Below are positions 1 through 50,654 of a DNA stretch of 50,654 bases, in pieces. This DNA comes from Salegentibacter tibetensis (GTDB taxonomy: Bacteria > Bacteroidota > Bacteroidia > Flavobacteriales > Flavobacteriaceae). The notes under the pieces were generated by a model, which was given only the letters and a program-made list of their open reading frames with translations, had not been told where the DNA came from and made no database searches. Position 1 is the first letter of the stretch, and every line of letters starts with the position of its first letter. The stretch is taken from contig NZ_JAIQZA010000031.1 of NCBI RefSeq assembly GCF_020164485.1, positions 1 through 50,654 of the forward strand. The letters run 5' to 3'. A program made the position numbers and the translations under genes.

Positions 1-43
1 CAAAGGAGAATCATTAAGAAAAGGAGCTTTAAAGAACGAGTAA
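1..43 (+). CDS. istB: IstB-like transposition helper ATPase, C-terminal tail (partial)
   Basis: Reading from base 2, the frame gives KGESLRKGALKNE and then TAA. IstB proteins commonly end with a KGES(M/L)RK motif, so this is probably the last 13 residues of the AAA+ helper that works with the IstA transposase. The rest is upstream of the window. The assignment rests on one short motif and on the IS21-like repeats that follow. Confidence 0.45.
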   Translation, partial: KGESLRKGALKNE

Positions 44-132
44 CATTAATTTTTTATATAATTGCAGTATCTTTCAAAGTGGCACTGTTTGACCGAAACA
101 GGTGGCACCATCACTCCGAAATAGCCATTACA
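1..132 (+). mobile_element. Right end of an IS21-family insertion sequence (partial)
   Basis: The window opens inside an insertion sequence. The first 43 bases read as the tail of an IstB ATPase, followed by non-coding DNA with two GTGGCAC units (from 83 and from 103), the second followed by ACTCCGAAAT, the multiple terminal-repeat style of Bacteroidota IS21 elements. The likely terminus is near 132, where the reverse strand would begin TGTAATGGC, giving the TG...CA ends usual for the family. The other end lies outside the window, so the boundary is inferred. Confidence 0.5.
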
Positions 133-147
133 ATTTTCATCTGATGC

Positions 148-309
148 TCAGTGGTCTTTTATCCCTAATTTCACCTCTTGATTAAAAGTTCTGTCTAATA
201 ATTGCATAAGGTCCAGCTTAAAAAATTCTATTTGTGAGCGGCTGGGCTGCATTTTTAGAAAAGCTTTATTCAGCGGTTTATTTGAAATAATTGACTGTTC
301 CGTCTGCAT
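148..309 (-). pseudogene. N-terminal stub of a type IIG-like restriction-modification enzyme
   Basis: A 53-residue frame starts at ATG 309. Its middle, NKPLNKAFLKMQPSRSQIEF and then FKLDLMQLLDRT, resembles the opening of Bacteroidota N6-adenine methylase/restriction fusion proteins (Eco57I-like), which run to about 1000 residues. After LLDRT the sequence leaves the family pattern and stops. The break lies within some 20 bases of the inferred IS21 end, so insertion or associated deletion probably destroyed the gene. It sits downstream of brxL on the same strand, so the defence island once held a further restriction gene. Family assignment is from memory of the N-terminal pattern and is moderate. 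Confidence 0.4.
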
Positions 310-565
310 GCAGATATAGGGGCTTAGTGATTAGGCAAGAAACTGTAGGGAGATGGATTTGCCGATTCTCCTAAAGAGGTGTTAAAAATAGAAAAAAATA
401 TGAAGTTTATAGGGAAAGAAAAGGATTTTTAAATTTGAAGTTATAATTGTAAAAAACATTAGGGTTTTAATTTTTTGGTCTATTTGCTGAGCCTTTATTG
501 CTCGCCAAAACTGAAAATGAACATTATCAAAACTATTGGATTGGATGAGATCCTGGATTATAGTT

Positions 566-754
566 TTAAAGTTTTGAACGTTTTTCCTCTTCAATTTCAG
601 ATTTGTCCTCAATCACCTTTTTAATGAATTCCTTTATAGATTCAATAAATACCCTGATTTCAGAAACAGAGTGTGCCCTTATTTTTGGGATTCTTCCAAT
701 TTTAAAATCAGGATTTAAAATGGGATTAATGTGTGGGTATGAATATTTTTCCAT
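566..754 (-). CDS. Small hypothetical protein, 62 aa
   Basis: A lysine- and glutamate-rich frame that begins inside the 3' end of the helix-hairpin repeat gene, overlapping it by 29 bases. It contains NPILNPDFKIGRIPKIRAHS and an amphipathic helix-like C-terminus. A second frame on the same strand, running from about 612 down to 382, could be a frameshifted continuation (it reads NSFDNVHFQFWRAIKAQQ). I recognise neither. Bases 310-565 otherwise show only AT-rich DNA. This may be a decayed gene rather than a working one. Confidence 0.25.
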   Translation of the reverse strand: MEKYSYPHINPILNPDFKIGRIPKIRAHSVSEIRVFIESIKEFIKKVIEDKSEIEEEKRSKL

Positions 755-1616
755 TGAAATACAGACTTAAGGAATTCTTAGAGGAATTGCTTAAAAGAGA
801 AAACTTTGTTTTGATAAATTTATTTATTGTTTTTTTGTGCAAAGCTATATTGGAATGGTCTAAGATAATCTCCATTTTCACTATTTCCTTGTGTTTCTTT
901 TCTTTAAGGAAACTTGATCGTTTTTGTCCATTGTATTTACACAGAGTCTTTAATTCCTTATTTATCTTAGCACCGCAATTTGGTAAAACCTGAAAAGTTT
1001 TATGTTCTTTATAAAAAGCTTTTAATTGAGGAATAGTTTCCAGGGCATTGTGTCTGCATATTTTAAAAGCCCGTTTACTAATCCTGTCTTGGTTTATATA
1101 ATTTATTAGTAGTTCCTCATGGTGATTCTTTTCTCCCTCAATTAAATTTTCATTGATAGAATTAATAAATTCTTTTTTTTTCTCATCGAATTCCTGTTTA
1201 CATAAAGCTAAGAGTTCATTATTAATTTTTACACCACAACGATTTAGATGACGAAAAGTTTTAAATTGATTATAATAAATTTCTAGTTCTCGAAAAGAAT
1301 CAATTCCATTTGCACGACAAATATTATGAGTTCGCCTAGATATAAAACCCTTTTTTAAAAATTCAATTAGCAAAAGACCATCCTTTTCCTCTTGAAACTT
1401 TGAAAAAGATTCATTAATTTTAATTTCTTCTTTAAGATCCATCAATCTTAAGAACTCTCTTATTGTCTCTGTTCCACAATTTTTTAATTCCCTGAAAGAC
1501 CCATTTCTTAAATAATACTCCTTCAATTCCATAAGGGAATGGATATTATTGAATTTGCAAATTATGTAACCACTATGACTTATTTGATTAGTACTTTCTA
1601 ATTCTTCAATTTTCAT
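726..1616 (-). CDS. Protein with three RNA polymerase alpha-CTD-like helix-hairpin repeats
   Basis: A 296-residue protein with three copies of a module of about 50 residues, near residues 11-60, 90-140 and 175-225. Each copy follows the plan (I)S-x-R-x-x-x-IC-x-x-N-x-(I/L)-x-S/T-(ten residues with YY/FY)-TF-x-x-L-x-x-CG-x-K-x-N-x-EL. This resembles the helix-hairpin-helix fold of the RNA polymerase alpha C-terminal domain (LSxRAxNxLxxxGI...LxxLxxxGxKSLxEI), which binds DNA non-specifically or contacts protein partners. The linkers are lysine/glutamate-rich and the last 40 residues are basic. The gene follows brxL on the same strand after 144 bases, so it may be the last gene of the BREX operon or an independent neighbour. 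A DNA-binding or adaptor role is inferred. Confidence 0.6.
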   Translation of the reverse strand: MKIEELESTNQISHSGYIICKFNNIHSLMELKEYYLRNGSFRELKNCGTETIREFLRLMDLKEEIKINESFSKFQEEKDGLLLIEFLKKGFISRRTHNICRANGIDSFRELEIYYNQFKTFRHLNRCGVKINNELLALCKQEFDEKKKEFINSINENLIEGEKNHHEELLINYINQDRISKRAFKICRHNALETIPQLKAFYKEHKTFQVLPNCGAKINKELKTLCKYNGQKRSSFLKEKKHKEIVKMEIILDHSNIALHKKTINKFIKTKFSLLSNSSKNSLSLYFNGKIFIPTH

Positions 1617-1760
1617 TAATCGTACTTATAATGTCCCTCTATTTTCTTTGAACAATGGCTAATACTACCCCTAAGTTCCTTTTTCAATTAATTACAGTAA
1701 ATTATATGGATAATCTTCATCTACTGGAATTATTGCTTTTTAAATTCCTACTTAAATCAT

Positions 1761-3779
1761 TTAATCTACCCTCACAAAAGTCAACTCACAACTCTTACAA
1801 GATCGTTTTTCCTGAACATACTCATTGATATCATACCATCCACCAGTTTTCTGCCAGATATCCAAACCTCTACCAAGAATAATTTTCCAGCCATTATTCA
1901 ACTTTATATATCGATCATGAATAAAATCATCAAATTCATACTCCAGAATGATTCCCATACTCTCTAAAGAATATCGCATCGTATTAAAAGCTTCTTGAGC
2001 ATTTTCAATATACTCTTCACTATTGCTAGTAATCAATTTTAGCTTAATTTCTTCCTTCGGATCTTTTTTCTCCGAAAGTAATTTCACGAACTCCATGAAG
2101 TTCCTTAGTTGGTATGGTAATCTTATATACGGATCAACCAAGGTTATTTCGTTGGCTCCTACCAGATAGGCACCGAAAAGACTATCATATGATATACCTG
2201 TTTGGTTGTCACGAACAACCTTTTGTTTACCTTCAAGGTTTTCTAAACTATTCTCTTCATTATTATATACGGGAACCTCCACAGCATCTTCGCTATCGTC
2301 TTTTTTCTCCTGAACCTGCGGCACACCAAATTCCAGCATTTCTAAGGTCTCAACTTCAATGCGCTTACCTGAGCTTTTAATTGTATAGCTGAAATCTACC
2401 TCTTCAAAAGTTTCATCCATTTTCTGAAGTTGCTGTTTAACTCTTTTTCGGTTTTCAATTGCAAGATCTAATAACTCCTTAGCGTTTTCTTCTTTTAATT
2501 CCCCATCGGGATAAACAACCTTTGCTAAACCAGAGAAAGTTTTTGAAATGCTATTTTTATCACGGGTTGTAATCGAATCGGATAAATCAAAAAATTGAGT
2601 ATAGTCATTAGTCCTATCCTCCTTTCTTAAATCTCGTAAAACTTCAGCCAGGTAATCAACTATAAAACCGTAATGAGAAGTGAACATTTCGTTTCTCAAC
2701 TTCTGAATCTCCCAACCAGGTATATAGGCATGTAAACGATCTAAAAAAGCTGAATCGTAATAATCCCTCGGCAATGCGTCAAAAAGATCGCTGTGCTTAA
2801 GCATATAAGGAACTGAATGATCTGTATTACCTACAAAAACCATGGAAGCTGAGGCACCGTATACTTCTGTACCTCTAGAGAATGACTTATTTGCCATATA
2901 GTTTTTCATGATGTCAACTAGTCCTCTATCTGCTCTCTTTGTTTTTCCTGCAAATTCATCATAGGCAACTACATCCCAATAGCCTACTAATCCTATATCT
3001 CCGGTGCTATTGTTGACAAACAATTTTGCTTTAGATACCTCTCCTCCTGATATTAAAATTCCATGTGGTGATAATTCTGAATAGATATGAGACTTACCTG
3101 TTCCTTTAGGTCCTAATTCTATTAAGTTATAATTGTTTTCAACGAATGGAATTAATCTTATCAGTTGCAGCAATTTTGTTCTTAAAGTAAATTCATCTGG
3201 ATTCAAGCCAATGGACTGCATTAGTATATCAATCCATTCTTCCTTAGAAAATTTAGCTCTTTCTATTTTGAATTCACTCACATCAACATTAGAAATTTGT
3301 ATGGGCTTCAAATTTTCAACTAGCCAGGGAATATGATCTCGTTCTTCAGATGGAAAATAAGCCAAGGTTAATATACACCATACTCCACTAGAAAGTAATT
3401 TCTGATGTTCCTTTATAATTTCATCAGATATAGGGATCTGTTTTAATGCAAGGTTAGCAAAACTTGCCTCATACCTATCCCGTCGATCATTTAGTTTAAC
3501 TGATACCTTATCAATTATGCGATGCGAACCTTTTTCCCTAATTGTAGATTTAATTATTTGAGCCTCATCCCTATGAACAAAATGTTTAGAAATGATATTT
3601 TTTACAGTCTCTACCCCTTGATTTATTGTTTCTTCATCATCTGTAGCACAGTATTGCCCTAATAAGTATTCAAGAACATAAGTGGGAACTATAGCATTCC
3701 CTTTTACCAGTTTGGTAAGGTCCTTTCGGACAACCTTCCCTCCGAAACTACGGTTGAGTTTTTGATCTAATCCTTTCAT
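1761..3779 (-). CDS. brxL: BrxL-type AAA+ protein of BREX with an MIT_C/PLD-like C-terminal domain
   Basis: BrxL is the AAA+ component of type 1 BREX; it forms DNA-binding ring assemblies and is needed for phage restriction in several systems. The 672-residue product has the family's N-terminal region, a Walker A loop GPKGTGKS at residues 223-230, a Walker B AYDEF near 272-276 and FVGNTD near 315-320. After an acidic linker (about 490-515) the C-terminal third does not look Lon-like. It reads as an MITD1-type C-terminal domain: DPYIRLPYQLRNF at 549-561, IHDRYIKLNNGW at 620-631 and GRGLDIWQK at 636-644, closely matching the pattern of the human MITD1 phospholipase-D-like domain. Its start abuts the pglZ stop with no gap, so it is translated with pglZ. 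Confidence 0.88.
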   Translation of the reverse strand: MKGLDQKLNRSFGGKVVRKDLTKLVKGNAIVPTYVLEYLLGQYCATDDEETINQGVETVKNIISKHFVHRDEAQIIKSTIREKGSHRIIDKVSVKLNDRRDRYEASFANLALKQIPISDEIIKEHQKLLSSGVWCILTLAYFPSEERDHIPWLVENLKPIQISNVDVSEFKIERAKFSKEEWIDILMQSIGLNPDEFTLRTKLLQLIRLIPFVENNYNLIELGPKGTGKSHIYSELSPHGILISGGEVSKAKLFVNNSTGDIGLVGYWDVVAYDEFAGKTKRADRGLVDIMKNYMANKSFSRGTEVYGASASMVFVGNTDHSVPYMLKHSDLFDALPRDYYDSAFLDRLHAYIPGWEIQKLRNEMFTSHYGFIVDYLAEVLRDLRKEDRTNDYTQFFDLSDSITTRDKNSISKTFSGLAKVVYPDGELKEENAKELLDLAIENRKRVKQQLQKMDETFEEVDFSYTIKSSGKRIEVETLEMLEFGVPQVQEKKDDSEDAVEVPVYNNEENSLENLEGKQKVVRDNQTGISYDSLFGAYLVGANEITLVDPYIRLPYQLRNFMEFVKLLSEKKDPKEEIKLKLITSNSEEYIENAQEAFNTMRYSLESMGIILEYEFDDFIHDRYIKLNNGWKIILGRGLDIWQKTGGWYDINEYVQEKRSCKSCELTFVRVD

Positions 3780-6278
3780 TTAATCAAAATCGCTTGAGAA
3801 AGTGATACTTAGAGTATAATAAAATTCTTTATAGACTTTCCATTTATTAGTATTTTCCAAAGGTTCTTCTATAACTAATCTTACTCTCTGGTTTTTATAA
3901 TTCCTACTGGCTTTTTTACTTAAGTGAAAGCGATGTTTTACCTCCCTTTGTCTTTCGCTTCCTTCTTCTATATCAAAGAGAAATGTAAATTGATCACTCA
4001 ATAATTCTCCATCTTCTGCGTATATACCTGCTTTGATTTCTCTTGCCAAAATATTTTCTACCACCAATTCTTGCTGAATAAATGAAACAGGTAGGATATT
4101 GGTTGTAATTCTATCAGCAGACTTTATAATATCAATTCCTACTTTAATTACAGTATCTTGACGTTTTTTAGATACTTTTATCAAAGGTATAATAACTTCT
4201 TGAGGTGTTGTTCCGCCATGAACAAATCTACTTCCTGCCCCCTTTACCCTTAATCTATTGATAGATTTAGGAATTAAGACCTCTAAGTTTGAATTCTGCA
4301 GACCTAATTCCGTTTGATTAAATATTTTAGTGGAAGCATCACCTTTCAAATTTGTACCGATAACAAATCTTCTATTTTCCTTCCATACTTCCCCGTGATG
4401 TTTTGACAGACTAAAATCACTTTCTTCTAACTTCTGGTTTTGATAAATAAAACCATGATCGGAGGTAATTAGAATATTATTCCCATTAAGACCTGCGATT
4501 TTCTTTAACAAATCAACAATATAATTCAACTCATCTTCTACAGCATCGAAAACTCTTTCCTCACTAGCTTTATCATCTCCAGTTTTATCGATTCGATTGT
4601 GATATATATATATCAAATCATACTTCTTAGCAAACTCCCTACCTTCACCCCCAGATTTAACGCTCATCCGCATCAATTCATCTGCTTTAATTGCTGTAGC
4701 TCTTACACCAGAATTAACCTCTAAAATTTTTTTTCTTCCCTGAATTCCATTGGCAGACATACTATCTACTAATACACTTTCACTATTCTTCTTAATTTCA
4801 ATCTTTTCGTGTGGAAGTAACGCTGCCATCCCTAATTGAGTATATGAAGGAACACTACTAATTAAATGGTTTAAAGAAGAGTCAAACCTATTTTCAGAAT
4901 TCAGTATTTCAGTTAATTCTACTCCGCATTCGTACCGGAAGGCATCTGAAATAATAACATACAACTTTTGACTCTTTTCCAGAAAAGGTTTCACGTGATT
5001 AGAGAAAAATTGTCGTTGACTTTCTATTTTACCCACCGGCCACAGATCCATCTTATCAACTAATTCTTGCCAGTCATTATTATAGGGAAGTAACCAGGAA
5101 TTATTGTATATCTTTTCAACTTCACGAGATAATTCATTTAGTACGCTATTATTTTTTGTTTGACGGTAGTTCCAAACGAATTTTCTATAGGCATAGTCAA
5201 CCTCATAAAATCTATCAGTATATTCTTTTACAGCTTTATCAAAACTACTAGAACCGAACGTCTTATATTTTTTCACCAGATCAATTAAAAGAGCTCCAGA
5301 TTCTATTGTATTATAGAAATCAGAATATTCTTTGTACCAAAATTTGTTTTTACGCCTTTTGACAAAAATTGCAATCTTATCATAATATAGATTATTAGAA
5401 TTTATTTGGGAGACTAACTCATGAATTATCCTTTGATCAGTCAATCTGAAAATATCATCCGAAACTATATCATCTAATTGCGCGTGAATCAACTTTTCCT
5501 CGATTGATAAATCTTGTGCAACCTTTTCTGAGATCTGTCCAAAGTAATCTCGATATGGAAGCGTATTCTTCCAAGTACTTAATACTAGTCTGGACTCACT
5601 ACTTAAGTTTTTATTTTTACCAAGAACAAAATTGTGTTCAAACAGATCTAGTAAAAAATCATAGATAGATGGCTTGTCAGAATGGTAGTTATACACTTTC
5701 CCTATCTCATTCCAAAAAAATCTGCTTAAATTGAAACGATCTAGAAACTTATCAAAATTAGTGGTTTTCGAAACTGCCTGTAAAGCATAGGCCTGAACAA
5801 ACTGATCCAGATTTATGGTTTCCGTTCCAAAAACAACTGCCAGCATTTTACATCTAATACTGTGATGATCATCTTCTTTAACCAACAGGATCTTTAGCTT
5901 CTGTTTTCTTTCTTTTGATCTAAAGAATTCTAAATGCTCCTCTACTAAATCCTTGAAATGATAATCTAGCCCAAGCTCTTGAAGAAACATCGCTTCTTTA
6001 TCAGTATGGAATACATGATTGGCTAGTTCTAAGTCTAATAACCAATTATCTTCGTTGCTAGGTTTTTCATAGGGTAGATAAAGAAGAAACTTTTCGGATG
6101 GAGAATCATTAAGAATTTTGTACTTAACTTCAAACTCATTCCCACCTACCTTTAGTTTATTTGTATCGGCAATTTGAATATCGGAAAATTCATCCAGAAA
6201 TTCTTTCTTACCATCATACCAAAAAATAATACGATTTGTAATGAAAAGTTTTTTTAATGCATTGTATATATCTTTCAT
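3780..6278 (-). CDS. pglZ: PglZ, alkaline-phosphatase-superfamily BREX protein
   Basis: PglZ is a core protein of BREX and Pgl systems, needed for both host methylation and phage exclusion. The 832-residue product has the alkaline phosphatase-like metal-site motifs of the family: ISDAFRYECG near residues 443-452 (putative metal-binding Asp445), PSYTQLGMAALLPH near 477-490 (candidate nucleophile Thr480) and ILITSDHGFIY near 602-612 (Asp607, His608). An N-terminal helical half and a beta-rich C-terminal region flank the phosphatase core. Its ATG overlaps the stop of the upstream methyltransferase-like gene (TAATG), and its own stop touches the brxL start, so all three are probably translationally coupled. 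Confidence 0.93.
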   Translation of the reverse strand: MKDIYNALKKLFITNRIIFWYDGKKEFLDEFSDIQIADTNKLKVGGNEFEVKYKILNDSPSEKFLLYLPYEKPSNEDNWLLDLELANHVFHTDKEAMFLQELGLDYHFKDLVEEHLEFFRSKERKQKLKILLVKEDDHHSIRCKMLAVVFGTETINLDQFVQAYALQAVSKTTNFDKFLDRFNLSRFFWNEIGKVYNYHSDKPSIYDFLLDLFEHNFVLGKNKNLSSESRLVLSTWKNTLPYRDYFGQISEKVAQDLSIEEKLIHAQLDDIVSDDIFRLTDQRIIHELVSQINSNNLYYDKIAIFVKRRKNKFWYKEYSDFYNTIESGALLIDLVKKYKTFGSSSFDKAVKEYTDRFYEVDYAYRKFVWNYRQTKNNSVLNELSREVEKIYNNSWLLPYNNDWQELVDKMDLWPVGKIESQRQFFSNHVKPFLEKSQKLYVIISDAFRYECGVELTEILNSENRFDSSLNHLISSVPSYTQLGMAALLPHEKIEIKKNSESVLVDSMSANGIQGRKKILEVNSGVRATAIKADELMRMSVKSGGEGREFAKKYDLIYIYHNRIDKTGDDKASEERVFDAVEDELNYIVDLLKKIAGLNGNNILITSDHGFIYQNQKLEESDFSLSKHHGEVWKENRRFVIGTNLKGDASTKIFNQTELGLQNSNLEVLIPKSINRLRVKGAGSRFVHGGTTPQEVIIPLIKVSKKRQDTVIKVGIDIIKSADRITTNILPVSFIQQELVVENILAREIKAGIYAEDGELLSDQFTFLFDIEEGSERQREVKHRFHLSKKASRNYKNQRVRLVIEEPLENTNKWKVYKEFYYTLSITFSSDFD

Positions 6279-7741
6279 TATAAATTTACTTTAAAAACCC
6301 TTAATACCATCGTCCAACCATTTAACCATTCACCTCTATATTTATCGACATTTGCTAAAAGATCAAAACTTATCTTATCTTCAAAACTACTAACAAACCT
6401 ATCAATTCTATCTGTTTTTATATCTGTAATAAAGGGACTAGCTATGACGAAGTAATTTTCCCCTTTAAATGTAGTTTTGACTAAAGAAATTAAATTAGTT
6501 AAAGAAAACGCATCAATATCTAATATATTCGAAAATAAATGAAGCTTTATTCTTTCTTCCTTGATTCGAAAATTAGCTCTTTTTAAAGAATCTAAATCCT
6601 TATTAATTGTAATTAAATTCAATTTATTGTCAAAACTTTTTAAATGCAACGCACCTCTTCGTAAGGCTATTTCGGATGGCTCTATAAGATGGAAGGACAT
6701 AATATTTTGGGACGGTGTATCACTCGAATAATAATCTAAGAAGGAGTGAGAAGCTAAGGCCTGTCCGCAGCCCCAATCAATAATATCTAAGGACTGATCC
6801 AAAATATCGTTCGGCAACTTTTTAAAACCTTCATTAATCTTAGCAAAATGCATTTTACCATAACCATACATATAAGCTAAAAGTTGCTCTTCCGATGTTA
6901 AAACCTCTACTCCTCGACCAAGAGAATTAAATATTGAATCCTGTTTTATTGATCTATAAGAGTTGGAGGAAACATTCCTAATCGTCGCAAATGAAAGTGA
7001 TCCTGAGGTTATATTTTTCGAATATTCTGTACCACTTTCTATTAAAAAATTACCTTTGGAAAAGGGATATACAAATTTTTCCCTCTTTAGAAACTCATCT
7101 AATATTTCATGAATTTCACCAGAAGCAGAATTAGAATTGGTTAAATCAACTGCTAGAATATGTGAAATAGTTTCATTCCGAAGAAAGAAAAAATCATTTT
7201 TAGCTTCTTTAAGTTGATTTTTAAATTTTAAAACACCTTCAGCATTATACTCGCCAAAACTTTCAATTATAGTCGTATAAAGCTTAGTGACTGTGAGAAT
7301 AACCTTGTCTACACCATCCTCTTCAATTATAAATGCTTTTTCTAGTTTTTCAAGAATTAGATATAAAACCTTTTCAAAATCTGCAATGTTCCTCATTCCC
7401 GAGAAATACATTTTAGCTGCTTGAAGCCGAAGGGAAATTTGAATATCTGCGGTTAGAAGTAATTTGTAAAGTCTCTGAAAGTACAAAGTAAAACCAAGTC
7501 TTTCTGAAACTTCTAATAAACATAATATAAATGTCGAATTAGACCTTTCGGATAAATCCAGTTTTTTAATAACATTCAAATTTTGAAAAATATACTGATC
7601 TATCTCCTTTTTTTCTGATTTGATTTCTGAGTAACTCTGGGAGATAAAATAATCATAGGCTAAATCAACATTTTTATTTAAATATTCCGATAAAGTTTCC
7701 GTATCTACAGAGCTATAATTCAAGTCGTTAATAAAATTCAT
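6278..7741 (-). CDS. Class I SAM methyltransferase-domain protein in the BREX operon
   Basis: A 487-residue protein. Residues 1-280 are helical and unfamiliar. Near residues 318-340 the sequence DIIDWGCGQALASHSFLDYY is a clear motif I of Rossmann-fold SAM-dependent methyltransferases (D322, G324, G326). A later FHLIEPSEIALRRGA suits motif II, where an acidic residue binds the SAM ribose. No NPPY motif is present, so it is not an obvious N6-adenine DNA methylase; the substrate cannot be read from sequence. It lies between a SAP-tailed protein (3 bases upstream) and pglZ (overlapping by one base). With the helicase and SAP-tailed gene it looks like a three-gene cassette inserted ahead of pglZ. 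Confidence 0.65.
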   Translation of the reverse strand: MNFINDLNYSSVDTETLSEYLNKNVDLAYDYFISQSYSEIKSEKKEIDQYIFQNLNVIKKLDLSERSNSTFILCLLEVSERLGFTLYFQRLYKLLLTADIQISLRLQAAKMYFSGMRNIADFEKVLYLILEKLEKAFIIEEDGVDKVILTVTKLYTTIIESFGEYNAEGVLKFKNQLKEAKNDFFFLRNETISHILAVDLTNSNSASGEIHEILDEFLKREKFVYPFSKGNFLIESGTEYSKNITSGSLSFATIRNVSSNSYRSIKQDSIFNSLGRGVEVLTSEEQLLAYMYGYGKMHFAKINEGFKKLPNDILDQSLDIIDWGCGQALASHSFLDYYSSDTPSQNIMSFHLIEPSEIALRRGALHLKSFDNKLNLITINKDLDSLKRANFRIKEERIKLHLFSNILDIDAFSLTNLISLVKTTFKGENYFVIASPFITDIKTDRIDRFVSSFEDKISFDLLANVDKYRGEWLNGWTMVLRVFKVNL

Positions 7742-7744
7742 TTT

Positions 7745-9514
7745 TTATCCGTTTCTTAATTCTTCTGTAGCTATGAGCTTAATCAATTGATCTTTATTAT
7801 TATTATTGTAGGTGCTATAACGTGGTATGCCGAGTTTTTTGGCCTTTGTTTTAAGTTTTGTGATACCTTCTTTGGTCAATTGAACTACTCTTTTTTCCAA
7901 TTTTTCATCAATATTATCTTCTTCTAAACCGGGAAAAATAATAGACCCATCGGAGTATTTTGAAAGTGGTTCTTCCTCGACACTATTTTTGCGATTTGAA
8001 GAGTTATTCATTGAGTCCATAGACTCATCAGAATTCTGAAGTTGATACTCGTTTAATAATTTATTTTGGTCTGAGCTTTCTGATTCCTCACTTTTTTCAG
8101 TTTTATTTCCTAATGATTTCTCATTTACAGTCTCCTTTATTTCAAGGTCAGATTTAATCTGGTTGAAAATAGATTTAAAAATATCCTGTACCTTTTCGTG
8201 GACTTTTGAATCCAAATATTGCTGCCCTCCTTGAATATTGTCGGTTTGCATAAAAGATGGAAACCATTCATTAACAACCTTGAAAACTTCGCTATAAATT
8301 TCAGGTGAAAAGTTTTGATATAACCCTTGAAAGTATTCTGAAGAACCAACCACAACTTTTTTTTTATAAACAATTTGTTCATCCAGAATTTTATAGGCTT
8401 CGTATTCCACTAAATTCTCAAGTGAATTTTTAGGGCACCAGCTATCTAAATAATCATAATTATAATTATCTGTTTTTCCATTAAAAACATATTGGTATAT
8501 ACTTTCAATAGTATAATAGTCGAGTTGACTATCTAATCCAAACTTAACTTCAAGATCAATATCCTCTGTTTTATATTTATTCCTAAAGGCTGTATAACCT
8601 TTATTTAAGCCAAACATTAAGGCAATACCTTCCTTTCTATCCGGTTCGAAATCACTGTGAAAAAGAAATGAAAAGAAATCATCAATTTTCTTTCTTCCGT
8701 CCACATCAAACGTGGCTAAAATTGCAGCTAAATAAGTATAAGATTGCTTTTTAATTTTATCAAGTTGGATTAGGCCAAGCTTTTTTTCAAAACGAATTCC
8801 TTCGTTTTGAGCATACCTTTCTAAAACTTCATCATTTACTTTTGAAAAAACATATTTGCTAAATTGCTTATGTCCTTCTTTTTGGAAAATTAGCCAGTCA
8901 TACTTATTAAAATCTCCAATTTGCCCACCCTCTTTCCATTCTTCTTTTATCTTCTTATTCAAAAGGGAAAGTATTGCAATATAGTTTTCAGAATAATTTT
9001 GCCAATCTTCGCCTCCTATCTGCATTAATGCTAATCCTCCCATCAATCTGTCGAATAATAAAATTTTCTGCTCTTTTTTTTCTGAAGGTTCCCGGGCATC
9101 TAATCCTCTCCGTGATAATTTACCAGCAAAAGCTATTTTTGAGTCCTTATCAATTTTAACTAATTCATTTGGAATAAAAGCAGCGCCGCTTTCAATATTC
9201 CAAACAGTTTTGTCTCCTTGCTCTGTTTCCCTAAAAAAAACATTTTTTACTCTACTTATAGGAAGAATTAAATCTGCAATAAAGAAATTATCTTCTACAG
9301 CGGTAACATTATTAAATTCTTCTTTACTCAATACCAATTCTAAGGCACATTCTGTTTCATTTGTATATTTTTCAGAGCAGAATAATAAGAAGTTTCCAAA
9401 TTTGCTTTGTAAATCTTCATTCCTGTTTGATAAAAATCTAGCTGGTGCTATAAGTCCTGTTCTGAAATAATGCGCAAGATTAGCAGGTGATATTGGCAGA
9501 TAAATTGACTTCAT
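7745..9514 (-). CDS. Unknown large protein with a SAP/Rho-N-like C-terminal tail
   Basis: I do not recognise the main body of this 589-residue protein. The N-terminus (IYLPISPANLAHYFRTGLIA, then RFLSNRNEDLQSKFGNFLLF) looks like a conserved domain. Residues about 470-540 form a serine/asparagine/acidic linker likely to be disordered. The last 45 residues (LTKEGITKLKTKAKKLGIPR, then KDQLIKLI) have the two-helix pattern of a SAP or Rho-N DNA-binding domain. The gene starts two bases after the helicase stop and ends three bases before the methyltransferase-domain gene. It is probably the scaffold or target-recognition partner of those two, which is inference from context. Confidence 0.5.
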   Translation of the reverse strand: MKSIYLPISPANLAHYFRTGLIAPARFLSNRNEDLQSKFGNFLLFCSEKYTNETECALELVLSKEEFNNVTAVEDNFFIADLILPISRVKNVFFRETEQGDKTVWNIESGAAFIPNELVKIDKDSKIAFAGKLSRRGLDAREPSEKKEQKILLFDRLMGGLALMQIGGEDWQNYSENYIAILSLLNKKIKEEWKEGGQIGDFNKYDWLIFQKEGHKQFSKYVFSKVNDEVLERYAQNEGIRFEKKLGLIQLDKIKKQSYTYLAAILATFDVDGRKKIDDFFSFLFHSDFEPDRKEGIALMFGLNKGYTAFRNKYKTEDIDLEVKFGLDSQLDYYTIESIYQYVFNGKTDNYNYDYLDSWCPKNSLENLVEYEAYKILDEQIVYKKKVVVGSSEYFQGLYQNFSPEIYSEVFKVVNEWFPSFMQTDNIQGGQQYLDSKVHEKVQDIFKSIFNQIKSDLEIKETVNEKSLGNKTEKSEESESSDQNKLLNEYQLQNSDESMDSMNNSSNRKNSVEEEPLSKYSDGSIIFPGLEEDNIDEKLEKRVVQLTKEGITKLKTKAKKLGIPRYSTYNNNNKDQLIKLIATEELRNG

Positions 9515-9516
9515 AA

Positions 9517-10521
9517 CTATTCTGTTTCGTAAGTAGATGTATCGATTCCTGTTAAAGAATTTTTAGTGATTAAAAATAAGTTAGTTTTTGCCCTTGTCAA
9601 AGCTACATAGTAATCATTTTCAGAAGTATTACTAGTATTGTTTATGTACCATTTATAACTATCAAAATCGGGAATGATCACTGTATCAAACTCAAGTCCT
9701 TTAGAAGATTTATAGGTAGTCACATGAATATTTTCAATACTAAACAAACCTGTCATCTCACCTTCATATTTTGATATAGTATTATCTTCCTCCAAAGCTT
9801 CAAAATATTTACTAACCTGATTTCTTCCAGGAACTAAAATCCCAATATTGTGAGTGTTCGAAGAAAATTGAGATATAATTTCATTAATTTGGTCTACACA
9901 ATCTTCAAATTCCCACCCAATATTTAATTCAATAGGCAGTATGCCAGTGCTTCTTGAACCTAATATAACTTGTTGGGGAATATAGTGATTTGGAAAAGCG
10001 GCCTTTGTAAATAATAATATTTCTCTTGAATTTCGAAAATTCTTGTCCAATTCATACTCTTCATTATTACCAAATAAATCTCTCAATTGATCTAAACTGG
10101 TGTGTTTATCTGGATATAAACTTTGAGCATCATCAGCTCCATAGCTACAATCATTACACTGTTTTTTTACTTTATAGTACCTTTCTAATTCCACATCCTG
10201 AGCCTCATCGATAATGATTTCGTCATAAAACTCTTTGCTACTATTGTATGTCCATCTATAAGTCCTATCAATGTGGTTGGAAGCACTCTTGTTTTTAGTC
10301 GCCGCAGTTGCCTTAAGATAATGTTCGAGAGTTTTAGTATAGGTTAACAGTAAGCTTTTTTTACCACCCTTTTCGTGATTATAAATATGTCGCCATAGAT
10401 TAACAACAGTTTTCCCTGTACCTGGACCACCCGAAACTGCAATTGGATCAACTTCATTCACAACTAATTGCTGGGAAGGGGTAAGATCCGTAATTATAGG
10501 AAGATTAAAATAATATGCCAT
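9517..10521 (-). CDS. Compact superfamily 1 (UvrD-like) helicase/ATPase
   Basis: The 334-residue product has the SF1 helicase signatures in order: a Q-motif-like LTPSQ near residue 13, Walker A GGPGTGKT at 31-38, Walker B DEAQD at 105-109, motif III GADDAQSLYP near 127-136, a motif IV-like DKNFRNS, motif V TYKSSKGLEFD near 270, and motif VI VALTRAK near 308. It is about half the size of UvrD/Rep and seems to lack the large 1B and 2B inserts, so it may be an ATP-driven switch or translocase rather than a processive helicase. It is followed after two bases by the SAP-tailed gene and preceded by the AlkB-like gene with a 38-base gap, the largest gap within this stretch of the operon. Confidence 0.8.
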   Translation of the reverse strand: MAYYFNLPIITDLTPSQQLVVNEVDPIAVSGGPGTGKTVVNLWRHIYNHEKGGKKSLLLTYTKTLEHYLKATAATKNKSASNHIDRTYRWTYNSSKEFYDEIIIDEAQDVELERYYKVKKQCNDCSYGADDAQSLYPDKHTSLDQLRDLFGNNEEYELDKNFRNSREILLFTKAAFPNHYIPQQVILGSRSTGILPIELNIGWEFEDCVDQINEIISQFSSNTHNIGILVPGRNQVSKYFEALEEDNTISKYEGEMTGLFSIENIHVTTYKSSKGLEFDTVIIPDFDSYKWYINNTSNTSENDYYVALTRAKTNLFLITKNSLTGIDTSTYETE

Positions 10522-10559
10522 TAAAAAATAATTTAAGAGGCTGGTAGGGCGGCCGATTT

Positions 10560-11177
10560 TTACTTGATTACTCTAAAAGTTAAGTTTATGCGTTCTGATA
10601 TTTTCTTTTTAGTTTTTGGCACCTGGTGCTTCCAAAAATGCTGTAGCTCTCCTTTCATAACTAAAAGACTACCGTGTTTTAAAATAAGTTCTACTTTTTC
10701 ACCAGTTTCCATGTGCTTGAGCTGAAACTTTCTTTCAGCCCCAAAATTAACCGAGGCTATAATAGGATTCTGACCTAATTCTTTTTCTGCATCGGTATGC
10801 CAGGAAATAGAATCATTACCGTCTCTATATCTATTTAATAATACTGAGTTGAATTCAGTTCCCGCCTCAGGCTCTATATTCTCCTTAATTTCAAGAAGCT
10901 CCTTATTCCAAGGATGAGGATTTAGTGTGATTCCTGAAAAACTATATGGCTTGTCATTATCACCGTACCACGCGGTAAGCCTCGGGAAATTTATTTGTTT
11001 CCCGTAGATATTCATAGACTCTTGTTTCCATTCTATTTTATTTAAAAGAGCTTGAAAATAATTATCAGCTTGCTTTTTATTAAAAAAATTAGGAAAATGT
11101 ACATATTCTCCATTTTGAACTTCAAAATAGTTTTGTGGCTCTGATTCAGAATTTCCAAATAAATCTAATTGATCCAT
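10560..11177 (-). CDS. AlkB-like 2-oxoglutarate/Fe(II) dioxygenase
   Basis: AlkB proteins oxidatively remove alkyl groups from nucleic acid bases. The 205-residue product (numbered from the ATG at 11177) shows the iron ligands as HTD at 127-129 and His184 in FWKHQVPK, and the 2-oxoglutarate-binding RINLTFR at 196-202, which fits the AlkB pattern RxNxTxR. The substrate-lid region NFPRLTAWYGD is typical of ALKBH2/3-like bacterial homologues. An ATG at 11216 exists in frame but lies inside the upstream gene; the ATG at 11177, four bases after that gene's stop, is the better start. Its place between pglX and pglZ is unusual. Repair of alkylated DNA or countering modified phage bases are possible roles, both inferred. 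Confidence 0.85.
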   Translation of the reverse strand: MDQLDLFGNSESEPQNYFEVQNGEYVHFPNFFNKKQADNYFQALLNKIEWKQESMNIYGKQINFPRLTAWYGDNDKPYSFSGITLNPHPWNKELLEIKENIEPEAGTEFNSVLLNRYRDGNDSISWHTDAEKELGQNPIIASVNFGAERKFQLKHMETGEKVELILKHGSLLVMKGELQHFWKHQVPKTKKKISERINLTFRVIK

Positions 11178-11181
11178 AAGC

Positions 11182-12045
11182 TTAACTGTGATATTCGTGT
11201 TTTGCTTTTTCAACAAGGTTCTTCAGCAAGTCAATATTCGATGCTAAATCCTTGTCACTTAACCTTACTCTATATTGTTTCCACTGCTTATCATACGACA
11301 AGATATCTAGGTCTGAGCTTTCCAAAAGTTCATCTACTTCCTCGACTCTCTCGTGTTTAATATTCATGATAACCATGGTCTTCCTGGGAACGAAAGTGAC
11401 AAAGTTATTTGCCATATTATTACGCTCAATCCCTATATAGTGCTTATTGTATTTAAGCTTATATTCTTCGGTTATTTCTCCCAATTCTGCTATTATTTCC
11501 TGAGTTAATTTAACCGAAGAGTTTGAAGCCTTTTTCTCCCAGTAAGATTTATCGGTAGGCTCGGAAATTGTATCCTCATCTAACAAATCAAAAGTTACCT
11601 CATCCAGTACTTTGGTGAAGAATAACGAGATATTGTCCTGAAACTTTACTGCTTTTACCTGAATAGCAATTAAAGGTATAAACCCATTAAATAAAGAAAT
11701 TACATTTAGAAATCTACTTGTAATATCCTCAGCAATAATCACAGCACAGTGATTGTATTGCGGATTCTTTTTACGCTCTAAATCCCAGTATTCAATAGTC
11801 CTGATTACATGAGTTTCATCAGTCTTCCCTAATTGGATTTCCACTTCATAGCGCTTCTTATCTTCAGGATCATATAAGATAGTATCTAATCTACCACCTC
11901 CAACCATGATCTTTTCTGTATCTCTAAATTCAAGATCTCCAAGCCCTAACATAGAAGGATCTTCTTCGATCCTGGCTTGCAGCCATTTTTCATTGAATTC
12001 CTGGCTGTTCTTCAGACTAATAATTTCTGGTTTAATATACTTCAT
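11182..12045 (-). CDS. NucS-like PD-(D/E)XK-fold putative nuclease
   Basis: The 287-residue product (from ATG 12045, eight bases after the pglX stop; an in-frame ATG at 12081 lies inside pglX) begins WLQARIEEDPSMLGLGDLEF, the pattern seen at the start of NucS-type endonuclease domains. GGRLDTILYD (Asp54) and YEVEIQLGK (Glu67/Glu69) fit the acidic residues of a PD-(D/E)XK core, but the usual catalytic lysine position is Gln71, so it could be inactive or use a variant site. The C-terminal third, VTFVPRKTMVIMNIK and onward, may be a separate nucleic-acid-binding domain. It follows pglX directly and may be a BREX accessory nuclease. Confidence 0.6.
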   Translation of the reverse strand: MKYIKPEIISLKNSQEFNEKWLQARIEEDPSMLGLGDLEFRDTEKIMVGGGRLDTILYDPEDKKRYEVEIQLGKTDETHVIRTIEYWDLERKKNPQYNHCAVIIAEDITSRFLNVISLFNGFIPLIAIQVKAVKFQDNISLFFTKVLDEVTFDLLDEDTISEPTDKSYWEKKASNSSVKLTQEIIAELGEITEEYKLKYNKHYIGIERNNMANNFVTFVPRKTMVIMNIKHERVEEVDELLESSDLDILSYDKQWKQYRVRLSDKDLASNIDLLKNLVEKAKHEYHS

Positions 12046-12053
12046 GCTTGTTT

Positions 12054-15000
12054 TTAGATTATCGCTTCTGTTTCTATCCAATCAAACTTCTTAATCTTCT
12101 CCTTGGCCTTCTTATCGTTTAAGCCTTTTACTTCTTGAATGGCTTTCCCAAACTTGTTATAATTTACAAGCACCCCGTCATCCAGGTCTATAGAGATACG
12201 CGCTGTGGCCAGGGGATATAGGATCTCTCGTTCATATTCCTGTAATTCTAATAGAACACTTCTTAACCTGTCTTTTTCTTTTCCTGCTTTGGTTTGCTCT
12301 ATAGAGCTTCCTGTCTCAATTACATGATCCAAGTGTTCAATACGAGCTTTGATTTTCTCCCTATATTCCAGGAGGTAAGCGTTAAGAATATTATTTAAGG
12401 TATCCGGAGTATAACGGTGCATATAGATAAGCACATTGAAAGAACCTTTTGGTGATGAGAACATCCAATAAATAGGACGCTTCTTATAACGCTTGATATG
12501 GTCCTTATAAAAGTCTTTCACGAAAAACTTACGGATGTCTTTACCTAAGGAGTCTTCTACAAAAGCCAGGTTCTTTTCAAAGTTGGCAGCACCAAAAGTC
12601 ACTTTTAAGAACTCATAGAAACGATTAACAATATCGTCTTCAAACCACTCATCATCTAGTATTGGGATGATGTTATCATCATCTGGAAGGAAGGACAACT
12701 CATCTTGAGATTTCTCAATTTTAGTTAAAAAATCTTCTAGGCTTTCACCTTGATTGGCGAGTATTAAGCCTTCTTTATCTAATGAGTAACGACCAAACAT
12801 ACAACCTACTGCATAACTCATAAACTGCGTAAAGACTTCTTTAGCATCAAAGACCAAATCACCATTTATGATGTCTGTTTCTTCTTTTAAGATGGTAATA
12901 TCCTCTAAAGGTACCTCTGGTGTTAATTCATCCTGTAATCCATAGATTTCAATGAATTGCCTGTTGAGTTCTTCTTCATTTTTATGGAGTTGTAAGAATT
13001 TATTTTTCCAATACTGCCTAAATAAATCATAGGTCTCTTCCAGGTCTTGCCCTTTAATACGAATGAGTTCGTTTTGCTTAAAATCCCAAGAATGATCTCG
13101 TGTACTCCATTCGTTTTTACTTATCTCAACACATAAAAACACATGTTTATTTATCTCTTCATAATTAACTTTAACGAAAGGAATCTTGCCAACTGGCCCC
13201 TGATTGTAATCTAATGTAGGGGATAAGACATCCAAATATTTTTGTGCAACTTTTGAATTTAATAGCCCCAACAAGTAATTAGCATCATGAAAATCATCAA
13301 AGAATACAGCTGGTCCCTTCGAATCAAACAAATATCCTTGTGGTGAAAGTCTGCATGAAAAAAGTCCCGATGACAACGCACTCCAATTAATTGATTCTCG
13401 GAAATAAAAATCATAACTTACAATACGTCCACCAACTTGTTTTTTAGAGTCAGATGCTATACAATTTCTAATGTTTTCTCCATCATTCCACCAATCTACT
13501 ACGTAATAAAGATTCCCACTCCATCTTCTGAAATCTCCACCTTTATTGTATGGAAACCATTTCGCTTCACTAACTTTCGCTTCATCGGTATTAGCCTTTT
13601 GTTTACCAATTTTATTAAATGGAACCTCGTGACAAAATCTTAAAAATTGCTGATTATCTGTTGTTGAGAGTCCAGATTTAGGATGAAAATTATCTTTAAT
13701 CTTTTCCTTTTCAAATTTTTCTATTAAATTATTTGATAACCAATAACCAATTGGACTTCCAGGGATTTTTCCTAAATCTTTTTGACTAGCAGTGTAAAAC
13801 CAGCCACACTTGCGATTTTGAATGGCTTCATGGGTTTTGGTTCTTTTCAATTCAGAAGTTCCATCATCTACCAAACGGATATAACTTCCTTTTTCTTCAT
13901 TGATAGTATTCCAAAAGGTAAAAGAGGCATTTTGTACCACCTCACCACCAATTTCAGGAAACGTTCTAGGACCTAAATGTAATAGAGTATCAAAAAAAGT
14001 TTCTTTAATTAATGTCTCACGTAATTTTTCATAACTACTTAAAAACATCCAACTGTGCTGGTTAATCATCCCCAAAAACCCTTTAGGGTGTAATGCTTTT
14101 AAGCCTGCTTCCATAAAACAAGCCATTAAATCGGCCTTACTGACTGGATATTTACTTTTCACAAAAGTAGAAAGCTTTGAATTCATTGCTCCCCCTCCCA
14201 TATAAGGAGGATTATCTACTACACAATGATACTTCCTGGCTAGATTGATCAATTGAGTATCTGCAGTTTTCAGTCTAACCAATAAATCCTGTAGAAAAAG
14301 ATCTGGATTTTTCTTTAATTGCCTTTCAATTTCCTCCAACCCCTGGATAAGGAACTTTAAAGAACTTTCTGGCTGGATAAGAGATCCAAAGTTTGTGGCG
14401 TTCTCTATCAAATGAAGGTCGCGCTGGAATTCTTTGGATTTATCCATATATACCTTTGGCAGTACCTTAAGCAATTCTTCCTTGGTAAAGCTTACATCTT
14501 CAAATTGAAGGATATTTGGTTTCAGGTCTTTTCTAAATATTCTTCTATGATATGCCCTGGCTTTCATCATGAGCGCAAAACCGGCTAATTGAGCTGCTCG
14601 TTCATCGATCTCAAAACCAAACAGATTTTTCTGAATAATCAACTGAGGGATTTCACTTGGATTATAGCCTTCTTCCTCATAAATTTTAGACAGCAATTCA
14701 AAACCATAAACCAAAATATGACCACTCCCACACGCCTGGTCTAATAATGTAATTTCTTCAACAGATTCTATTTTTAGATAATCTTCAGCTTCAACCGATG
14801 GAGATTCAATAAAATACTCCATATGCTCTCTTAGCCTGGAATTTGGATTGTTTTGCAACCAAAGCTTCCCAATTGTATTCTGCACCATATATTCAACGAT
14901 CCACCTGGGAGTAAATAACTGAGTTGCCGCTGGAATATCTTCTTTCTTCACCTTAGACTTAGAAGCAAATACCTCATCTTTCTTTTCCGAAATATAAAAC

Positions 15001-15605
15001 TGATATAACCAGCCTATGACCTCAACCTCCTCACAATCTTCCTTGAACATTCCTTCCATAAACTCATAGATAATGGAAAACTCACTGGTGAGATCATCAG
15101 GTAAAAGAAGTTCTGTATAATCATCTATCTTTTCAAATAAAAACGGAAAGATGGAATGTAACTGGTTACAAGCACCAATCAACAATTCCTTATACACCTC
15201 ATTTTGAGCATTGGAACTCGGTATTTTCCCGTCAAGAAGGTCATAAATTCGCTCTTTGTTTACAGGAAGCTCGTCGGGAATTTGTCCCTGCCTGGCATCT
15301 TCCAGAATTTCGGGTAGCGTATATCCATCCTTTGGAGTAATTATTTTTATCCCTGTAGGTTGATATTCATTTACGTCCATAAATCTCAGCGCCATTAACC
15401 TGTTAAACCAGGTATAAGCCACTTTATCTATAACCTGTTCTTTAGAAGAACCTTTAATAGCATCTTTCAAGCTGCTTAAGGCCATAGCTTTTTCCCTTAA
15501 TTCAGCAGAATCGGTAGTCAATACCAGTTCCATTCTGGAACCTACTTGTTGTAATAATTTTCTTCTGGCTTCCTGAGCAAATCTTTTGAGTCGGTTGGTA
15601 TTCAT
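12054..15605 (-). CDS. pglX: PglX, N6-adenine DNA methyltransferase of BREX
   Basis: PglX methylates adenine at the non-palindromic BREX site in host DNA, marking self. The 1183-residue product is of normal length for type 1 PglX. The SAM-binding motif I is DQACGSGHIL at 289-298 and the catalytic motif IV is NPPY at 465-468, the order found in N6-adenine methylases. The N-terminal 280 residues and the long C-terminal part (target recognition and partner contacts) match the family plan. Its ATG overlaps the brxC stop (TAATG at 15605), so it is coupled to brxC. No frameshift or phase-variation tract was noticed in the gene. Confidence 0.95.
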   Translation of the reverse strand: MNTNRLKRFAQEARRKLLQQVGSRMELVLTTDSAELREKAMALSSLKDAIKGSSKEQVIDKVAYTWFNRLMALRFMDVNEYQPTGIKIITPKDGYTLPEILEDARQGQIPDELPVNKERIYDLLDGKIPSSNAQNEVYKELLIGACNQLHSIFPFLFEKIDDYTELLLPDDLTSEFSIIYEFMEGMFKEDCEEVEVIGWLYQFYISEKKDEVFASKSKVKKEDIPAATQLFTPRWIVEYMVQNTIGKLWLQNNPNSRLREHMEYFIESPSVEAEDYLKIESVEEITLLDQACGSGHILVYGFELLSKIYEEEGYNPSEIPQLIIQKNLFGFEIDERAAQLAGFALMMKARAYHRRIFRKDLKPNILQFEDVSFTKEELLKVLPKVYMDKSKEFQRDLHLIENATNFGSLIQPESSLKFLIQGLEEIERQLKKNPDLFLQDLLVRLKTADTQLINLARKYHCVVDNPPYMGGGAMNSKLSTFVKSKYPVSKADLMACFMEAGLKALHPKGFLGMINQHSWMFLSSYEKLRETLIKETFFDTLLHLGPRTFPEIGGEVVQNASFTFWNTINEEKGSYIRLVDDGTSELKRTKTHEAIQNRKCGWFYTASQKDLGKIPGSPIGYWLSNNLIEKFEKEKIKDNFHPKSGLSTTDNQQFLRFCHEVPFNKIGKQKANTDEAKVSEAKWFPYNKGGDFRRWSGNLYYVVDWWNDGENIRNCIASDSKKQVGGRIVSYDFYFRESINWSALSSGLFSCRLSPQGYLFDSKGPAVFFDDFHDANYLLGLLNSKVAQKYLDVLSPTLDYNQGPVGKIPFVKVNYEEINKHVFLCVEISKNEWSTRDHSWDFKQNELIRIKGQDLEETYDLFRQYWKNKFLQLHKNEEELNRQFIEIYGLQDELTPEVPLEDITILKEETDIINGDLVFDAKEVFTQFMSYAVGCMFGRYSLDKEGLILANQGESLEDFLTKIEKSQDELSFLPDDDNIIPILDDEWFEDDIVNRFYEFLKVTFGAANFEKNLAFVEDSLGKDIRKFFVKDFYKDHIKRYKKRPIYWMFSSPKGSFNVLIYMHRYTPDTLNNILNAYLLEYREKIKARIEHLDHVIETGSSIEQTKAGKEKDRLRSVLLELQEYEREILYPLATARISIDLDDGVLVNYNKFGKAIQEVKGLNDKKAKEKIKKFDWIETEAII

Positions 15606-18600
15606 TAAAGCGAGATTCTTTTATTGTCTTTAATATGTTCTTTTAAGCATTTACGAAGGGTTTCTAGATAATCATCAACATCTTCTTCGGTCTTCAGTTC
15701 AGTTTTGTCAAATTGAACTCGGATATTAGATCGTTTAATGTACTGTGCCGGAGGTTCATTTGCTCCACCGCTATCTGGGTCATCTTCAGTGACCAGTTTC
15801 AACATTTGGTTAAGCTGTTGCTCAAAATGATAATTTTCCGCTCGATCTTTAATTTGCCTTATCTGTGAAATATATCTTTCTCTATTGATATTTTCTTTTG
15901 CATTTTTGAAAGGTGCTAATACCTGATCTTTTTCTTCACTACTAAGCTGAGAAAATTCATCTTTAGATTTAAAATCGGAAATCAACCGATCAATTTTACT
16001 GTTAGCCTTTGTTCTTTCAGTATTAAAAGTTTCCTTAAGCTTTTCCAGCAACCGATCCTTTACTTCTTTACCTTCCTTAATTACATTTCCCTGATAAGGT
16101 TTGGAGTTATTATCTATCAGGTTATTTAAATAATCTAATTCTTCACCCTCTACATATAGAAAATTGGAAGTATCTCCTTTTACCAGTTGTCTTATGTCAT
16201 CATAGATCTTTTTTTGATCTCCATTCATAAATCTTTTTATAGGCACTAAAAGATCTTCTTTAGTATCTAAAAGCTCGTCTTCAATTTGGTTTAAATCATT
16301 TAAAAAATAATTGTAATCCTTGCGAACCCAAACCTTCAATTTCTCTGAAAAGGAATTTAAACTGGCTAAAAAAGGATACTGTCTTTCCTGCACCTGAAGC
16401 TGACTAACTTCCGATAACATAGACTGTAGTTTCTCCTTAAAAGCCTTGGCAACTTCCTTGGCTTCATTAACAGAACAGGTTTCATCAAAAGCATCGTGAT
16501 AAGCTTGCTTTAAAGCCTTAACCTGTTTTGGATCTACCTCTTCCTGAGGTTCCAATAAGGTATTGCTATGGTAAGAACTATTGATTAGTGCATTAACAAC
16601 ATCCTGATCTTCAAGAATATTAGAATCCTGCTTCAATTCAATTTTCCCTCTACGATAAAGTTTTGCAACTACCGTCCAGATGGCATTTGGATACCAGCCA
16701 TAAGGTTTCTTAGTAAATTCATCTTTCAAATCTGAAAGTGCCGTACGTTCCGATCTTTTTTTCCTCCTGTTTATCAGGCTAAAAATTTGATTTTCGGCTT
16801 CAGACATTGTAGAATCATCTGCACCAAAAAGATCATCTTGCGGGTTCTTTACCACGCTTCTAATGGTCTCCTCACTAAACTGAATATTCCCAAGCATTTT
16901 CAGGTTAGAGTACACATTCTTCACCAAATCCTGAAAAGCTTTTACTACTCTGGTCTTCCCATCAGAAGTTACACTCATTTCGTGCTTGTTCCCATTCAGG
17001 TATACTGTAGATTCTGACAAGAGTTTATCGGCAAGTTCTTTCAAATTAGATTTCCTGCGAACATTTAACTGACTTTTCTCAGCCAGAATCCTGCTCACTT
17101 CAGGCCGATTAGAGGTGGAACGATTTTGCTTCACATACTTATCGGTCTTCAGATACATTTTCAAGTCCTTGATAAAATTAGAATCTGAAGCCAAAACCAT
17201 TTTCATCCCGGTACTTCCCATAGTTTGGGATTGCAGATAAGTCGTGTTTGTATATTCCGGATAGTTTTCTGTTATTAATTCTATTTCCAGTTCCTTTTCA
17301 CGCCCTAGAATTGAACCATCTATTTTACTGGTAAAGTCATAATCCTGTCTATTCTCCAGGTATTTTATCTTATTATCCCTGATGATCTCATCAAATAAAA
17401 TTTCTCTAAGCAGCTGAGTTACCTGCGAATCATCAACCTCTGTATTTTTTATTTCCTGTTCAACATCCTTTTCATCATCGGTTAGAAACTCATAAACCTC
17501 TCCGTTTCTTTGGATATAACTTTGATTTTCGAGTTGATTTAAAGCTATTTCTATATCCTTCTCATGCTCTTTTAGATCAACATCCATATTGTCCAGCATT
17601 AGCACCGATAAATTTCTCTTGGTAGTTTTGAAGTTATTGAAGTACTTCACCAGGAAGAGTGCTTTTAAAACCTTAATCGCAAATGGATTTTCGAGGTTTT
17701 TTTCTGCAAGATTAATAGAGCTTTGCATTTCACCTCTTAGCTCATTCTTGATCCCGCTGTACATTTTATCAAAGCTCACCAGGGTACGATCATCTCCATT
17801 TTCGATTTGTTGGATCACTTGTTGAAAAACTCCTAACATAGAACGCTCACCAACAGAAGAATGCCTACCCTGAAATGCATTGTGAGAAGACAGGGCACGT
17901 CTACATTGTTGGAACAAATCAAATTGATAGGGAATAAATGGATACTTATTAGCAAAATCTCCTTCTCCTTTAAATCCTTTAAACTGAACTCCAGATTCAG
18001 AAAATGATAGTAAAGTATCTAAATGAGCATTCTCTTTCTTATATAATGCGATAAGTTGATCTTTAGCATCATCTTTCTTCTTTAATAAACGTTTTTCAAT
18101 TACTTCATCTACGTTAGCAGAAGTAAGAGGAACCTTAAGTTTAAACCTTGCCTGAATACGGGAAAAGTCATTTTCTTGGGCTTTGGTCATATCTCCAATT
18201 ACCTTTTCCATATCTTCCTGAGAGGTAACTAAAATCCACGACCTCCCTTTTGTCTTGGTAGCCAATGATTCCGCAATAGTCTGAAGGTTTAGCATCAATT
18301 TAGTGTTGTCACTGATATATTGACCTACTTCATCAACAAAGAAATTCAACTTGAAGCCAGCAGGTTTGGTATTGATGTATTCATTCACCCGATAACTCAA
18401 GTCTTCGATGGACTGCTTTTGCTTATCCTCCATTTCATCCAGGATATCTTCATATTTTGAAGCATCCTTACCGAATATCTTTCCTAACACTTCTTCAAGA
18501 TCATCGGTTACCATTGGATCAAAATAATCAGTACGAGCTTCTTCCCAGGACTTACCGTGTAACTTCTCAAATCTGGATTTAAAATCGGAATATTTTTTCT

Positions 18601-19108
18601 GTTTATCCAACCACATCTCAAATTCCGCTACGTGCGGCTGAAATCCATAGTACCCTAGATGATCGAAGAAGACTTTGTAAAAAACTGAAAGTATAGCATT
18701 TTCATCTGCCTTTGATGTAATTTGAGCTTGTTGGTCAATGTTGAACAGAATTGCTTCAGAAGGTATCCGAGTAGCGGATAATACATCCCCTTTTAGCATT
18801 TCGTCGTTTTCAATCTTTTCAGCAAACAACTCTCCACATTTATAACCTTCCACTTCCTTGTTTTCTAATACATAAGAAAGAATTTTAAGTAAGTGAGACT
18901 TACCCGATCCAAAAAAACCAGAGATCCAAACCCCGTTTACACCATTGTAATTATTATAAGCCTGGAAAAGATCTCGAATTTTCTTGGAGATTTCATCGGT
19001 GATTACATATTCTGCAACTTCGGTTGAAATATTATCTCTGTCATCAGCTTTAATAACCGTTTCAATTGGTCGGTCTACAGGCTTAGCAAAGTATTCTTTT
19101 ATTGTCAT
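15605..19108 (-). CDS. brxC: BrxC, large P-loop ATPase of BREX
   Basis: BrxC is the large AAA+/P-loop protein essential for BREX activity. The 1167-residue product has Walker A GFFGSGKS at 64-71 and Walker B FFVDEVGQY near 256-264, followed by LVTSQEDMEKV as a sensor-like segment. The C-terminal half is lysine/glutamate-rich and predicted helical, with coiled-coil-like stretches near residues 860-1090, as in other BrxC/PglY proteins. It starts two bases after the brxB stop and overlaps the pglX start by one base. Confidence 0.95.
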   Translation of the reverse strand: MTIKEYFAKPVDRPIETVIKADDRDNISTEVAEYVITDEISKKIRDLFQAYNNYNGVNGVWISGFFGSGKSHLLKILSYVLENKEVEGYKCGELFAEKIENDEMLKGDVLSATRIPSEAILFNIDQQAQITSKADENAILSVFYKVFFDHLGYYGFQPHVAEFEMWLDKQKKYSDFKSRFEKLHGKSWEEARTDYFDPMVTDDLEEVLGKIFGKDASKYEDILDEMEDKQKQSIEDLSYRVNEYINTKPAGFKLNFFVDEVGQYISDNTKLMLNLQTIAESLATKTKGRSWILVTSQEDMEKVIGDMTKAQENDFSRIQARFKLKVPLTSANVDEVIEKRLLKKKDDAKDQLIALYKKENAHLDTLLSFSESGVQFKGFKGEGDFANKYPFIPYQFDLFQQCRRALSSHNAFQGRHSSVGERSMLGVFQQVIQQIENGDDRTLVSFDKMYSGIKNELRGEMQSSINLAEKNLENPFAIKVLKALFLVKYFNNFKTTKRNLSVLMLDNMDVDLKEHEKDIEIALNQLENQSYIQRNGEVYEFLTDDEKDVEQEIKNTEVDDSQVTQLLREILFDEIIRDNKIKYLENRQDYDFTSKIDGSILGREKELEIELITENYPEYTNTTYLQSQTMGSTGMKMVLASDSNFIKDLKMYLKTDKYVKQNRSTSNRPEVSRILAEKSQLNVRRKSNLKELADKLLSESTVYLNGNKHEMSVTSDGKTRVVKAFQDLVKNVYSNLKMLGNIQFSEETIRSVVKNPQDDLFGADDSTMSEAENQIFSLINRRKKRSERTALSDLKDEFTKKPYGWYPNAIWTVVAKLYRRGKIELKQDSNILEDQDVVNALINSSYHSNTLLEPQEEVDPKQVKALKQAYHDAFDETCSVNEAKEVAKAFKEKLQSMLSEVSQLQVQERQYPFLASLNSFSEKLKVWVRKDYNYFLNDLNQIEDELLDTKEDLLVPIKRFMNGDQKKIYDDIRQLVKGDTSNFLYVEGEELDYLNNLIDNNSKPYQGNVIKEGKEVKDRLLEKLKETFNTERTKANSKIDRLISDFKSKDEFSQLSSEEKDQVLAPFKNAKENINRERYISQIRQIKDRAENYHFEQQLNQMLKLVTEDDPDSGGANEPPAQYIKRSNIRVQFDKTELKTEEDVDDYLETLRKCLKEHIKDNKRISL

Positions 19109-19110
19109 GG

Positions 19111-19689
19111 TTAGGCTTTGATTGTATTGATATTAAAAGCTCGATAGTAATTGTCATCTTTTAGCAAACCGAAAAGGTTTAAGGAATGGCCGTTATATTC
19201 CCCAGGGAAAAAAGCGACTGTAGGACAGTCCTTGGCTATATTCTGAAGATTATTAAGAACATTATGGGATCTAATAAAAGGATAACAAGCCCCTATTCCA
19301 GTCAGGAAATAAACCTTAGCCTCCGATTCTCTTATCATTTCACTAATCTTAGGCATTAGCACCTGGTGAATATTAAGTGAAGACTGTAAAGCCCTCAAAA
19401 ATTTGTCCTTGGATTTGCGTTGTTCCACCCTGAACATCTTTTCAATACCTCCTTTATTCTCCAAAATTTCACAAGCAATATCGTAAAGATTCAATTCCAG
19501 AACGGTTACACCAGCATTATTTAATTTATTCTTCAATAATCTTATAGCTTCTCCTACTTCGTTTTGATCCTGGGCGTCATATGCAGAAATGAAGAAAGGA
19601 ATTTCTCCGCCGAGGCTCTGTTTTTTTAAAAAATTAGATGAGGAGATCACCTGGTATAGATGATCAAAATTTTCGGTTAAGTTCGACAT
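19111..19689 (-). CDS. brxB: BrxB, small BREX protein (DUF1788-type)
   Basis: The 192-residue product matches the plan of BrxB/DUF1788: an N-terminal FDHLYQVISSSNFLKKQSLG, a central LRALQSSLNIHQVLMPKISE and the C-terminal FFPGEYNGHSLNLFGLLKDD, the most recognisable family signature. BrxB is required in type 1 BREX, and its biochemical role is unclear. It overlaps the brxA stop by one base and is followed by brxC after two bases. Confidence 0.92.
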   Translation of the reverse strand: MSNLTENFDHLYQVISSSNFLKKQSLGGEIPFFISAYDAQDQNEVGEAIRLLKNKLNNAGVTVLELNLYDIACEILENKGGIEKMFRVEQRKSKDKFLRALQSSLNIHQVLMPKISEMIRESEAKVYFLTGIGACYPFIRSHNVLNNLQNIAKDCPTVAFFPGEYNGHSLNLFGLLKDDNYYRAFNINTIKA

Positions 19690-20291
19690 TATTGGTTAGT
19701 ATAATTTTCCATATCTAAATCGCTAACTAGAAATATTTTAAGCCATTCTGGATTATCCTTGCAAATAGCCTGAATTAATTCTGTTTGCAAAATTTGAGGC
19801 TGTATTATTTTCTGTTTTGTATTATTAATTAAACCTGATTGTTCCAGAATTCTGAATGTAACCTGTTTGATTTTCTTTAAGCTACTCTCAGAAAGTTTAT
19901 CTATCTCCTCATGCAACTCCTGTTTTCTACGGAGAAACGAAATATAATCTCCTTCACTAATCTCATAATCAAAAACCAGGTACTTTTCTCTTAATACTTC
20001 CACTGTAAAATCCCTGATAAAGAGATGAGACCTACAGGCAGCATAAAAAGCCAGTTGTTTCTGTACGTCCAGGCTTCCGTTTACCAAAAGTTTTATTTGC
20101 TGTGAGTTAAGAAAGGCTAATCTTTTTGAGACCTCTCTATATATCCGCTTACCGGTAGCACTTTTACCTGCTCCCAAGTCATTTACATAATCAACTTCAG
20201 AATCATTTATAAAATGATTCGCAACCAATACTATTTCGTTTAAGCGTAGGGAAGACGAGGTAAAGGCGAAGTCGTATTTTTCACTGTGCAT
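19689..20291 (-). CDS. brxA: BrxA, DNA-binding BREX protein (DUF1819-type)
   Basis: First gene of the BREX operon. The 200-residue product has the BrxA/DUF1819 plan: a start that reads YDFAFTSSSLRLNEIVLVAN, a middle with AFYAACRSHLFIRDFTVEVL and a C-terminal LLVSDLD-like end (here IFLVSDLDMENY). BrxA of other type 1 systems is a small DNA-binding protein related to NusB-like folds. The region upstream to the divergent YaaW-family gene is about 215 bases and should hold the operon promoter, but I find no exact TAnnTTTG box there on the minus strand. Confidence 0.93.
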   Translation of the reverse strand: MHSEKYDFAFTSSSLRLNEIVLVANHFINDSEVDYVNDLGAGKSATGKRIYREVSKRLAFLNSQQIKLLVNGSLDVQKQLAFYAACRSHLFIRDFTVEVLREKYLVFDYEISEGDYISFLRRKQELHEEIDKLSESSLKKIKQVTFRILEQSGLINNTKQKIIQPQILQTELIQAICKDNPEWLKIFLVSDLDMENYTNQ

Positions 20292-20507
20292 AAATCTATC
20301 ATCAAAAAGCTTCTTTAAATTGCTTTAAAATTGGCTTTCAGTCTGTTGCTAAATTTAGTTAAAATAATTAACACTTTTATAATAATACGATTCTTTGACA
20401 GGATAAACAAACAATTTATAATGTTAATTTTTTCTTTATATTTAGCTCTTAATAAATCGAAATTTCTCCCCTACGTTAAATTTCTGAAGTCCAAAATCCT
20501 ATTCCTT

Positions 20508-21488
20508 ATGTATTCAACATATTCGTCAAATCTGGTTGATGATTTGTCAGATGTAGACTTATCTAACCTTACCCCCTATCCTTCGAAATTATTTTCTCAT
20601 TTAAATGATGATCAACGGCAAATATTTGAGAAGCTCTTAAACAAAAAACGAGGTGAATCCTTCGTTATAGAAAATGAATTGTCAGGAATCATTAAACCAT
20701 TTAAAGGATTACTTCAAAAAAAATTCACCTATCGGGAGATTCTAAAGAAGATTGCCAATCACTACAAAATTCCAATTTCAGGAACCGATGTAAAAAAAAT
20801 TGAAGAGGAAATTCTGGTTTATAAGTTCCAGGAAAATTTCCAAAAATTATCACCGGAAGATAAAAGAAGGTTTCAGCAGGAATTGAATAAAGTTCTGGAA
20901 AAAAAGAATTTGGAAGGATCTCAACTAGCTTCTCTTGGCTCCGTTGGAGCCTTAGCCCTGGCAGAAATTTCTGGGATGGGAATATATATTGTTGCATCAA
21001 CCTTTGTTGGTGGCCTTACAAGTGTATTAGGAATAACTCTACCTTTTGCTTTTTATACAGGTATGAGTTCTTTTCTGGCTTTTGTCACAGGTCCGGTAGG
21101 TTGGGCAGTAGGTATTGGTGCCCTGGCTTATTCTCTAAGAAATGACAATTTTGACAGTATCACAAATAAATTCAAAGCTACTTTGAATGCCTCTAAAAGT
21201 CTGGTAAAAGGTAATTACGAGCTTGCTTCCATTATCGTAGTCCAAATTTGTGCTAATCGGATAATTCTGAACCAAGAGAAAACCAAAGAAATAGAAGAAT
21301 TAAAAATGCGCATGACCCAAGAAAAAGAAAGAAAAAAACAATTTTCTTCCAAAGCTGAAATGGTTGAAATGCAGCTAAAAAGGATACTTGAGGAGAAAAA
21401 AGACCTTGACCAGGAATTACAATCATTATCAAATTCAATAAAAAATAGCCAAGACTCGATTAATAAGCTAAAGTCTCAGATGATTTAA
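20508..21488 (+). CDS. YaaW/UPF0174-family protein with hydrophobic core and coiled-coil tail
   Basis: The likely product is 326 residues from ATG 20508; the frame stays open upstream to 20331 but that stretch is AT-rich and does not look conserved. An N-terminal LSDVDLSNLTPYPSKLFSHL segment, then a helical region, then a glycine/alanine-rich hydrophobic stretch (about residues 145-210, containing FVTGPVGWAVGIGALAYSLR) match the Ubiq_cyt_C_chap/YaaW family of unknown function. The final 70 residues form a lysine/glutamate-rich coiled coil (EKERKKQFSSKAEMVEMQLK). It is transcribed away from brxA. The hydrophobic segment suggests membrane association. A role in defence is possible only by location. 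Confidence 0.65.
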   Translation: MYSTYSSNLVDDLSDVDLSNLTPYPSKLFSHLNDDQRQIFEKLLNKKRGESFVIENELSGIIKPFKGLLQKKFTYREILKKIANHYKIPISGTDVKKIEEEILVYKFQENFQKLSPEDKRRFQQELNKVLEKKNLEGSQLASLGSVGALALAEISGMGIYIVASTFVGGLTSVLGITLPFAFYTGMSSFLAFVTGPVGWAVGIGALAYSLRNDNFDSITNKFKATLNASKSLVKGNYELASIIVVQICANRIILNQEKTKEIEELKMRMTQEKERKKQFSSKAEMVEMQLKRILEEKKDLDQELQSLSNSIKNSQDSINKLKSQMI

Positions 21489-21514
21489 AGAAATAAACAA
21501 TTCAAAAAAATTAA

Positions 21515-21628
21515 ATGAAAAGAACAATCCGTATAAGTAGAGATTATTTTAATATAAAAGATGTAGTTATTGAGATAGGAATAGGCACTCGTCTCTCAAA
21601 AGTTCAGCACTCTAACACCAAAAATTGA
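21515..21628 (+). CDS. Possible 37-aa leader peptide or small gene
   Basis: A short frame from ATG 21515 encodes MKRTIRISRDYFNIKDVVIE plus 17 further residues and ends in TGA at 21626-21628. That stop overlaps the TTG proposed as start of the next gene (TTGA), an arrangement typical of coupled translation. Too short for a family call; it could also be the true N-terminal region of a frameshifted gene. Confidence 0.3.
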   Translation: MKRTIRISRDYFNIKDVVIEIGIGTRLSKVQHSNTKN

Positions 21629-22176
21629 CGCAACAAGAAGAAAAAATATTGAACCGTAAAGAAATTGACGAAGCTCTTGAGAATCTCAAAAGTCTGAAGA
21701 AAGGCGGTTTTATAAATATTCCCAAACTAACCTGGTGGGTTTTGAACTATGTGGAACTTTATCAATATTGCCATAAGAACAGGCACAATGGATCTTGTTA
21801 TGAAGGAATGACTTGCCCTTGTATATCTAATAACCCTGAAAATCGATTCAGCTTTCTTTATCCATCTTTGCAGGAGATCATTGAGCTACATAAGCACGAA
21901 GAATATTTCAGGGAAGAAATGGCCGTTCTAGAAAACGTTAGGGATGATTATCCAGATCTTATGCAATGGCTAAAAAAGAATGAGAAACTAGGTACAGAAG
22001 ACTTTTTCTTGTTCTGGGTTGAATGGTATGAAGAAGAACAGGAGGCAGTGAAACCATTTATCCTTGAAGAGAAAGAGTTAGATATAAAATTCAAAGCTGG
22101 AGAATGGCAATATACTATTAAGTTTATGGAGGAGTTTAATGAATTATACTGGGAATCTGATGCATGTCCGGATTAA
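21625..22176 (+). CDS. Hypothetical acidic cytoplasmic protein, 183 aa
   Basis: I do not recognise this protein. It is rich in Glu, Trp and Tyr, with a cysteine/histidine patch YCHKNRHNGSCYEGMTCPCI (residues about 48-67) that could bind a metal. No signal peptide is visible. The only practical start is TTG at 21625, since an in-frame stop lies at 21613 and the next methionine is past residue 60. It precedes a leucine-rich-repeat gene by 24 bases on the same strand. Confidence 0.55.
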   Translation: MTQQEEKILNRKEIDEALENLKSLKKGGFINIPKLTWWVLNYVELYQYCHKNRHNGSCYEGMTCPCISNNPENRFSFLYPSLQEIIELHKHEEYFREEMAVLENVRDDYPDLMQWLKKNEKLGTEDFFLFWVEWYEEEQEAVKPFILEEKELDIKFKAGEWQYTIKFMEEFNELYWESDACPD

Positions 22177-22200
22177 TAATTCTTCAAACCGAAATAAATT

Positions 22201-23067
22201 ATGCCATATAAACTCAACAAAACCTGTCCTCAGCACCGGTATCTAACTTACAATCTGCACTGGCAGGAACAAGGCTGGGATTTTGAAGAAATACTTCAGG
22301 TCAGAAACCAGCTAAAAGATGATGATCCCTTTCTTTCCGCAGACACGCTAAGAATACAGGAGTTTATAGGCAAAGAAAAACATCCTTATAAAGACATTCC
22401 CGATTTTGAAAAGTTAGAATTTCTCTATATTGATGACTCTGATTTCAACGGAAATCTGGATTTCCTTGAACTTTGTCCAAACCTAAAACATTTATATATT
22501 TTAGGTATTTCAGTAAAGGTGAAAATTTGTGATCTCACTCCTGTGAAAATATTAAATCAATTAGAGTACCTCTCTCTTGAATATCACCAAATTACTAATC
22601 TGAAGCCTATTCAAAATTTAGAAAACCTACGGGAATTATACCTCTGTGATAATCCGTTGGAAACTATAAAACCTATTTGTGGATTCTCCAGGGTAAAGAA
22701 ATTGGAACTTCCTAAAATCCCGGAATATGAAGTTTTCCAGATACTTGAAAACTCCACGGAAGCAGAAGTTAGTTATATAAACTCATATTTTGATTATGGC
22801 TTTACAGCCTTTTGGATAGATAATTGGGCTTATCATAGCTCATATATAAAAGACTACCTCCAGATTGAAAACCAAATTGCTCCTTTAATGCCAACTGCAT
22901 TTTATATAAAACCCAGGCCAACAGAAAGACTAAAAAAGAAACTGTCTCAAATAGCCCACTCCCATTTGAGGGCTTCTGAATATATTGGTAATTCCAGCTT
23001 TGAAATTAGCGCGGACCCCTATGCGGTTTCCGGGTATTTTAAGTATGCAAAATATTCTAAAAAATGA
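22201..23067 (+). CDS. Leucine-rich-repeat protein
   Basis: The 288-residue product has at least four leucine-rich repeats between about residues 70 and 175: KLEFLYIDDSDFNGNLDFLE, LKHLYILGI, LEYLSLEYHQITNLKPIQNL, LRELYLCDNPLETIKPI and VKKLELPKI. This is the solenoid used for protein-protein recognition. No signal peptide is visible, so it is probably cytoplasmic. The C-terminal 110 residues, with several Trp/Tyr, match nothing I know. Its stop overlaps the start of the next gene (ATGA). Confidence 0.7.
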   Translation: MPYKLNKTCPQHRYLTYNLHWQEQGWDFEEILQVRNQLKDDDPFLSADTLRIQEFIGKEKHPYKDIPDFEKLEFLYIDDSDFNGNLDFLELCPNLKHLYILGISVKVKICDLTPVKILNQLEYLSLEYHQITNLKPIQNLENLRELYLCDNPLETIKPICGFSRVKKLELPKIPEYEVFQILENSTEAEVSYINSYFDYGFTAFWIDNWAYHSSYIKDYLQIENQIAPLMPTAFYIKPRPTERLKKKLSQIAHSHLRASEYIGNSSFEISADPYAVSGYFKYAKYSKK

Positions 23068-23597
23068 AAGACCTATTTTTTCTGCTGTTCGTAACGTTTT
23101 ACACCTCAACTTATTCTCAGAATTCTAGCTGGGAATTATTTTCTAATGAAGACATTACCCCCCTTGAAGTAAATGAATCGGGAATCTATAGAGTTGGTAA
23201 TATTACCCTGGATGTTGTCTGGGACAATAAACTAAGCCACTCCGAAAATATTGGCTATTATGGTGGAATTAAAAGTACGACAATTTTCAAAGAAAATCAG
23301 GAAATCCAAGTCATACATGATTTGGAAGATAATATTGGCCTGGGGTCTTTGAATTTTAGTTTCTTTGATTATAATCTTGACGGATATCTGGACTTCACGA
23401 TTCCCATTAATTATAGATGGAAAGCTTATTATATTTTCAATCCACAAGTCGATAAATTTGAGCACCGTGAAGACTGGGACTATTTAAGAATTCAAAAAAT
23501 AGATAAAAAAGCCAAGCTTATCCTTTCCCAACCAGACGGCATCGAAGATAATCGAAGAGTTTATCGCATTGAAGGTTTAATGCTAATTGAGCAATAA
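23064..23597 (+). CDS. Secreted hypothetical protein, 177 aa
   Basis: The N-terminus MKDLFFLLFVTFYTSTYSQN is a signal peptide with cleavage likely after the TYS-Q region, so the mature protein is periplasmic or exported. A DYNLDGYLDF segment near residues 105-114 has the D-x-N-x-D-G-x-x-D spacing of calcium loops in FG-GAP/VCBS or EF-hand-like repeats. No enzyme motif is seen. It overlaps the leucine-rich-repeat gene by four bases. The 193 bases after it hold no gene I can support. Confidence 0.6.
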   Translation: MKDLFFLLFVTFYTSTYSQNSSWELFSNEDITPLEVNESGIYRVGNITLDVVWDNKLSHSENIGYYGGIKSTTIFKENQEIQVIHDLEDNIGLGSLNFSFFDYNLDGYLDFTIPINYRWKAYYIFNPQVDKFEHREDWDYLRIQKIDKKAKLILSQPDGIEDNRRVYRIEGLMLIEQ

Positions 23598-23790
23598 CAG
23601 TGAACTATACTCCTAAATCAATTTTTATCGTCTAATTTGATGCAGGTCTATCTTTTGAAAATAAAATAAAAAAACGACAGCTTTTGTTACTCACACCACC
23701 ATTGTCGACAATCGCAACCGTACGCGCCTATTGTTCTACCTGCTCCATAAATTCAACAGATTTTAGTAAATTAATATAAAAATTAGAAAA

Positions 23791-24411
23791 ATGTGCTATC
23801 GTACTAAACTCAATTCCAAACTAAGTGAAATAGAGCGCAGTCTGGACGCAAGATTCATTGAGCCAGATGCCTACACACCTCAATTAGAAATAAATGCCTT
23901 TACCTTTTCCAAAACCCCGGTAATTTCAGATGAAAATCAGGGGGAAATTCAAATGTTTAATTGGGGCTTAATTCCTTTTTGGGCCAAGGATGATAAGATC
24001 AAAAAAATGACCCTGAATGCTAAGATTGAAACCATAGCAGAAAAACCTTCCTTTAGAAATTCGGTTAAAAAACGTTGTTTAGTTATTGCAGACGGTTATT
24101 ATGAGTGGCAATGGAAAGATTCAAAAGGAAAAGAAAAGCAGAAGTATTTAATTAATCCTACTGATCAGGAAATTTTTGCTTTTGCAGGTATCTACTCCAC
24201 CTGGACCAATCCGGAAACCAATGAATCTATTAATTCTTATTCTATTGTCACCACTGAAGCAAATGAATTAATGGCTGAAATTCATAATAATAAAAAGAGA
24301 ATGCCGGTTGTTCTAAAGAAACAAGATCATCAATCTTGGTTAACTGGCACCGATCATCAAAATTTCGCTTTCCCGTATGATGTGCCTTTAATCGCCTCAG
24401 AAGTGGTTTAG
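23791..24411 (+). CDS. SRAP-domain (YedK/HMCES-like) abasic-site protein
   Basis: SRAP proteins crosslink to abasic sites in single-stranded DNA through an N-terminal cysteine and protect the lesion. The 206-residue product starts MCYRT, so Cys2 is exposed once the methionine is removed. LNAKIETIAEKPSFRN (Asn76 and the following Arg), DGYYEW (Glu105) and EIHNNKKRMPVVL (His165) are the family's catalytic and DNA-binding positions in the right order. Length is typical. It is a single-gene unit, convergent with the HNH gene. Confidence 0.92.
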   Translation: MCYRTKLNSKLSEIERSLDARFIEPDAYTPQLEINAFTFSKTPVISDENQGEIQMFNWGLIPFWAKDDKIKKMTLNAKIETIAEKPSFRNSVKKRCLVIADGYYEWQWKDSKGKEKQKYLINPTDQEIFAFAGIYSTWTNPETNESINSYSIVTTEANELMAEIHNNKKRMPVVLKKQDHQSWLTGTDHQNFAFPYDVPLIASEVV

Positions 24412-24510
24412 AAATATATAAAGCTTTATGTTAAAAATAAATTTTATTGGAAGAGCCTACTGTAAGGATTATTTTTAACTCCTATTGCAGCAAGTTATAG
24501 TTTTTCTAAT

Positions 24511-25494
24511 TTATAAATAATCATCTATAGAGTCTTCTCCATACCATTCCTTTCCGAGAGCTATATTAAATTGTTTTTGACCCCCAGCTAAAGTAAAAAA
24601 TGTCCCATTGCTTTCATGAATAAAGTTGTATCCATCAATATACACTTTTGCGAGTGCAAATTTCTTTTGATTATTAATACTTGTCAATATTAAAAGTTCA
24701 TCAGTTGTTTCATTAATTCCTACAGATTCAACAAAAGATTCTCCATATTTATTACTTGAAAAAACACTTCCTTTAATTAATCTTTCCTTATAAATATTTA
24801 AGGAATTTTCATTAGTTGAAATAGGACAGTTGGGGAATTCACTCTGAATTTTCCAGTTTTTCTGAAATGCGTTGGATGTTATTGATTGAATTAATAAATT
24901 TTGTTCACTGTCATCATCTTTCTTCTGATTGAGATTAGAATAAATCCATTCACCTAAAATTCCACCAGTTGATATCGTCCCTTCTTTAGCCCAATTCAAT
25001 AAATTGTTTTTTGCGTTTTCTGATTCTTCTTTTGTAATCGTTCTCATCCAACTAAAGTTTTGGTCAAGACTACCATTTAAAGGTTTGGAAGGGTCGGAAA
25101 GAAAATTATCAATACTACCATATTTATAAATTATTCTAGATAGCGTTATAGGGTTCAGTAGTATGTTATCTAACCTTGTTATCCATCTTAAGTTTTCGGG
25201 CCTATTGTTTTGCTTATTAGTATCAATATGATCTACTATATGTTTCTCTGATTGTTGAGGCCCATGGAAAGCCGTTGCGACAATTCTATGTACTGTTTCC
25301 GATGATATATTAAGATATCCTTTTTTATTATCAAGTTTGCCAAAAGTCCACTTCTCATCCAAAGGTCTTTTCCTGTTATTAGTTTTTCTGCTTCTGTAAA
25401 CAGCTCCATTATTTCTTACAAAATAAATTTCTCCCCGATACTCGCAGGATCTTTCAACATCATATATGTCAATCAAATTATTCTTCAATCCCAA
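24511..25494 (-). CDS. HNH endonuclease-domain protein
   Basis: The 327-residue product has an HNH nuclease domain in its first 115 residues: VHRIVATAFHG, then IVDHIDTNKQNNRPENLRWI, the H-N-N(H) arrangement of phage-type and homing endonucleases, preceded by a NUMOD4-like region (EIYFVRNNGAVYRSRKTNNR). The C-terminal 200 residues are unfamiliar and end in FTLAGGQKQFNIALGKEWYG. It may be a defence nuclease or a mobile HNH gene. The 279 bases between it and the patatin fragment contain no supported gene. Confidence 0.75.
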   Translation of the reverse strand: MGLKNNLIDIYDVERSCEYRGEIYFVRNNGAVYRSRKTNNRKRPLDEKWTFGKLDNKKGYLNISSETVHRIVATAFHGPQQSEKHIVDHIDTNKQNNRPENLRWITRLDNILLNPITLSRIIYKYGSIDNFLSDPSKPLNGSLDQNFSWMRTITKEESENAKNNLLNWAKEGTISTGGILGEWIYSNLNQKKDDDSEQNLLIQSITSNAFQKNWKIQSEFPNCPISTNENSLNIYKERLIKGSVFSSNKYGESFVESVGINETTDELLILTSINNQKKFALAKVYIDGYNFIHESNGTFFTLAGGQKQFNIALGKEWYGEDSIDDYL

Positions 25495-25773
25495 ATGTTT
25501 ATTCTAGTTTCACGATTAAGTATTTCGGTTTCATATAACGACAATTGGCAGGCTGTTTAAAACCCACCCGTGTAGTTTAAATTTAGGTTTAGGGAATCTA
25601 ATTTAAATCTTTTCTATTAAACACGCTTTTATGAGTGACCTGTTATTATTGTCCTTCATATATTCCTTGATGACCATCTTCTAATAAGTCAATATAAATC
25701 TTGGTTGATTTATATTTTTCCGCTTTCCATACCTATAAGAAAGTCCTTTTCTAAAAAGTACTTGAAATATAAA

Positions 25774-25950
25774 TTACAGCCGATTCAGAATACCGCCAGT
25801 ACTTGTCCCGGCAAAGAAATCAAAAAAATCAGCGAGTTTTGCATCAGGATTTTTGGATTTCTCCTGTAGTTTTCTTTCCAGAGCTACCATAATTTGTCCC
25901 GGAATTATACCGCGTATTCCTCCACCATCAATTGATAATATTTTTTTCAT
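25774..25950 (-). pseudogene. N-terminal fragment of a patatin-like phospholipase
   Basis: Starting at ATG 25950, 58 residues read [20 protein letters not shown] onward, the opening of a patatin phospholipase: the DGGGIRG oxyanion loop and the nucleophile elbow GTSTGG are both intact. The frame then ends abruptly (ILNRL, stop), and the remaining 250 or more residues with the catalytic DGA aspartate are missing. This is a truncated gene. An in-frame ATG at 25998 gives an unlikely 16-residue extension. Confidence 0.8.
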
Positions 25951-26042
25951 ATACTGTAGTTTGTAAATTTTATTAATCCTAATCCACCAATAAGCCAATT
26001 TGATCTGAATTTAAAGCAAGAGTCAAATCGTCCCGGGGTAGC

Positions 26043-26135
26043 CTAATCGAAAATTCCGGTTATGGCGAGATCGAAATTCGTTACCTGAAATTCTTTGAGG
26101 GCTCCTTCTGCCATAGGACCAAATCTGGTTTTCAT
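26043..26135 (-). pseudogene. Possible peptidoglycan-binding-domain remnant
   Basis: A 30-residue frame contains RFGPMAEGALKEFQVTNFDL followed by AITGIFD, which fits the repeat plan of PG_binding_1 domains (FGPxTExAVKxFQ...TGxFD). It has no space for a complete domain and ends in TAG. It lies between the patatin fragment and the sheath-ATPase fusion, in DNA that looks like debris of a contractile injection locus. The call is tentative. Confidence 0.25.
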
Positions 26136-26211
26136 TGTTATTTGGTTTTGATAATTAAATGTTTTCAAACTTTATCTGTGGTGATCAGAAAGAGAATATC
26201 AAATGATACAA

Positions 26212-28395
26212 TTAATCACTGGACGCTTCCTCTTTATATTCTCTCTTTACTTCGGATACAATATCCTGAAGCTCTATTTCATTGCTCTGCCTCCTTCTGG
26301 CCTTTAGCGAGCAATGTTGGATCACTTTTATGATCCCCTCTCCTGATAATTTGTATTTCTCAGCTATCTCTTTCAGATCTACATTTTGATATAAATATGT
26401 TGATTTGGATAAACCATTTTCCCACAATTGGTAGCGTTCGTCCTTTCCTGGCAATGGAAAGTGTATAATTGACTCAAACCTTCTCATAAAAGCTTCATCA
26501 ATATTTTTTTTAAGTTTCGATTCCAGTATCACTAAGCCAGTAAAGTCTTCCATTCTCTGCAATAGATATGAAACCTGCTGGTTGGAATAACGGTCATAGG
26601 AGTCTTTGATGCTGGTTCTTTTTCCAAAAAGCGCATCTGCCTCATCAAAAAACAATATCCATTCTTCGTTTTCAGCGCGGTCAAAGACCTGAGCGAGATT
26701 TTTCTCTGTTTCGCCAATATATTTGGAAACTATCTGTGACAAATCGATCCGATAAACACCCCTGCCTGTCATTTTTCCCAATAGAGCGGCTGTAAGTGTC
26801 TTGCCCGTGCCGGAAGGTCCATAGAATAATGTCCAGTACCCGCGTTTTACCACCCTTTCCTTTTCCCGTGGATCCACGAGTACATAGTTGTGTTTAATCC
26901 AACTTTCAATTTCTTTCAGTTGTTCTTCCGCTTTTGGTGTAAGTACTAAATCTGACCATTCTAGTTTGGTAATCAATAGTTTGGCACGGAATTCTGGGTT
27001 GAAGTCCTGTAACTTGTGAGAAAATTTTAAGATGATAAATTCTGCCGGCCGCACTGGTGCCATACCAATTTTTACGTTCATTCTGCCTTCCAGAATATCT
27101 TGCGCCGTCATGGTTTCGCCTAAACCTATCTTTACAAAAAATGCCTGCTCTGGTTTGGAACCTGCTAGTCCACCCTCTCTCCAAACAGTTGTAAGGTAAT
27201 TTTGAATCATTGCTTTTACCCTTACCCAGGTAGTAGCGTTATTAGGCTCAAACACCACAAACTCCGTCCCTTTTTTAACCGACTCCCCTACTGTGATATA
27301 TAATCTGCGAACAGGAACATATCTCCATTCATTATCATTACCAGCCAGCGTTCTGGCTCCCCATACGAGTATACCTCTTCCTGAAAAAGACCTGATCACA
27401 TTAATGGACTTACCGGTTGATGCGTTCACATTAAGTTCGGCCTGCTGCTCGTTTGTTACCATTACCGTCGGTGCAGAGACAGAATTCAGGCTTACATTTG
27501 CTGGGGCTTTCCATACACCTCTGTTTTCGTCTACTTTGGCAAATACACCAGCAATGGCCCCGGAAGCAGGCAGGGTCAGGTATTTCTTTTTTATTTCAGT
27601 TTCAAACCTTCGGAACACCATAGGATCGTCATTTTCTACTTCTGAAAGTGTACGCCCATTGTAAAGGGGAAGGGTATCCGTAATATTATGAGTGTGGGTG
27701 ATGATGGAGTTCTTATCCACAAAGTAATTTAGCGTAGTTTTTAATGTAGGATAGTAAGCTGCTCCGTATTCGAGATAATTCATCCCAAGTTCACCTCTGT
27801 AATCAGTGATTGCAGTTGGATTCCCGTTATGAAACACATCACATATTGTGAACCTGTCCTGTAGCTTATTGCACATTTCCAATGCAACTTTGGCTACGGA
27901 GCCGTACTCCACTTGGTCCCTTAGGCTAATGGCATCGGGAAATACGTAAAGGGTAGGTTCATCTACTTTTTCAGTTGCGGCAATGCCTCCAATTAGCCCT
28001 TCCATCGGTTCTGTTCTGCCGACTTCAATCACTCCCGAATCATAATCACCTACCGAAACGATGTAGCAAGGGCCTCCGCCATTATTGAAATAGAGTTCAA
28101 GACTATGAAACAGCTTGAAGATGCTGGGATTGGGATCATCAACAGTATAAGTTCTGGAAGTAAGTTCTCCATCGGTATACTCATCATTCAGCAAGAGTCT
28201 AAACTGCTGGAGTGGCGCTCCACCAAACTTATCTTTGTATTCTAGTAAAGAGGTAATTCTGGTAGCAGAATTGAGCAATGTTGCATCTTCGGTATAACCG
28301 ATAAAGGCCGGAATTGCTGTTTCTACACTGGCTATTGATTCGGGCAAAGTAGATTTTTCCTGAATATAGACCCCGGGCCTTTTTAGTGACGACAT
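26212..28395 (-). CDS. Contractile-injection tail sheath fused to an AAA+ ATPase
   Basis: This 727-residue ORF joins two proteins that are normally separate. Residues 1-463 are a phage-tail-like sheath: MSSLKRPGVYIQEKSTLPES at the start, AWG-type GRGILVWGARTLAGNDNEWR near 339-358 and the terminal PAEFIILKFSHKLQ where sheaths usually end. From residue 464 the sequence is the C-terminal half of the injection-system AAA+ ATPase (Afp15-like), with Walker A GPSGTGKT at 526-533, Walker B FFDEADALFG at 582-591 and arginine-finger RRF near 638-640. The sensor-1 stretch reads VILESKLKKNID where ATNxKxNID would be usual, so a key Asn appears to be Lys. No tube, baseplate or spike genes flank it. It looks like an in-frame deletion product of an eCIS cluster. 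Confidence 0.85.
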   Translation of the reverse strand: MSSLKRPGVYIQEKSTLPESIASVETAIPAFIGYTEDATLLNSATRITSLLEYKDKFGGAPLQQFRLLLNDEYTDGELTSRTYTVDDPNPSIFKLFHSLELYFNNGGGPCYIVSVGDYDSGVIEVGRTEPMEGLIGGIAATEKVDEPTLYVFPDAISLRDQVEYGSVAKVALEMCNKLQDRFTICDVFHNGNPTAITDYRGELGMNYLEYGAAYYPTLKTTLNYFVDKNSIITHTHNITDTLPLYNGRTLSEVENDDPMVFRRFETEIKKKYLTLPASGAIAGVFAKVDENRGVWKAPANVSLNSVSAPTVMVTNEQQAELNVNASTGKSINVIRSFSGRGILVWGARTLAGNDNEWRYVPVRRLYITVGESVKKGTEFVVFEPNNATTWVRVKAMIQNYLTTVWREGGLAGSKPEQAFFVKIGLGETMTAQDILEGRMNVKIGMAPVRPAEFIILKFSHKLQDFNPEFRAKLLITKLEWSDLVLTPKAEEQLKEIESWIKHNYVLVDPREKERVVKRGYWTLFYGPSGTGKTLTAALLGKMTGRGVYRIDLSQIVSKYIGETEKNLAQVFDRAENEEWILFFDEADALFGKRTSIKDSYDRYSNQQVSYLLQRMEDFTGLVILESKLKKNIDEAFMRRFESIIHFPLPGKDERYQLWENGLSKSTYLYQNVDLKEIAEKYKLSGEGIIKVIQHCSLKARRRQSNEIELQDIVSEVKREYKEEASSD

Positions 28396-29079
28396 AGCTT
28401 ATAATTTTAAAATTTTACATAAATAAATTTACAAGAGGGTAGAATGAAATTTCTAAGGTTCTGGTAGGATTTTTAAATTTAGGAAAAAAAATAAAAAAAA
28501 TCTAATCTAATTTAATTTTAACTGACTGCTTATTAGTTATTTAAGGCAAGGGAAATGAAAATATACCCTCTTCAAATTAGGTTTCGCAGTTTCCCGGTGT
28601 CTCAAAATACCGCTGATTTAAAAGGTTTTTCAGATTTACGAAAATTCGACTAAAATGTAGGCCTTTAGTGGACACGATTATGAACATAAAAATTAGTAGC
28701 TATTAGTGTTGTCTGAATTCTAGATTATCTAATAATGAGAGCCATAAAGTGAACCCGAAGTAGATCATATTAATTTTTTATACTAATGGTCTGCACTTTA
28801 CAGCTTTTCGGAAAAAATATTCTTAAGCGCTATATTCCAGATATTTATGTTAATTTTCTTATTAAAGGTTAGTGGTAATAATTTTTTTATTAATTTAGGT
28901 AAGATTTAAAAAGTACAAATTTCCCCTTCAATTCTCATTCCCCCCTCAGTTACAGATTTTAAAGTAGCCCTCACCTATTTTCTGTATTAGAGCGTATATA
29001 TCTTTAAATATTCCCCATACATTATATATAAGTTATTGTGGTCATTATTAAAATCCCCAAATCTAATTGATTAAGAAAA
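28396..29079. other. Gene-free AT-rich interval
   Basis: No open frame of note on either strand and no tRNA-like structure. The interval separates the minus-strand fusion gene from the plus-strand protease cassette and must contain both 5' regions. I find no exact TAnnTTTG box close to 29080. Short AT-rich inverted runs are present but none is distinctive. Confidence 0.5.
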
Positions 29080-29325
29080 ATGTACGAAATCACTATTCAT
29101 ACTAGTAAGATCAAGGTTGATAAAGCACTGGAAAAAATTCAAGATGTTTTAAAAAAAATTGATAAAGAAGAAAGAACTTTAAATTCCTTTGAAGGAGAAA
29201 TGTCCACTTACATATACCTTGAAATGACGGAAAAAGAGAAGGCTGAAAATATTGTTCAAGAATTAAAAAAGATAAAAGAAATTGAAAATGTTTACTTAAA
29301 ACAAAAAGGTTCACTCCCCTCATAA
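29080..29325 (+). CDS. Small inhibitor/propeptide-fold-like protein, 81 aa
   Basis: The sequence predicts a beta-alpha-beta-beta-alpha-beta order: strand YEITIHTSK, helix VDKALEKIQDVLKKI, strands around RTLNSFEGEMSTYIYLEM, helix KEKAENIVQELKKI, strand ENVYLKQKG. This is the ferredoxin-like plan shared by peptidase-inhibitor I9 propeptides of subtilisins and by ACT-like domains. It lies 61 bases upstream of a subtilisin gene, which favours a separate propeptide, chaperone or inhibitor. The fold call is from pattern only. Its last codons fall in the first copy of an 18-bp direct repeat. Confidence 0.5.
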   Translation: MYEITIHTSKIKVDKALEKIQDVLKKIDKEERTLNSFEGEMSTYIYLEMTEKEKAENIVQELKKIKEIENVYLKQKGSLPS

Positions 29326-29346
29326 AATAAAAAGGTTCACTCCCCT
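29303..29346 (+). repeat. 18-bp exact direct repeat across the end of the 81-aa gene
   Basis: AAAAAGGTTCACTCCCCT occurs at 29303-29320 and again at 29329-29346. The first copy encodes the C-terminal KGSLP, and the second is untranslated. It looks like a recent short tandem duplication at the 3' end of the gene. Confidence 0.9.
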
Positions 29347-29386
29347 TATACTTTGCATTTAATATTTAATTTAAATCATATATATT

Positions 29387-31144
29387 ATGGCAAAAAAGAA
29401 AAATCCACCGGGGCAAGATGCTTCGAAGGAGACTATTCCTAAAGGGGAATTGATCGTGATTGCTAAGCAGGATGCTGGAATGCGCTCTACACCATCTGGC
29501 ATACGTTCTACTCAAGGAGCGGAAACAAAATCTCTTCAAAAACTGCTTAAGGACAAAAAAATTTCTCTTACACCTCTCTTTGGTAAGAGTGAGGAAGCGT
29601 TAATAGGAGAAATGGAAGAGGACTCTGCGCCTGATTCCGCAGAACTACATCAGCACCTTTTTTATTACGTTGAAGCTCCAGAAGAAGATTTAGAAGAAAT
29701 TAAGGATGATCTTCTTAAGGATGAACTCATTGATGGAGCATATATCAAACCATTTGGTGAGCCGCCAACCGCACCAGAAATGGATGAAATGGAAAGCACG
29801 GAAGTCCTGGAACCGGAAGAAGGCACTCCCACCACACCCCCAGATTTCACTTCTCGTCAGGGATATTTAAATCCAGCACCGGAGGGTATAGATGCGAGGT
29901 ATGCATGGGGCCTTAGTGGTGGTAAAGGTTCTAATGTAAGAATTATAGATTGTGAATGGGGATGGCGATTTAATCATATCGATCTGCTTCAAAATCGGGG
30001 CGGTGTATTATCTGGAACAAATTCCACGAACTTAAGGAGTGAAAACCATGGAACTGCTGTAATTGGAGAATACAGTGGTGATCACAACCACTTCGGAATT
30101 TCAGGAATTTGCCCGCAAGCCTGGGCAGCAGCGGTATCTTTTTCTCAACCAACCGCTTTGGCAATTAGAAATGCCGCTAACCGGTTACGCGCCGGGGATA
30201 TTATGCTTTTGGAAATACACAGAGCGGGTCCAAAAAATAATTTTCAGGGAAGAGATGATCAGGACGGATATATTGCAATTGAATGGTGGCCAGATGATTA
30301 TGAAGCTATAAGGTATGCGGTTAATAAAGGAATAATTGTAGTTTCCGCTGCAGGCAATGGAGGTGAGAACCTGGATGGATCAATTTATAATAATAAGCCA
30401 AATGGTTTTCCATCCTGGTGGAAGAATCCCTTTAAAAGAGATCCTTTAGATTCAGGTAGTATTTTAGTAGGTGCAGGAGCACCACCACCTAATACCCATG
30501 GTCGAAATCACGGCGCTGACCGTTCCAGACTTGGATTTTCTAATTATGGATCAGCTATTGATGCGCAAGGCTGGGGAAGAGAAGTGACCACTACCGGCTA
30601 CGGTGGATTGTGGCGAGATCCGGTTGATCCAAACAACCGAGATAGATGGTTTACTGATACTTTTAGCGGAACTTCAAGCGCTTCTCCTATTGTAGTTGGG
30701 GCTCTTGGTTGCGTTCAGGGTTATTTAAAAGCCAGAGGAAGAATACCTTTAACTCCGTCCAGAGCCCGAAATCTTTTACGTAGCACTGGATCGCCTCAGC
30801 AAAGTACTTCTGGAAGACCAAGGTCCCAGCGAATAGGTAACAGACCCAATTTAAGACAAATGATTGCAGCTGTTAATCCAACAAATTCCTGGGTAGGAGT
30901 TCAGTTCACTGGGACAATTAATGCTCGACAACAGCGACGTTGGTTCACCTTTAGGTGGCCCGCCCACTGGCACGTAGTATGGACTGTAATGCCCACAACC
31001 CCACGTTCTGGAGCACCTCAAGTGGAATGGAAAGTCCAGGTAGAAAGGGCTAGCGATGAACACATTACATACTGGATAACAGTTAAAAACCTTACAGCTT
31101 TCCCGGTACGTATCGAAGGAAGATATGCCGTACTAGGCTGGTAA
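29387..31144 (+). CDS. Cytoplasmic subtilisin-like serine protease (S8) with a C-terminal beta domain
   Basis: The 585-residue product has a subtilase core at about 160-470 with Asp188 (VRIIDCEWG), His221 (ENHGTAV), oxyanion Asn324 (AAGNGG) and Ser430 (SGTSSASP), so the triad is complete. No signal peptide is present (MAKKKNPPGQDAS), so it should act inside the cell unless exported otherwise. Residues 20-125 look like a built-in N-terminal prodomain (GELIVIAKQ ... DGAYIKP), followed by an acidic, proline-rich linker (126-152). Residues 502-585 form a separate domain rich in strands and Trp, nearly duplicated by the next gene. It is the centre of a four-gene cassette ended by a terminator at 31756. 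Confidence 0.85.
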   Translation: MAKKKNPPGQDASKETIPKGELIVIAKQDAGMRSTPSGIRSTQGAETKSLQKLLKDKKISLTPLFGKSEEALIGEMEEDSAPDSAELHQHLFYYVEAPEEDLEEIKDDLLKDELIDGAYIKPFGEPPTAPEMDEMESTEVLEPEEGTPTTPPDFTSRQGYLNPAPEGIDARYAWGLSGGKGSNVRIIDCEWGWRFNHIDLLQNRGGVLSGTNSTNLRSENHGTAVIGEYSGDHNHFGISGICPQAWAAAVSFSQPTALAIRNAANRLRAGDIMLLEIHRAGPKNNFQGRDDQDGYIAIEWWPDDYEAIRYAVNKGIIVVSAAGNGGENLDGSIYNNKPNGFPSWWKNPFKRDPLDSGSILVGAGAPPPNTHGRNHGADRSRLGFSNYGSAIDAQGWGREVTTTGYGGLWRDPVDPNNRDRWFTDTFSGTSSASPIVVGALGCVQGYLKARGRIPLTPSRARNLLRSTGSPQQSTSGRPRSQRIGNRPNLRQMIAAVNPTNSWVGVQFTGTINARQQRRWFTFRWPAHWHVVWTVMPTTPRSGAPQVEWKVQVERASDEHITYWITVKNLTAFPVRIEGRYAVLGW

Positions 31145-31178
31145 CTAAACCAATTATATAATCTTAAAAATAATAGCA

Positions 31179-31433
31179 ATGAGAGTAGGAGTTCAATTCA
31201 CAGGCACAGTTCGTGCAAACAGTAGTAGAAGGTGGTTCACTCATTCCTGGAATCCCGCCAAACACGTAATCTGGACGGTAGTGCCAACTTCGCCAAGGGT
31301 CGGTGCCCCTCAAATAGAATGGGAAGTTCAAGTAGAAAGAGCTAGCAGTAGCAAAGTCACTTATTTTATTTCAATTAAAAATTTAACAGGAAGGGATGTA
31401 AATATTGAAGCCCGATATGCATTCTTAAATTAA
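31179..31433 (+). CDS. Free-standing copy of the protease C-terminal domain, 84 aa
   Basis: The whole protein aligns with residues 502-585 of the upstream subtilisin at roughly 60 percent identity by eye. Shared blocks include GVQFTGT, RRWFT, GAPQ, VQVERAS and KNLT. It predicts as a small beta-sandwich. It follows the protease by 34 bases and precedes the DAG-motif gene by 12. A stand-alone duplicate could act as a decoy, competitor or docking partner for whatever the protease domain binds. The domain itself I do not recognise. Confidence 0.7.
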   Translation: MRVGVQFTGTVRANSSRRWFTHSWNPAKHVIWTVVPTSPRVGAPQIEWEVQVERASSSKVTYFISIKNLTGRDVNIEARYAFLN

Positions 31434-31445
31434 AATAGTACCATT

Positions 31446-31742
31446 ATGGAAATAAATATAAATATAAAGGACAAGACCTTAGTGCAAAATGAGAAAAAAG
31501 GTTCAGAACAGGAATCTTTGTCAGATGCGGGTGCATCTGCTTTTTCGATAAATAATCAGGAAGAAAGCATCTCATCAGTGGATGATAATGATGCTGGTCC
31601 TCCTTCTCAGGAATTAGTTATGGAAATTGAGAGTTATAAAACTCAGCAGAAAGAATCAGGTTTTCAAAAGAATGATTACAACAGTAACTTTAATGAAGAG
31701 GATTTTTCAGACGCAGGGGGACCCCCGGAATTTGATAATTAA
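31446..31742 (+). CDS. Acidic peptide with three DAG motifs, 98 aa
   Basis: A low-complexity, Glu/Asp/Ser/Asn-rich product with three related motifs: SDAGASAF (about residues 26-33), NDAGPPSQ (about 48-55) and SDAGGPPEF near the C-terminus. It has no cysteine, no signal peptide and no predicted globular core. It is the last gene before a strong terminator and follows the protease genes closely, so it may be the substrate or a processed precursor. No known precursor family is recognised. Confidence 0.55.
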   Translation: MEININIKDKTLVQNEKKGSEQESLSDAGASAFSINNQEESISSVDDNDAGPPSQELVMEIESYKTQQKESGFQKNDYNSNFNEEDFSDAGGPPEFDN

Positions 31743-31755
31743 TTTACAGGCTTAG

Positions 31756-31794
31756 AAAAGATCCTTTGTAATCATTAATCAAAGGATCTTTTTT
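31756..31794 (+). terminator. Rho-independent terminator of the protease cassette
   Basis: A 13-bp stem, AAAAGATCCTTTG (31756-31768) and its complement CAAAGGATCTTTT (from 31780), separated by 11 bases and followed by a T run. It lies 14 bases past the DAG-peptide stop and closes the cassette. Confidence 0.9.
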
Positions 31795-32044
31795 CTTTTA
31801 ATTTAGAAAAATACGCACTGCTTTTACCTATTTCATAAACGTTTCGATATTTACATTGTATGGATGCTAGTAAAACTAAGATTTCACAGAAACATAAGGC
31901 TTTCATTAGTTTCTTTAGTAAAGAACCTTTGCTCAACAAAATTCACGAAACGATAAATCCTAACTTTAAAAATTTTCGAGTCGGTCTTGAACTTTGGAGA
32001 GCAATTCTTTTAAGTCCCCATATCTACCATAACTGGCGCCGGAT

Positions 32045-32100
32045 CCTATGCTGTTTTTATAGCATACGGGAAGTTAAGCGTAAAGTAAAAACAGCATAGG
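32045..32100. repeat. 15-bp perfect inverted repeat
   Basis: CCTATGCTGTTTTTA at 32045-32059 is matched by its complement at 32086-32100. A smaller nested hairpin (ATGCT/AGCAT) uses the left arm. There is no T run, so a terminator is unlikely. It may be an element end, a recombination site or a replication hairpin. Confidence 0.8.
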
Positions 32101-32226
32101 GGCGCTACCTACTTCTATTTACAAAACCAGTAAATTCCAACCTGTTATCAGGGCCTTAAGCCCATTTACTGGAATATCCACTCCTTATCCACTGATCTAA
32201 AAATTTCTTTAATTTATTACTAAATT

Positions 32227-32284
32227 TTTGACGCAAATTTCAACGGGTTTACTGGGGGTTTCAGGGCGTTTGACGCAAATTTCA
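32227..32284. repeat. 16-bp direct repeat pair near the left end of the element
   Basis: TTTGACGCAAATTTCA occurs at 32227-32242 and 32269-32284, 42 bases apart. Between them lies GGGGTTTCA (32255-32263), which recurs twice in the 34.96-35.13 kb repeat region. Such paired sites suit integrase, replication or oriT protein binding. Confidence 0.85.
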
Positions 32285-32311
32285 CGGAATTTTAACCATA
32301 GCCATTTGTCA

Positions 32312-32770
32312 TTACAAACCCTGGTATCCATCCTCTAGCCAATTGCAGTATGCCTCGTGGATTTCCGGGTATGCTGTAAAATAATCTTCGTATGACTTAT
32401 TCTGTGATTCCATAATCATTTGGTAGACTTCAAAATTCTCTTCTACATTTTTTTTATCGGTGTAACCAAAATACCCCACAGATCCCAAAGCAAGAATCCC
32501 AAATATTCCTAAAAGGATCAGCAGATAATTGGGAATGATCCTGGCGTGTTTTAATTTCCGGTCTATCTCTTTCAGGATTTCATCTGTTTTTTCTTTTTCT
32601 GCATGCTGCTTTAGCAGGAATGTGTTCAGGTTCTTCTCCAAAGCTTCCGTGCTGATGGGAATACTCATCATAACCAATTGTTCTGAAAGCTTTTTAAGCT
32701 CCAGCACAGCAGTTTTGAAATCCTCCATTTCATCGGCCATTAGTTCCATAATTTCATCTAGTTTTTTCAT
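32312..32770 (-). CDS. Coiled-coil membrane protein associated with mobilization
   Basis: The 152-residue product has a long N-terminal helical region (about residues 1-75), one transmembrane segment IIPNYLLILLGIFGILALGS near 78-97 and a short C-terminal tail. Proteins of this shape commonly follow the relaxase in Bacteroidota mobilizable elements, and some plasmid Mob loci carry comparable small membrane partners. It follows the relaxase by 11 bases. It may help bring the relaxosome to a resident mating pore, which is inference. Confidence 0.6.
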   Translation of the reverse strand: MKKLDEIMELMADEMEDFKTAVLELKKLSEQLVMMSIPISTEALEKNLNTFLLKQHAEKEKTDEILKEIDRKLKHARIIPNYLLILLGIFGILALGSVGYFGYTDKKNVEENFEVYQMIMESQNKSYEDYFTAYPEIHEAYCNWLEDGYQGL

Positions 32771-32781
32771 AATTCAACTTT

Positions 32782-33654
32782 TTAATATCCATATCCTATT
32801 CCGGTATCCCTTACTATTTTTACAGCTCCTTTTATAAGCTCTTTGGCTATTTTGGTGGACAGGTTGTTGCTTATTTGTACCGTTTTATTTAAAACTTGCA
32901 GGTCTTTTGGTGCTTCCATAAGCTTTCTTAAACCCTGGTTTTGCGAGATTGTTGGGATTAACCTATTCCCACTCATTGATCGGTCCACTTCACTTGCTTT
33001 AAGATTCACTCCTTTGTATTCCACCCGGAACCCTTGCAATTGATTGGCTTTATTGATTGTGGGAATCACTTCCACCTTCTGAGCTTTCATTTTGCTTATA
33101 TATTCATCCAGGGATTTTGGCCTCGACTGAAGTACCCTGTCATGTATATTTTTGATCTCCTGTCTGAGGCCCTTTAATTCATTAAGTCTTTCCTGCTGTA
33201 CTTCCCGAACCCTGGTAAGTCCTAATTCCTTTGCAACATTATCGGCAGCGATCTGGCTTCGTTTTCCGATAAAGCTGTCATTGTAGGCTTTGCCATCAAA
33301 ACCAATCCTGTTGGTATAGATATGAACATGGGTATGGGCTTTATCCCGGTGAACAAAACCTATGGATTGATTGTTTTGTAGGTTCATTTCCTTTAAAAAC
33401 TTTTTAGCGAGATCTTCCAGTTCTTTTTTGCTTAGATCCTTTCCGTCCTCAATAGTTGGGCTTACAATAAAGCTTAAGGTGTTATTAATACAGCGTTCAT
33501 TTTGCGACTGGATAATCCTAAACTCTTCGGCTATCTCCGCTGGAGTATCTCCGGCCACGTGTTCCCTTAGCACAACCTCAGCTTCTTTTTCCTGGTTCCA
33601 GCCATAGGATATGGAAACCCTTGTGCCGGATACGGCGTGTCCTTTCCCAATCAT
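32782..33654 (-). CDS. Relaxase/mobilization nuclease
   Basis: The relaxase nicks oriT and leads the DNA strand into the recipient. The 290-residue product has the histidine triad AHTHVHIYTNRIG near residues 106-118 (the HxHxH-type metal site) and an N-terminal SISYGW tyrosine region suitable for the catalytic Tyr. The length suits a compact Bacteroidota MobP/MobV-like relaxase with little C-terminal extension. It overlaps mobC by four bases. Confidence 0.88.
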   Translation of the reverse strand: MIGKGHAVSGTRVSISYGWNQEKEAEVVLREHVAGDTPAEIAEEFRIIQSQNERCINNTLSFIVSPTIEDGKDLSKKELEDLAKKFLKEMNLQNNQSIGFVHRDKAHTHVHIYTNRIGFDGKAYNDSFIGKRSQIAADNVAKELGLTRVREVQQERLNELKGLRQEIKNIHDRVLQSRPKSLDEYISKMKAQKVEVIPTINKANQLQGFRVEYKGVNLKASEVDRSMSGNRLIPTISQNQGLRKLMEAPKDLQVLNKTVQISNNLSTKIAKELIKGAVKIVRDTGIGYGY

Positions 33655-33947
33655 TTTTTAAAGTTTTTTAAATGTGTCCTGATTTCTTTAGCCAGGTCTT
33701 CCACCTCTCTAGCCAGCTTTGGATCCCGCTTTCTAAACATATTCCCAATGCGGGTAAAATTGTTCTTGTATTGTACCAGCATCTGGTAAGTCTCTAATTG
33801 ATCCGGAGTGATCCGTTCTACAATATTTTTATCAAAGGCCGTTGCTCGGATATACTCTGAAAGGGAAATTCCTGCCCTGGCCGCTCTTCTTTGGAGTAGC
33901 TTTTTCTCGTAGATCGAGCATCGAACCTGGATGTATTCCCTTTTCAT
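33651..33947 (-). CDS. mobC: MobC-like relaxosome protein
   Basis: Starting at ATG 33947 the product is 98 residues: a ribbon-helix-helix-like N-terminus (REYIQVRCSIYEKKLLQRRA then GISLSEYIRATAF) and a helical C-terminus (NNFTRIGNMFRKRD), the MobC family plan. MobC melts or bends oriT so that the relaxase can nick. The frame stays open upstream to 34052, but that stretch is the oriT palindrome, so the shorter start is preferred. Confidence 0.85.
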   Translation of the reverse strand: MKREYIQVRCSIYEKKLLQRRAARAGISLSEYIRATAFDKNIVERITPDQLETYQMLVQYKNNFTRIGNMFRKRDPKLAREVEDLAKEIRTHLKNFKK

Positions 33948-33960
33948 TTTTTTTCTTTTT

Positions 33961-34021
33961 AAAACCTTTGCAACCACCGGGCGCAAAGCAAGATTGTCAT
34001 TACAATGACACATCTTGCTTT
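33961..34021. other. oriT: Origin of transfer (oriT) with near-perfect palindrome
   Basis: AAAGCAAGAT (33985-33994) pairs with ATCTTGCTTT (34012-34021), and inside it TGTCATT (33995-34001) pairs with AATGACA (34004-34010), leaving only two central bases and one bulged C. Beside it is the GC-rich segment CAACCACCGGGCGC, a plausible nic region. It lies 14 to 74 bases upstream of mobC, the standard place for oriT. The exact nick site is not determined. Confidence 0.75.
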
Positions 34022-34059
34022 TCCCTTTCAACTGAAATTCTCCGATAGGCATTTACCAA

Positions 34060-34944
34060 TTACCAACGCATCATTATTTTAAAGTCAAGGGATTTTTCAG
34101 CTTTCAATTTTTCATTTAGATCTACATAGCCAGAATAAGAATCACTGCAATCGGTTATATTATCAAACTGGTTTAAAAGCGAACCGGCTGCTTTTTTACC
34201 TGCTTGGTCATTGTCCAGATAAATCAGGACCTTTTCATATTTAGGGATGAAGATTTTTATCCTTTCCAAAAAAGCCAGGGAATTTAAAATGATGCAGTCG
34301 GAGTTTTGTACTAAGTCTTCATCGATGGTAGCCAGGGAAAGAAAATCAAACATCCCTTCTGTGATAAGTAGTTGTCTGGATCCTCTTTCAAAAAATGAAA
34401 AGGTCTTAGGGCTACTGGAGGTTTTAAAGTATTTATTTCTAAGTTCCCAGCCTCTTTTATAATTTTCAAGGCCAAGTGCAAAAAACCGTTTTCCTTTACA
34501 GCGATACCAAACCTGCCTGCAGTATTTTCTACCAATCTCATAAGGTATATTCCGTGAGTTCAGATAATCAATTAATGCTTTCAGGTGAATAATTTGAACG
34601 TCCAGGATACTAATTTCTGGTTCCTTAGTAAGATGTTCAATATCCGGCGGGCTAAAAGAGAGAGATCCCATATCGCTTTTTAAAAATTCCAGGGTTTCCC
34701 TTACAGACCAGGAATTTATAAGCATAATTAGATCTATGGTATTCCCCCCTATTCCCAATCCGAAGTCAAACCATAAGTTTTTAATTAAAGAGACGCTAAA
34801 AGAGGCTTGGGTTTCTGACCGCAGGGGACTCAGAAACCAAGCTTCTTTTTCCGATGTTCTGGTGGGAAAGTGCCCTAATTTTGCAAGCGTTTTTACGATG
34901 CAAATATTACGGGCACTTTTACACGATAAGTTATTTAAGTCCAT
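34060..34944 (-). CDS. DNA primase with CHC2-type N-terminus and Toprim domain
   Basis: The 294-residue product starts with a shortened CHC2 zinc-finger/primase region (SETQASFSVS ... NLWFDFGLGIGGNTIDLIML), followed by a Toprim domain with the catalytic Glu in LLITEGMFDFLSL and the acidic metal pair in LIYLDNDQAGKKA. It lacks a helicase part, which the neighbouring SF3-type gene could supply. Together they would replicate the element or prime the transferred strand. Confidence 0.82.
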   Translation of the reverse strand: MDLNNLSCKSARNICIVKTLAKLGHFPTRTSEKEAWFLSPLRSETQASFSVSLIKNLWFDFGLGIGGNTIDLIMLINSWSVRETLEFLKSDMGSLSFSPPDIEHLTKEPEISILDVQIIHLKALIDYLNSRNIPYEIGRKYCRQVWYRCKGKRFFALGLENYKRGWELRNKYFKTSSSPKTFSFFERGSRQLLITEGMFDFLSLATIDEDLVQNSDCIILNSLAFLERIKIFIPKYEKVLIYLDNDQAGKKAAGSLLNQFDNITDCSDSYSGYVDLNEKLKAEKSLDFKIMMRW

Positions 34945-34960
34945 TTTTTAATTTTTAAGT

Positions 34961-35131
34961 TACCTATTTACCCAGGCCAGTAAAACCAGGGGTTTCAATG
35001 CATTTTTTGTTGTTTTTCCAATCTACCCTAATTACCCAAAAAGGTAATTGTGGTAGATAGTTTTAAATTCTATTTACCCAGTGAAACCCCCTTTGTTAAC
35101 AGCCCTTTCCAAGGTTTGGGTAATTAGGGTA
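34961..35131. repeat. Repeat-rich putative replication origin
   Basis: Between the primase and the VirE-type gene lie a 17-bp perfect inverted repeat (TACCCTAATTACCCAAA at 35024-35040, complement at 35115-35131), a 12-bp direct repeat CTATTTACCCAG (34964-34975 and 35070-35081) and GGGGTTTCA (34989-34997) with its inverse (35082-35090). Iteron-like density beside replication genes suggests an origin or a regulatory site for them. Confidence 0.6.
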
Positions 35132-35139
35132 AATAGATT

Positions 35140-36324
35140 TTATAAAACTTCTAAAGGAGAGGTCTTGAACCGCTGTTTGACCAGGTAGCCATATCTTCCA
35201 TTTTGGGTTGATTTTACCCTTTCAAAGTTCAGAGCCCTCATTGCTCTACCCATATTGTAAATATTCAGTCTCGGATTGATACAATTGAGCTGTAACACTA
35301 CATCTGAGGCCGTTTTAAAGTCGGCTGGATCTAAGCTCTTGAGATAGTACTTACAGAGCAGTTCTTCTTCCATACTGGCTTCCCGGTAAGTCTTGTTCCT
35401 TTCTTCATTTGCAACAATATCCTCCAGGGTCAGTTCCGGGTTAAATTGTTCATCCACATAGGCCAGGTAATAGGCCTGAGCCCATACTTTGTTTATATCT
35501 ACTTCCCGGGAATAAGCAAAATCAATTTTACCATTTAGCTCAAAACATAGCCAGCGCACAGAACCGGTTTCATCATTAAGAAAGGTTGCCCTGTTTGTAG
35601 ATCCTATAAAACTGCAGGTCCTTCGCAGGTTGGAGTTTTTGCGATCATAAGGCAGCCTTTCATTGATCATCGTTTTTGAGAAATAAGCTTTAAGCGCATT
35701 TATTTCTTTTCTGGCCAGCACAGATAATTCATCTAAATTGATGATGAAATTCCTGGTAAGTTGAATCCTGGCGTCTTTATCCGTAGTCATATCTTCAGCA
35801 AAGTACTTTGATAAAGCCGGTGGACAGAGAAACCTGCACCAGGTAGACTTTCCTGAATTTTGTTCTGAATGCACTAAAACCAAACATTGCTTATTGAAAT
35901 AATTTTCATCCAATGCACCCTTAACTGTTCTTACCAGCCATTTCCTAAAATGATAAAGAAATTGCTCAGGTTCTTTAGCCGGAAGGTATGAAGCGAGTGT
36001 TCTTATATGATCTCCACCCACCCATTTTGGAAGCTTATCAAAGTATTCCGCAATCGGGTTAAATCTGGGAATTAGGTTAGACCGTAAATAGATATCCAGT
36101 TTGCCCGGGTTAATTTCTATGTTTGATTTCGCTAATTCTATAAGTAGAGAATTCACTTCAAAATCTTCCCAGCTATTTGACTCCTTAATCCGTATCTGAA
36201 ACTCGTGGGAGATTTGGTTAAACCGTATATCATATTTCTCAGAAACATACTCATCCACGGCGTCGTAGATCGTTTTTTTCTTCTGCTCAGAAACCTGATA
36301 GAGTTTGGATTCAAATTTCTTCAT
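35140..36324 (-). CDS. VirE-family/SF3-like primase-helicase ATPase
   Basis: The 394-residue product has Walker A HSEQNSGKSTW near residues 152-162, Walker B IINLDELS near 193-200 and the SF3-like IGSTNRATFLND near 240-251, matching the virulence-associated E/P4-type helicases of Bacteroidota elements. It probably unwinds the element's origin with the adjacent primase. It is preceded by the HTH gene (11 bases) and ends beside the putative origin. Confidence 0.82.
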   Translation of the reverse strand: MKKFESKLYQVSEQKKKTIYDAVDEYVSEKYDIRFNQISHEFQIRIKESNSWEDFEVNSLLIELAKSNIEINPGKLDIYLRSNLIPRFNPIAEYFDKLPKWVGGDHIRTLASYLPAKEPEQFLYHFRKWLVRTVKGALDENYFNKQCLVLVHSEQNSGKSTWCRFLCPPALSKYFAEDMTTDKDARIQLTRNFIINLDELSVLARKEINALKAYFSKTMINERLPYDRKNSNLRRTCSFIGSTNRATFLNDETGSVRWLCFELNGKIDFAYSREVDINKVWAQAYYLAYVDEQFNPELTLEDIVANEERNKTYREASMEEELLCKYYLKSLDPADFKTASDVVLQLNCINPRLNIYNMGRAMRALNFERVKSTQNGRYGYLVKQRFKTSPLEVL

Positions 36325-36335
36325 AACCCAAAGCT

Positions 36336-36623
36336 TTAAAACCTTTTATTTCTAAAGGTATATTCTACTGCTCCCCTCTTAATTTCATCTTTAGAAGAAT
36401 GACTATTATTAAGTAGCCAGCTATCCAGTTTCTCACGTGAGAAAAAAATTAATTTACCTTTGGGTTTAGAGAAAGGAATTTCCCCCCTGGCGGTAAGTTT
36501 GTACATATAACTTCTTGAAATTCCTGTATAATCACAGGCCTGATCAAAAGTCAATACTGCTTTGTGAGCACGGACTAATTTTTCTATACGGTCCAGTTGC
36601 TCTAAAATTTTTAGTTCGTTCAT
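36336..36623 (-). CDS. Helix-turn-helix (excisionase-like) DNA-binding protein
   Basis: The 95-residue product has the HTH_17/MerR-like plan: LTFDQACDYTGISRSYMYKL as the helix-turn-helix and IPFSKPKGKLIFFSREKLDS as the wing. Such proteins regulate excision or replication genes in Bacteroidota elements. It is first in the replication-mobilization run read leftward. Confidence 0.85.
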   Translation of the reverse strand: MNELKILEQLDRIEKLVRAHKAVLTFDQACDYTGISRSYMYKLTARGEIPFSKPKGKLIFFSREKLDSWLLNNSHSSKDEIKRGAVEYTFRNKRF

Positions 36624-36707
36624 TGAAAAATTTTAAGTTAGAAAATGAACAAAAGCGCTTTTGTAATTAGAATTCTGGAACCAAAACTAAGATGGGAAAT
36701 AATAAGA

Positions 36708-36743
36708 AAGTCATACTATTCATACCTTGTATGACTTCTTTTT
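36708..36743. terminator. Hairpin between the HTH gene and hipB
   Basis: AAGTCATAC (36708-36716) pairs with GTATGACTT (36729-36737), followed by a C and a T run on the plus strand. No plus-strand gene ends just before it, so it may insulate the hip operon from readthrough. Confidence 0.5.
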
Positions 36744-36847
36744 TAAAGTATGAAAAATCAGCTCTAATCAATTTAATTGCTTCTCCCGAAAATTTATATG
36801 CAAATACATATAAATATAGAAACAAAACCAAAAATATACGTTTAAAC

Positions 36848-36879
36848 ATATAATTAATATATATTTGCAATAATTATAT
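36848..36879 (+). promoter_or_regulatory. hipB promoter -7 box inside a candidate HipB operator
   Basis: TATATTTG (36860-36867) is an exact Bacteroidota -7 box (TAnnTTTG), 25 bases before the hipB start. It is flanked by the inverted repeat ATATAATTA (36848-36856) and TAATTATAT (36871-36879), a good place for an autorepressor to bind. No clear -33 TTG is seen. Confidence 0.55.
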
Positions 36880-36892
36880 TTAATTACATATA

Positions 36893-37105
36893 ATGAAGAA
36901 CCTCTCAGAGTTTTTAAAACAAAAGCGAAAAGAAAACCAACTCACACAGGAAGAATTTGCCGATAGAGCTGGCGTGGCTTTAACCGTTGTGAGAAAAATA
37001 GAACAGGGAAAAGAAAACCTGAATATGGAAAAGGTAAATCAGGTGCTAAAGATGTTTGGACATGTGCTTGCTCCGGTAGACCAAAATGATATTTCGCAAA
37101 CTTAA
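36893..37105 (+). CDS. hipB: HipB-like XRE-family antitoxin/repressor
   Basis: The 70-residue product is almost entirely an XRE helix-turn-helix (SEFLKQKRKENQLTQEEFAD then GVALTVVRKIEQGKENLNME). HipB represses its own operon and neutralises or sequesters the kinase. It is followed after three bases by the hipS-like gene. Confidence 0.88.
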   Translation: MKNLSEFLKQKRKENQLTQEEFADRAGVALTVVRKIEQGKENLNMEKVNQVLKMFGHVLAPVDQNDISQT

Positions 37106-37108
37106 TTT

Positions 37109-37444
37109 ATGAGACAGGCAAAAATTTATTACCAGGAGCTTCTGGCAGGTATTTTAACCGAAACCGATGACGGTGAGTATCAATTTCAATATGAAATTGA
37201 TTACGTTCATAAATATCCCGATCAATTTATCACGTTTACCATGCCGGTTAGAAAAGAACTTTATGTAGAAAAACGGCTTTTTCCTTTTTTTGAAGGTCTT
37301 ATCCCGGAAGGATGGCTTCTTGATATAGCCTCAAAAAACTGGAAAATTAACCCTAATGACCGAATGGGACTACTTTTAGCTTGTTGCAAAAATTGTATAG
37401 GTGCGGTCAGTGTTCACCCAATAGTTACAGAAAATGCAGAATAG
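37109..37444 (+). CDS. hipS: HipS-like protein (separate HipA N-terminal subdomain)
   Basis: The 111-residue product corresponds to the N-subdomain-1 (Couple_hipA) of HipA: AKIYYQELLAGILTETDDGE and LFPFFEGLIPEGWLLD ... NPNDRMGLLLACCKNCIGAV are its signatures. In HipBST systems this part is a separate protein, HipS, which acts as the antitoxin. It overlaps hipT by 11 bases. The symbol is by analogy. Confidence 0.8.
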   Translation: MRQAKIYYQELLAGILTETDDGEYQFQYEIDYVHKYPDQFITFTMPVRKELYVEKRLFPFFEGLIPEGWLLDIASKNWKINPNDRMGLLLACCKNCIGAVSVHPIVTENAE

Positions 37445-38378
37445 ATGTCTATATTGTTACAAGGAACTGGCAGATACAGATCCGAAAGATTTTCACACCA
37501 ATTGCAGTGTAAATTTCTTTGGTACTGAAATTCCGCCTCAGCTAGATTATTCCCTGGATCAAATGGTAGATCTGGCAAAAAATGTGGTGGAAAGAAGAAT
37601 AGCAGTTCCTGGGGTACAACCTAAACTTTCCTTATCCTTCATCGATAACGCACTAGCATCGGAAAATAACAGGTTAACAGTGGTAGGAGCGCTCGGAGGA
37701 AATTATATTTTAAAACCACCCTCTGCAGCTTTTGCTGAAATGCCGGAAAACGAACATGTTACAATGCGAATGGCAGAAGGCTTTGGAATAAGGACGGTTT
37801 CTTCAAGTTTAATAAGATTAAAATCTGGAGAGTTAGCTTATATCACAAAGAGAATAGATCGGACACTTAATAATGAAAAGATTCATATGCTCGATATGTT
37901 TCAGGTTCTGGAGGCGTTTGATAAATACAAAGGTTCGATGGAGAAAGTAGGAAAGGCAATAGGGACTTATTCCTCTAACACCTTACTCGATAAACTTTAT
38001 TTTTTTGAAATAGCTGTATTTAGTTTTCTCACGGGGAATAACGATATGCACCTGAAAAACTTTTCTTTAATAAAGCGAAGCAGAGAATGGGTCTTGTCCC
38101 CTGCCTATGATCTTTTAAATGTAGCTATAGTTAACCCAGAAGATGATGAAGAACTGGCGCTAACTCTTGAAGGAAAACGGAATAAGTTGGCAAAAAAACA
38201 TTTTGTGAGTCTGGGAGAGAAACTGGAATTGAACAAAAAGCAAATTGATGGAGTATTTAAAAGATTCATTAAAAATAAAAAGAACGCTCTTTCTCTTTTA
38301 GAAAGCTCCTTCTTATCAAGCGAATACAAGCAAAAATACTCGGATCTATTAGAGCAGCGTTATTCAAAATTGGAGTAG
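37434..38378 (+). CDS. hipT: HipT-like Ser/Thr kinase toxin
   Basis: The 314-residue product is the kinase core of HipA without its N-terminal subdomain. Visible sites are the gly-rich/autophosphorylation loop VPGVQPKLS (58-66), ATP-binding Lys94 (YILKPP), catalytic loop NNDMHLKN (Asp204, Asn209) and metal-binding Asp225 (SPAYDLLN). An N-terminal C-x2-C...H-x2-C cluster (Cys5, Cys8, His21, Cys24) may hold zinc, a feature absent from classical HipA. Kinases of this family phosphorylate aminoacyl-tRNA synthetases (TrpS for E. coli HipT, GltX for HipA); the target here is unknown. Confidence 0.85.
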   Translation: MQNRCLYCYKELADTDPKDFHTNCSVNFFGTEIPPQLDYSLDQMVDLAKNVVERRIAVPGVQPKLSLSFIDNALASENNRLTVVGALGGNYILKPPSAAFAEMPENEHVTMRMAEGFGIRTVSSSLIRLKSGELAYITKRIDRTLNNEKIHMLDMFQVLEAFDKYKGSMEKVGKAIGTYSSNTLLDKLYFFEIAVFSFLTGNNDMHLKNFSLIKRSREWVLSPAYDLLNVAIVNPEDDEELALTLEGKRNKLAKKHFVSLGEKLELNKKQIDGVFKRFIKNKKNALSLLESSFLSSEYKQKYSDLLEQRYSKLE

Positions 38379-38438
38379 GCAGGTAGCGGAATAAAACAAA
38401 TTTAAAAAGCACTCAAAAAATTTCGAGATAGGGAAACT

Positions 38439-38918
38439 ATGAATAATGGAAGAGAAAATTTTAAATCTGTAATAAGCCTATGGGAAGACTTTCTTACTCA
38501 AAACCCTCAGAATAAATTAGGAGAAGTTCCAGTTTCTTTCTATTTCTGTGACAATGAAAAAGATGCGAATGAATGTGCAGAGTTAGTCGTACAGGGAATA
38601 AAGCAAGCAACTGCTACTTCATTATTGTGGTTTGAAAAAAATAATAAACCTCTGCCAAGAGCCGGGGACCAACAAGTTGTGACGGATTGGAATGGAAATG
38701 CAAAAGCTATAATTGAAACGCTGAAGATAGAGCAGGTTCCATTTAATAAAATCAAAGAAGAATTTGCAGCAACTGAAGGCGAAGGTGATAAATCTTTAAA
38801 ATACTGGAAAAAAGTTCACCAGGCATATTACGAAAGAGAGATGGCCTCCTATCCGGAAAAATTCAGTGAAGATATGATCATAGTTTGCGAATATTTTAAA
38901 AAGATTTATCCACTTTAG
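38439..38918 (+). CDS. ASCH-domain protein
   Basis: The 159-residue product has the ASCH pattern: VVQGIKQATATSLLWFE (the GxKxATxS motif), a following PRAGDQQVVTDWNGNAKAII strand region and FAATEGEGDKSLKYWKKVHQ. ASCH folds resemble PUA domains and bind RNA or modified nucleosides; some are amidohydrolases on N4-acetylcytidine. It is 60 bases after hipT and may be cargo. Its 3' end overlaps the convergent membrane-protein gene by 23 bases. Confidence 0.85.
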   Translation: MNNGRENFKSVISLWEDFLTQNPQNKLGEVPVSFYFCDNEKDANECAELVVQGIKQATATSLLWFEKNNKPLPRAGDQQVVTDWNGNAKAIIETLKIEQVPFNKIKEEFAATEGEGDKSLKYWKKVHQAYYEREMASYPEKFSEDMIIVCEYFKKIYPL

Positions 38919-39651
38919 ATGGTGCCTGGTTTAAAGTCAGCTCTTGAAAAATTTTATTCAACCTATCGTTCTCCTTCGAGGAGACCGTTTTTAACGGGGC
39001 ACTTTTAATGGTATTATACTTATAAGGTTTCCCATCGGACCTTATTACCAGCTTAGAAGTTTCAAAGAAATTTTTCATCGTTAAAGAATTTTCGGGAAAA
39101 GTCTGGGTAAAATAATCATAGAACTCCCTGCAGCTTGCACCATCCATATTGAAATGGATTTTCGAATTATGAGTTTCCCAATTTTCAGTAAGCACCTTTT
39201 GGAAATCCAGGAGGCTTGTCTTCTCAGAATTCAAAAGATCATACCTCATTAGATTATGATATAACATTTGAATTTGACCTTCTGAAATAGCCAAATTAAA
39301 ATTTTTGTCCTTTTTTAGGGAGCCAGCTGGCTTTTGGCTCTGCATACTATTTTTAAATTTATCGGTCCAGGGAAGAATGGAAAGAAAAAAGCCGGCTAAA
39401 AAAACAAGAAAACTTATTGCTAGGACTAGAAGCGTATCTGATTCAATAGAATACCGCGAATAAACAGCAAGATGCATAACTCCCAAACCCAACCCCAAGA
39501 AAAGAATCCTTGGTCTTTCAATTTTTATATTCCATAAAATTCTCTCATTCATCATATAAGCCCAAAGCATTTCACCATAATGTAAAATTAGCCTTCCATA
39601 AATATAGATGAAGCCAAGGGTGGTCAGATATTTGAATAAATCAAAACTCAT
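38896..39651 (-). CDS. Hypothetical membrane protein, 251 aa
   Basis: N-terminal transmembrane segments lie near residues 10-30, 48-64 and 73-92 (TLLVLAISFLVFLAGFFLSI), followed by a cytoplasmic-looking domain of about 150 residues with LYHNLMRYDLLN and INKIFQ-type helices (here LNKIFQELTL). Genes of this kind often sit beside the integrase in Bacteroidota elements. Function unknown. It overlaps the integrase gene's stop by 11 bases. Confidence 0.6.
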   Translation of the reverse strand: MSFDLFKYLTTLGFIYIYGRLILHYGEMLWAYMMNERILWNIKIERPRILFLGLGLGVMHLAVYSRYSIESDTLLVLAISFLVFLAGFFLSILPWTDKFKNSMQSQKPAGSLKKDKNFNLAISEGQIQMLYHNLMRYDLLNSEKTSLLDFQKVLTENWETHNSKIHFNMDGASCREFYDYFTQTFPENSLTMKNFFETSKLVIRSDGKPYKYNTIKSAPLKTVSSKENDRLNKIFQELTLNQAPSKVDKSF

Positions 39652-40783
39652 AATCCATGTCGAGTTCGGGAATTAGATAAGCAGCTTCCTTTTTCTTCTT
39701 ATCTACTATTTTAGCATAGACCTGGGTAGTTTTTATTTCTTTATGACCCAGGATCTTGGAAACAGTATATATGTCAGCACCATTTTCAAGTAGGAGAACA
39801 GCATGAGTATGGCGGGCGCTATGAAAAGTAATATGTTTAGTAATACCTGCACGCATGCACCACCTTAAAATCTCAGCATTAAAGTGAGCTCCATATTTGA
39901 GACCCTGAAATACTTTGTCATTTTCTCGCTTTCTCTTACCTAAAAGCTGTCTTGCCTGGTTAGAGATGAATTGATACTCCTGTCCCGCAGTTTTTTTCTG
40001 CTTAAAAATTAACCGGGTTTCATCCTTTTCATCCCGTACTTCAGACCAGACGAGCTTGTTAATATCACTCCACCTTAATCCTGTAAGGCAACTGAACAAA
40101 AAAGCTGATTTCAAAACTGGGTGTTTGCAATGTGCTTTTGTCACTGCCTGAAGCTCCTCATGGGTAAGATGCTCCCTGGTTGTTTCTCCCTGGGCAAACC
40201 CCTTAACTGTGGTAGCGAAGTTTCTACGAGTATATCCATCTTCAAAAGCTTGTCTCAAGGCTGCTTTAAACTTATTGTAGTATGTATATTTAGAATTTTG
40301 GGAAAGGGGAGTTTTGGTGTTAATACTGGAAGTCTTGTTTAAATACTTTTTAAAACCAATTACAAAATCTTCGTTTATCTCCTCAAAGGTTATTTTTCTT
40401 TTTTTGCAGTAGTCCTCAATGTGATTTTGAGCGGCATCCCAATTGTCATAGTTTCCTTTGTTTTCGTAACGCTCCTCTTTAAGTTTATCATAATACGAGA
40501 GGAAGAGAAGTCGGTCCTTACTTCTATCTTTTATACCATATTTACCCTGAGCATATTCTGCTCTTCGGATCGAAAGAATTTGTTCGGCTCTTAAAAGGGT
40601 TTCTTCATTTTGCTTTTTTTCAGAAGCATTTTTGGGATTTATGTACAAATATTCTTTGAGGTATTCGAACTCTCTTATATTGGTCTGCTTACCATTTGCA
40701 TCTCTAATTTTTCCTTTATAGTATTCGATATAAAGGCTGTACTTCCCAGAAGTTAGTTTCTTCTTTTTAAGTTTGATTTTCAT
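39641..40783 (-). CDS. Tyrosine recombinase/integrase
   Basis: The 380-residue product (from ATG 40783, preceded by AAGGAGAT) has an arm-binding N-terminus (KKKKLTSGKYSLYIEYYKGK), a SAM-like core-binding domain and a catalytic domain with Arg237 (TGLRWSDI), HSARHTH (His321, Arg324), His347 (LGHKEIKTT) and nucleophile Tyr356 (QVYAKI). The frame is open upstream to 40972, but that extension runs through integrase-binding-type repeats and is not coding-like. It should integrate and excise the element at the neighbouring mnmE end. Confidence 0.92.
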   Translation of the reverse strand: MKIKLKKKKLTSGKYSLYIEYYKGKIRDANGKQTNIREFEYLKEYLYINPKNASEKKQNEETLLRAEQILSIRRAEYAQGKYGIKDRSKDRLLFLSYYDKLKEERYENKGNYDNWDAAQNHIEDYCKKRKITFEEINEDFVIGFKKYLNKTSSINTKTPLSQNSKYTYYNKFKAALRQAFEDGYTRRNFATTVKGFAQGETTREHLTHEELQAVTKAHCKHPVLKSAFLFSCLTGLRWSDINKLVWSEVRDEKDETRLIFKQKKTAGQEYQFISNQARQLLGKRKRENDKVFQGLKYGAHFNAEILRWCMRAGITKHITFHSARHTHAVLLLENGADIYTVSKILGHKEIKTTQVYAKIVDKKKKEAAYLIPELDMDYEF

Positions 40784-40822
40784 ATCTCCTTGTTTTTCAT
40801 AAAGATAACTAAAAAAAGAATA

Positions 40823-40899
40823 CGAGGTGTACCAAAGTACACCTGAGGTGCACATTTTAACATCGAGGTGTACCAAAGGTACAAAAATAGGTGTACCAA
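40823..40899. repeat. Direct repeats of AGGTGTACCAA upstream of the integrase
   Basis: CGAGGTGTACCAAAG occurs at 40823-40837 and 40864-40878, and the core AGGTGTACCAA again at 40889-40899. The first copy is also half of a perfect palindrome, AGGTGTAC-CAAA-GTACACCT. Between an integrase and the element edge these look like arm-type integrase or excisionase binding sites. Confidence 0.8.
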
Positions 40900-40920
40900 T
40901 AGTTAAAATAGGAAATATAA

Positions 40921-40949
40921 CAAAAAATAAAAGAGGCTCAAAAGCCTCT
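40921..40949 (-). terminator. Terminator downstream of mnmE
   Basis: On the minus strand AGAGGCT and AGCCTCT (40932-40949) form a 7-bp stem with a 4-base loop, followed by a T-rich run (toward 40921). It would stop mnmE transcripts just inside the element. Confidence 0.75.
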
Positions 40950-40961
40950 CTATTATTACGT

Positions 40962-40991
40962 TTTGACATCATTTGATATCATTTGATATCA
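40962..40991. repeat. Three tandem decamers TTTGAYATCA at the element-mnmE junction
   Basis: TTTGACATCA (40962-40971), TTTGATATCA (40972-40981) and TTTGATATCA (40982-40991) follow each other without gaps, 15 bases before the mnmE stop codon. Each is a near-palindrome. They may be core recombination sites or binding sites phased on one helical face. Confidence 0.8.
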
Positions 40992-41006
40992 AATAAAATC
41001 TACTGT

Positions 41007-42410
41007 TTATTTGCCGATGCAGAAATTAGAAAATATATTCCCCAGCAATTCGTCATTCGTGACCTGTCCGGTTATTTCGCCGAAGTATTCCAGTGCTTCT
41101 CTTATGTCAATTGCCAAGAGATCTCCCGAAAGATCGTTGTTTAAACCCTCTTCCACTTTATTTATCTCTTCCAGTGCTTTTAAAAGTGCATTGTAGTGGC
41201 GGCTGTTAGTTACAATCGTATTATTATTTCTAAGCGCGCCGGTATTTACAAATTCAAGAAGTTTACTTTTAAGTTCCTCTACCCCTTCTCCTGTTTTGGC
41301 CGAAATCAACTGTAAACTCGCCCCTTCCAGTTCGTTTAGATTTTCAAATAAACTCTCCTTCTCCTGCTCGGTAAGTTGATCTACTTTATTGGCGATCACA
41401 ACAAGGGGTTTTTGAGGAAATTGATTATGTATTTTCTTAATTTCAACCTTAAACTTTGAACTTTGAGCTTTAAACTTTTCTGCATTTAACAGATACACAA
41501 CTACCTGCGCCTGCCCTATCTTTTCAAAAGTTCGCTTTATGCCAATGCTTTCCACCACATCTTCAGTTTCCCTGATACCGGCAGTGTCAATAAACCTAAA
41601 ACCAACTCCTCCAATGCTCATTTCATCTTCGATAGAATCCCGGGTGGTACCGGCAACTTCAGAAACAATGGCGCGTTCTTCATTTAAAAGTGAATTCAGC
41701 AAGGTAGATTTTCCAACGTTTGGTTCGCCCACAATCGCAACGGGAATTCCGTTTTTAAGCACATTTCCGGTAGCAAAAGAATCAATTAGGCGTTTTAAAA
41801 CCTGCTGGATCCTGGCCACCAATTCTTTAAACTGATCGCGATTGGCAAACTCCACATCTTCTTCCGAAAAGTCCAGTTCCAATTCGATTAATGACGCAAA
41901 ATCCAGTAATTCCTGGCGTAAACGATGAATTTCATTAGAAAATCCGCCGCGCATTTGTTGCATTGCCATTTGGTGGGAGGCCTGATTTTCAGAAGAGATC
42001 AGATCGGCTACGGCTTCTGCCTGACTAAGATCCATTTTTCCGTTTAGGAAAGCGCGCATCGTAAATTCACCGGCTTCTGCAGAACGGCAACCTTTTCTGA
42101 TCATCAACTGGATAATCTCCTGTTGAATATATGGGCTTCCGTGGCAGGAAATTTCAATGGTTTCTTCGCCGGTATAAGATTTTGGTGCTCGGAATACTGA
42201 AATTAAAACCTCATCTAAGGTGCGATCCCCATCCATTAAATTCCCCAAATGCAAGGTATGGGTAGGCTGTTTTTCCAGTTCCTTTTTACTTTTTGCTTTA
42301 AAAAGCGGGGAAACAATGGCCAGGGCTTCAGGTCCCGAAACCCTTATAATCGCAATAGCACCGGCTCCAGACGGTGTGGCAAGCGCTACAATAGTGTCGT
42401 TTAATTTCAT
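41007..42410 (-). CDS. mnmE: tRNA uridine-5-carboxymethylaminomethyl GTPase MnmE
   Basis: MnmE with MnmG modifies the wobble uridine of several tRNAs. The 467-residue product has the folate-binding N-terminal domain, a G domain with GEPNVGKST, DTAGIRET and NKVD, and the conserved C-terminal CIGK whose cysteine is functional. It is full length and intact despite the neighbouring element, so integration has preserved or rebuilt the 3' end. Confidence 0.97.
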   Translation of the reverse strand: MKLNDTIVALATPSGAGAIAIIRVSGPEALAIVSPLFKAKSKKELEKQPTHTLHLGNLMDGDRTLDEVLISVFRAPKSYTGEETIEISCHGSPYIQQEIIQLMIRKGCRSAEAGEFTMRAFLNGKMDLSQAEAVADLISSENQASHQMAMQQMRGGFSNEIHRLRQELLDFASLIELELDFSEEDVEFANRDQFKELVARIQQVLKRLIDSFATGNVLKNGIPVAIVGEPNVGKSTLLNSLLNEERAIVSEVAGTTRDSIEDEMSIGGVGFRFIDTAGIRETEDVVESIGIKRTFEKIGQAQVVVYLLNAEKFKAQSSKFKVEIKKIHNQFPQKPLVVIANKVDQLTEQEKESLFENLNELEGASLQLISAKTGEGVEELKSKLLEFVNTGALRNNNTIVTNSRHYNALLKALEEINKVEEGLNNDLSGDLLAIDIREALEYFGEITGQVTNDELLGNIFSNFCIGK

Positions 42411-42414
42411 ATTG

Positions 42415-42422
42415 CAAAGATA
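42415..42422 (-). promoter_or_regulatory. Candidate -7 box of mnmE
   Basis: On the minus strand TATCTTTG matches TAnnTTTG and lies only five bases before the mnmE ATG, which would give a very short or leaderless transcript. No -33 TTG was identified, so this is a weak call. Confidence 0.35.
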
Positions 42423-42435
42423 AGCCTCCCCCCAC

Positions 42436-42454
42436 CCCCCTCCAAAAGAGGGGG
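42436..42454. repeat. C-rich hairpin between divergent genes
   Basis: CCCCCTC and GAGGGGG enclose a CAAAA loop. Similar C-rich hairpins recur as small intergenic repeats in flavobacteria. No T run follows. Confidence 0.5.
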
Positions 42455-42564
42455 AGAAAAATTGCGTTTATTAGAATTTGTAACAAAATGCAAAATTTAT
42501 CGTCTTATTTTTAGGAGTTGTATTCAACTTCGAATACTCAATACTAATTACTCGATACTATACC

Positions 42565-42903
42565 ATGAGAGAAGACAATCAAATGCTCGTCATCACCCAC
42601 TTAAGCCAGTTACTGGATCTAATTACCGGAATCGGTGGATTTATAGTTCCGTTAATCCTGTGGCTAACCCAAAAGGATAAAGTTGCGGGAATGGATTTCC
42701 ACGGAAAAATGATCATGAATTTTCAAATAAGCATGTTTATCTATGGTCTTATTTGCATTCCGCTTATCTTTTTATTCGGCCTAGGAATTATCGCCCTAAT
42801 CGGGATTGCAATTATAATGCTAATCCTGCCTATTATCAATGCAATTAAAGTGAGCAACGGGGAAATTCCGAATTATCCCTTAACTATCGAGATTATAAAA
42901 TAG
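42565..42903 (+). CDS. DUF4870-family membrane protein
   Basis: The 112-residue product matches the DUF4870 plan: LLDLITGIGGFIVPLILWLT as the first membrane segment, the DFHGKMIMNFQIS motif, then two more hydrophobic segments and a conserved IINAIKVSNGEIPNYPL end. Inner membrane, function unknown. Followed by a strong terminator. Confidence 0.85.
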   Translation: MREDNQMLVITHLSQLLDLITGIGGFIVPLILWLTQKDKVAGMDFHGKMIMNFQISMFIYGLICIPLIFLFGLGIIALIGIAIIMLILPIINAIKVSNGEIPNYPLTIEIIK

Positions 42904-42936
42904 AAAAATTGTTATTTAAATTTTAGCCTAACCAAT

Positions 42937-42960
42937 AAAGGCAGCCAATCGGCTGCCTTT
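42937..42960. terminator. Bidirectional terminator
   Basis: AAAGGCAGCC and GGCTGCCTTT form a 10-bp stem around AATC, flanked by A and T runs, 34 bases past the DUF4870 stop. Confidence 0.9.
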
Positions 42961-43070
42961 ATTATATACTCCATTTCCATTACTCGAAGAAAAAATAAAA
43001 ACCTCACAGGTTTTGAAAACCTTTGAGATTAGGATTCGGTTTTAGTTTGAAAAATCTTCAAAATAAATGC

Positions 43071-43195
43071 GGTTGTCTGAAAAGTCTGATTTCGTCAAGC
43101 TGAACTTGTTTCAGCTTCTAACATGTTTTGATTATTAACATTTTCGATTCTGAAATGAATTCAGAATGACGATTTTAAAAGCCTTTCAGACAACC
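43071..43195. repeat. REP/MITE-like inverted-repeat element
   Basis: GGTTGTCTGAAA (43071-43082) and TTTCAGACAACC (43184-43195) bound a segment of about 125 bases with internal pairs CTGAACTTGTTTCAG and ATTCTGAAATGAATTCAGAAT. Related units occur at 50428-50509, a common type of flavobacterial dispersed repeat. Confidence 0.75.
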
Positions 43196-43238
43196 TCTTT
43201 TTATTATATACTCAATTCTCTCTACTCAGTACTAAATA

Positions 43239-44357
43239 CTAATTGTTAAGCATCACCGGCATAACCAGCATCGTAATTTTTTCTCCCGGGTCAAGTCCGT
43301 CAACCGGGGTTAAAATTCCCGCGCGGTTAGGCAAACTCATTTCCAGCTGTACTTCATCTGAAGTCAAATTGTTCAGCATTTCGGTAAGGAAACGCGAGTT
43401 AAAACCAATTTGCATATCGTCGCCCTGATAAGAACAGGTTAAACGCTCTTCCGCCTTGTTGCTGTAATCCACGTCTTCCGCAGAAATATTCAATTCAGCC
43501 CCGGCAATTTTTAAACGTACCTGGTGCGTGGTTTTATTTGAGAAAATAGAAACCCTGCGTACAGAACTTAAAAACTGATTGCGCTCTATAGTTAACTTAT
43601 TCGGATTTTCTTTGGGAATTACCGCTTCGTAATTTGGATATTTTCCGTCAATTAAACGGCAAACCAACTGCGTATCATCAAAAGTGAATTTCGCGTTGGA
43701 ATCGTTATATTCAATAAGCACTTCACTTTCGCTACCTGCCAAAATTCCTTTTAAAAGGTTTAGTGGCTTTTTAGGCATAATAAAATCTGAAGCCTGTGAA
43801 GCAGAAACATCTTCCCGCTGGTATTTCACCAATTTATGTGCATCTGTAGCCACAAAAGTCAATCCTTCTGTTGTGAATTGAAAGAAAACCCCGCTCATTA
43901 CCGGACGAAGATCGTCGTTTCCTGAAGCGAAAATGGTTTTACTAATTGCAGTGGCCAAAATATCGCCTTCTAAAACCGTGCTGCTGGGGTCTTCCAACTC
44001 TACCGGATTCGGAAATTCCTCACCATCGGCGTAAGCAAGCGCGTATTTACCGTGGTTAGAGCTTAATTCTATCGTGTTGTTATCTTCAGCAACAAAAGTT
44101 AACGGCTGCTCCGGAAAGGTCTTTAGCGTGTCTAAAAGCAACTTTGCAGGAACCGCTATTTTTCCTTCGGAATCTGATTCTACCTTAAGTTTGGCAGACA
44201 TTGTAGTTTCAAGGTCTGAGGCAGAAACCGTAAGTTCATCTTGCTTAAGATCGAATAAAAAATTGTCTAAAATTGGAAGGGTGTTGGTGTTGTTAATAAC
44301 ACCGCCCAGTATCTGAAGCTGTTTCAGCAAATAACTGCTGGATACAATAAATTTCAT
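43239..44357 (-). CDS. dnaN: DNA polymerase III beta subunit (sliding clamp)
   Basis: The 372-residue product has the three clamp domains, with start MKFIVSSSYLLKQLQILGGV, a middle with GVFFQFTTEGLTFVATDAHK and the C-terminal MLVMPVMLNN typical of Bacteroidota DnaN. It tethers the replicative polymerase to DNA. Single gene with its own -7 box. Confidence 0.97.
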   Translation of the reverse strand: MKFIVSSSYLLKQLQILGGVINNTNTLPILDNFLFDLKQDELTVSASDLETTMSAKLKVESDSEGKIAVPAKLLLDTLKTFPEQPLTFVAEDNNTIELSSNHGKYALAYADGEEFPNPVELEDPSSTVLEGDILATAISKTIFASGNDDLRPVMSGVFFQFTTEGLTFVATDAHKLVKYQREDVSASQASDFIMPKKPLNLLKGILAGSESEVLIEYNDSNAKFTFDDTQLVCRLIDGKYPNYEAVIPKENPNKLTIERNQFLSSVRRVSIFSNKTTHQVRLKIAGAELNISAEDVDYSNKAEERLTCSYQGDDMQIGFNSRFLTEMLNNLTSDEVQLEMSLPNRAGILTPVDGLDPGEKITMLVMPVMLNN

Positions 44358-44385
44358 CGGCTTTGTGATTAATTAGAAATCAATA

Positions 44386-44393
44386 CAAATATA
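44386..44393 (-). promoter_or_regulatory. -7 promoter box of dnaN
   Basis: On the minus strand TATATTTG matches the Bacteroidota -7 consensus, 28 bases upstream of the dnaN start. A -33 TTG is not evident. Confidence 0.55.
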
Positions 44394-44515
44394 TTTTAAT
44401 CTATTAAAAATTGAGCTTGTGGCGATGAGTTTTTATTAACATCAAAAACATTGGTATTCTATATAAATAACTGTTTTTAAGCACCTTAAAACGAATAATA
44501 TTTTTAAGATTGTTA

Positions 44516-44549
44516 ATATGTTGATTTTATTTTCTAATAATCAACATAT
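44516..44549. terminator. AT-rich hairpin after gldG
   Basis: ATATGTTGATT (44516-44526) and AATCAACATAT (44539-44549) form an 11-bp perfect stem just past the gldG stop. It lacks a clean T run, so termination is likely but not certain. Confidence 0.55.
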
Positions 44550-44556
44550 AGGAAAG

Positions 44557-46227
44557 CTATTTCAGGTATTTCCTTTTTCTGAAATAATTAAATCCGAAGG
44601 CGAAAATCCCAAGAAGGATTAAAGGCAATACCAGGTTCATTACCTGCCATTTTTCCCGCTCATCAGCTGCTTTTTGATCGTCCAGAAAAGCGATATTTAT
44701 TTCCTTGCTGCGTATGTCTATAAGTCCGCTGTCGTCCAGCATATAATTTACGGCGTTCAGCAAAAATTCTTTGTTACCGTAAGTATTACCGGTATAGCGT
44801 TCAAAGCCAAGTTCCAGCGGTTCCCCGCGTTGCACATCATTTTTAATCACATCACCATCTGAAATAACCAGCATTTTTGTTTCCGGACTATCATCCCGCG
44901 GATTTTCAATTTCAAAAGGTTTGATCCTGTTTTTATAAACCGAAGTAAATTCTCCTTCCAGTAAAACAGCCAGCGGTTGTTCCCCATCTGTATAGGTAGC
45001 TAAATCGGGCTCCCTGCTTACCATTTCAAGGCTGATTTCACGGGGCGTACCTTCGAGCCTGGTTTGCGGTGAACTGCTTAATAGAATTGTTTTGTCAATA
45101 TTATTCTGAAGCGTATCAATTTGATTCGCATACTCAAATTTTACCGCTTCAATATTATTGATTATCGGGTGATCGTTTGGTGAAGTGGTCAACGGACTGT
45201 AAAACCAGGGATACGGATTAAACCGGGTGTTATTTCCCTGCCCTGAAGCCAAAATAATCGGTGCCGAATAAATATCGTTAATCAAAATCGGGTTAATACG
45301 AATTCCGTAGGAAAAGAAGAAATCGCCCAGATTAAGGTCACGGGGCAAAGCAAAAGCCCTTCCGGAAGGGTTCAGTAAACTATCGGTTTCCATTGCTACG
45401 GCTTCAGTAAGCCAAAGCGATTTTCCACCACTCATAGTATATTGGTCTAAAACAAATTTTTCGTTTTCGGTAAAAGCCTGGGTGGGTTTTGCCTCGAGGA
45501 TTAAATCGTATTCCTTTAACTGCTGAAGCGTTTTTTGAGGATTTACCGCCGCCGAATCTAAAGTGAACGGCGCCATAAAATAATATTCCTGCAGGGTTTT
45601 AATAAAATCGGCTATTTGCGCATCGGGCAGTTCGCCATTGCCGCGCATTACCGCAATTTTCTTTTCCCGCGGATAAATCAACTTATTCAGCGCATTGGCG
45701 ATAGCGTATTCCAGTTGTTGGACCGACCCGGAAACCCGTTCCTCATCGGTAGCCCCAAGTTTATTCTTTAATAAAGGGATTTGTACTTTTTTATCACCAA
45801 GCCTGGCAACTGCCCAGGGAAAAACCAAAGCTTCAGAGCTTTTTCCACTTTCCTGAACGCTAACTCTCGCAGGAGGCATTCCTCTCTGATAAAATTCCCG
45901 TGCAGTAGCCTCAGCATCGTTGCTTTCCTCTAAAGGATTGGTAAAAGTGAATTTAATATTGCTGTTATAGGCTGAAAACTCTTCCAGCATTTGCCGGGTT
46001 TCATTCCGAAGTCGTCTAAATTCCGCAGGGAAATTTCCTTCTAAAAAAACTTCAATAACAATGGGCGAATCAGCATCTGAAACAATTTCCTTCGCGGCAG
46101 GAGACAATGTATAACGCCCATCACGGGTAAGGTCTATACGCTCAAAAAAGTTTGCTGCCAGCAGGTTTATCGCAACTACAGCAATTAGCAACAGAAAAAC
46201 GGCTTTATATGTGTTTTGATGTTTCAC
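44557..46227 (-). CDS. gldG: Gliding-motility ABC transporter auxiliary protein GldG
   Basis: The 556-residue product has an N-terminal anchor (YKAVFLLLIAVVAINLLAAN), the GldG periplasmic region (YTLSPAAKEIVSDADSPIVI, IAVMRGNGELPD) and a C-terminal membrane segment LVLPLILLGIFAFGFNYFRK. GldA, GldF and GldG form an ABC transporter needed for gliding in Flavobacteriia. It follows gldF with a three-base gap. Confidence 0.93.
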   Translation of the reverse strand: MKHQNTYKAVFLLLIAVVAINLLAANFFERIDLTRDGRYTLSPAAKEIVSDADSPIVIEVFLEGNFPAEFRRLRNETRQMLEEFSAYNSNIKFTFTNPLEESNDAEATAREFYQRGMPPARVSVQESGKSSEALVFPWAVARLGDKKVQIPLLKNKLGATDEERVSGSVQQLEYAIANALNKLIYPREKKIAVMRGNGELPDAQIADFIKTLQEYYFMAPFTLDSAAVNPQKTLQQLKEYDLILEAKPTQAFTENEKFVLDQYTMSGGKSLWLTEAVAMETDSLLNPSGRAFALPRDLNLGDFFFSYGIRINPILINDIYSAPIILASGQGNNTRFNPYPWFYSPLTTSPNDHPIINNIEAVKFEYANQIDTLQNNIDKTILLSSSPQTRLEGTPREISLEMVSREPDLATYTDGEQPLAVLLEGEFTSVYKNRIKPFEIENPRDDSPETKMLVISDGDVIKNDVQRGEPLELGFERYTGNTYGNKEFLLNAVNYMLDDSGLIDIRSKEINIAFLDDQKAADEREKWQVMNLVLPLILLGIFAFGFNYFRKRKYLK

Positions 46228-46230
46228 AGC

Positions 46231-46968
46231 CTAAGATTTTTTCTGGATTGAGATTAACCATATCTGCGTGAGTTTGAGAAAAAGCACGATAAAACTTAGA
46301 AAATAAATAATGTCCCTGGTATCTATAACGCCTCTGCTAATACTTTGATAATGGAAACTAATCCCGAGATATTCCACCCCATAATTTGTGCTTCCAAATA
46401 GATCCAGATTTCCCAATCCTTCAAAAGCAAAAAAGCTTAAAAAACATAAAAAAACCGCAATAATAAAAGCGATAATCTGATTCTCGGAAAAAGAAGAAGC
46501 AAAAATCCCGATCGCCGTATAACAGCCCGCCAGGAAAATCAGCCCCAGGTAAGAACCCATAGTTGCCCCCAAATCAAAATTTCCTATCGGCTTTCCAAGC
46601 TGGTGAATAGTTATTACATATAAAATACTGGGTAAAATCGCTAAAAGTACCAGGATTAAAGCGCCAAAATATTTTCCAAGGATAAGTTGTGTAAAACCAA
46701 TGGGACGGGTAAGTAACAACTCCATAGTTCCCTGCCGTTTTTCTTCAGAAAAACTCTTCATGGTAATGGCGGGAATAAGGAAAATAAAGATCCAGGGCGC
46801 AAGGTTGAAGAATGGTTTTACATCGGCAAAACCATTATCCAGGATGTTGTAATCCCCGGTAAAAACAAACAAAAACAAGCCGCAAACCACCAAAAAGATC
46901 CCAATCACCAGGTAACCGATTGGCGACGAAAAAAATGAATTTATCTCTTTGTTTAAAATAGCCAGCAT
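46231..46968 (-). CDS. gldF: Gliding-motility ABC transporter permease GldF
   Basis: An integral membrane permease of about 245 residues with six hydrophobic segments and the ABC-2 pattern: MLAILNKEINSFFSSPIGYL start, FLIPAITMKSFSEEKRQGTM coupling region, ELLLTRPI motif. ATG 46968 is preferred because homologues start at this MLxILxKE; an ATG two codons upstream is also possible. Cotranscribed with gldG. Confidence 0.93.
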   Translation of the reverse strand: MLAILNKEINSFFSSPIGYLVIGIFLVVCGLFLFVFTGDYNILDNGFADVKPFFNLAPWIFIFLIPAITMKSFSEEKRQGTMELLLTRPIGFTQLILGKYFGALILVLLAILPSILYVITIHQLGKPIGNFDLGATMGSYLGLIFLAGCYTAIGIFASSFSENQIIAFIIAVFLCFLSFFAFEGLGNLDLFGSTNYGVEYLGISFHYQSISRGVIDTRDIIYFLSFIVLFLKLTQIWLISIQKKS

Positions 46969-46992
46969 CGGCAAAAGTGATTCTAAATTTTA

Positions 46993-47286
46993 TTATTCGC
47001 TACTTAATATTTCAGTGCTCCAGGCAACCGGCTTGGCGTTAAAAAGCACTTTGGTTTTTGCCCACACTCCTTTAAATAATTCTGAATTCCGGTAACTTTC
47101 CAAAGACTCCTCATCTACCCAGTAACTATACGTGAAAAAGATATTTGTATTGTGTTGGTCCTGCAATAATTGCAGTTTATAGCAACCATCAAATGCCCTT
47201 ATCTTCTTTTTATTTGCTTCAAAATTAGACAGGAATTCTTCGATTTTTTCGGGATCAAATTCCATTTTCACAATTCTGTGTATCAT
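46993..47286 (-). CDS. Antibiotic biosynthesis monooxygenase-fold (ABM) protein
   Basis: The 97-residue product has the ABM dimeric alpha-beta barrel pattern: IHRIVKMEFDPEKIEEFLSN, FDGCYKLQLLQD, IFFTYSYWVDEESLESYRNS and FKGVWAKTKVLFNAKP. Members include small quinol monooxygenases and haem-degrading proteins, but no cofactor site can be read here. It overlaps the upstream SAM-cleaving enzyme gene by four bases. Confidence 0.8.
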   Translation of the reverse strand: MIHRIVKMEFDPEKIEEFLSNFEANKKKIRAFDGCYKLQLLQDQHNTNIFFTYSYWVDEESLESYRNSELFKGVWAKTKVLFNAKPVAWSTEILSSE

Positions 47287-48122
47287 TTCTCATCAAATTT
47301 AATAGTTACGGTATCCCGGTGTTCCAGACCAAAAAGCGTTGAAGCACTTCCCACCGTAGAAGGATTGCTTTTATAAATGGCAAGCTCTATATAACCAGCC
47401 GAATTGAACAAAGCGAGTTTTTTGCCATCTTCTTCCCCACGGTTCTCCTTTTCAACTTCAAAATTAATCCAGTCGGAATAGGCTTCATAAATCTGCGGAA
47501 AAGTAACCATTCTCGCACTAATTATATAATTTCTTCCTTTTCCAATACTTTCAAATAACTTACGGCTAATATTGGTAATCACATTTCCATAGTTATCAAT
47601 ATATAAAACATGCCCAACGATCTGGTTTTTTTCAGAATTTATAGTTGGTTCAAACTGTTTCAGGTACTTTATTTCATTAATATTTTTTCCAATAACATCC
47701 AGGGTCCCTCCGCGAGCTAAATGACAGGCTACTTTTACAAAAACATCTAAAACGGGAAAATTAGTTTCAATAGCATCGTGGATATTGATTTCCACAATTT
47801 TCTCGGGCTTTATTTCTGAAGCCAGTAAAGATAAAATTCCATTATTGGCACAAATAAAATAATGATCGTCCAGTAAAACGGCCAAATGTTTGTTCTCGGG
47901 TGTAAATTCTGAATCGATCCCAATTATATGAATACTGCCTTTTGGAAAACTATTATAAGCGTTTTTAATAATGTAGGCGGCCTCACTAATATGAAACGGT
48001 GAAACAGAATGTGAAATATCAACAATTCTAACATCTTTTAATTCGCTATAAATAGCTCCCTTAACCGCTCCCACAAAGTAATCTTTCTCTCCAAAATCGG
48101 TGGTTAAAGTGATGATAGCCAT
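47283..48122 (-). CDS. S-adenosyl-L-methionine hydroxide adenosyltransferase-like protein (DUF62)
   Basis: The 279-residue product starts AIITLTTDFGEKDYFVGAVK, the DUF62/chlorinase-fluorinase family opening, with IHIIGIDSEF, FICANNGILSLL and GHVLYIDNYGNVITNI following in order. Family members split SAM into adenosine and methionine using water. It is first of a two-gene operon with the ABM gene. Confidence 0.92.
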   Translation of the reverse strand: MAIITLTTDFGEKDYFVGAVKGAIYSELKDVRIVDISHSVSPFHISEAAYIIKNAYNSFPKGSIHIIGIDSEFTPENKHLAVLLDDHYFICANNGILSLLASEIKPEKIVEINIHDAIETNFPVLDVFVKVACHLARGGTLDVIGKNINEIKYLKQFEPTINSEKNQIVGHVLYIDNYGNVITNISRKLFESIGKGRNYIISARMVTFPQIYEAYSDWINFEVEKENRGEEDGKKLALFNSAGYIELAIYKSNPSTVGSASTLFGLEHRDTVTIKFDEK

Positions 48123-48147
48123 AGGTGATTGTTAATATTTTTTTAAC

Positions 48148-48175
48148 TTGTAAGCGCTTATTTTGTGTAAGTTTG
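48148..48175 (+). promoter_or_regulatory. Candidate promoter for phoH
   Basis: TTG (48148-48150) and TAAGTTTG (48168-48175) are spaced by 17 bases, fitting the Bacteroidota -33/-7 arrangement. It would leave a leader of about 160 bases before phoH. Confidence 0.4.
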
Positions 48176-48341
48176 TATAGTAAGCGAAGATAAATTTATT
48201 TGTATTTTCAATTAAAAATTCAATGCAACCAATTTAACTTCTGCCTGCCAAAATTAGTATTAAAACTTAGCAGCTACAAATAAAGAACCGCTATAAATAA
48301 AAATGTTTTGAACATCACTTTTCAACTAAAACCATAAGCTT

Positions 48342-49295
48342 TTGAACGAAATTATTATTGAACTTTCAGAAATTAATCCCCGCGAATTTTTTGGGCAGAA
48401 CAACGAGAATATTGAACTTCTTAAAAAATACTTTCCGAAGCTGAAGATTGTAGCCCGCGGAAATAAAATTAAAGTTTTTGGGGACGAAGAAATGCTGGAA
48501 GAATTTGATGAACGCATTACCATGCTTATGGATCACTTCGGAAAGTATAACAAACTGGACGAGAATGTGATTGAAAGAGTGCTTACCAGCGAGAAAAGTT
48601 CAGATTATCAAACTTCAGACGAGAGCGGCGAAGTTTTAGTTCACGGGGTTGGTGGACGTTTGATAAAACCCCAAACAGCAAACCAAAGAAAACTGGTTGA
48701 ACTGATGCGTAAAAACGATATGGTTTTTGCCATTGGCCCTGCCGGAACGGGTAAAACCTATACCGGTGTGGCGCTTGCCGTAAAAGCTCTAAAAGAAAAA
48801 CAGGTTCGCAGGATTATCCTTACCCGGCCCGCGGTTGAAGCCGGTGAAAACCTTGGCTTTCTTCCCGGAGATCTTAAAGAGAAACTGGATCCTTATATGC
48901 AACCGCTTTATGATGCGCTTCGCGATATGATTCCGCAGGAAAGGCTGGATGCTTTTATAGAAAAGGGGGTTATACAAATTGCACCACTCGCTTTTATGCG
49001 GGGACGTACTTTAGATAATGCTTTCGTGATTTTGGATGAAGCCCAGAATACCACCCACGCGCAAATGAAAATGTTCCTTACACGAATGGGGAAAAGCGCC
49101 AAATTTATGATCACCGGAGACCCGGGGCAAATAGATTTGCCACGCAGGGTAATTTCAGGTTTAAAAGAAGCTTTACTGGTCCTAAAAGAAGTGAAAGGTG
49201 TTGGCATGATTTACCTGGACGATAAGGATGTGATTAGACACCGACTGGTGAAAAAGATTATTTCTGCCTACAAAGAAATTGAACATACCGACTAA
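48342..49295 (+). CDS. phoH: PhoH-family ATPase
   Basis: The 317-residue product has Walker A GPAGTGKT near residues 133-140, TRPAVEAGENLGFLPGDLKE, Walker B FVILDEAQNTT and ITGDPGQIDLP, the PhoH signature set. An N-terminal KH-like region precedes the ATPase. Start is TTG 48342, giving the conserved NEIIIELSEINP; no ATG is near. PhoH proteins are linked to RNA metabolism. Confidence 0.93.
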   Translation: MNEIIIELSEINPREFFGQNNENIELLKKYFPKLKIVARGNKIKVFGDEEMLEEFDERITMLMDHFGKYNKLDENVIERVLTSEKSSDYQTSDESGEVLVHGVGGRLIKPQTANQRKLVELMRKNDMVFAIGPAGTGKTYTGVALAVKALKEKQVRRIILTRPAVEAGENLGFLPGDLKEKLDPYMQPLYDALRDMIPQERLDAFIEKGVIQIAPLAFMRGRTLDNAFVILDEAQNTTHAQMKMFLTRMGKSAKFMITGDPGQIDLPRRVISGLKEALLVLKEVKGVGMIYLDDKDVIRHRLVKKIISAYKEIEHTD

Positions 49296-49336
49296 TAATT
49301 TATGCTTATCCGTTTAAAAACCTAAAAATAGTTTTT

Positions 49337-49396
49337 GTCTTCCTGAGCGGAGTCGAAGGGTCAAACAAAAACGTCTCGACTGCGCTCGACGTGACA
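49337..49396. repeat. REP-like flavobacterial intergenic repeat
   Basis: TCCTGAGCGGAGTCGAAGG and GTCTCGACTGCGCTCGACGTG form the paired motif (with imperfect TCGA-centred palindromes) widespread between flavobacterial genes. Confidence 0.65.
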
Positions 49397-49454
49397 TTTT
49401 ATTGAGATACGTATAATTTATATTATTCAATCTCCAAATTCAGAATAAATCCTA

Positions 49455-50402
49455 ATGAAGAATACCATTATAAAAACCGATTTCAATTTTCCCGGCCAAA
49501 CCGATGTTTACAAAGGTAAAGTACGGGATGTTTATACTTTAAAAAACAACAAACTCGTAATTGTGGCGACTGATAGGCTTTCTGCTTTTGATGTGGTGAT
49601 GCCAAAAGGCATTCCCTACAAAGGCCAAATCCTTAACCAGATCGCCACAAAAATGATGGAAGCCACCCGCGACCTTGTCCCCAATTGGCTGGAAGCAACA
49701 CCAGATCCCAACGTTGCCGTAGGCCAGGCTTGCGAACCCTTTAAAATTGAAATGGTTATTCGCGGATATCTGGCCGGTCACGCTGCCCGGGAATATAAAG
49801 CCGGAAAACGTATGCTTTGCGGGGTAGAAATGCCAAACGGAATGAAGGAAAACAATAAATTTCCAGAGCCGATTATCACCCCTGCCACCAAAGCCGAACA
49901 GGGCGACCACGATGAGGATATTTCTAAAGAAGAGATATTAAAACGCGCTATTGTTTCTAAAGAAGACTACGAAATCCTTGAAAAATATACCCGAAACCTT
50001 TTTAAACGCGGAACCGAAATCGCTGCAAAAAGAGATTTAATTCTGGTAGATACCAAATACGAATTTGGTAAAAACGCTGATGGGGAAATTCTTTTGATAG
50101 ATGAAATTCACACGCCGGATTCCTCCCGCTATTTTTATGCCGATGGCTACCGGGAAAGACAGGACAAAGATGAGCCGCAAAAACAATTATCGAAAGAATT
50201 TGTAAGGCAATGGCTTATTGAAAACAAATTCCAGGGATTGGAAGGCCAGATCCTACCCGAAATGAGCGATGAATATATCGAATCGGTTTCTGAACGTTAT
50301 ATAGAATTATACGAAAAAATTACCGGCGAAACTTTTATTAAAAGCGACATCAATAATATTGAAACCCGTATTGAAAATAATGTTTTGGAGTATTTGAAAT
50401 AG
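49455..50402 (+). CDS. purC: Phosphoribosylaminoimidazole-succinocarboxamide synthase
   Basis: SAICAR synthase of purine biosynthesis, joining aspartate to CAIR. The 315-residue product has the family motifs [47 protein letters not shown] and [14 protein letters not shown]. Full length for the Bacteroidota/yeast-like long form. Confidence 0.96.
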
Positions 50403-50427
50403 AGGTTTTTTCTAAAATATATTAAAA

Positions 50428-50509
50428 ACGTCATCCTGAACTTGTTTCAGGATCTAATATCTTTTAATTACTAACACCTTAGACCCTGAAATAAATTACC
50501 ATTGACGGA
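50428..50509. repeat. REP-like repeat downstream of purC
   Basis: TCCTGAACTTGTTTCAGGA (50434-50452) is a hairpin with a short loop, followed by a CCCTGAAATAAATT unit and GACGG. Same family as the element at 43071. Confidence 0.65.
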
Positions 50510-50533
50510 GATAGATTTTATTATTTATCACTA

Positions 50534-50654
50534 GTGTCCGGTAAAAAAAATAAACCGGGCTAGCAATTTGAACACTAACCCGGTATGTCTACTTTTGAGT
50601 TACGACACAAAAAAGCTAGACATGGGTAAAAGTAAGGATTTTAACGGACAGCCG
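50534..50654 (+). mobile_element. Left end of an IS4-type insertion sequence (partial)
   Basis: GTGTCCGGTAAAA near 50534 resembles IS4-group terminal repeats, and CCGGGCTAG...CTAACCCGG (50564-50582) is an internal inverted repeat. A transposase start follows. The rest is beyond the window. Confidence 0.55.
50622..50654 (+). CDS. IS4-family transposase, N-terminus (partial)
   Basis: ATG 50622 begins MGKSKDFNGQP and runs off the window. Many Bacteroidota IS4-type transposases start MxKSxxFxGQP, so this is probably the first 11 residues of one. Confidence 0.5.
   Translation, partial: MGKSKDFNGQP

Follow-up and report, generated by a model that had tools for sequence, protein, structure and literature searches.

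A prodomain, a protease domain and a C-terminal jelly roll follow one another in Tk-SP, a subtilase of Thermococcus kodakarensis (PDB 3afg, 9ues), whose layout is described in an excerpt of PMC3599501. PPC domains are likewise found at the C-terminus of unrelated protease families, and in Myxococcus xanthus a PPC-containing fragment of the metalloprotease FibA is a dominant spore-cuticula protein, according to an excerpt of PMC3236237. Among subtilisin propeptides of the I9 type, the prodomain of pernisine inhibits its cognate protease in trans (PMC10580911). IetAS has a subtilase near an AAA ATPase. Cellulosomes are built on cohesin-dockerin scaffolds, in which domain-bearing enzymes are combined with a multivalent scaffold protein.

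The locus of Salegentibacter tibetensis described here shares the domain order of Tk-SP, but identity to Tk-SP is 15%, the protease has no signal-like start, the cassette adds each end domain as a free protein as well as a small acidic protein (the DAG protein), and the subtilase is replaceable. The C-terminal domain, hereafter d84, gave no Pfam match at E 0.1, PPC (PF04151) included, nor did two further d84s and a pair of distant relatives at E 1; unlike the FibA fragment, free d84 is encoded by a separate gene and is not a cleavage product, and the enzymes concerned lack signal-like starts. In contrast to I9-type propeptides, the 81-aa protein of the cassette had no Pfam I9 match, with weak sub-cut-off matches to other Pfam families, and its relative at locus L019 had none at 0.01; it is also a second, free prodomain, encoded upstream of a protease that has its own. 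The cohesin-dockerin scaffold is a working analogy only, in that a shared domain on enzymes is combined with a multivalent scaffold; the DAG protein is small and disorder-like by composition, and its binding is putative. Identity with IetAS was rejected, as the protease matched no PADLOC family, IetS included, at E 0.01. The sheath-AAA gene next to it does not belong to the conserved cassette. No description of such a cassette was found among the open-access full texts listed in literature searches, in agreement with the sequence-only reading, which knew of no system with this composition.

Gene content of the locus

The window, the whole analysed stretch of 50,654 nucleotides, contains all four ORFs of the proposed protease cassette on one strand (Table 1), and the same genes co-occur elsewhere. 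A closing terminator had also been proposed, and RNA folding gave a hairpin of 15 pairs whose 3' arm and end are rich in T, with -16.9 kcal/mol and a z of -5.3 against 200 shuffles; it is absent from a simple terminator scan, which accepts loops of 3-8, its loop being 11. For every gene measured in six species pairs dN was below dS, the 81-aa gene being covered in three of the six and dS being saturated for one S8 pair. Given the recurrence of the small genes and a dN lower than dS, chance ORFs were rejected, and it is thus confirmed that the gene set exceeds chance.

Table 1. Features of the cassette at 29080..31794 of the window.
Feature	Position	Strand	Evidence
81-aa gene: prodomain-like N-terminal domain of the protease as a free copy	29080..29325	+	family profile against S8 N-domain
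585-aa S8 subtilase: N-domain ~18-126, catalytic domain, d84 ~502-583	29387..31144	+	Pfam, residue conservation
d84 domain fused to the protease	30887..31144	+	identity to free copy, tree
Free d84 protein, 84 aa, predicted six-strand jelly roll	31179..31433	+	
DAG protein, 98 aa, acidic	31446..31742	+	relatives in operon, composition, motif count
Terminator-like hairpin at operon end	31754..31794	+	RNA fold

The protease matched Pfam PF00082 (S8) with an E of 1.4e-12 and 47.9 bits against a curated cut-off of 21.8. D188, H221, N324 and S430 were conserved without exception in 21 of 21 aligned sequences, among them the protease of the window, and from their motifs D188, H221 and S430 are read as the probable catalytic triad and N324 as the oxyanion Asn. 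The start of the protein is not strongly hydrophobic (0.37 on the N-terminal scale used). Over its length, the protease is 55% identical to a protein from Haloferax mediterranei.

The 81-aa protein, first seen as inhibitor- or propeptide-like, is a relative of the prodomain: the free-prodomain profile (A6) aligned to the profile of the cognate S8 N-domain (A8) with an hhalign probability of 97.7 and an E of 2.2e-12, and the A6 HMM matched the S8 N-domain with an i-E of 0.01 or better in 24 of the 24 scanned S8 loci having one. A structure-by-sequence search with the prodomain returned weak ACT-domain-like matches only. Subtilase versions of the cassette often encode their own prodomain a second time, as such a free protein, and no prodomain-like protein was present at the eight non-S8 loci scanned. 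Nine of 13 free prodomains measured have no signal-like start. In counting prodomains, L018 and L031 (contig starts) were set aside; L139 was outside the scan for free prodomains, and the one of L138 was recognised by eye. The four read as signal-bearing have an N-terminal hydrophobicity of 2.06-3.17, three from Chloroflexota resembling lipoproteins by reading and a cyanobacterial one having a signal-like N-terminus.

The free 84-aa protein is 62% identical to protease residues 502-583 and is, as had been noticed, a free copy of the C-terminal domain. Each of the 28 genomes or records had exactly two d84 copies (in two of these, among the candidates listed). In a tree without the near copies L022 and L038, 19 of the 24 S8-fused d84s, that of the window among them, form one supported clade (95/92). 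For the most part, fused d84s group apart from free ones in this tree, a pattern suggestive of distinct roles that are maintained. The structure model of d84 is a predicted PPC-like jelly roll, with a Foldseek match to Tk-SP among the matches listed; sequence searches found no solved structure for d84 or its distant relative. No relative of d84 came up in two pattern scans of IMG/VR and the best phage match of the protease was 32% identical, and carriage by phages was therefore rejected.

The DAG protein of the window has a net charge of -15, three DAG sites and a short strand-like N-terminus. As a family, the DAG proteins are small, acidic and disorder-like in composition, with repeated [DN][AG]GxP sites, and they evolve faster than the neighbouring genes. 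At least two strict motifs occur in 26 of 32 DAG proteins as compared to 0 of 1324 other ORFs, a control with some circularity, since most of these proteins had been recognised by motif together with position. Scans of Pfam, NCBIfam and PADLOC gave no model over the cut-off for any of the three small protein families.

Distribution and exchange of the enzyme

The gene set is found again in distant phyla, of both bacteria and archaea. Since the genes co-occur in other genomes, they were not taken as unrelated neighbours, and the lack of co-occurrence that the sequence-only reading had itself named as refuting it was not seen. At 36 loci the enzyme, here called the payload, was a cassette-type S8 protease at 26, another S8 protease at one, an M64 protein at two, an astacin at three, an HExxE protein lacking a Pfam match at one and a beta-propeller of the Vps10/BNR type at two, with one unread at a contig end. 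Outside the 36 are G1280, a fragment at a contig end, and G955/L122, where a divergent trypsin-like protein has a weak d84 (E 1.3e-5) and no free d84 was found. Independent events are fewer than 36 because close relatives are counted (L016/L038, L019/L020/L022 and three Haloferax), and cassette frequencies are lower bounds, since all genome searches scored a limited number of candidates and one of them used two short patterns. The 29 of 36 payloads measured over their first 45 residues had an N-terminal hydrophobicity of 1.55 or less and no signal-like start, the start having been moved inward for L016, L026, L032, L034 and L037.

Free d84 was found in 35 of 35 testable loci, and 34 of 35 had a relative of DAG within the same operon, L121 (contig end) being left out of both counts and frames at L017, L023, L097 and L120 being examined by eye for DAG. 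A DAG protein accompanies every testable payload class. It had been suggested that DAG is the substrate of the protease, an idea now rejected, as DAG persists when the enzyme is swapped for a metalloprotease or a propeller. Of the earlier interpretation, a self-contained cassette of protease and regulator thus stands, while a DAG substrate and phage sensing are not supported.

Possible functions of the cassette

We tentatively read the locus, with somewhat less than even confidence, as a cassette for assembly or display that moves horizontally and whose enzyme can be exchanged. In favour are the constant pair of d84 copies, the varied payloads with DAG beside each testable class, the separation of fused from free d84, the jelly-roll model with its Tk-SP match and the low N-terminal hydrophobicity of the payloads; the FibA fragment in the Myxococcus spore cuticula is a precedent. 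The DAG repeats would dock onto d84, and because of this docking DAG could join enzyme-bound and free d84 in one assembly, off the normal Sec route. Free d84 might form a spacer, a cap or the bulk of the assembly, for which the cell surface, the matrix, a released particle and the cytoplasm are possible destinations. By analogy with known propeptide biochemistry, with pernisine as a precedent, the free prodomain may act in trans and keep the subtilase inactive until the place or the moment is right. A more far-reaching version, which we place on the unlikely side, is a previously undescribed payload-independent enzyme-assembly system common to bacteria and archaea, where the C-terminal jelly roll makes an enzyme leaderless cargo, the free jelly roll and the multivalent, disordered DAG build a Sec-independent assembly, and the free prodomain is a safety for subtilase cargo.

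Alternatively, the leaderless payload could leave through a contractile injection particle or lysis and harm other cells, with d84 and DAG loading it or binding the target and the free prodomain giving producer immunity, which we consider unlikely. The lack of a signal-like start on the 29 payloads fits this, as do the lipoprotein-like and signal-like prodomains, suited to protection outside the cytoplasm. In the window, as in a congener, the cassette is arranged head-to-head with a tail-sheath gene, and in Actinomycetospora a sheath gene lies ~25 kb away; the gene in the window is a lone sheath-AAA fusion outside the conserved cassette. Sheath genes were found in 7 of 14 cassette-bearing Actinomycetia as compared to 6 of 72 controls (leaving out the Acidimicrobiaceae genome G317, which has no sheath), but genome size confounds this enrichment, with a size-stratified p of 0.036 and, among genomes above 7 Mb, 3 of 9 against 4 of 11. 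Furthermore, in two sets of cassette genomes or records a sheath gene over the cut-off was present in just 12 of 28 and 4 of 8, mostly on other contigs and with G1280 outside the counts, and the profile also matched 3 of 14 well-known control genomes. An obligate eCIS cargo was rejected because a sheath gene over the cut-off is missing from many genomes with the cassette and the enrichment is weaker when genome size is taken into account. No delivery gene was common beside the cassettes, among the components listed, and no prodomain-like protein is present at the eight non-S8 loci scanned.

Regulated proteolysis inside the cell, by a cytoplasmic enzyme that is checked by the prodomain, positioned by d84 and DAG and acts on the cell's own proteins under stress, is less probable still. 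It would agree with the missing signal-like starts on payloads and on nine of the 13 free prodomains, but astacin, M64 and Vps10/BNR propeller families are mostly extracellular enzymes, the propeller is no known protease, and four loci have signal-like prodomains.

We find it improbable that DAG is a precursor whose repeats are excised by the protease and exported as signals. Its repeated motif, small size, place in the operon and fast change would suit such peptide maturation, and 5 of 27 loci have genes for ABC-type ATPases nearby, although this family is common; DAG is however kept with M64 (L118), astacin or the non-protease propeller, and no tailoring enzyme recurred in the neighbour scan (best 25 of 163 Pfam families).

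An equally low probability is given to anti-phage defence, in which infection would free the protease from its inhibitor and cell growth would stop. The window adjoins a BREX system, IetA models are the best PADLOC matches (3.9e-31) to the AAA portion of the sheath fusion next to the cassette, and a protease with an inhibitor suits a trigger. Against this stand the missing IetS match, a propeller payload with no obvious toxic role, and the neighbourhoods: among 136 neighbour proteins from 28 other loci, chosen by a crude length and GC-frame score, no PADLOC model matched more than three (best 25 of 47 families), and the phage sensing proposed earlier was dropped. A defence island as a rule was likewise rejected, since neighbour matches were scattered, with at most four per Pfam family (best 25 of 163). 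Finally, an ordinary subtilase that its C-terminal domain stabilises, with unconnected duplicates as small genes, as the Tk-SP layout might suggest, is very improbable given that free d84 and DAG accompany exchanged enzymes across phyla at nearly all testable loci.

To our knowledge, few gene sets hold a fixed core of small proteins while swapping the enzyme among unrelated families, and few move as a unit between bacteria and archaea. The cassette looks like an undescribed mode of mounting or packaging enzymes, and Haloferax mediterranei ATCC 33500, a cultured and genetically tractable archaeon that has it on a plasmid (NZ_CP039140.1, 11648-14350), offers a test host. If d84 and DAG pair by docking, they would constitute a compact natural way of mounting enzymes without a Sec signal, and a ready protein tag and partner for laboratory use.

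Gene content of the cassette

The four open reading frames (ORFs) proposed in the sequence-only reading as a protease cassette were borne out at their positions, all on the plus strand (see table). The second encodes an S8 subtilase in which the triad, read there as complete, and the oxyanion residues are invariant in all 21 aligned sequences, and the third, the 84-aa domain d84, is indeed a free copy of the protease C-terminal domain, with which it shares 62% identity. The terminator placed at the cassette end agrees with a stable hairpin. Neither d84 nor the acidic DAG protein, named for its repeated [DN][AG]GxP sites, had any match in Pfam, NCBIfam or PADLOC. For the 81-aa protein these libraries gave weak matches below cut-off, none convincing, among them a marginal PADLOC match (E 0.0025) covering part of one model. 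A 17-base direct repeat seen by eye (29303-29319 and 29329-29345) spans the end of the 81-aa gene.

Features of the cassette, its surroundings in the window, and the Haloferax DAG proteins (window positions unless a locus, L, is given)
Feature	Position	Strand	Remark
BREX-type genes	1761-19108	-	BrxL, PglZ, Eco57I-type methylase, BrxC; a 2OG-Fe(II) oxygenase lies inside the cluster
Protein with ADP-ribosyltransferase and ADP-ribose glycohydrolase domains	7745-9514		inside the BREX cluster
Sheath-AAA fusion	26212-28395	-	727-aa ORF in one frame; Pfam
81-aa ORF, prodomain-like	29080-29325	+	ORF, 81 aa
S8 subtilase ORF	29387-31144	+	Pfam S8
Free d84	31179-31433	+	ORF, 84 aa
DAG ORF	31446-31742	+	ORF
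Hairpin closing the cassette	31754-31794	+	fold -16.9 kcal/mol, z -5.3
Relaxase, NikA-like and Toprim/primase-like genes	32782-34944	-	
Haloferax DAG protein	L008 13709-14350		
Haloferax DAG protein	L027 8268-8915		
Haloferax DAG protein	L032 8266-8865		

Recurrence of d84 and the DAG protein

A tblastn search of plasmids found, on pHME505 of Haloferax mediterranei, a protease 55% identical over its full length adjoining d84 (64%). Behind them lies a 213-aa ORF with repeated DAG sites, of which the incomplete gene table gives the 50-aa end only. Scanning one genome per species (84,980 species) with two patterns gave 26 further d84 loci, distributed over Bacteroidota, Chloroflexota, Actinomycetota, Pseudomonadota, Cyanobacteriota, Acidobacteriota and two archaeal lineages. 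In whole-genome samples, HMM searches identified d84 in 3/296, 2/251, 3/194, 6/249, 2/194 and 2/194 genomes and a single-sequence search in 1/295, a frequency of about 1% with each search's central genome counted in.

In total, 36 loci were usable, including the window and H. mediterranei. Free d84 was present in all 35 testable loci and a DAG protein in 34, L023 being the one in which none was found; the neighbourhood search thus recovered elsewhere the co-occurrence expected of a self-contained system, and we regard composition and conservation as established. Among the matches listed, exactly two d84 copies per genome or record, both on one contig, were observed in 28 of 28; G1566 has a third, distant match, and three genomes (G1173, G1280 and G955) have a single match each, two of these at contig ends.

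The 32 DAG proteins measured are 68-215 aa long and acidic (net charge -4 to -26), with 70-88% disorder-promoting residues and mostly an alternating, strand-like N-terminal stretch (MRIxIE...). The best-formed repeat reads [DN][AG]GxPPxWLxxAI; at least two strict motifs occur in 26 of the 32, and one or none in six. DAG evolves faster than its neighbours, yet dN stays under dS in each of the six species pairs. The three Haloferax proteins share an extra conserved C-terminal region of ~50 aa, missing from the other aligned DAG proteins.

An exchangeable enzyme

The enzyme carrying the fused, C-terminal d84, here called the payload, is the window-type subtilase in 26 of the 36 loci. It is replaced by another subtilase in L139 (which reads as a different lineage), by Peptidase_M64 in two loci (L023 and L118), by an astacin in three (L039, L120 and L121), by a beta-propeller with Sortilin-Vps10/BNR matches in two (L096 and L097), and by a HEVVE-bearing protein without a Pfam match in L040; L021 is unread at a contig end. 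L122, a trypsin-like protein of a haloarchaeon with a tail weakly resembling d84, may add a more remote example. Since the enzyme is exchanged between loci, an exchange established here, d84 and DAG are what stays constant. It is chiefly this that speaks against the earlier suggestion that DAG is a substrate of the protease, and for a role independent of the payload. The L039 astacin (7155-8267) matches NCBIfam NF045530, a T4SS effector by name, at E 2.2e-80, below the model cut-off; this is no more than a family resemblance.

The free prodomain

The 81-aa protein, first described as inhibitor- or propeptide-like, proved homologous to the protease N-domain (hhalign probability 97.7, E 2.2e-12), and this homology is likewise established. 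Its relatives form a family of small proteins directly upstream of the protease, with the consensus end ...EAAYxKPxDxLP. The family HMM matched the N-domain in all 24 scanned S8 loci having one, and revealed one further free copy, in L119. Of the 24 loci with this subtilase that could be tested, 15 have a free prodomain (L138 included), and the same HMM found none in the eight non-S8 loci scanned. Both ends of the protease exist as free genes too. In three Chloroflexota and one cyanobacterium, the free prodomain starts with a hydrophobic, signal-like stretch (Kyte-Doolittle 2.06-3.17); in the Chloroflexota we read by eye, not by tool, a putative lipobox-like cysteine. None of the 29 payload starts measured is signal-like (at most 1.55). 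On a Paenibacillus plasmid (L010), the annotation divides a related subtilase, with no d84 in the alignment, into two overlapping genes (5576-6028 and 5983-7074), one for the prodomain-like part and the other for the S8 catalytic domain.

Evolution and genomic neighborhood

In the d84 tree, where columns are few and support is rough, one supported clade (95/92) takes in 19 of the 24 d84 copies fused to S8, drawn from seven phyla; free copies mostly stand apart from fused ones, but the two kinds are intermixed in Zobellia/Pricia, in Haloferax and at the astacin loci. The nearest relative of the window's fused d84 is the fused copy of a genome from the cyanobacterial class (81% identical), which suggests horizontal movement. 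An 83-aa free-standing d84-like protein (L140 3269-3520, minus strand; E 2.5e-4), encoded in a cassette-bearing genome, is distant in sequence, hinting at a wider d84 family.

Over 27 loci, the most widely shared neighbors were an ABC-type ATPase family (five loci) and a dehydrogenase family (four); the remaining components listed were common to close relatives only. In the window, the cassette neighbors BREX genes, a gene that joins a contractile tail sheath to an AAA domain, and mobilization genes; from the last, the region is possibly mobilizable. A congener, G012, retains a decayed cassette (contig 11, L003 1-2016). Relative to the window, two deletions took the prodomain gene, most of the protease and free d84, leaving parts of the protease end and of DAG, with a stretch matching DAG residues 11-98 at 62.5% identity.

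The AAA part of the sheath fusion has IetA models as its best PADLOC matches, and no further contractile injection system (eCIS) gene was recognized among 20 window proteins scanned with Pfam. G012 has in the same place a plain 466-aa sheath gene without AAA (L125 17270-18670). A sheath profile scored above cut-off in 12 of 28 cassette genomes or records, a count that becomes 14 at E 0.001, and in four of eight later ones. Within Actinomycetia, sheaths occurred in 7/14 genomes with the cassette versus 6/72 without (p 0.036, size-stratified permutation), whereas above 7 Mb the counts were 3/9 and 4/11. The association is a lead only.

Proposed mechanism and novelty

The d84 domain is predicted to be a probable jelly roll. 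The jelly roll of Tk-SP binds Ca2+, which is needed for full stability of the enzyme (excerpts of PMC3599501), and PPC-type domains can turn structural, as in the C-terminal PPC-bearing FibA piece that is a dominant cuticula protein (excerpts of PMC3236237). We propose that the DAG repeats would bind d84, that free and fused d84 would join into one assembly, and that the free prodomain would restrain the subtilase; inhibition in trans of a protease by its own prodomain is a known case (PMC10580911).

The initial remark that no described system of this composition was known held in searches of open-access full texts, whose listings showed no paper on such a cassette, with most subscription papers and all preprints outside the search; the portions seen of two eCIS-toxin papers do not name an S8 cassette (PMC8213781, PMC11297309). 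The parts belong to known folds and families (S8, M64, astacin and the probable jelly roll). To our knowledge, no known system matches a constant d84 pair and DAG with an exchangeable enzyme. The cassette is therefore rated new as a system, not in its parts, and its mechanism is a proposal in which d84 and DAG would serve whichever enzyme is carried.
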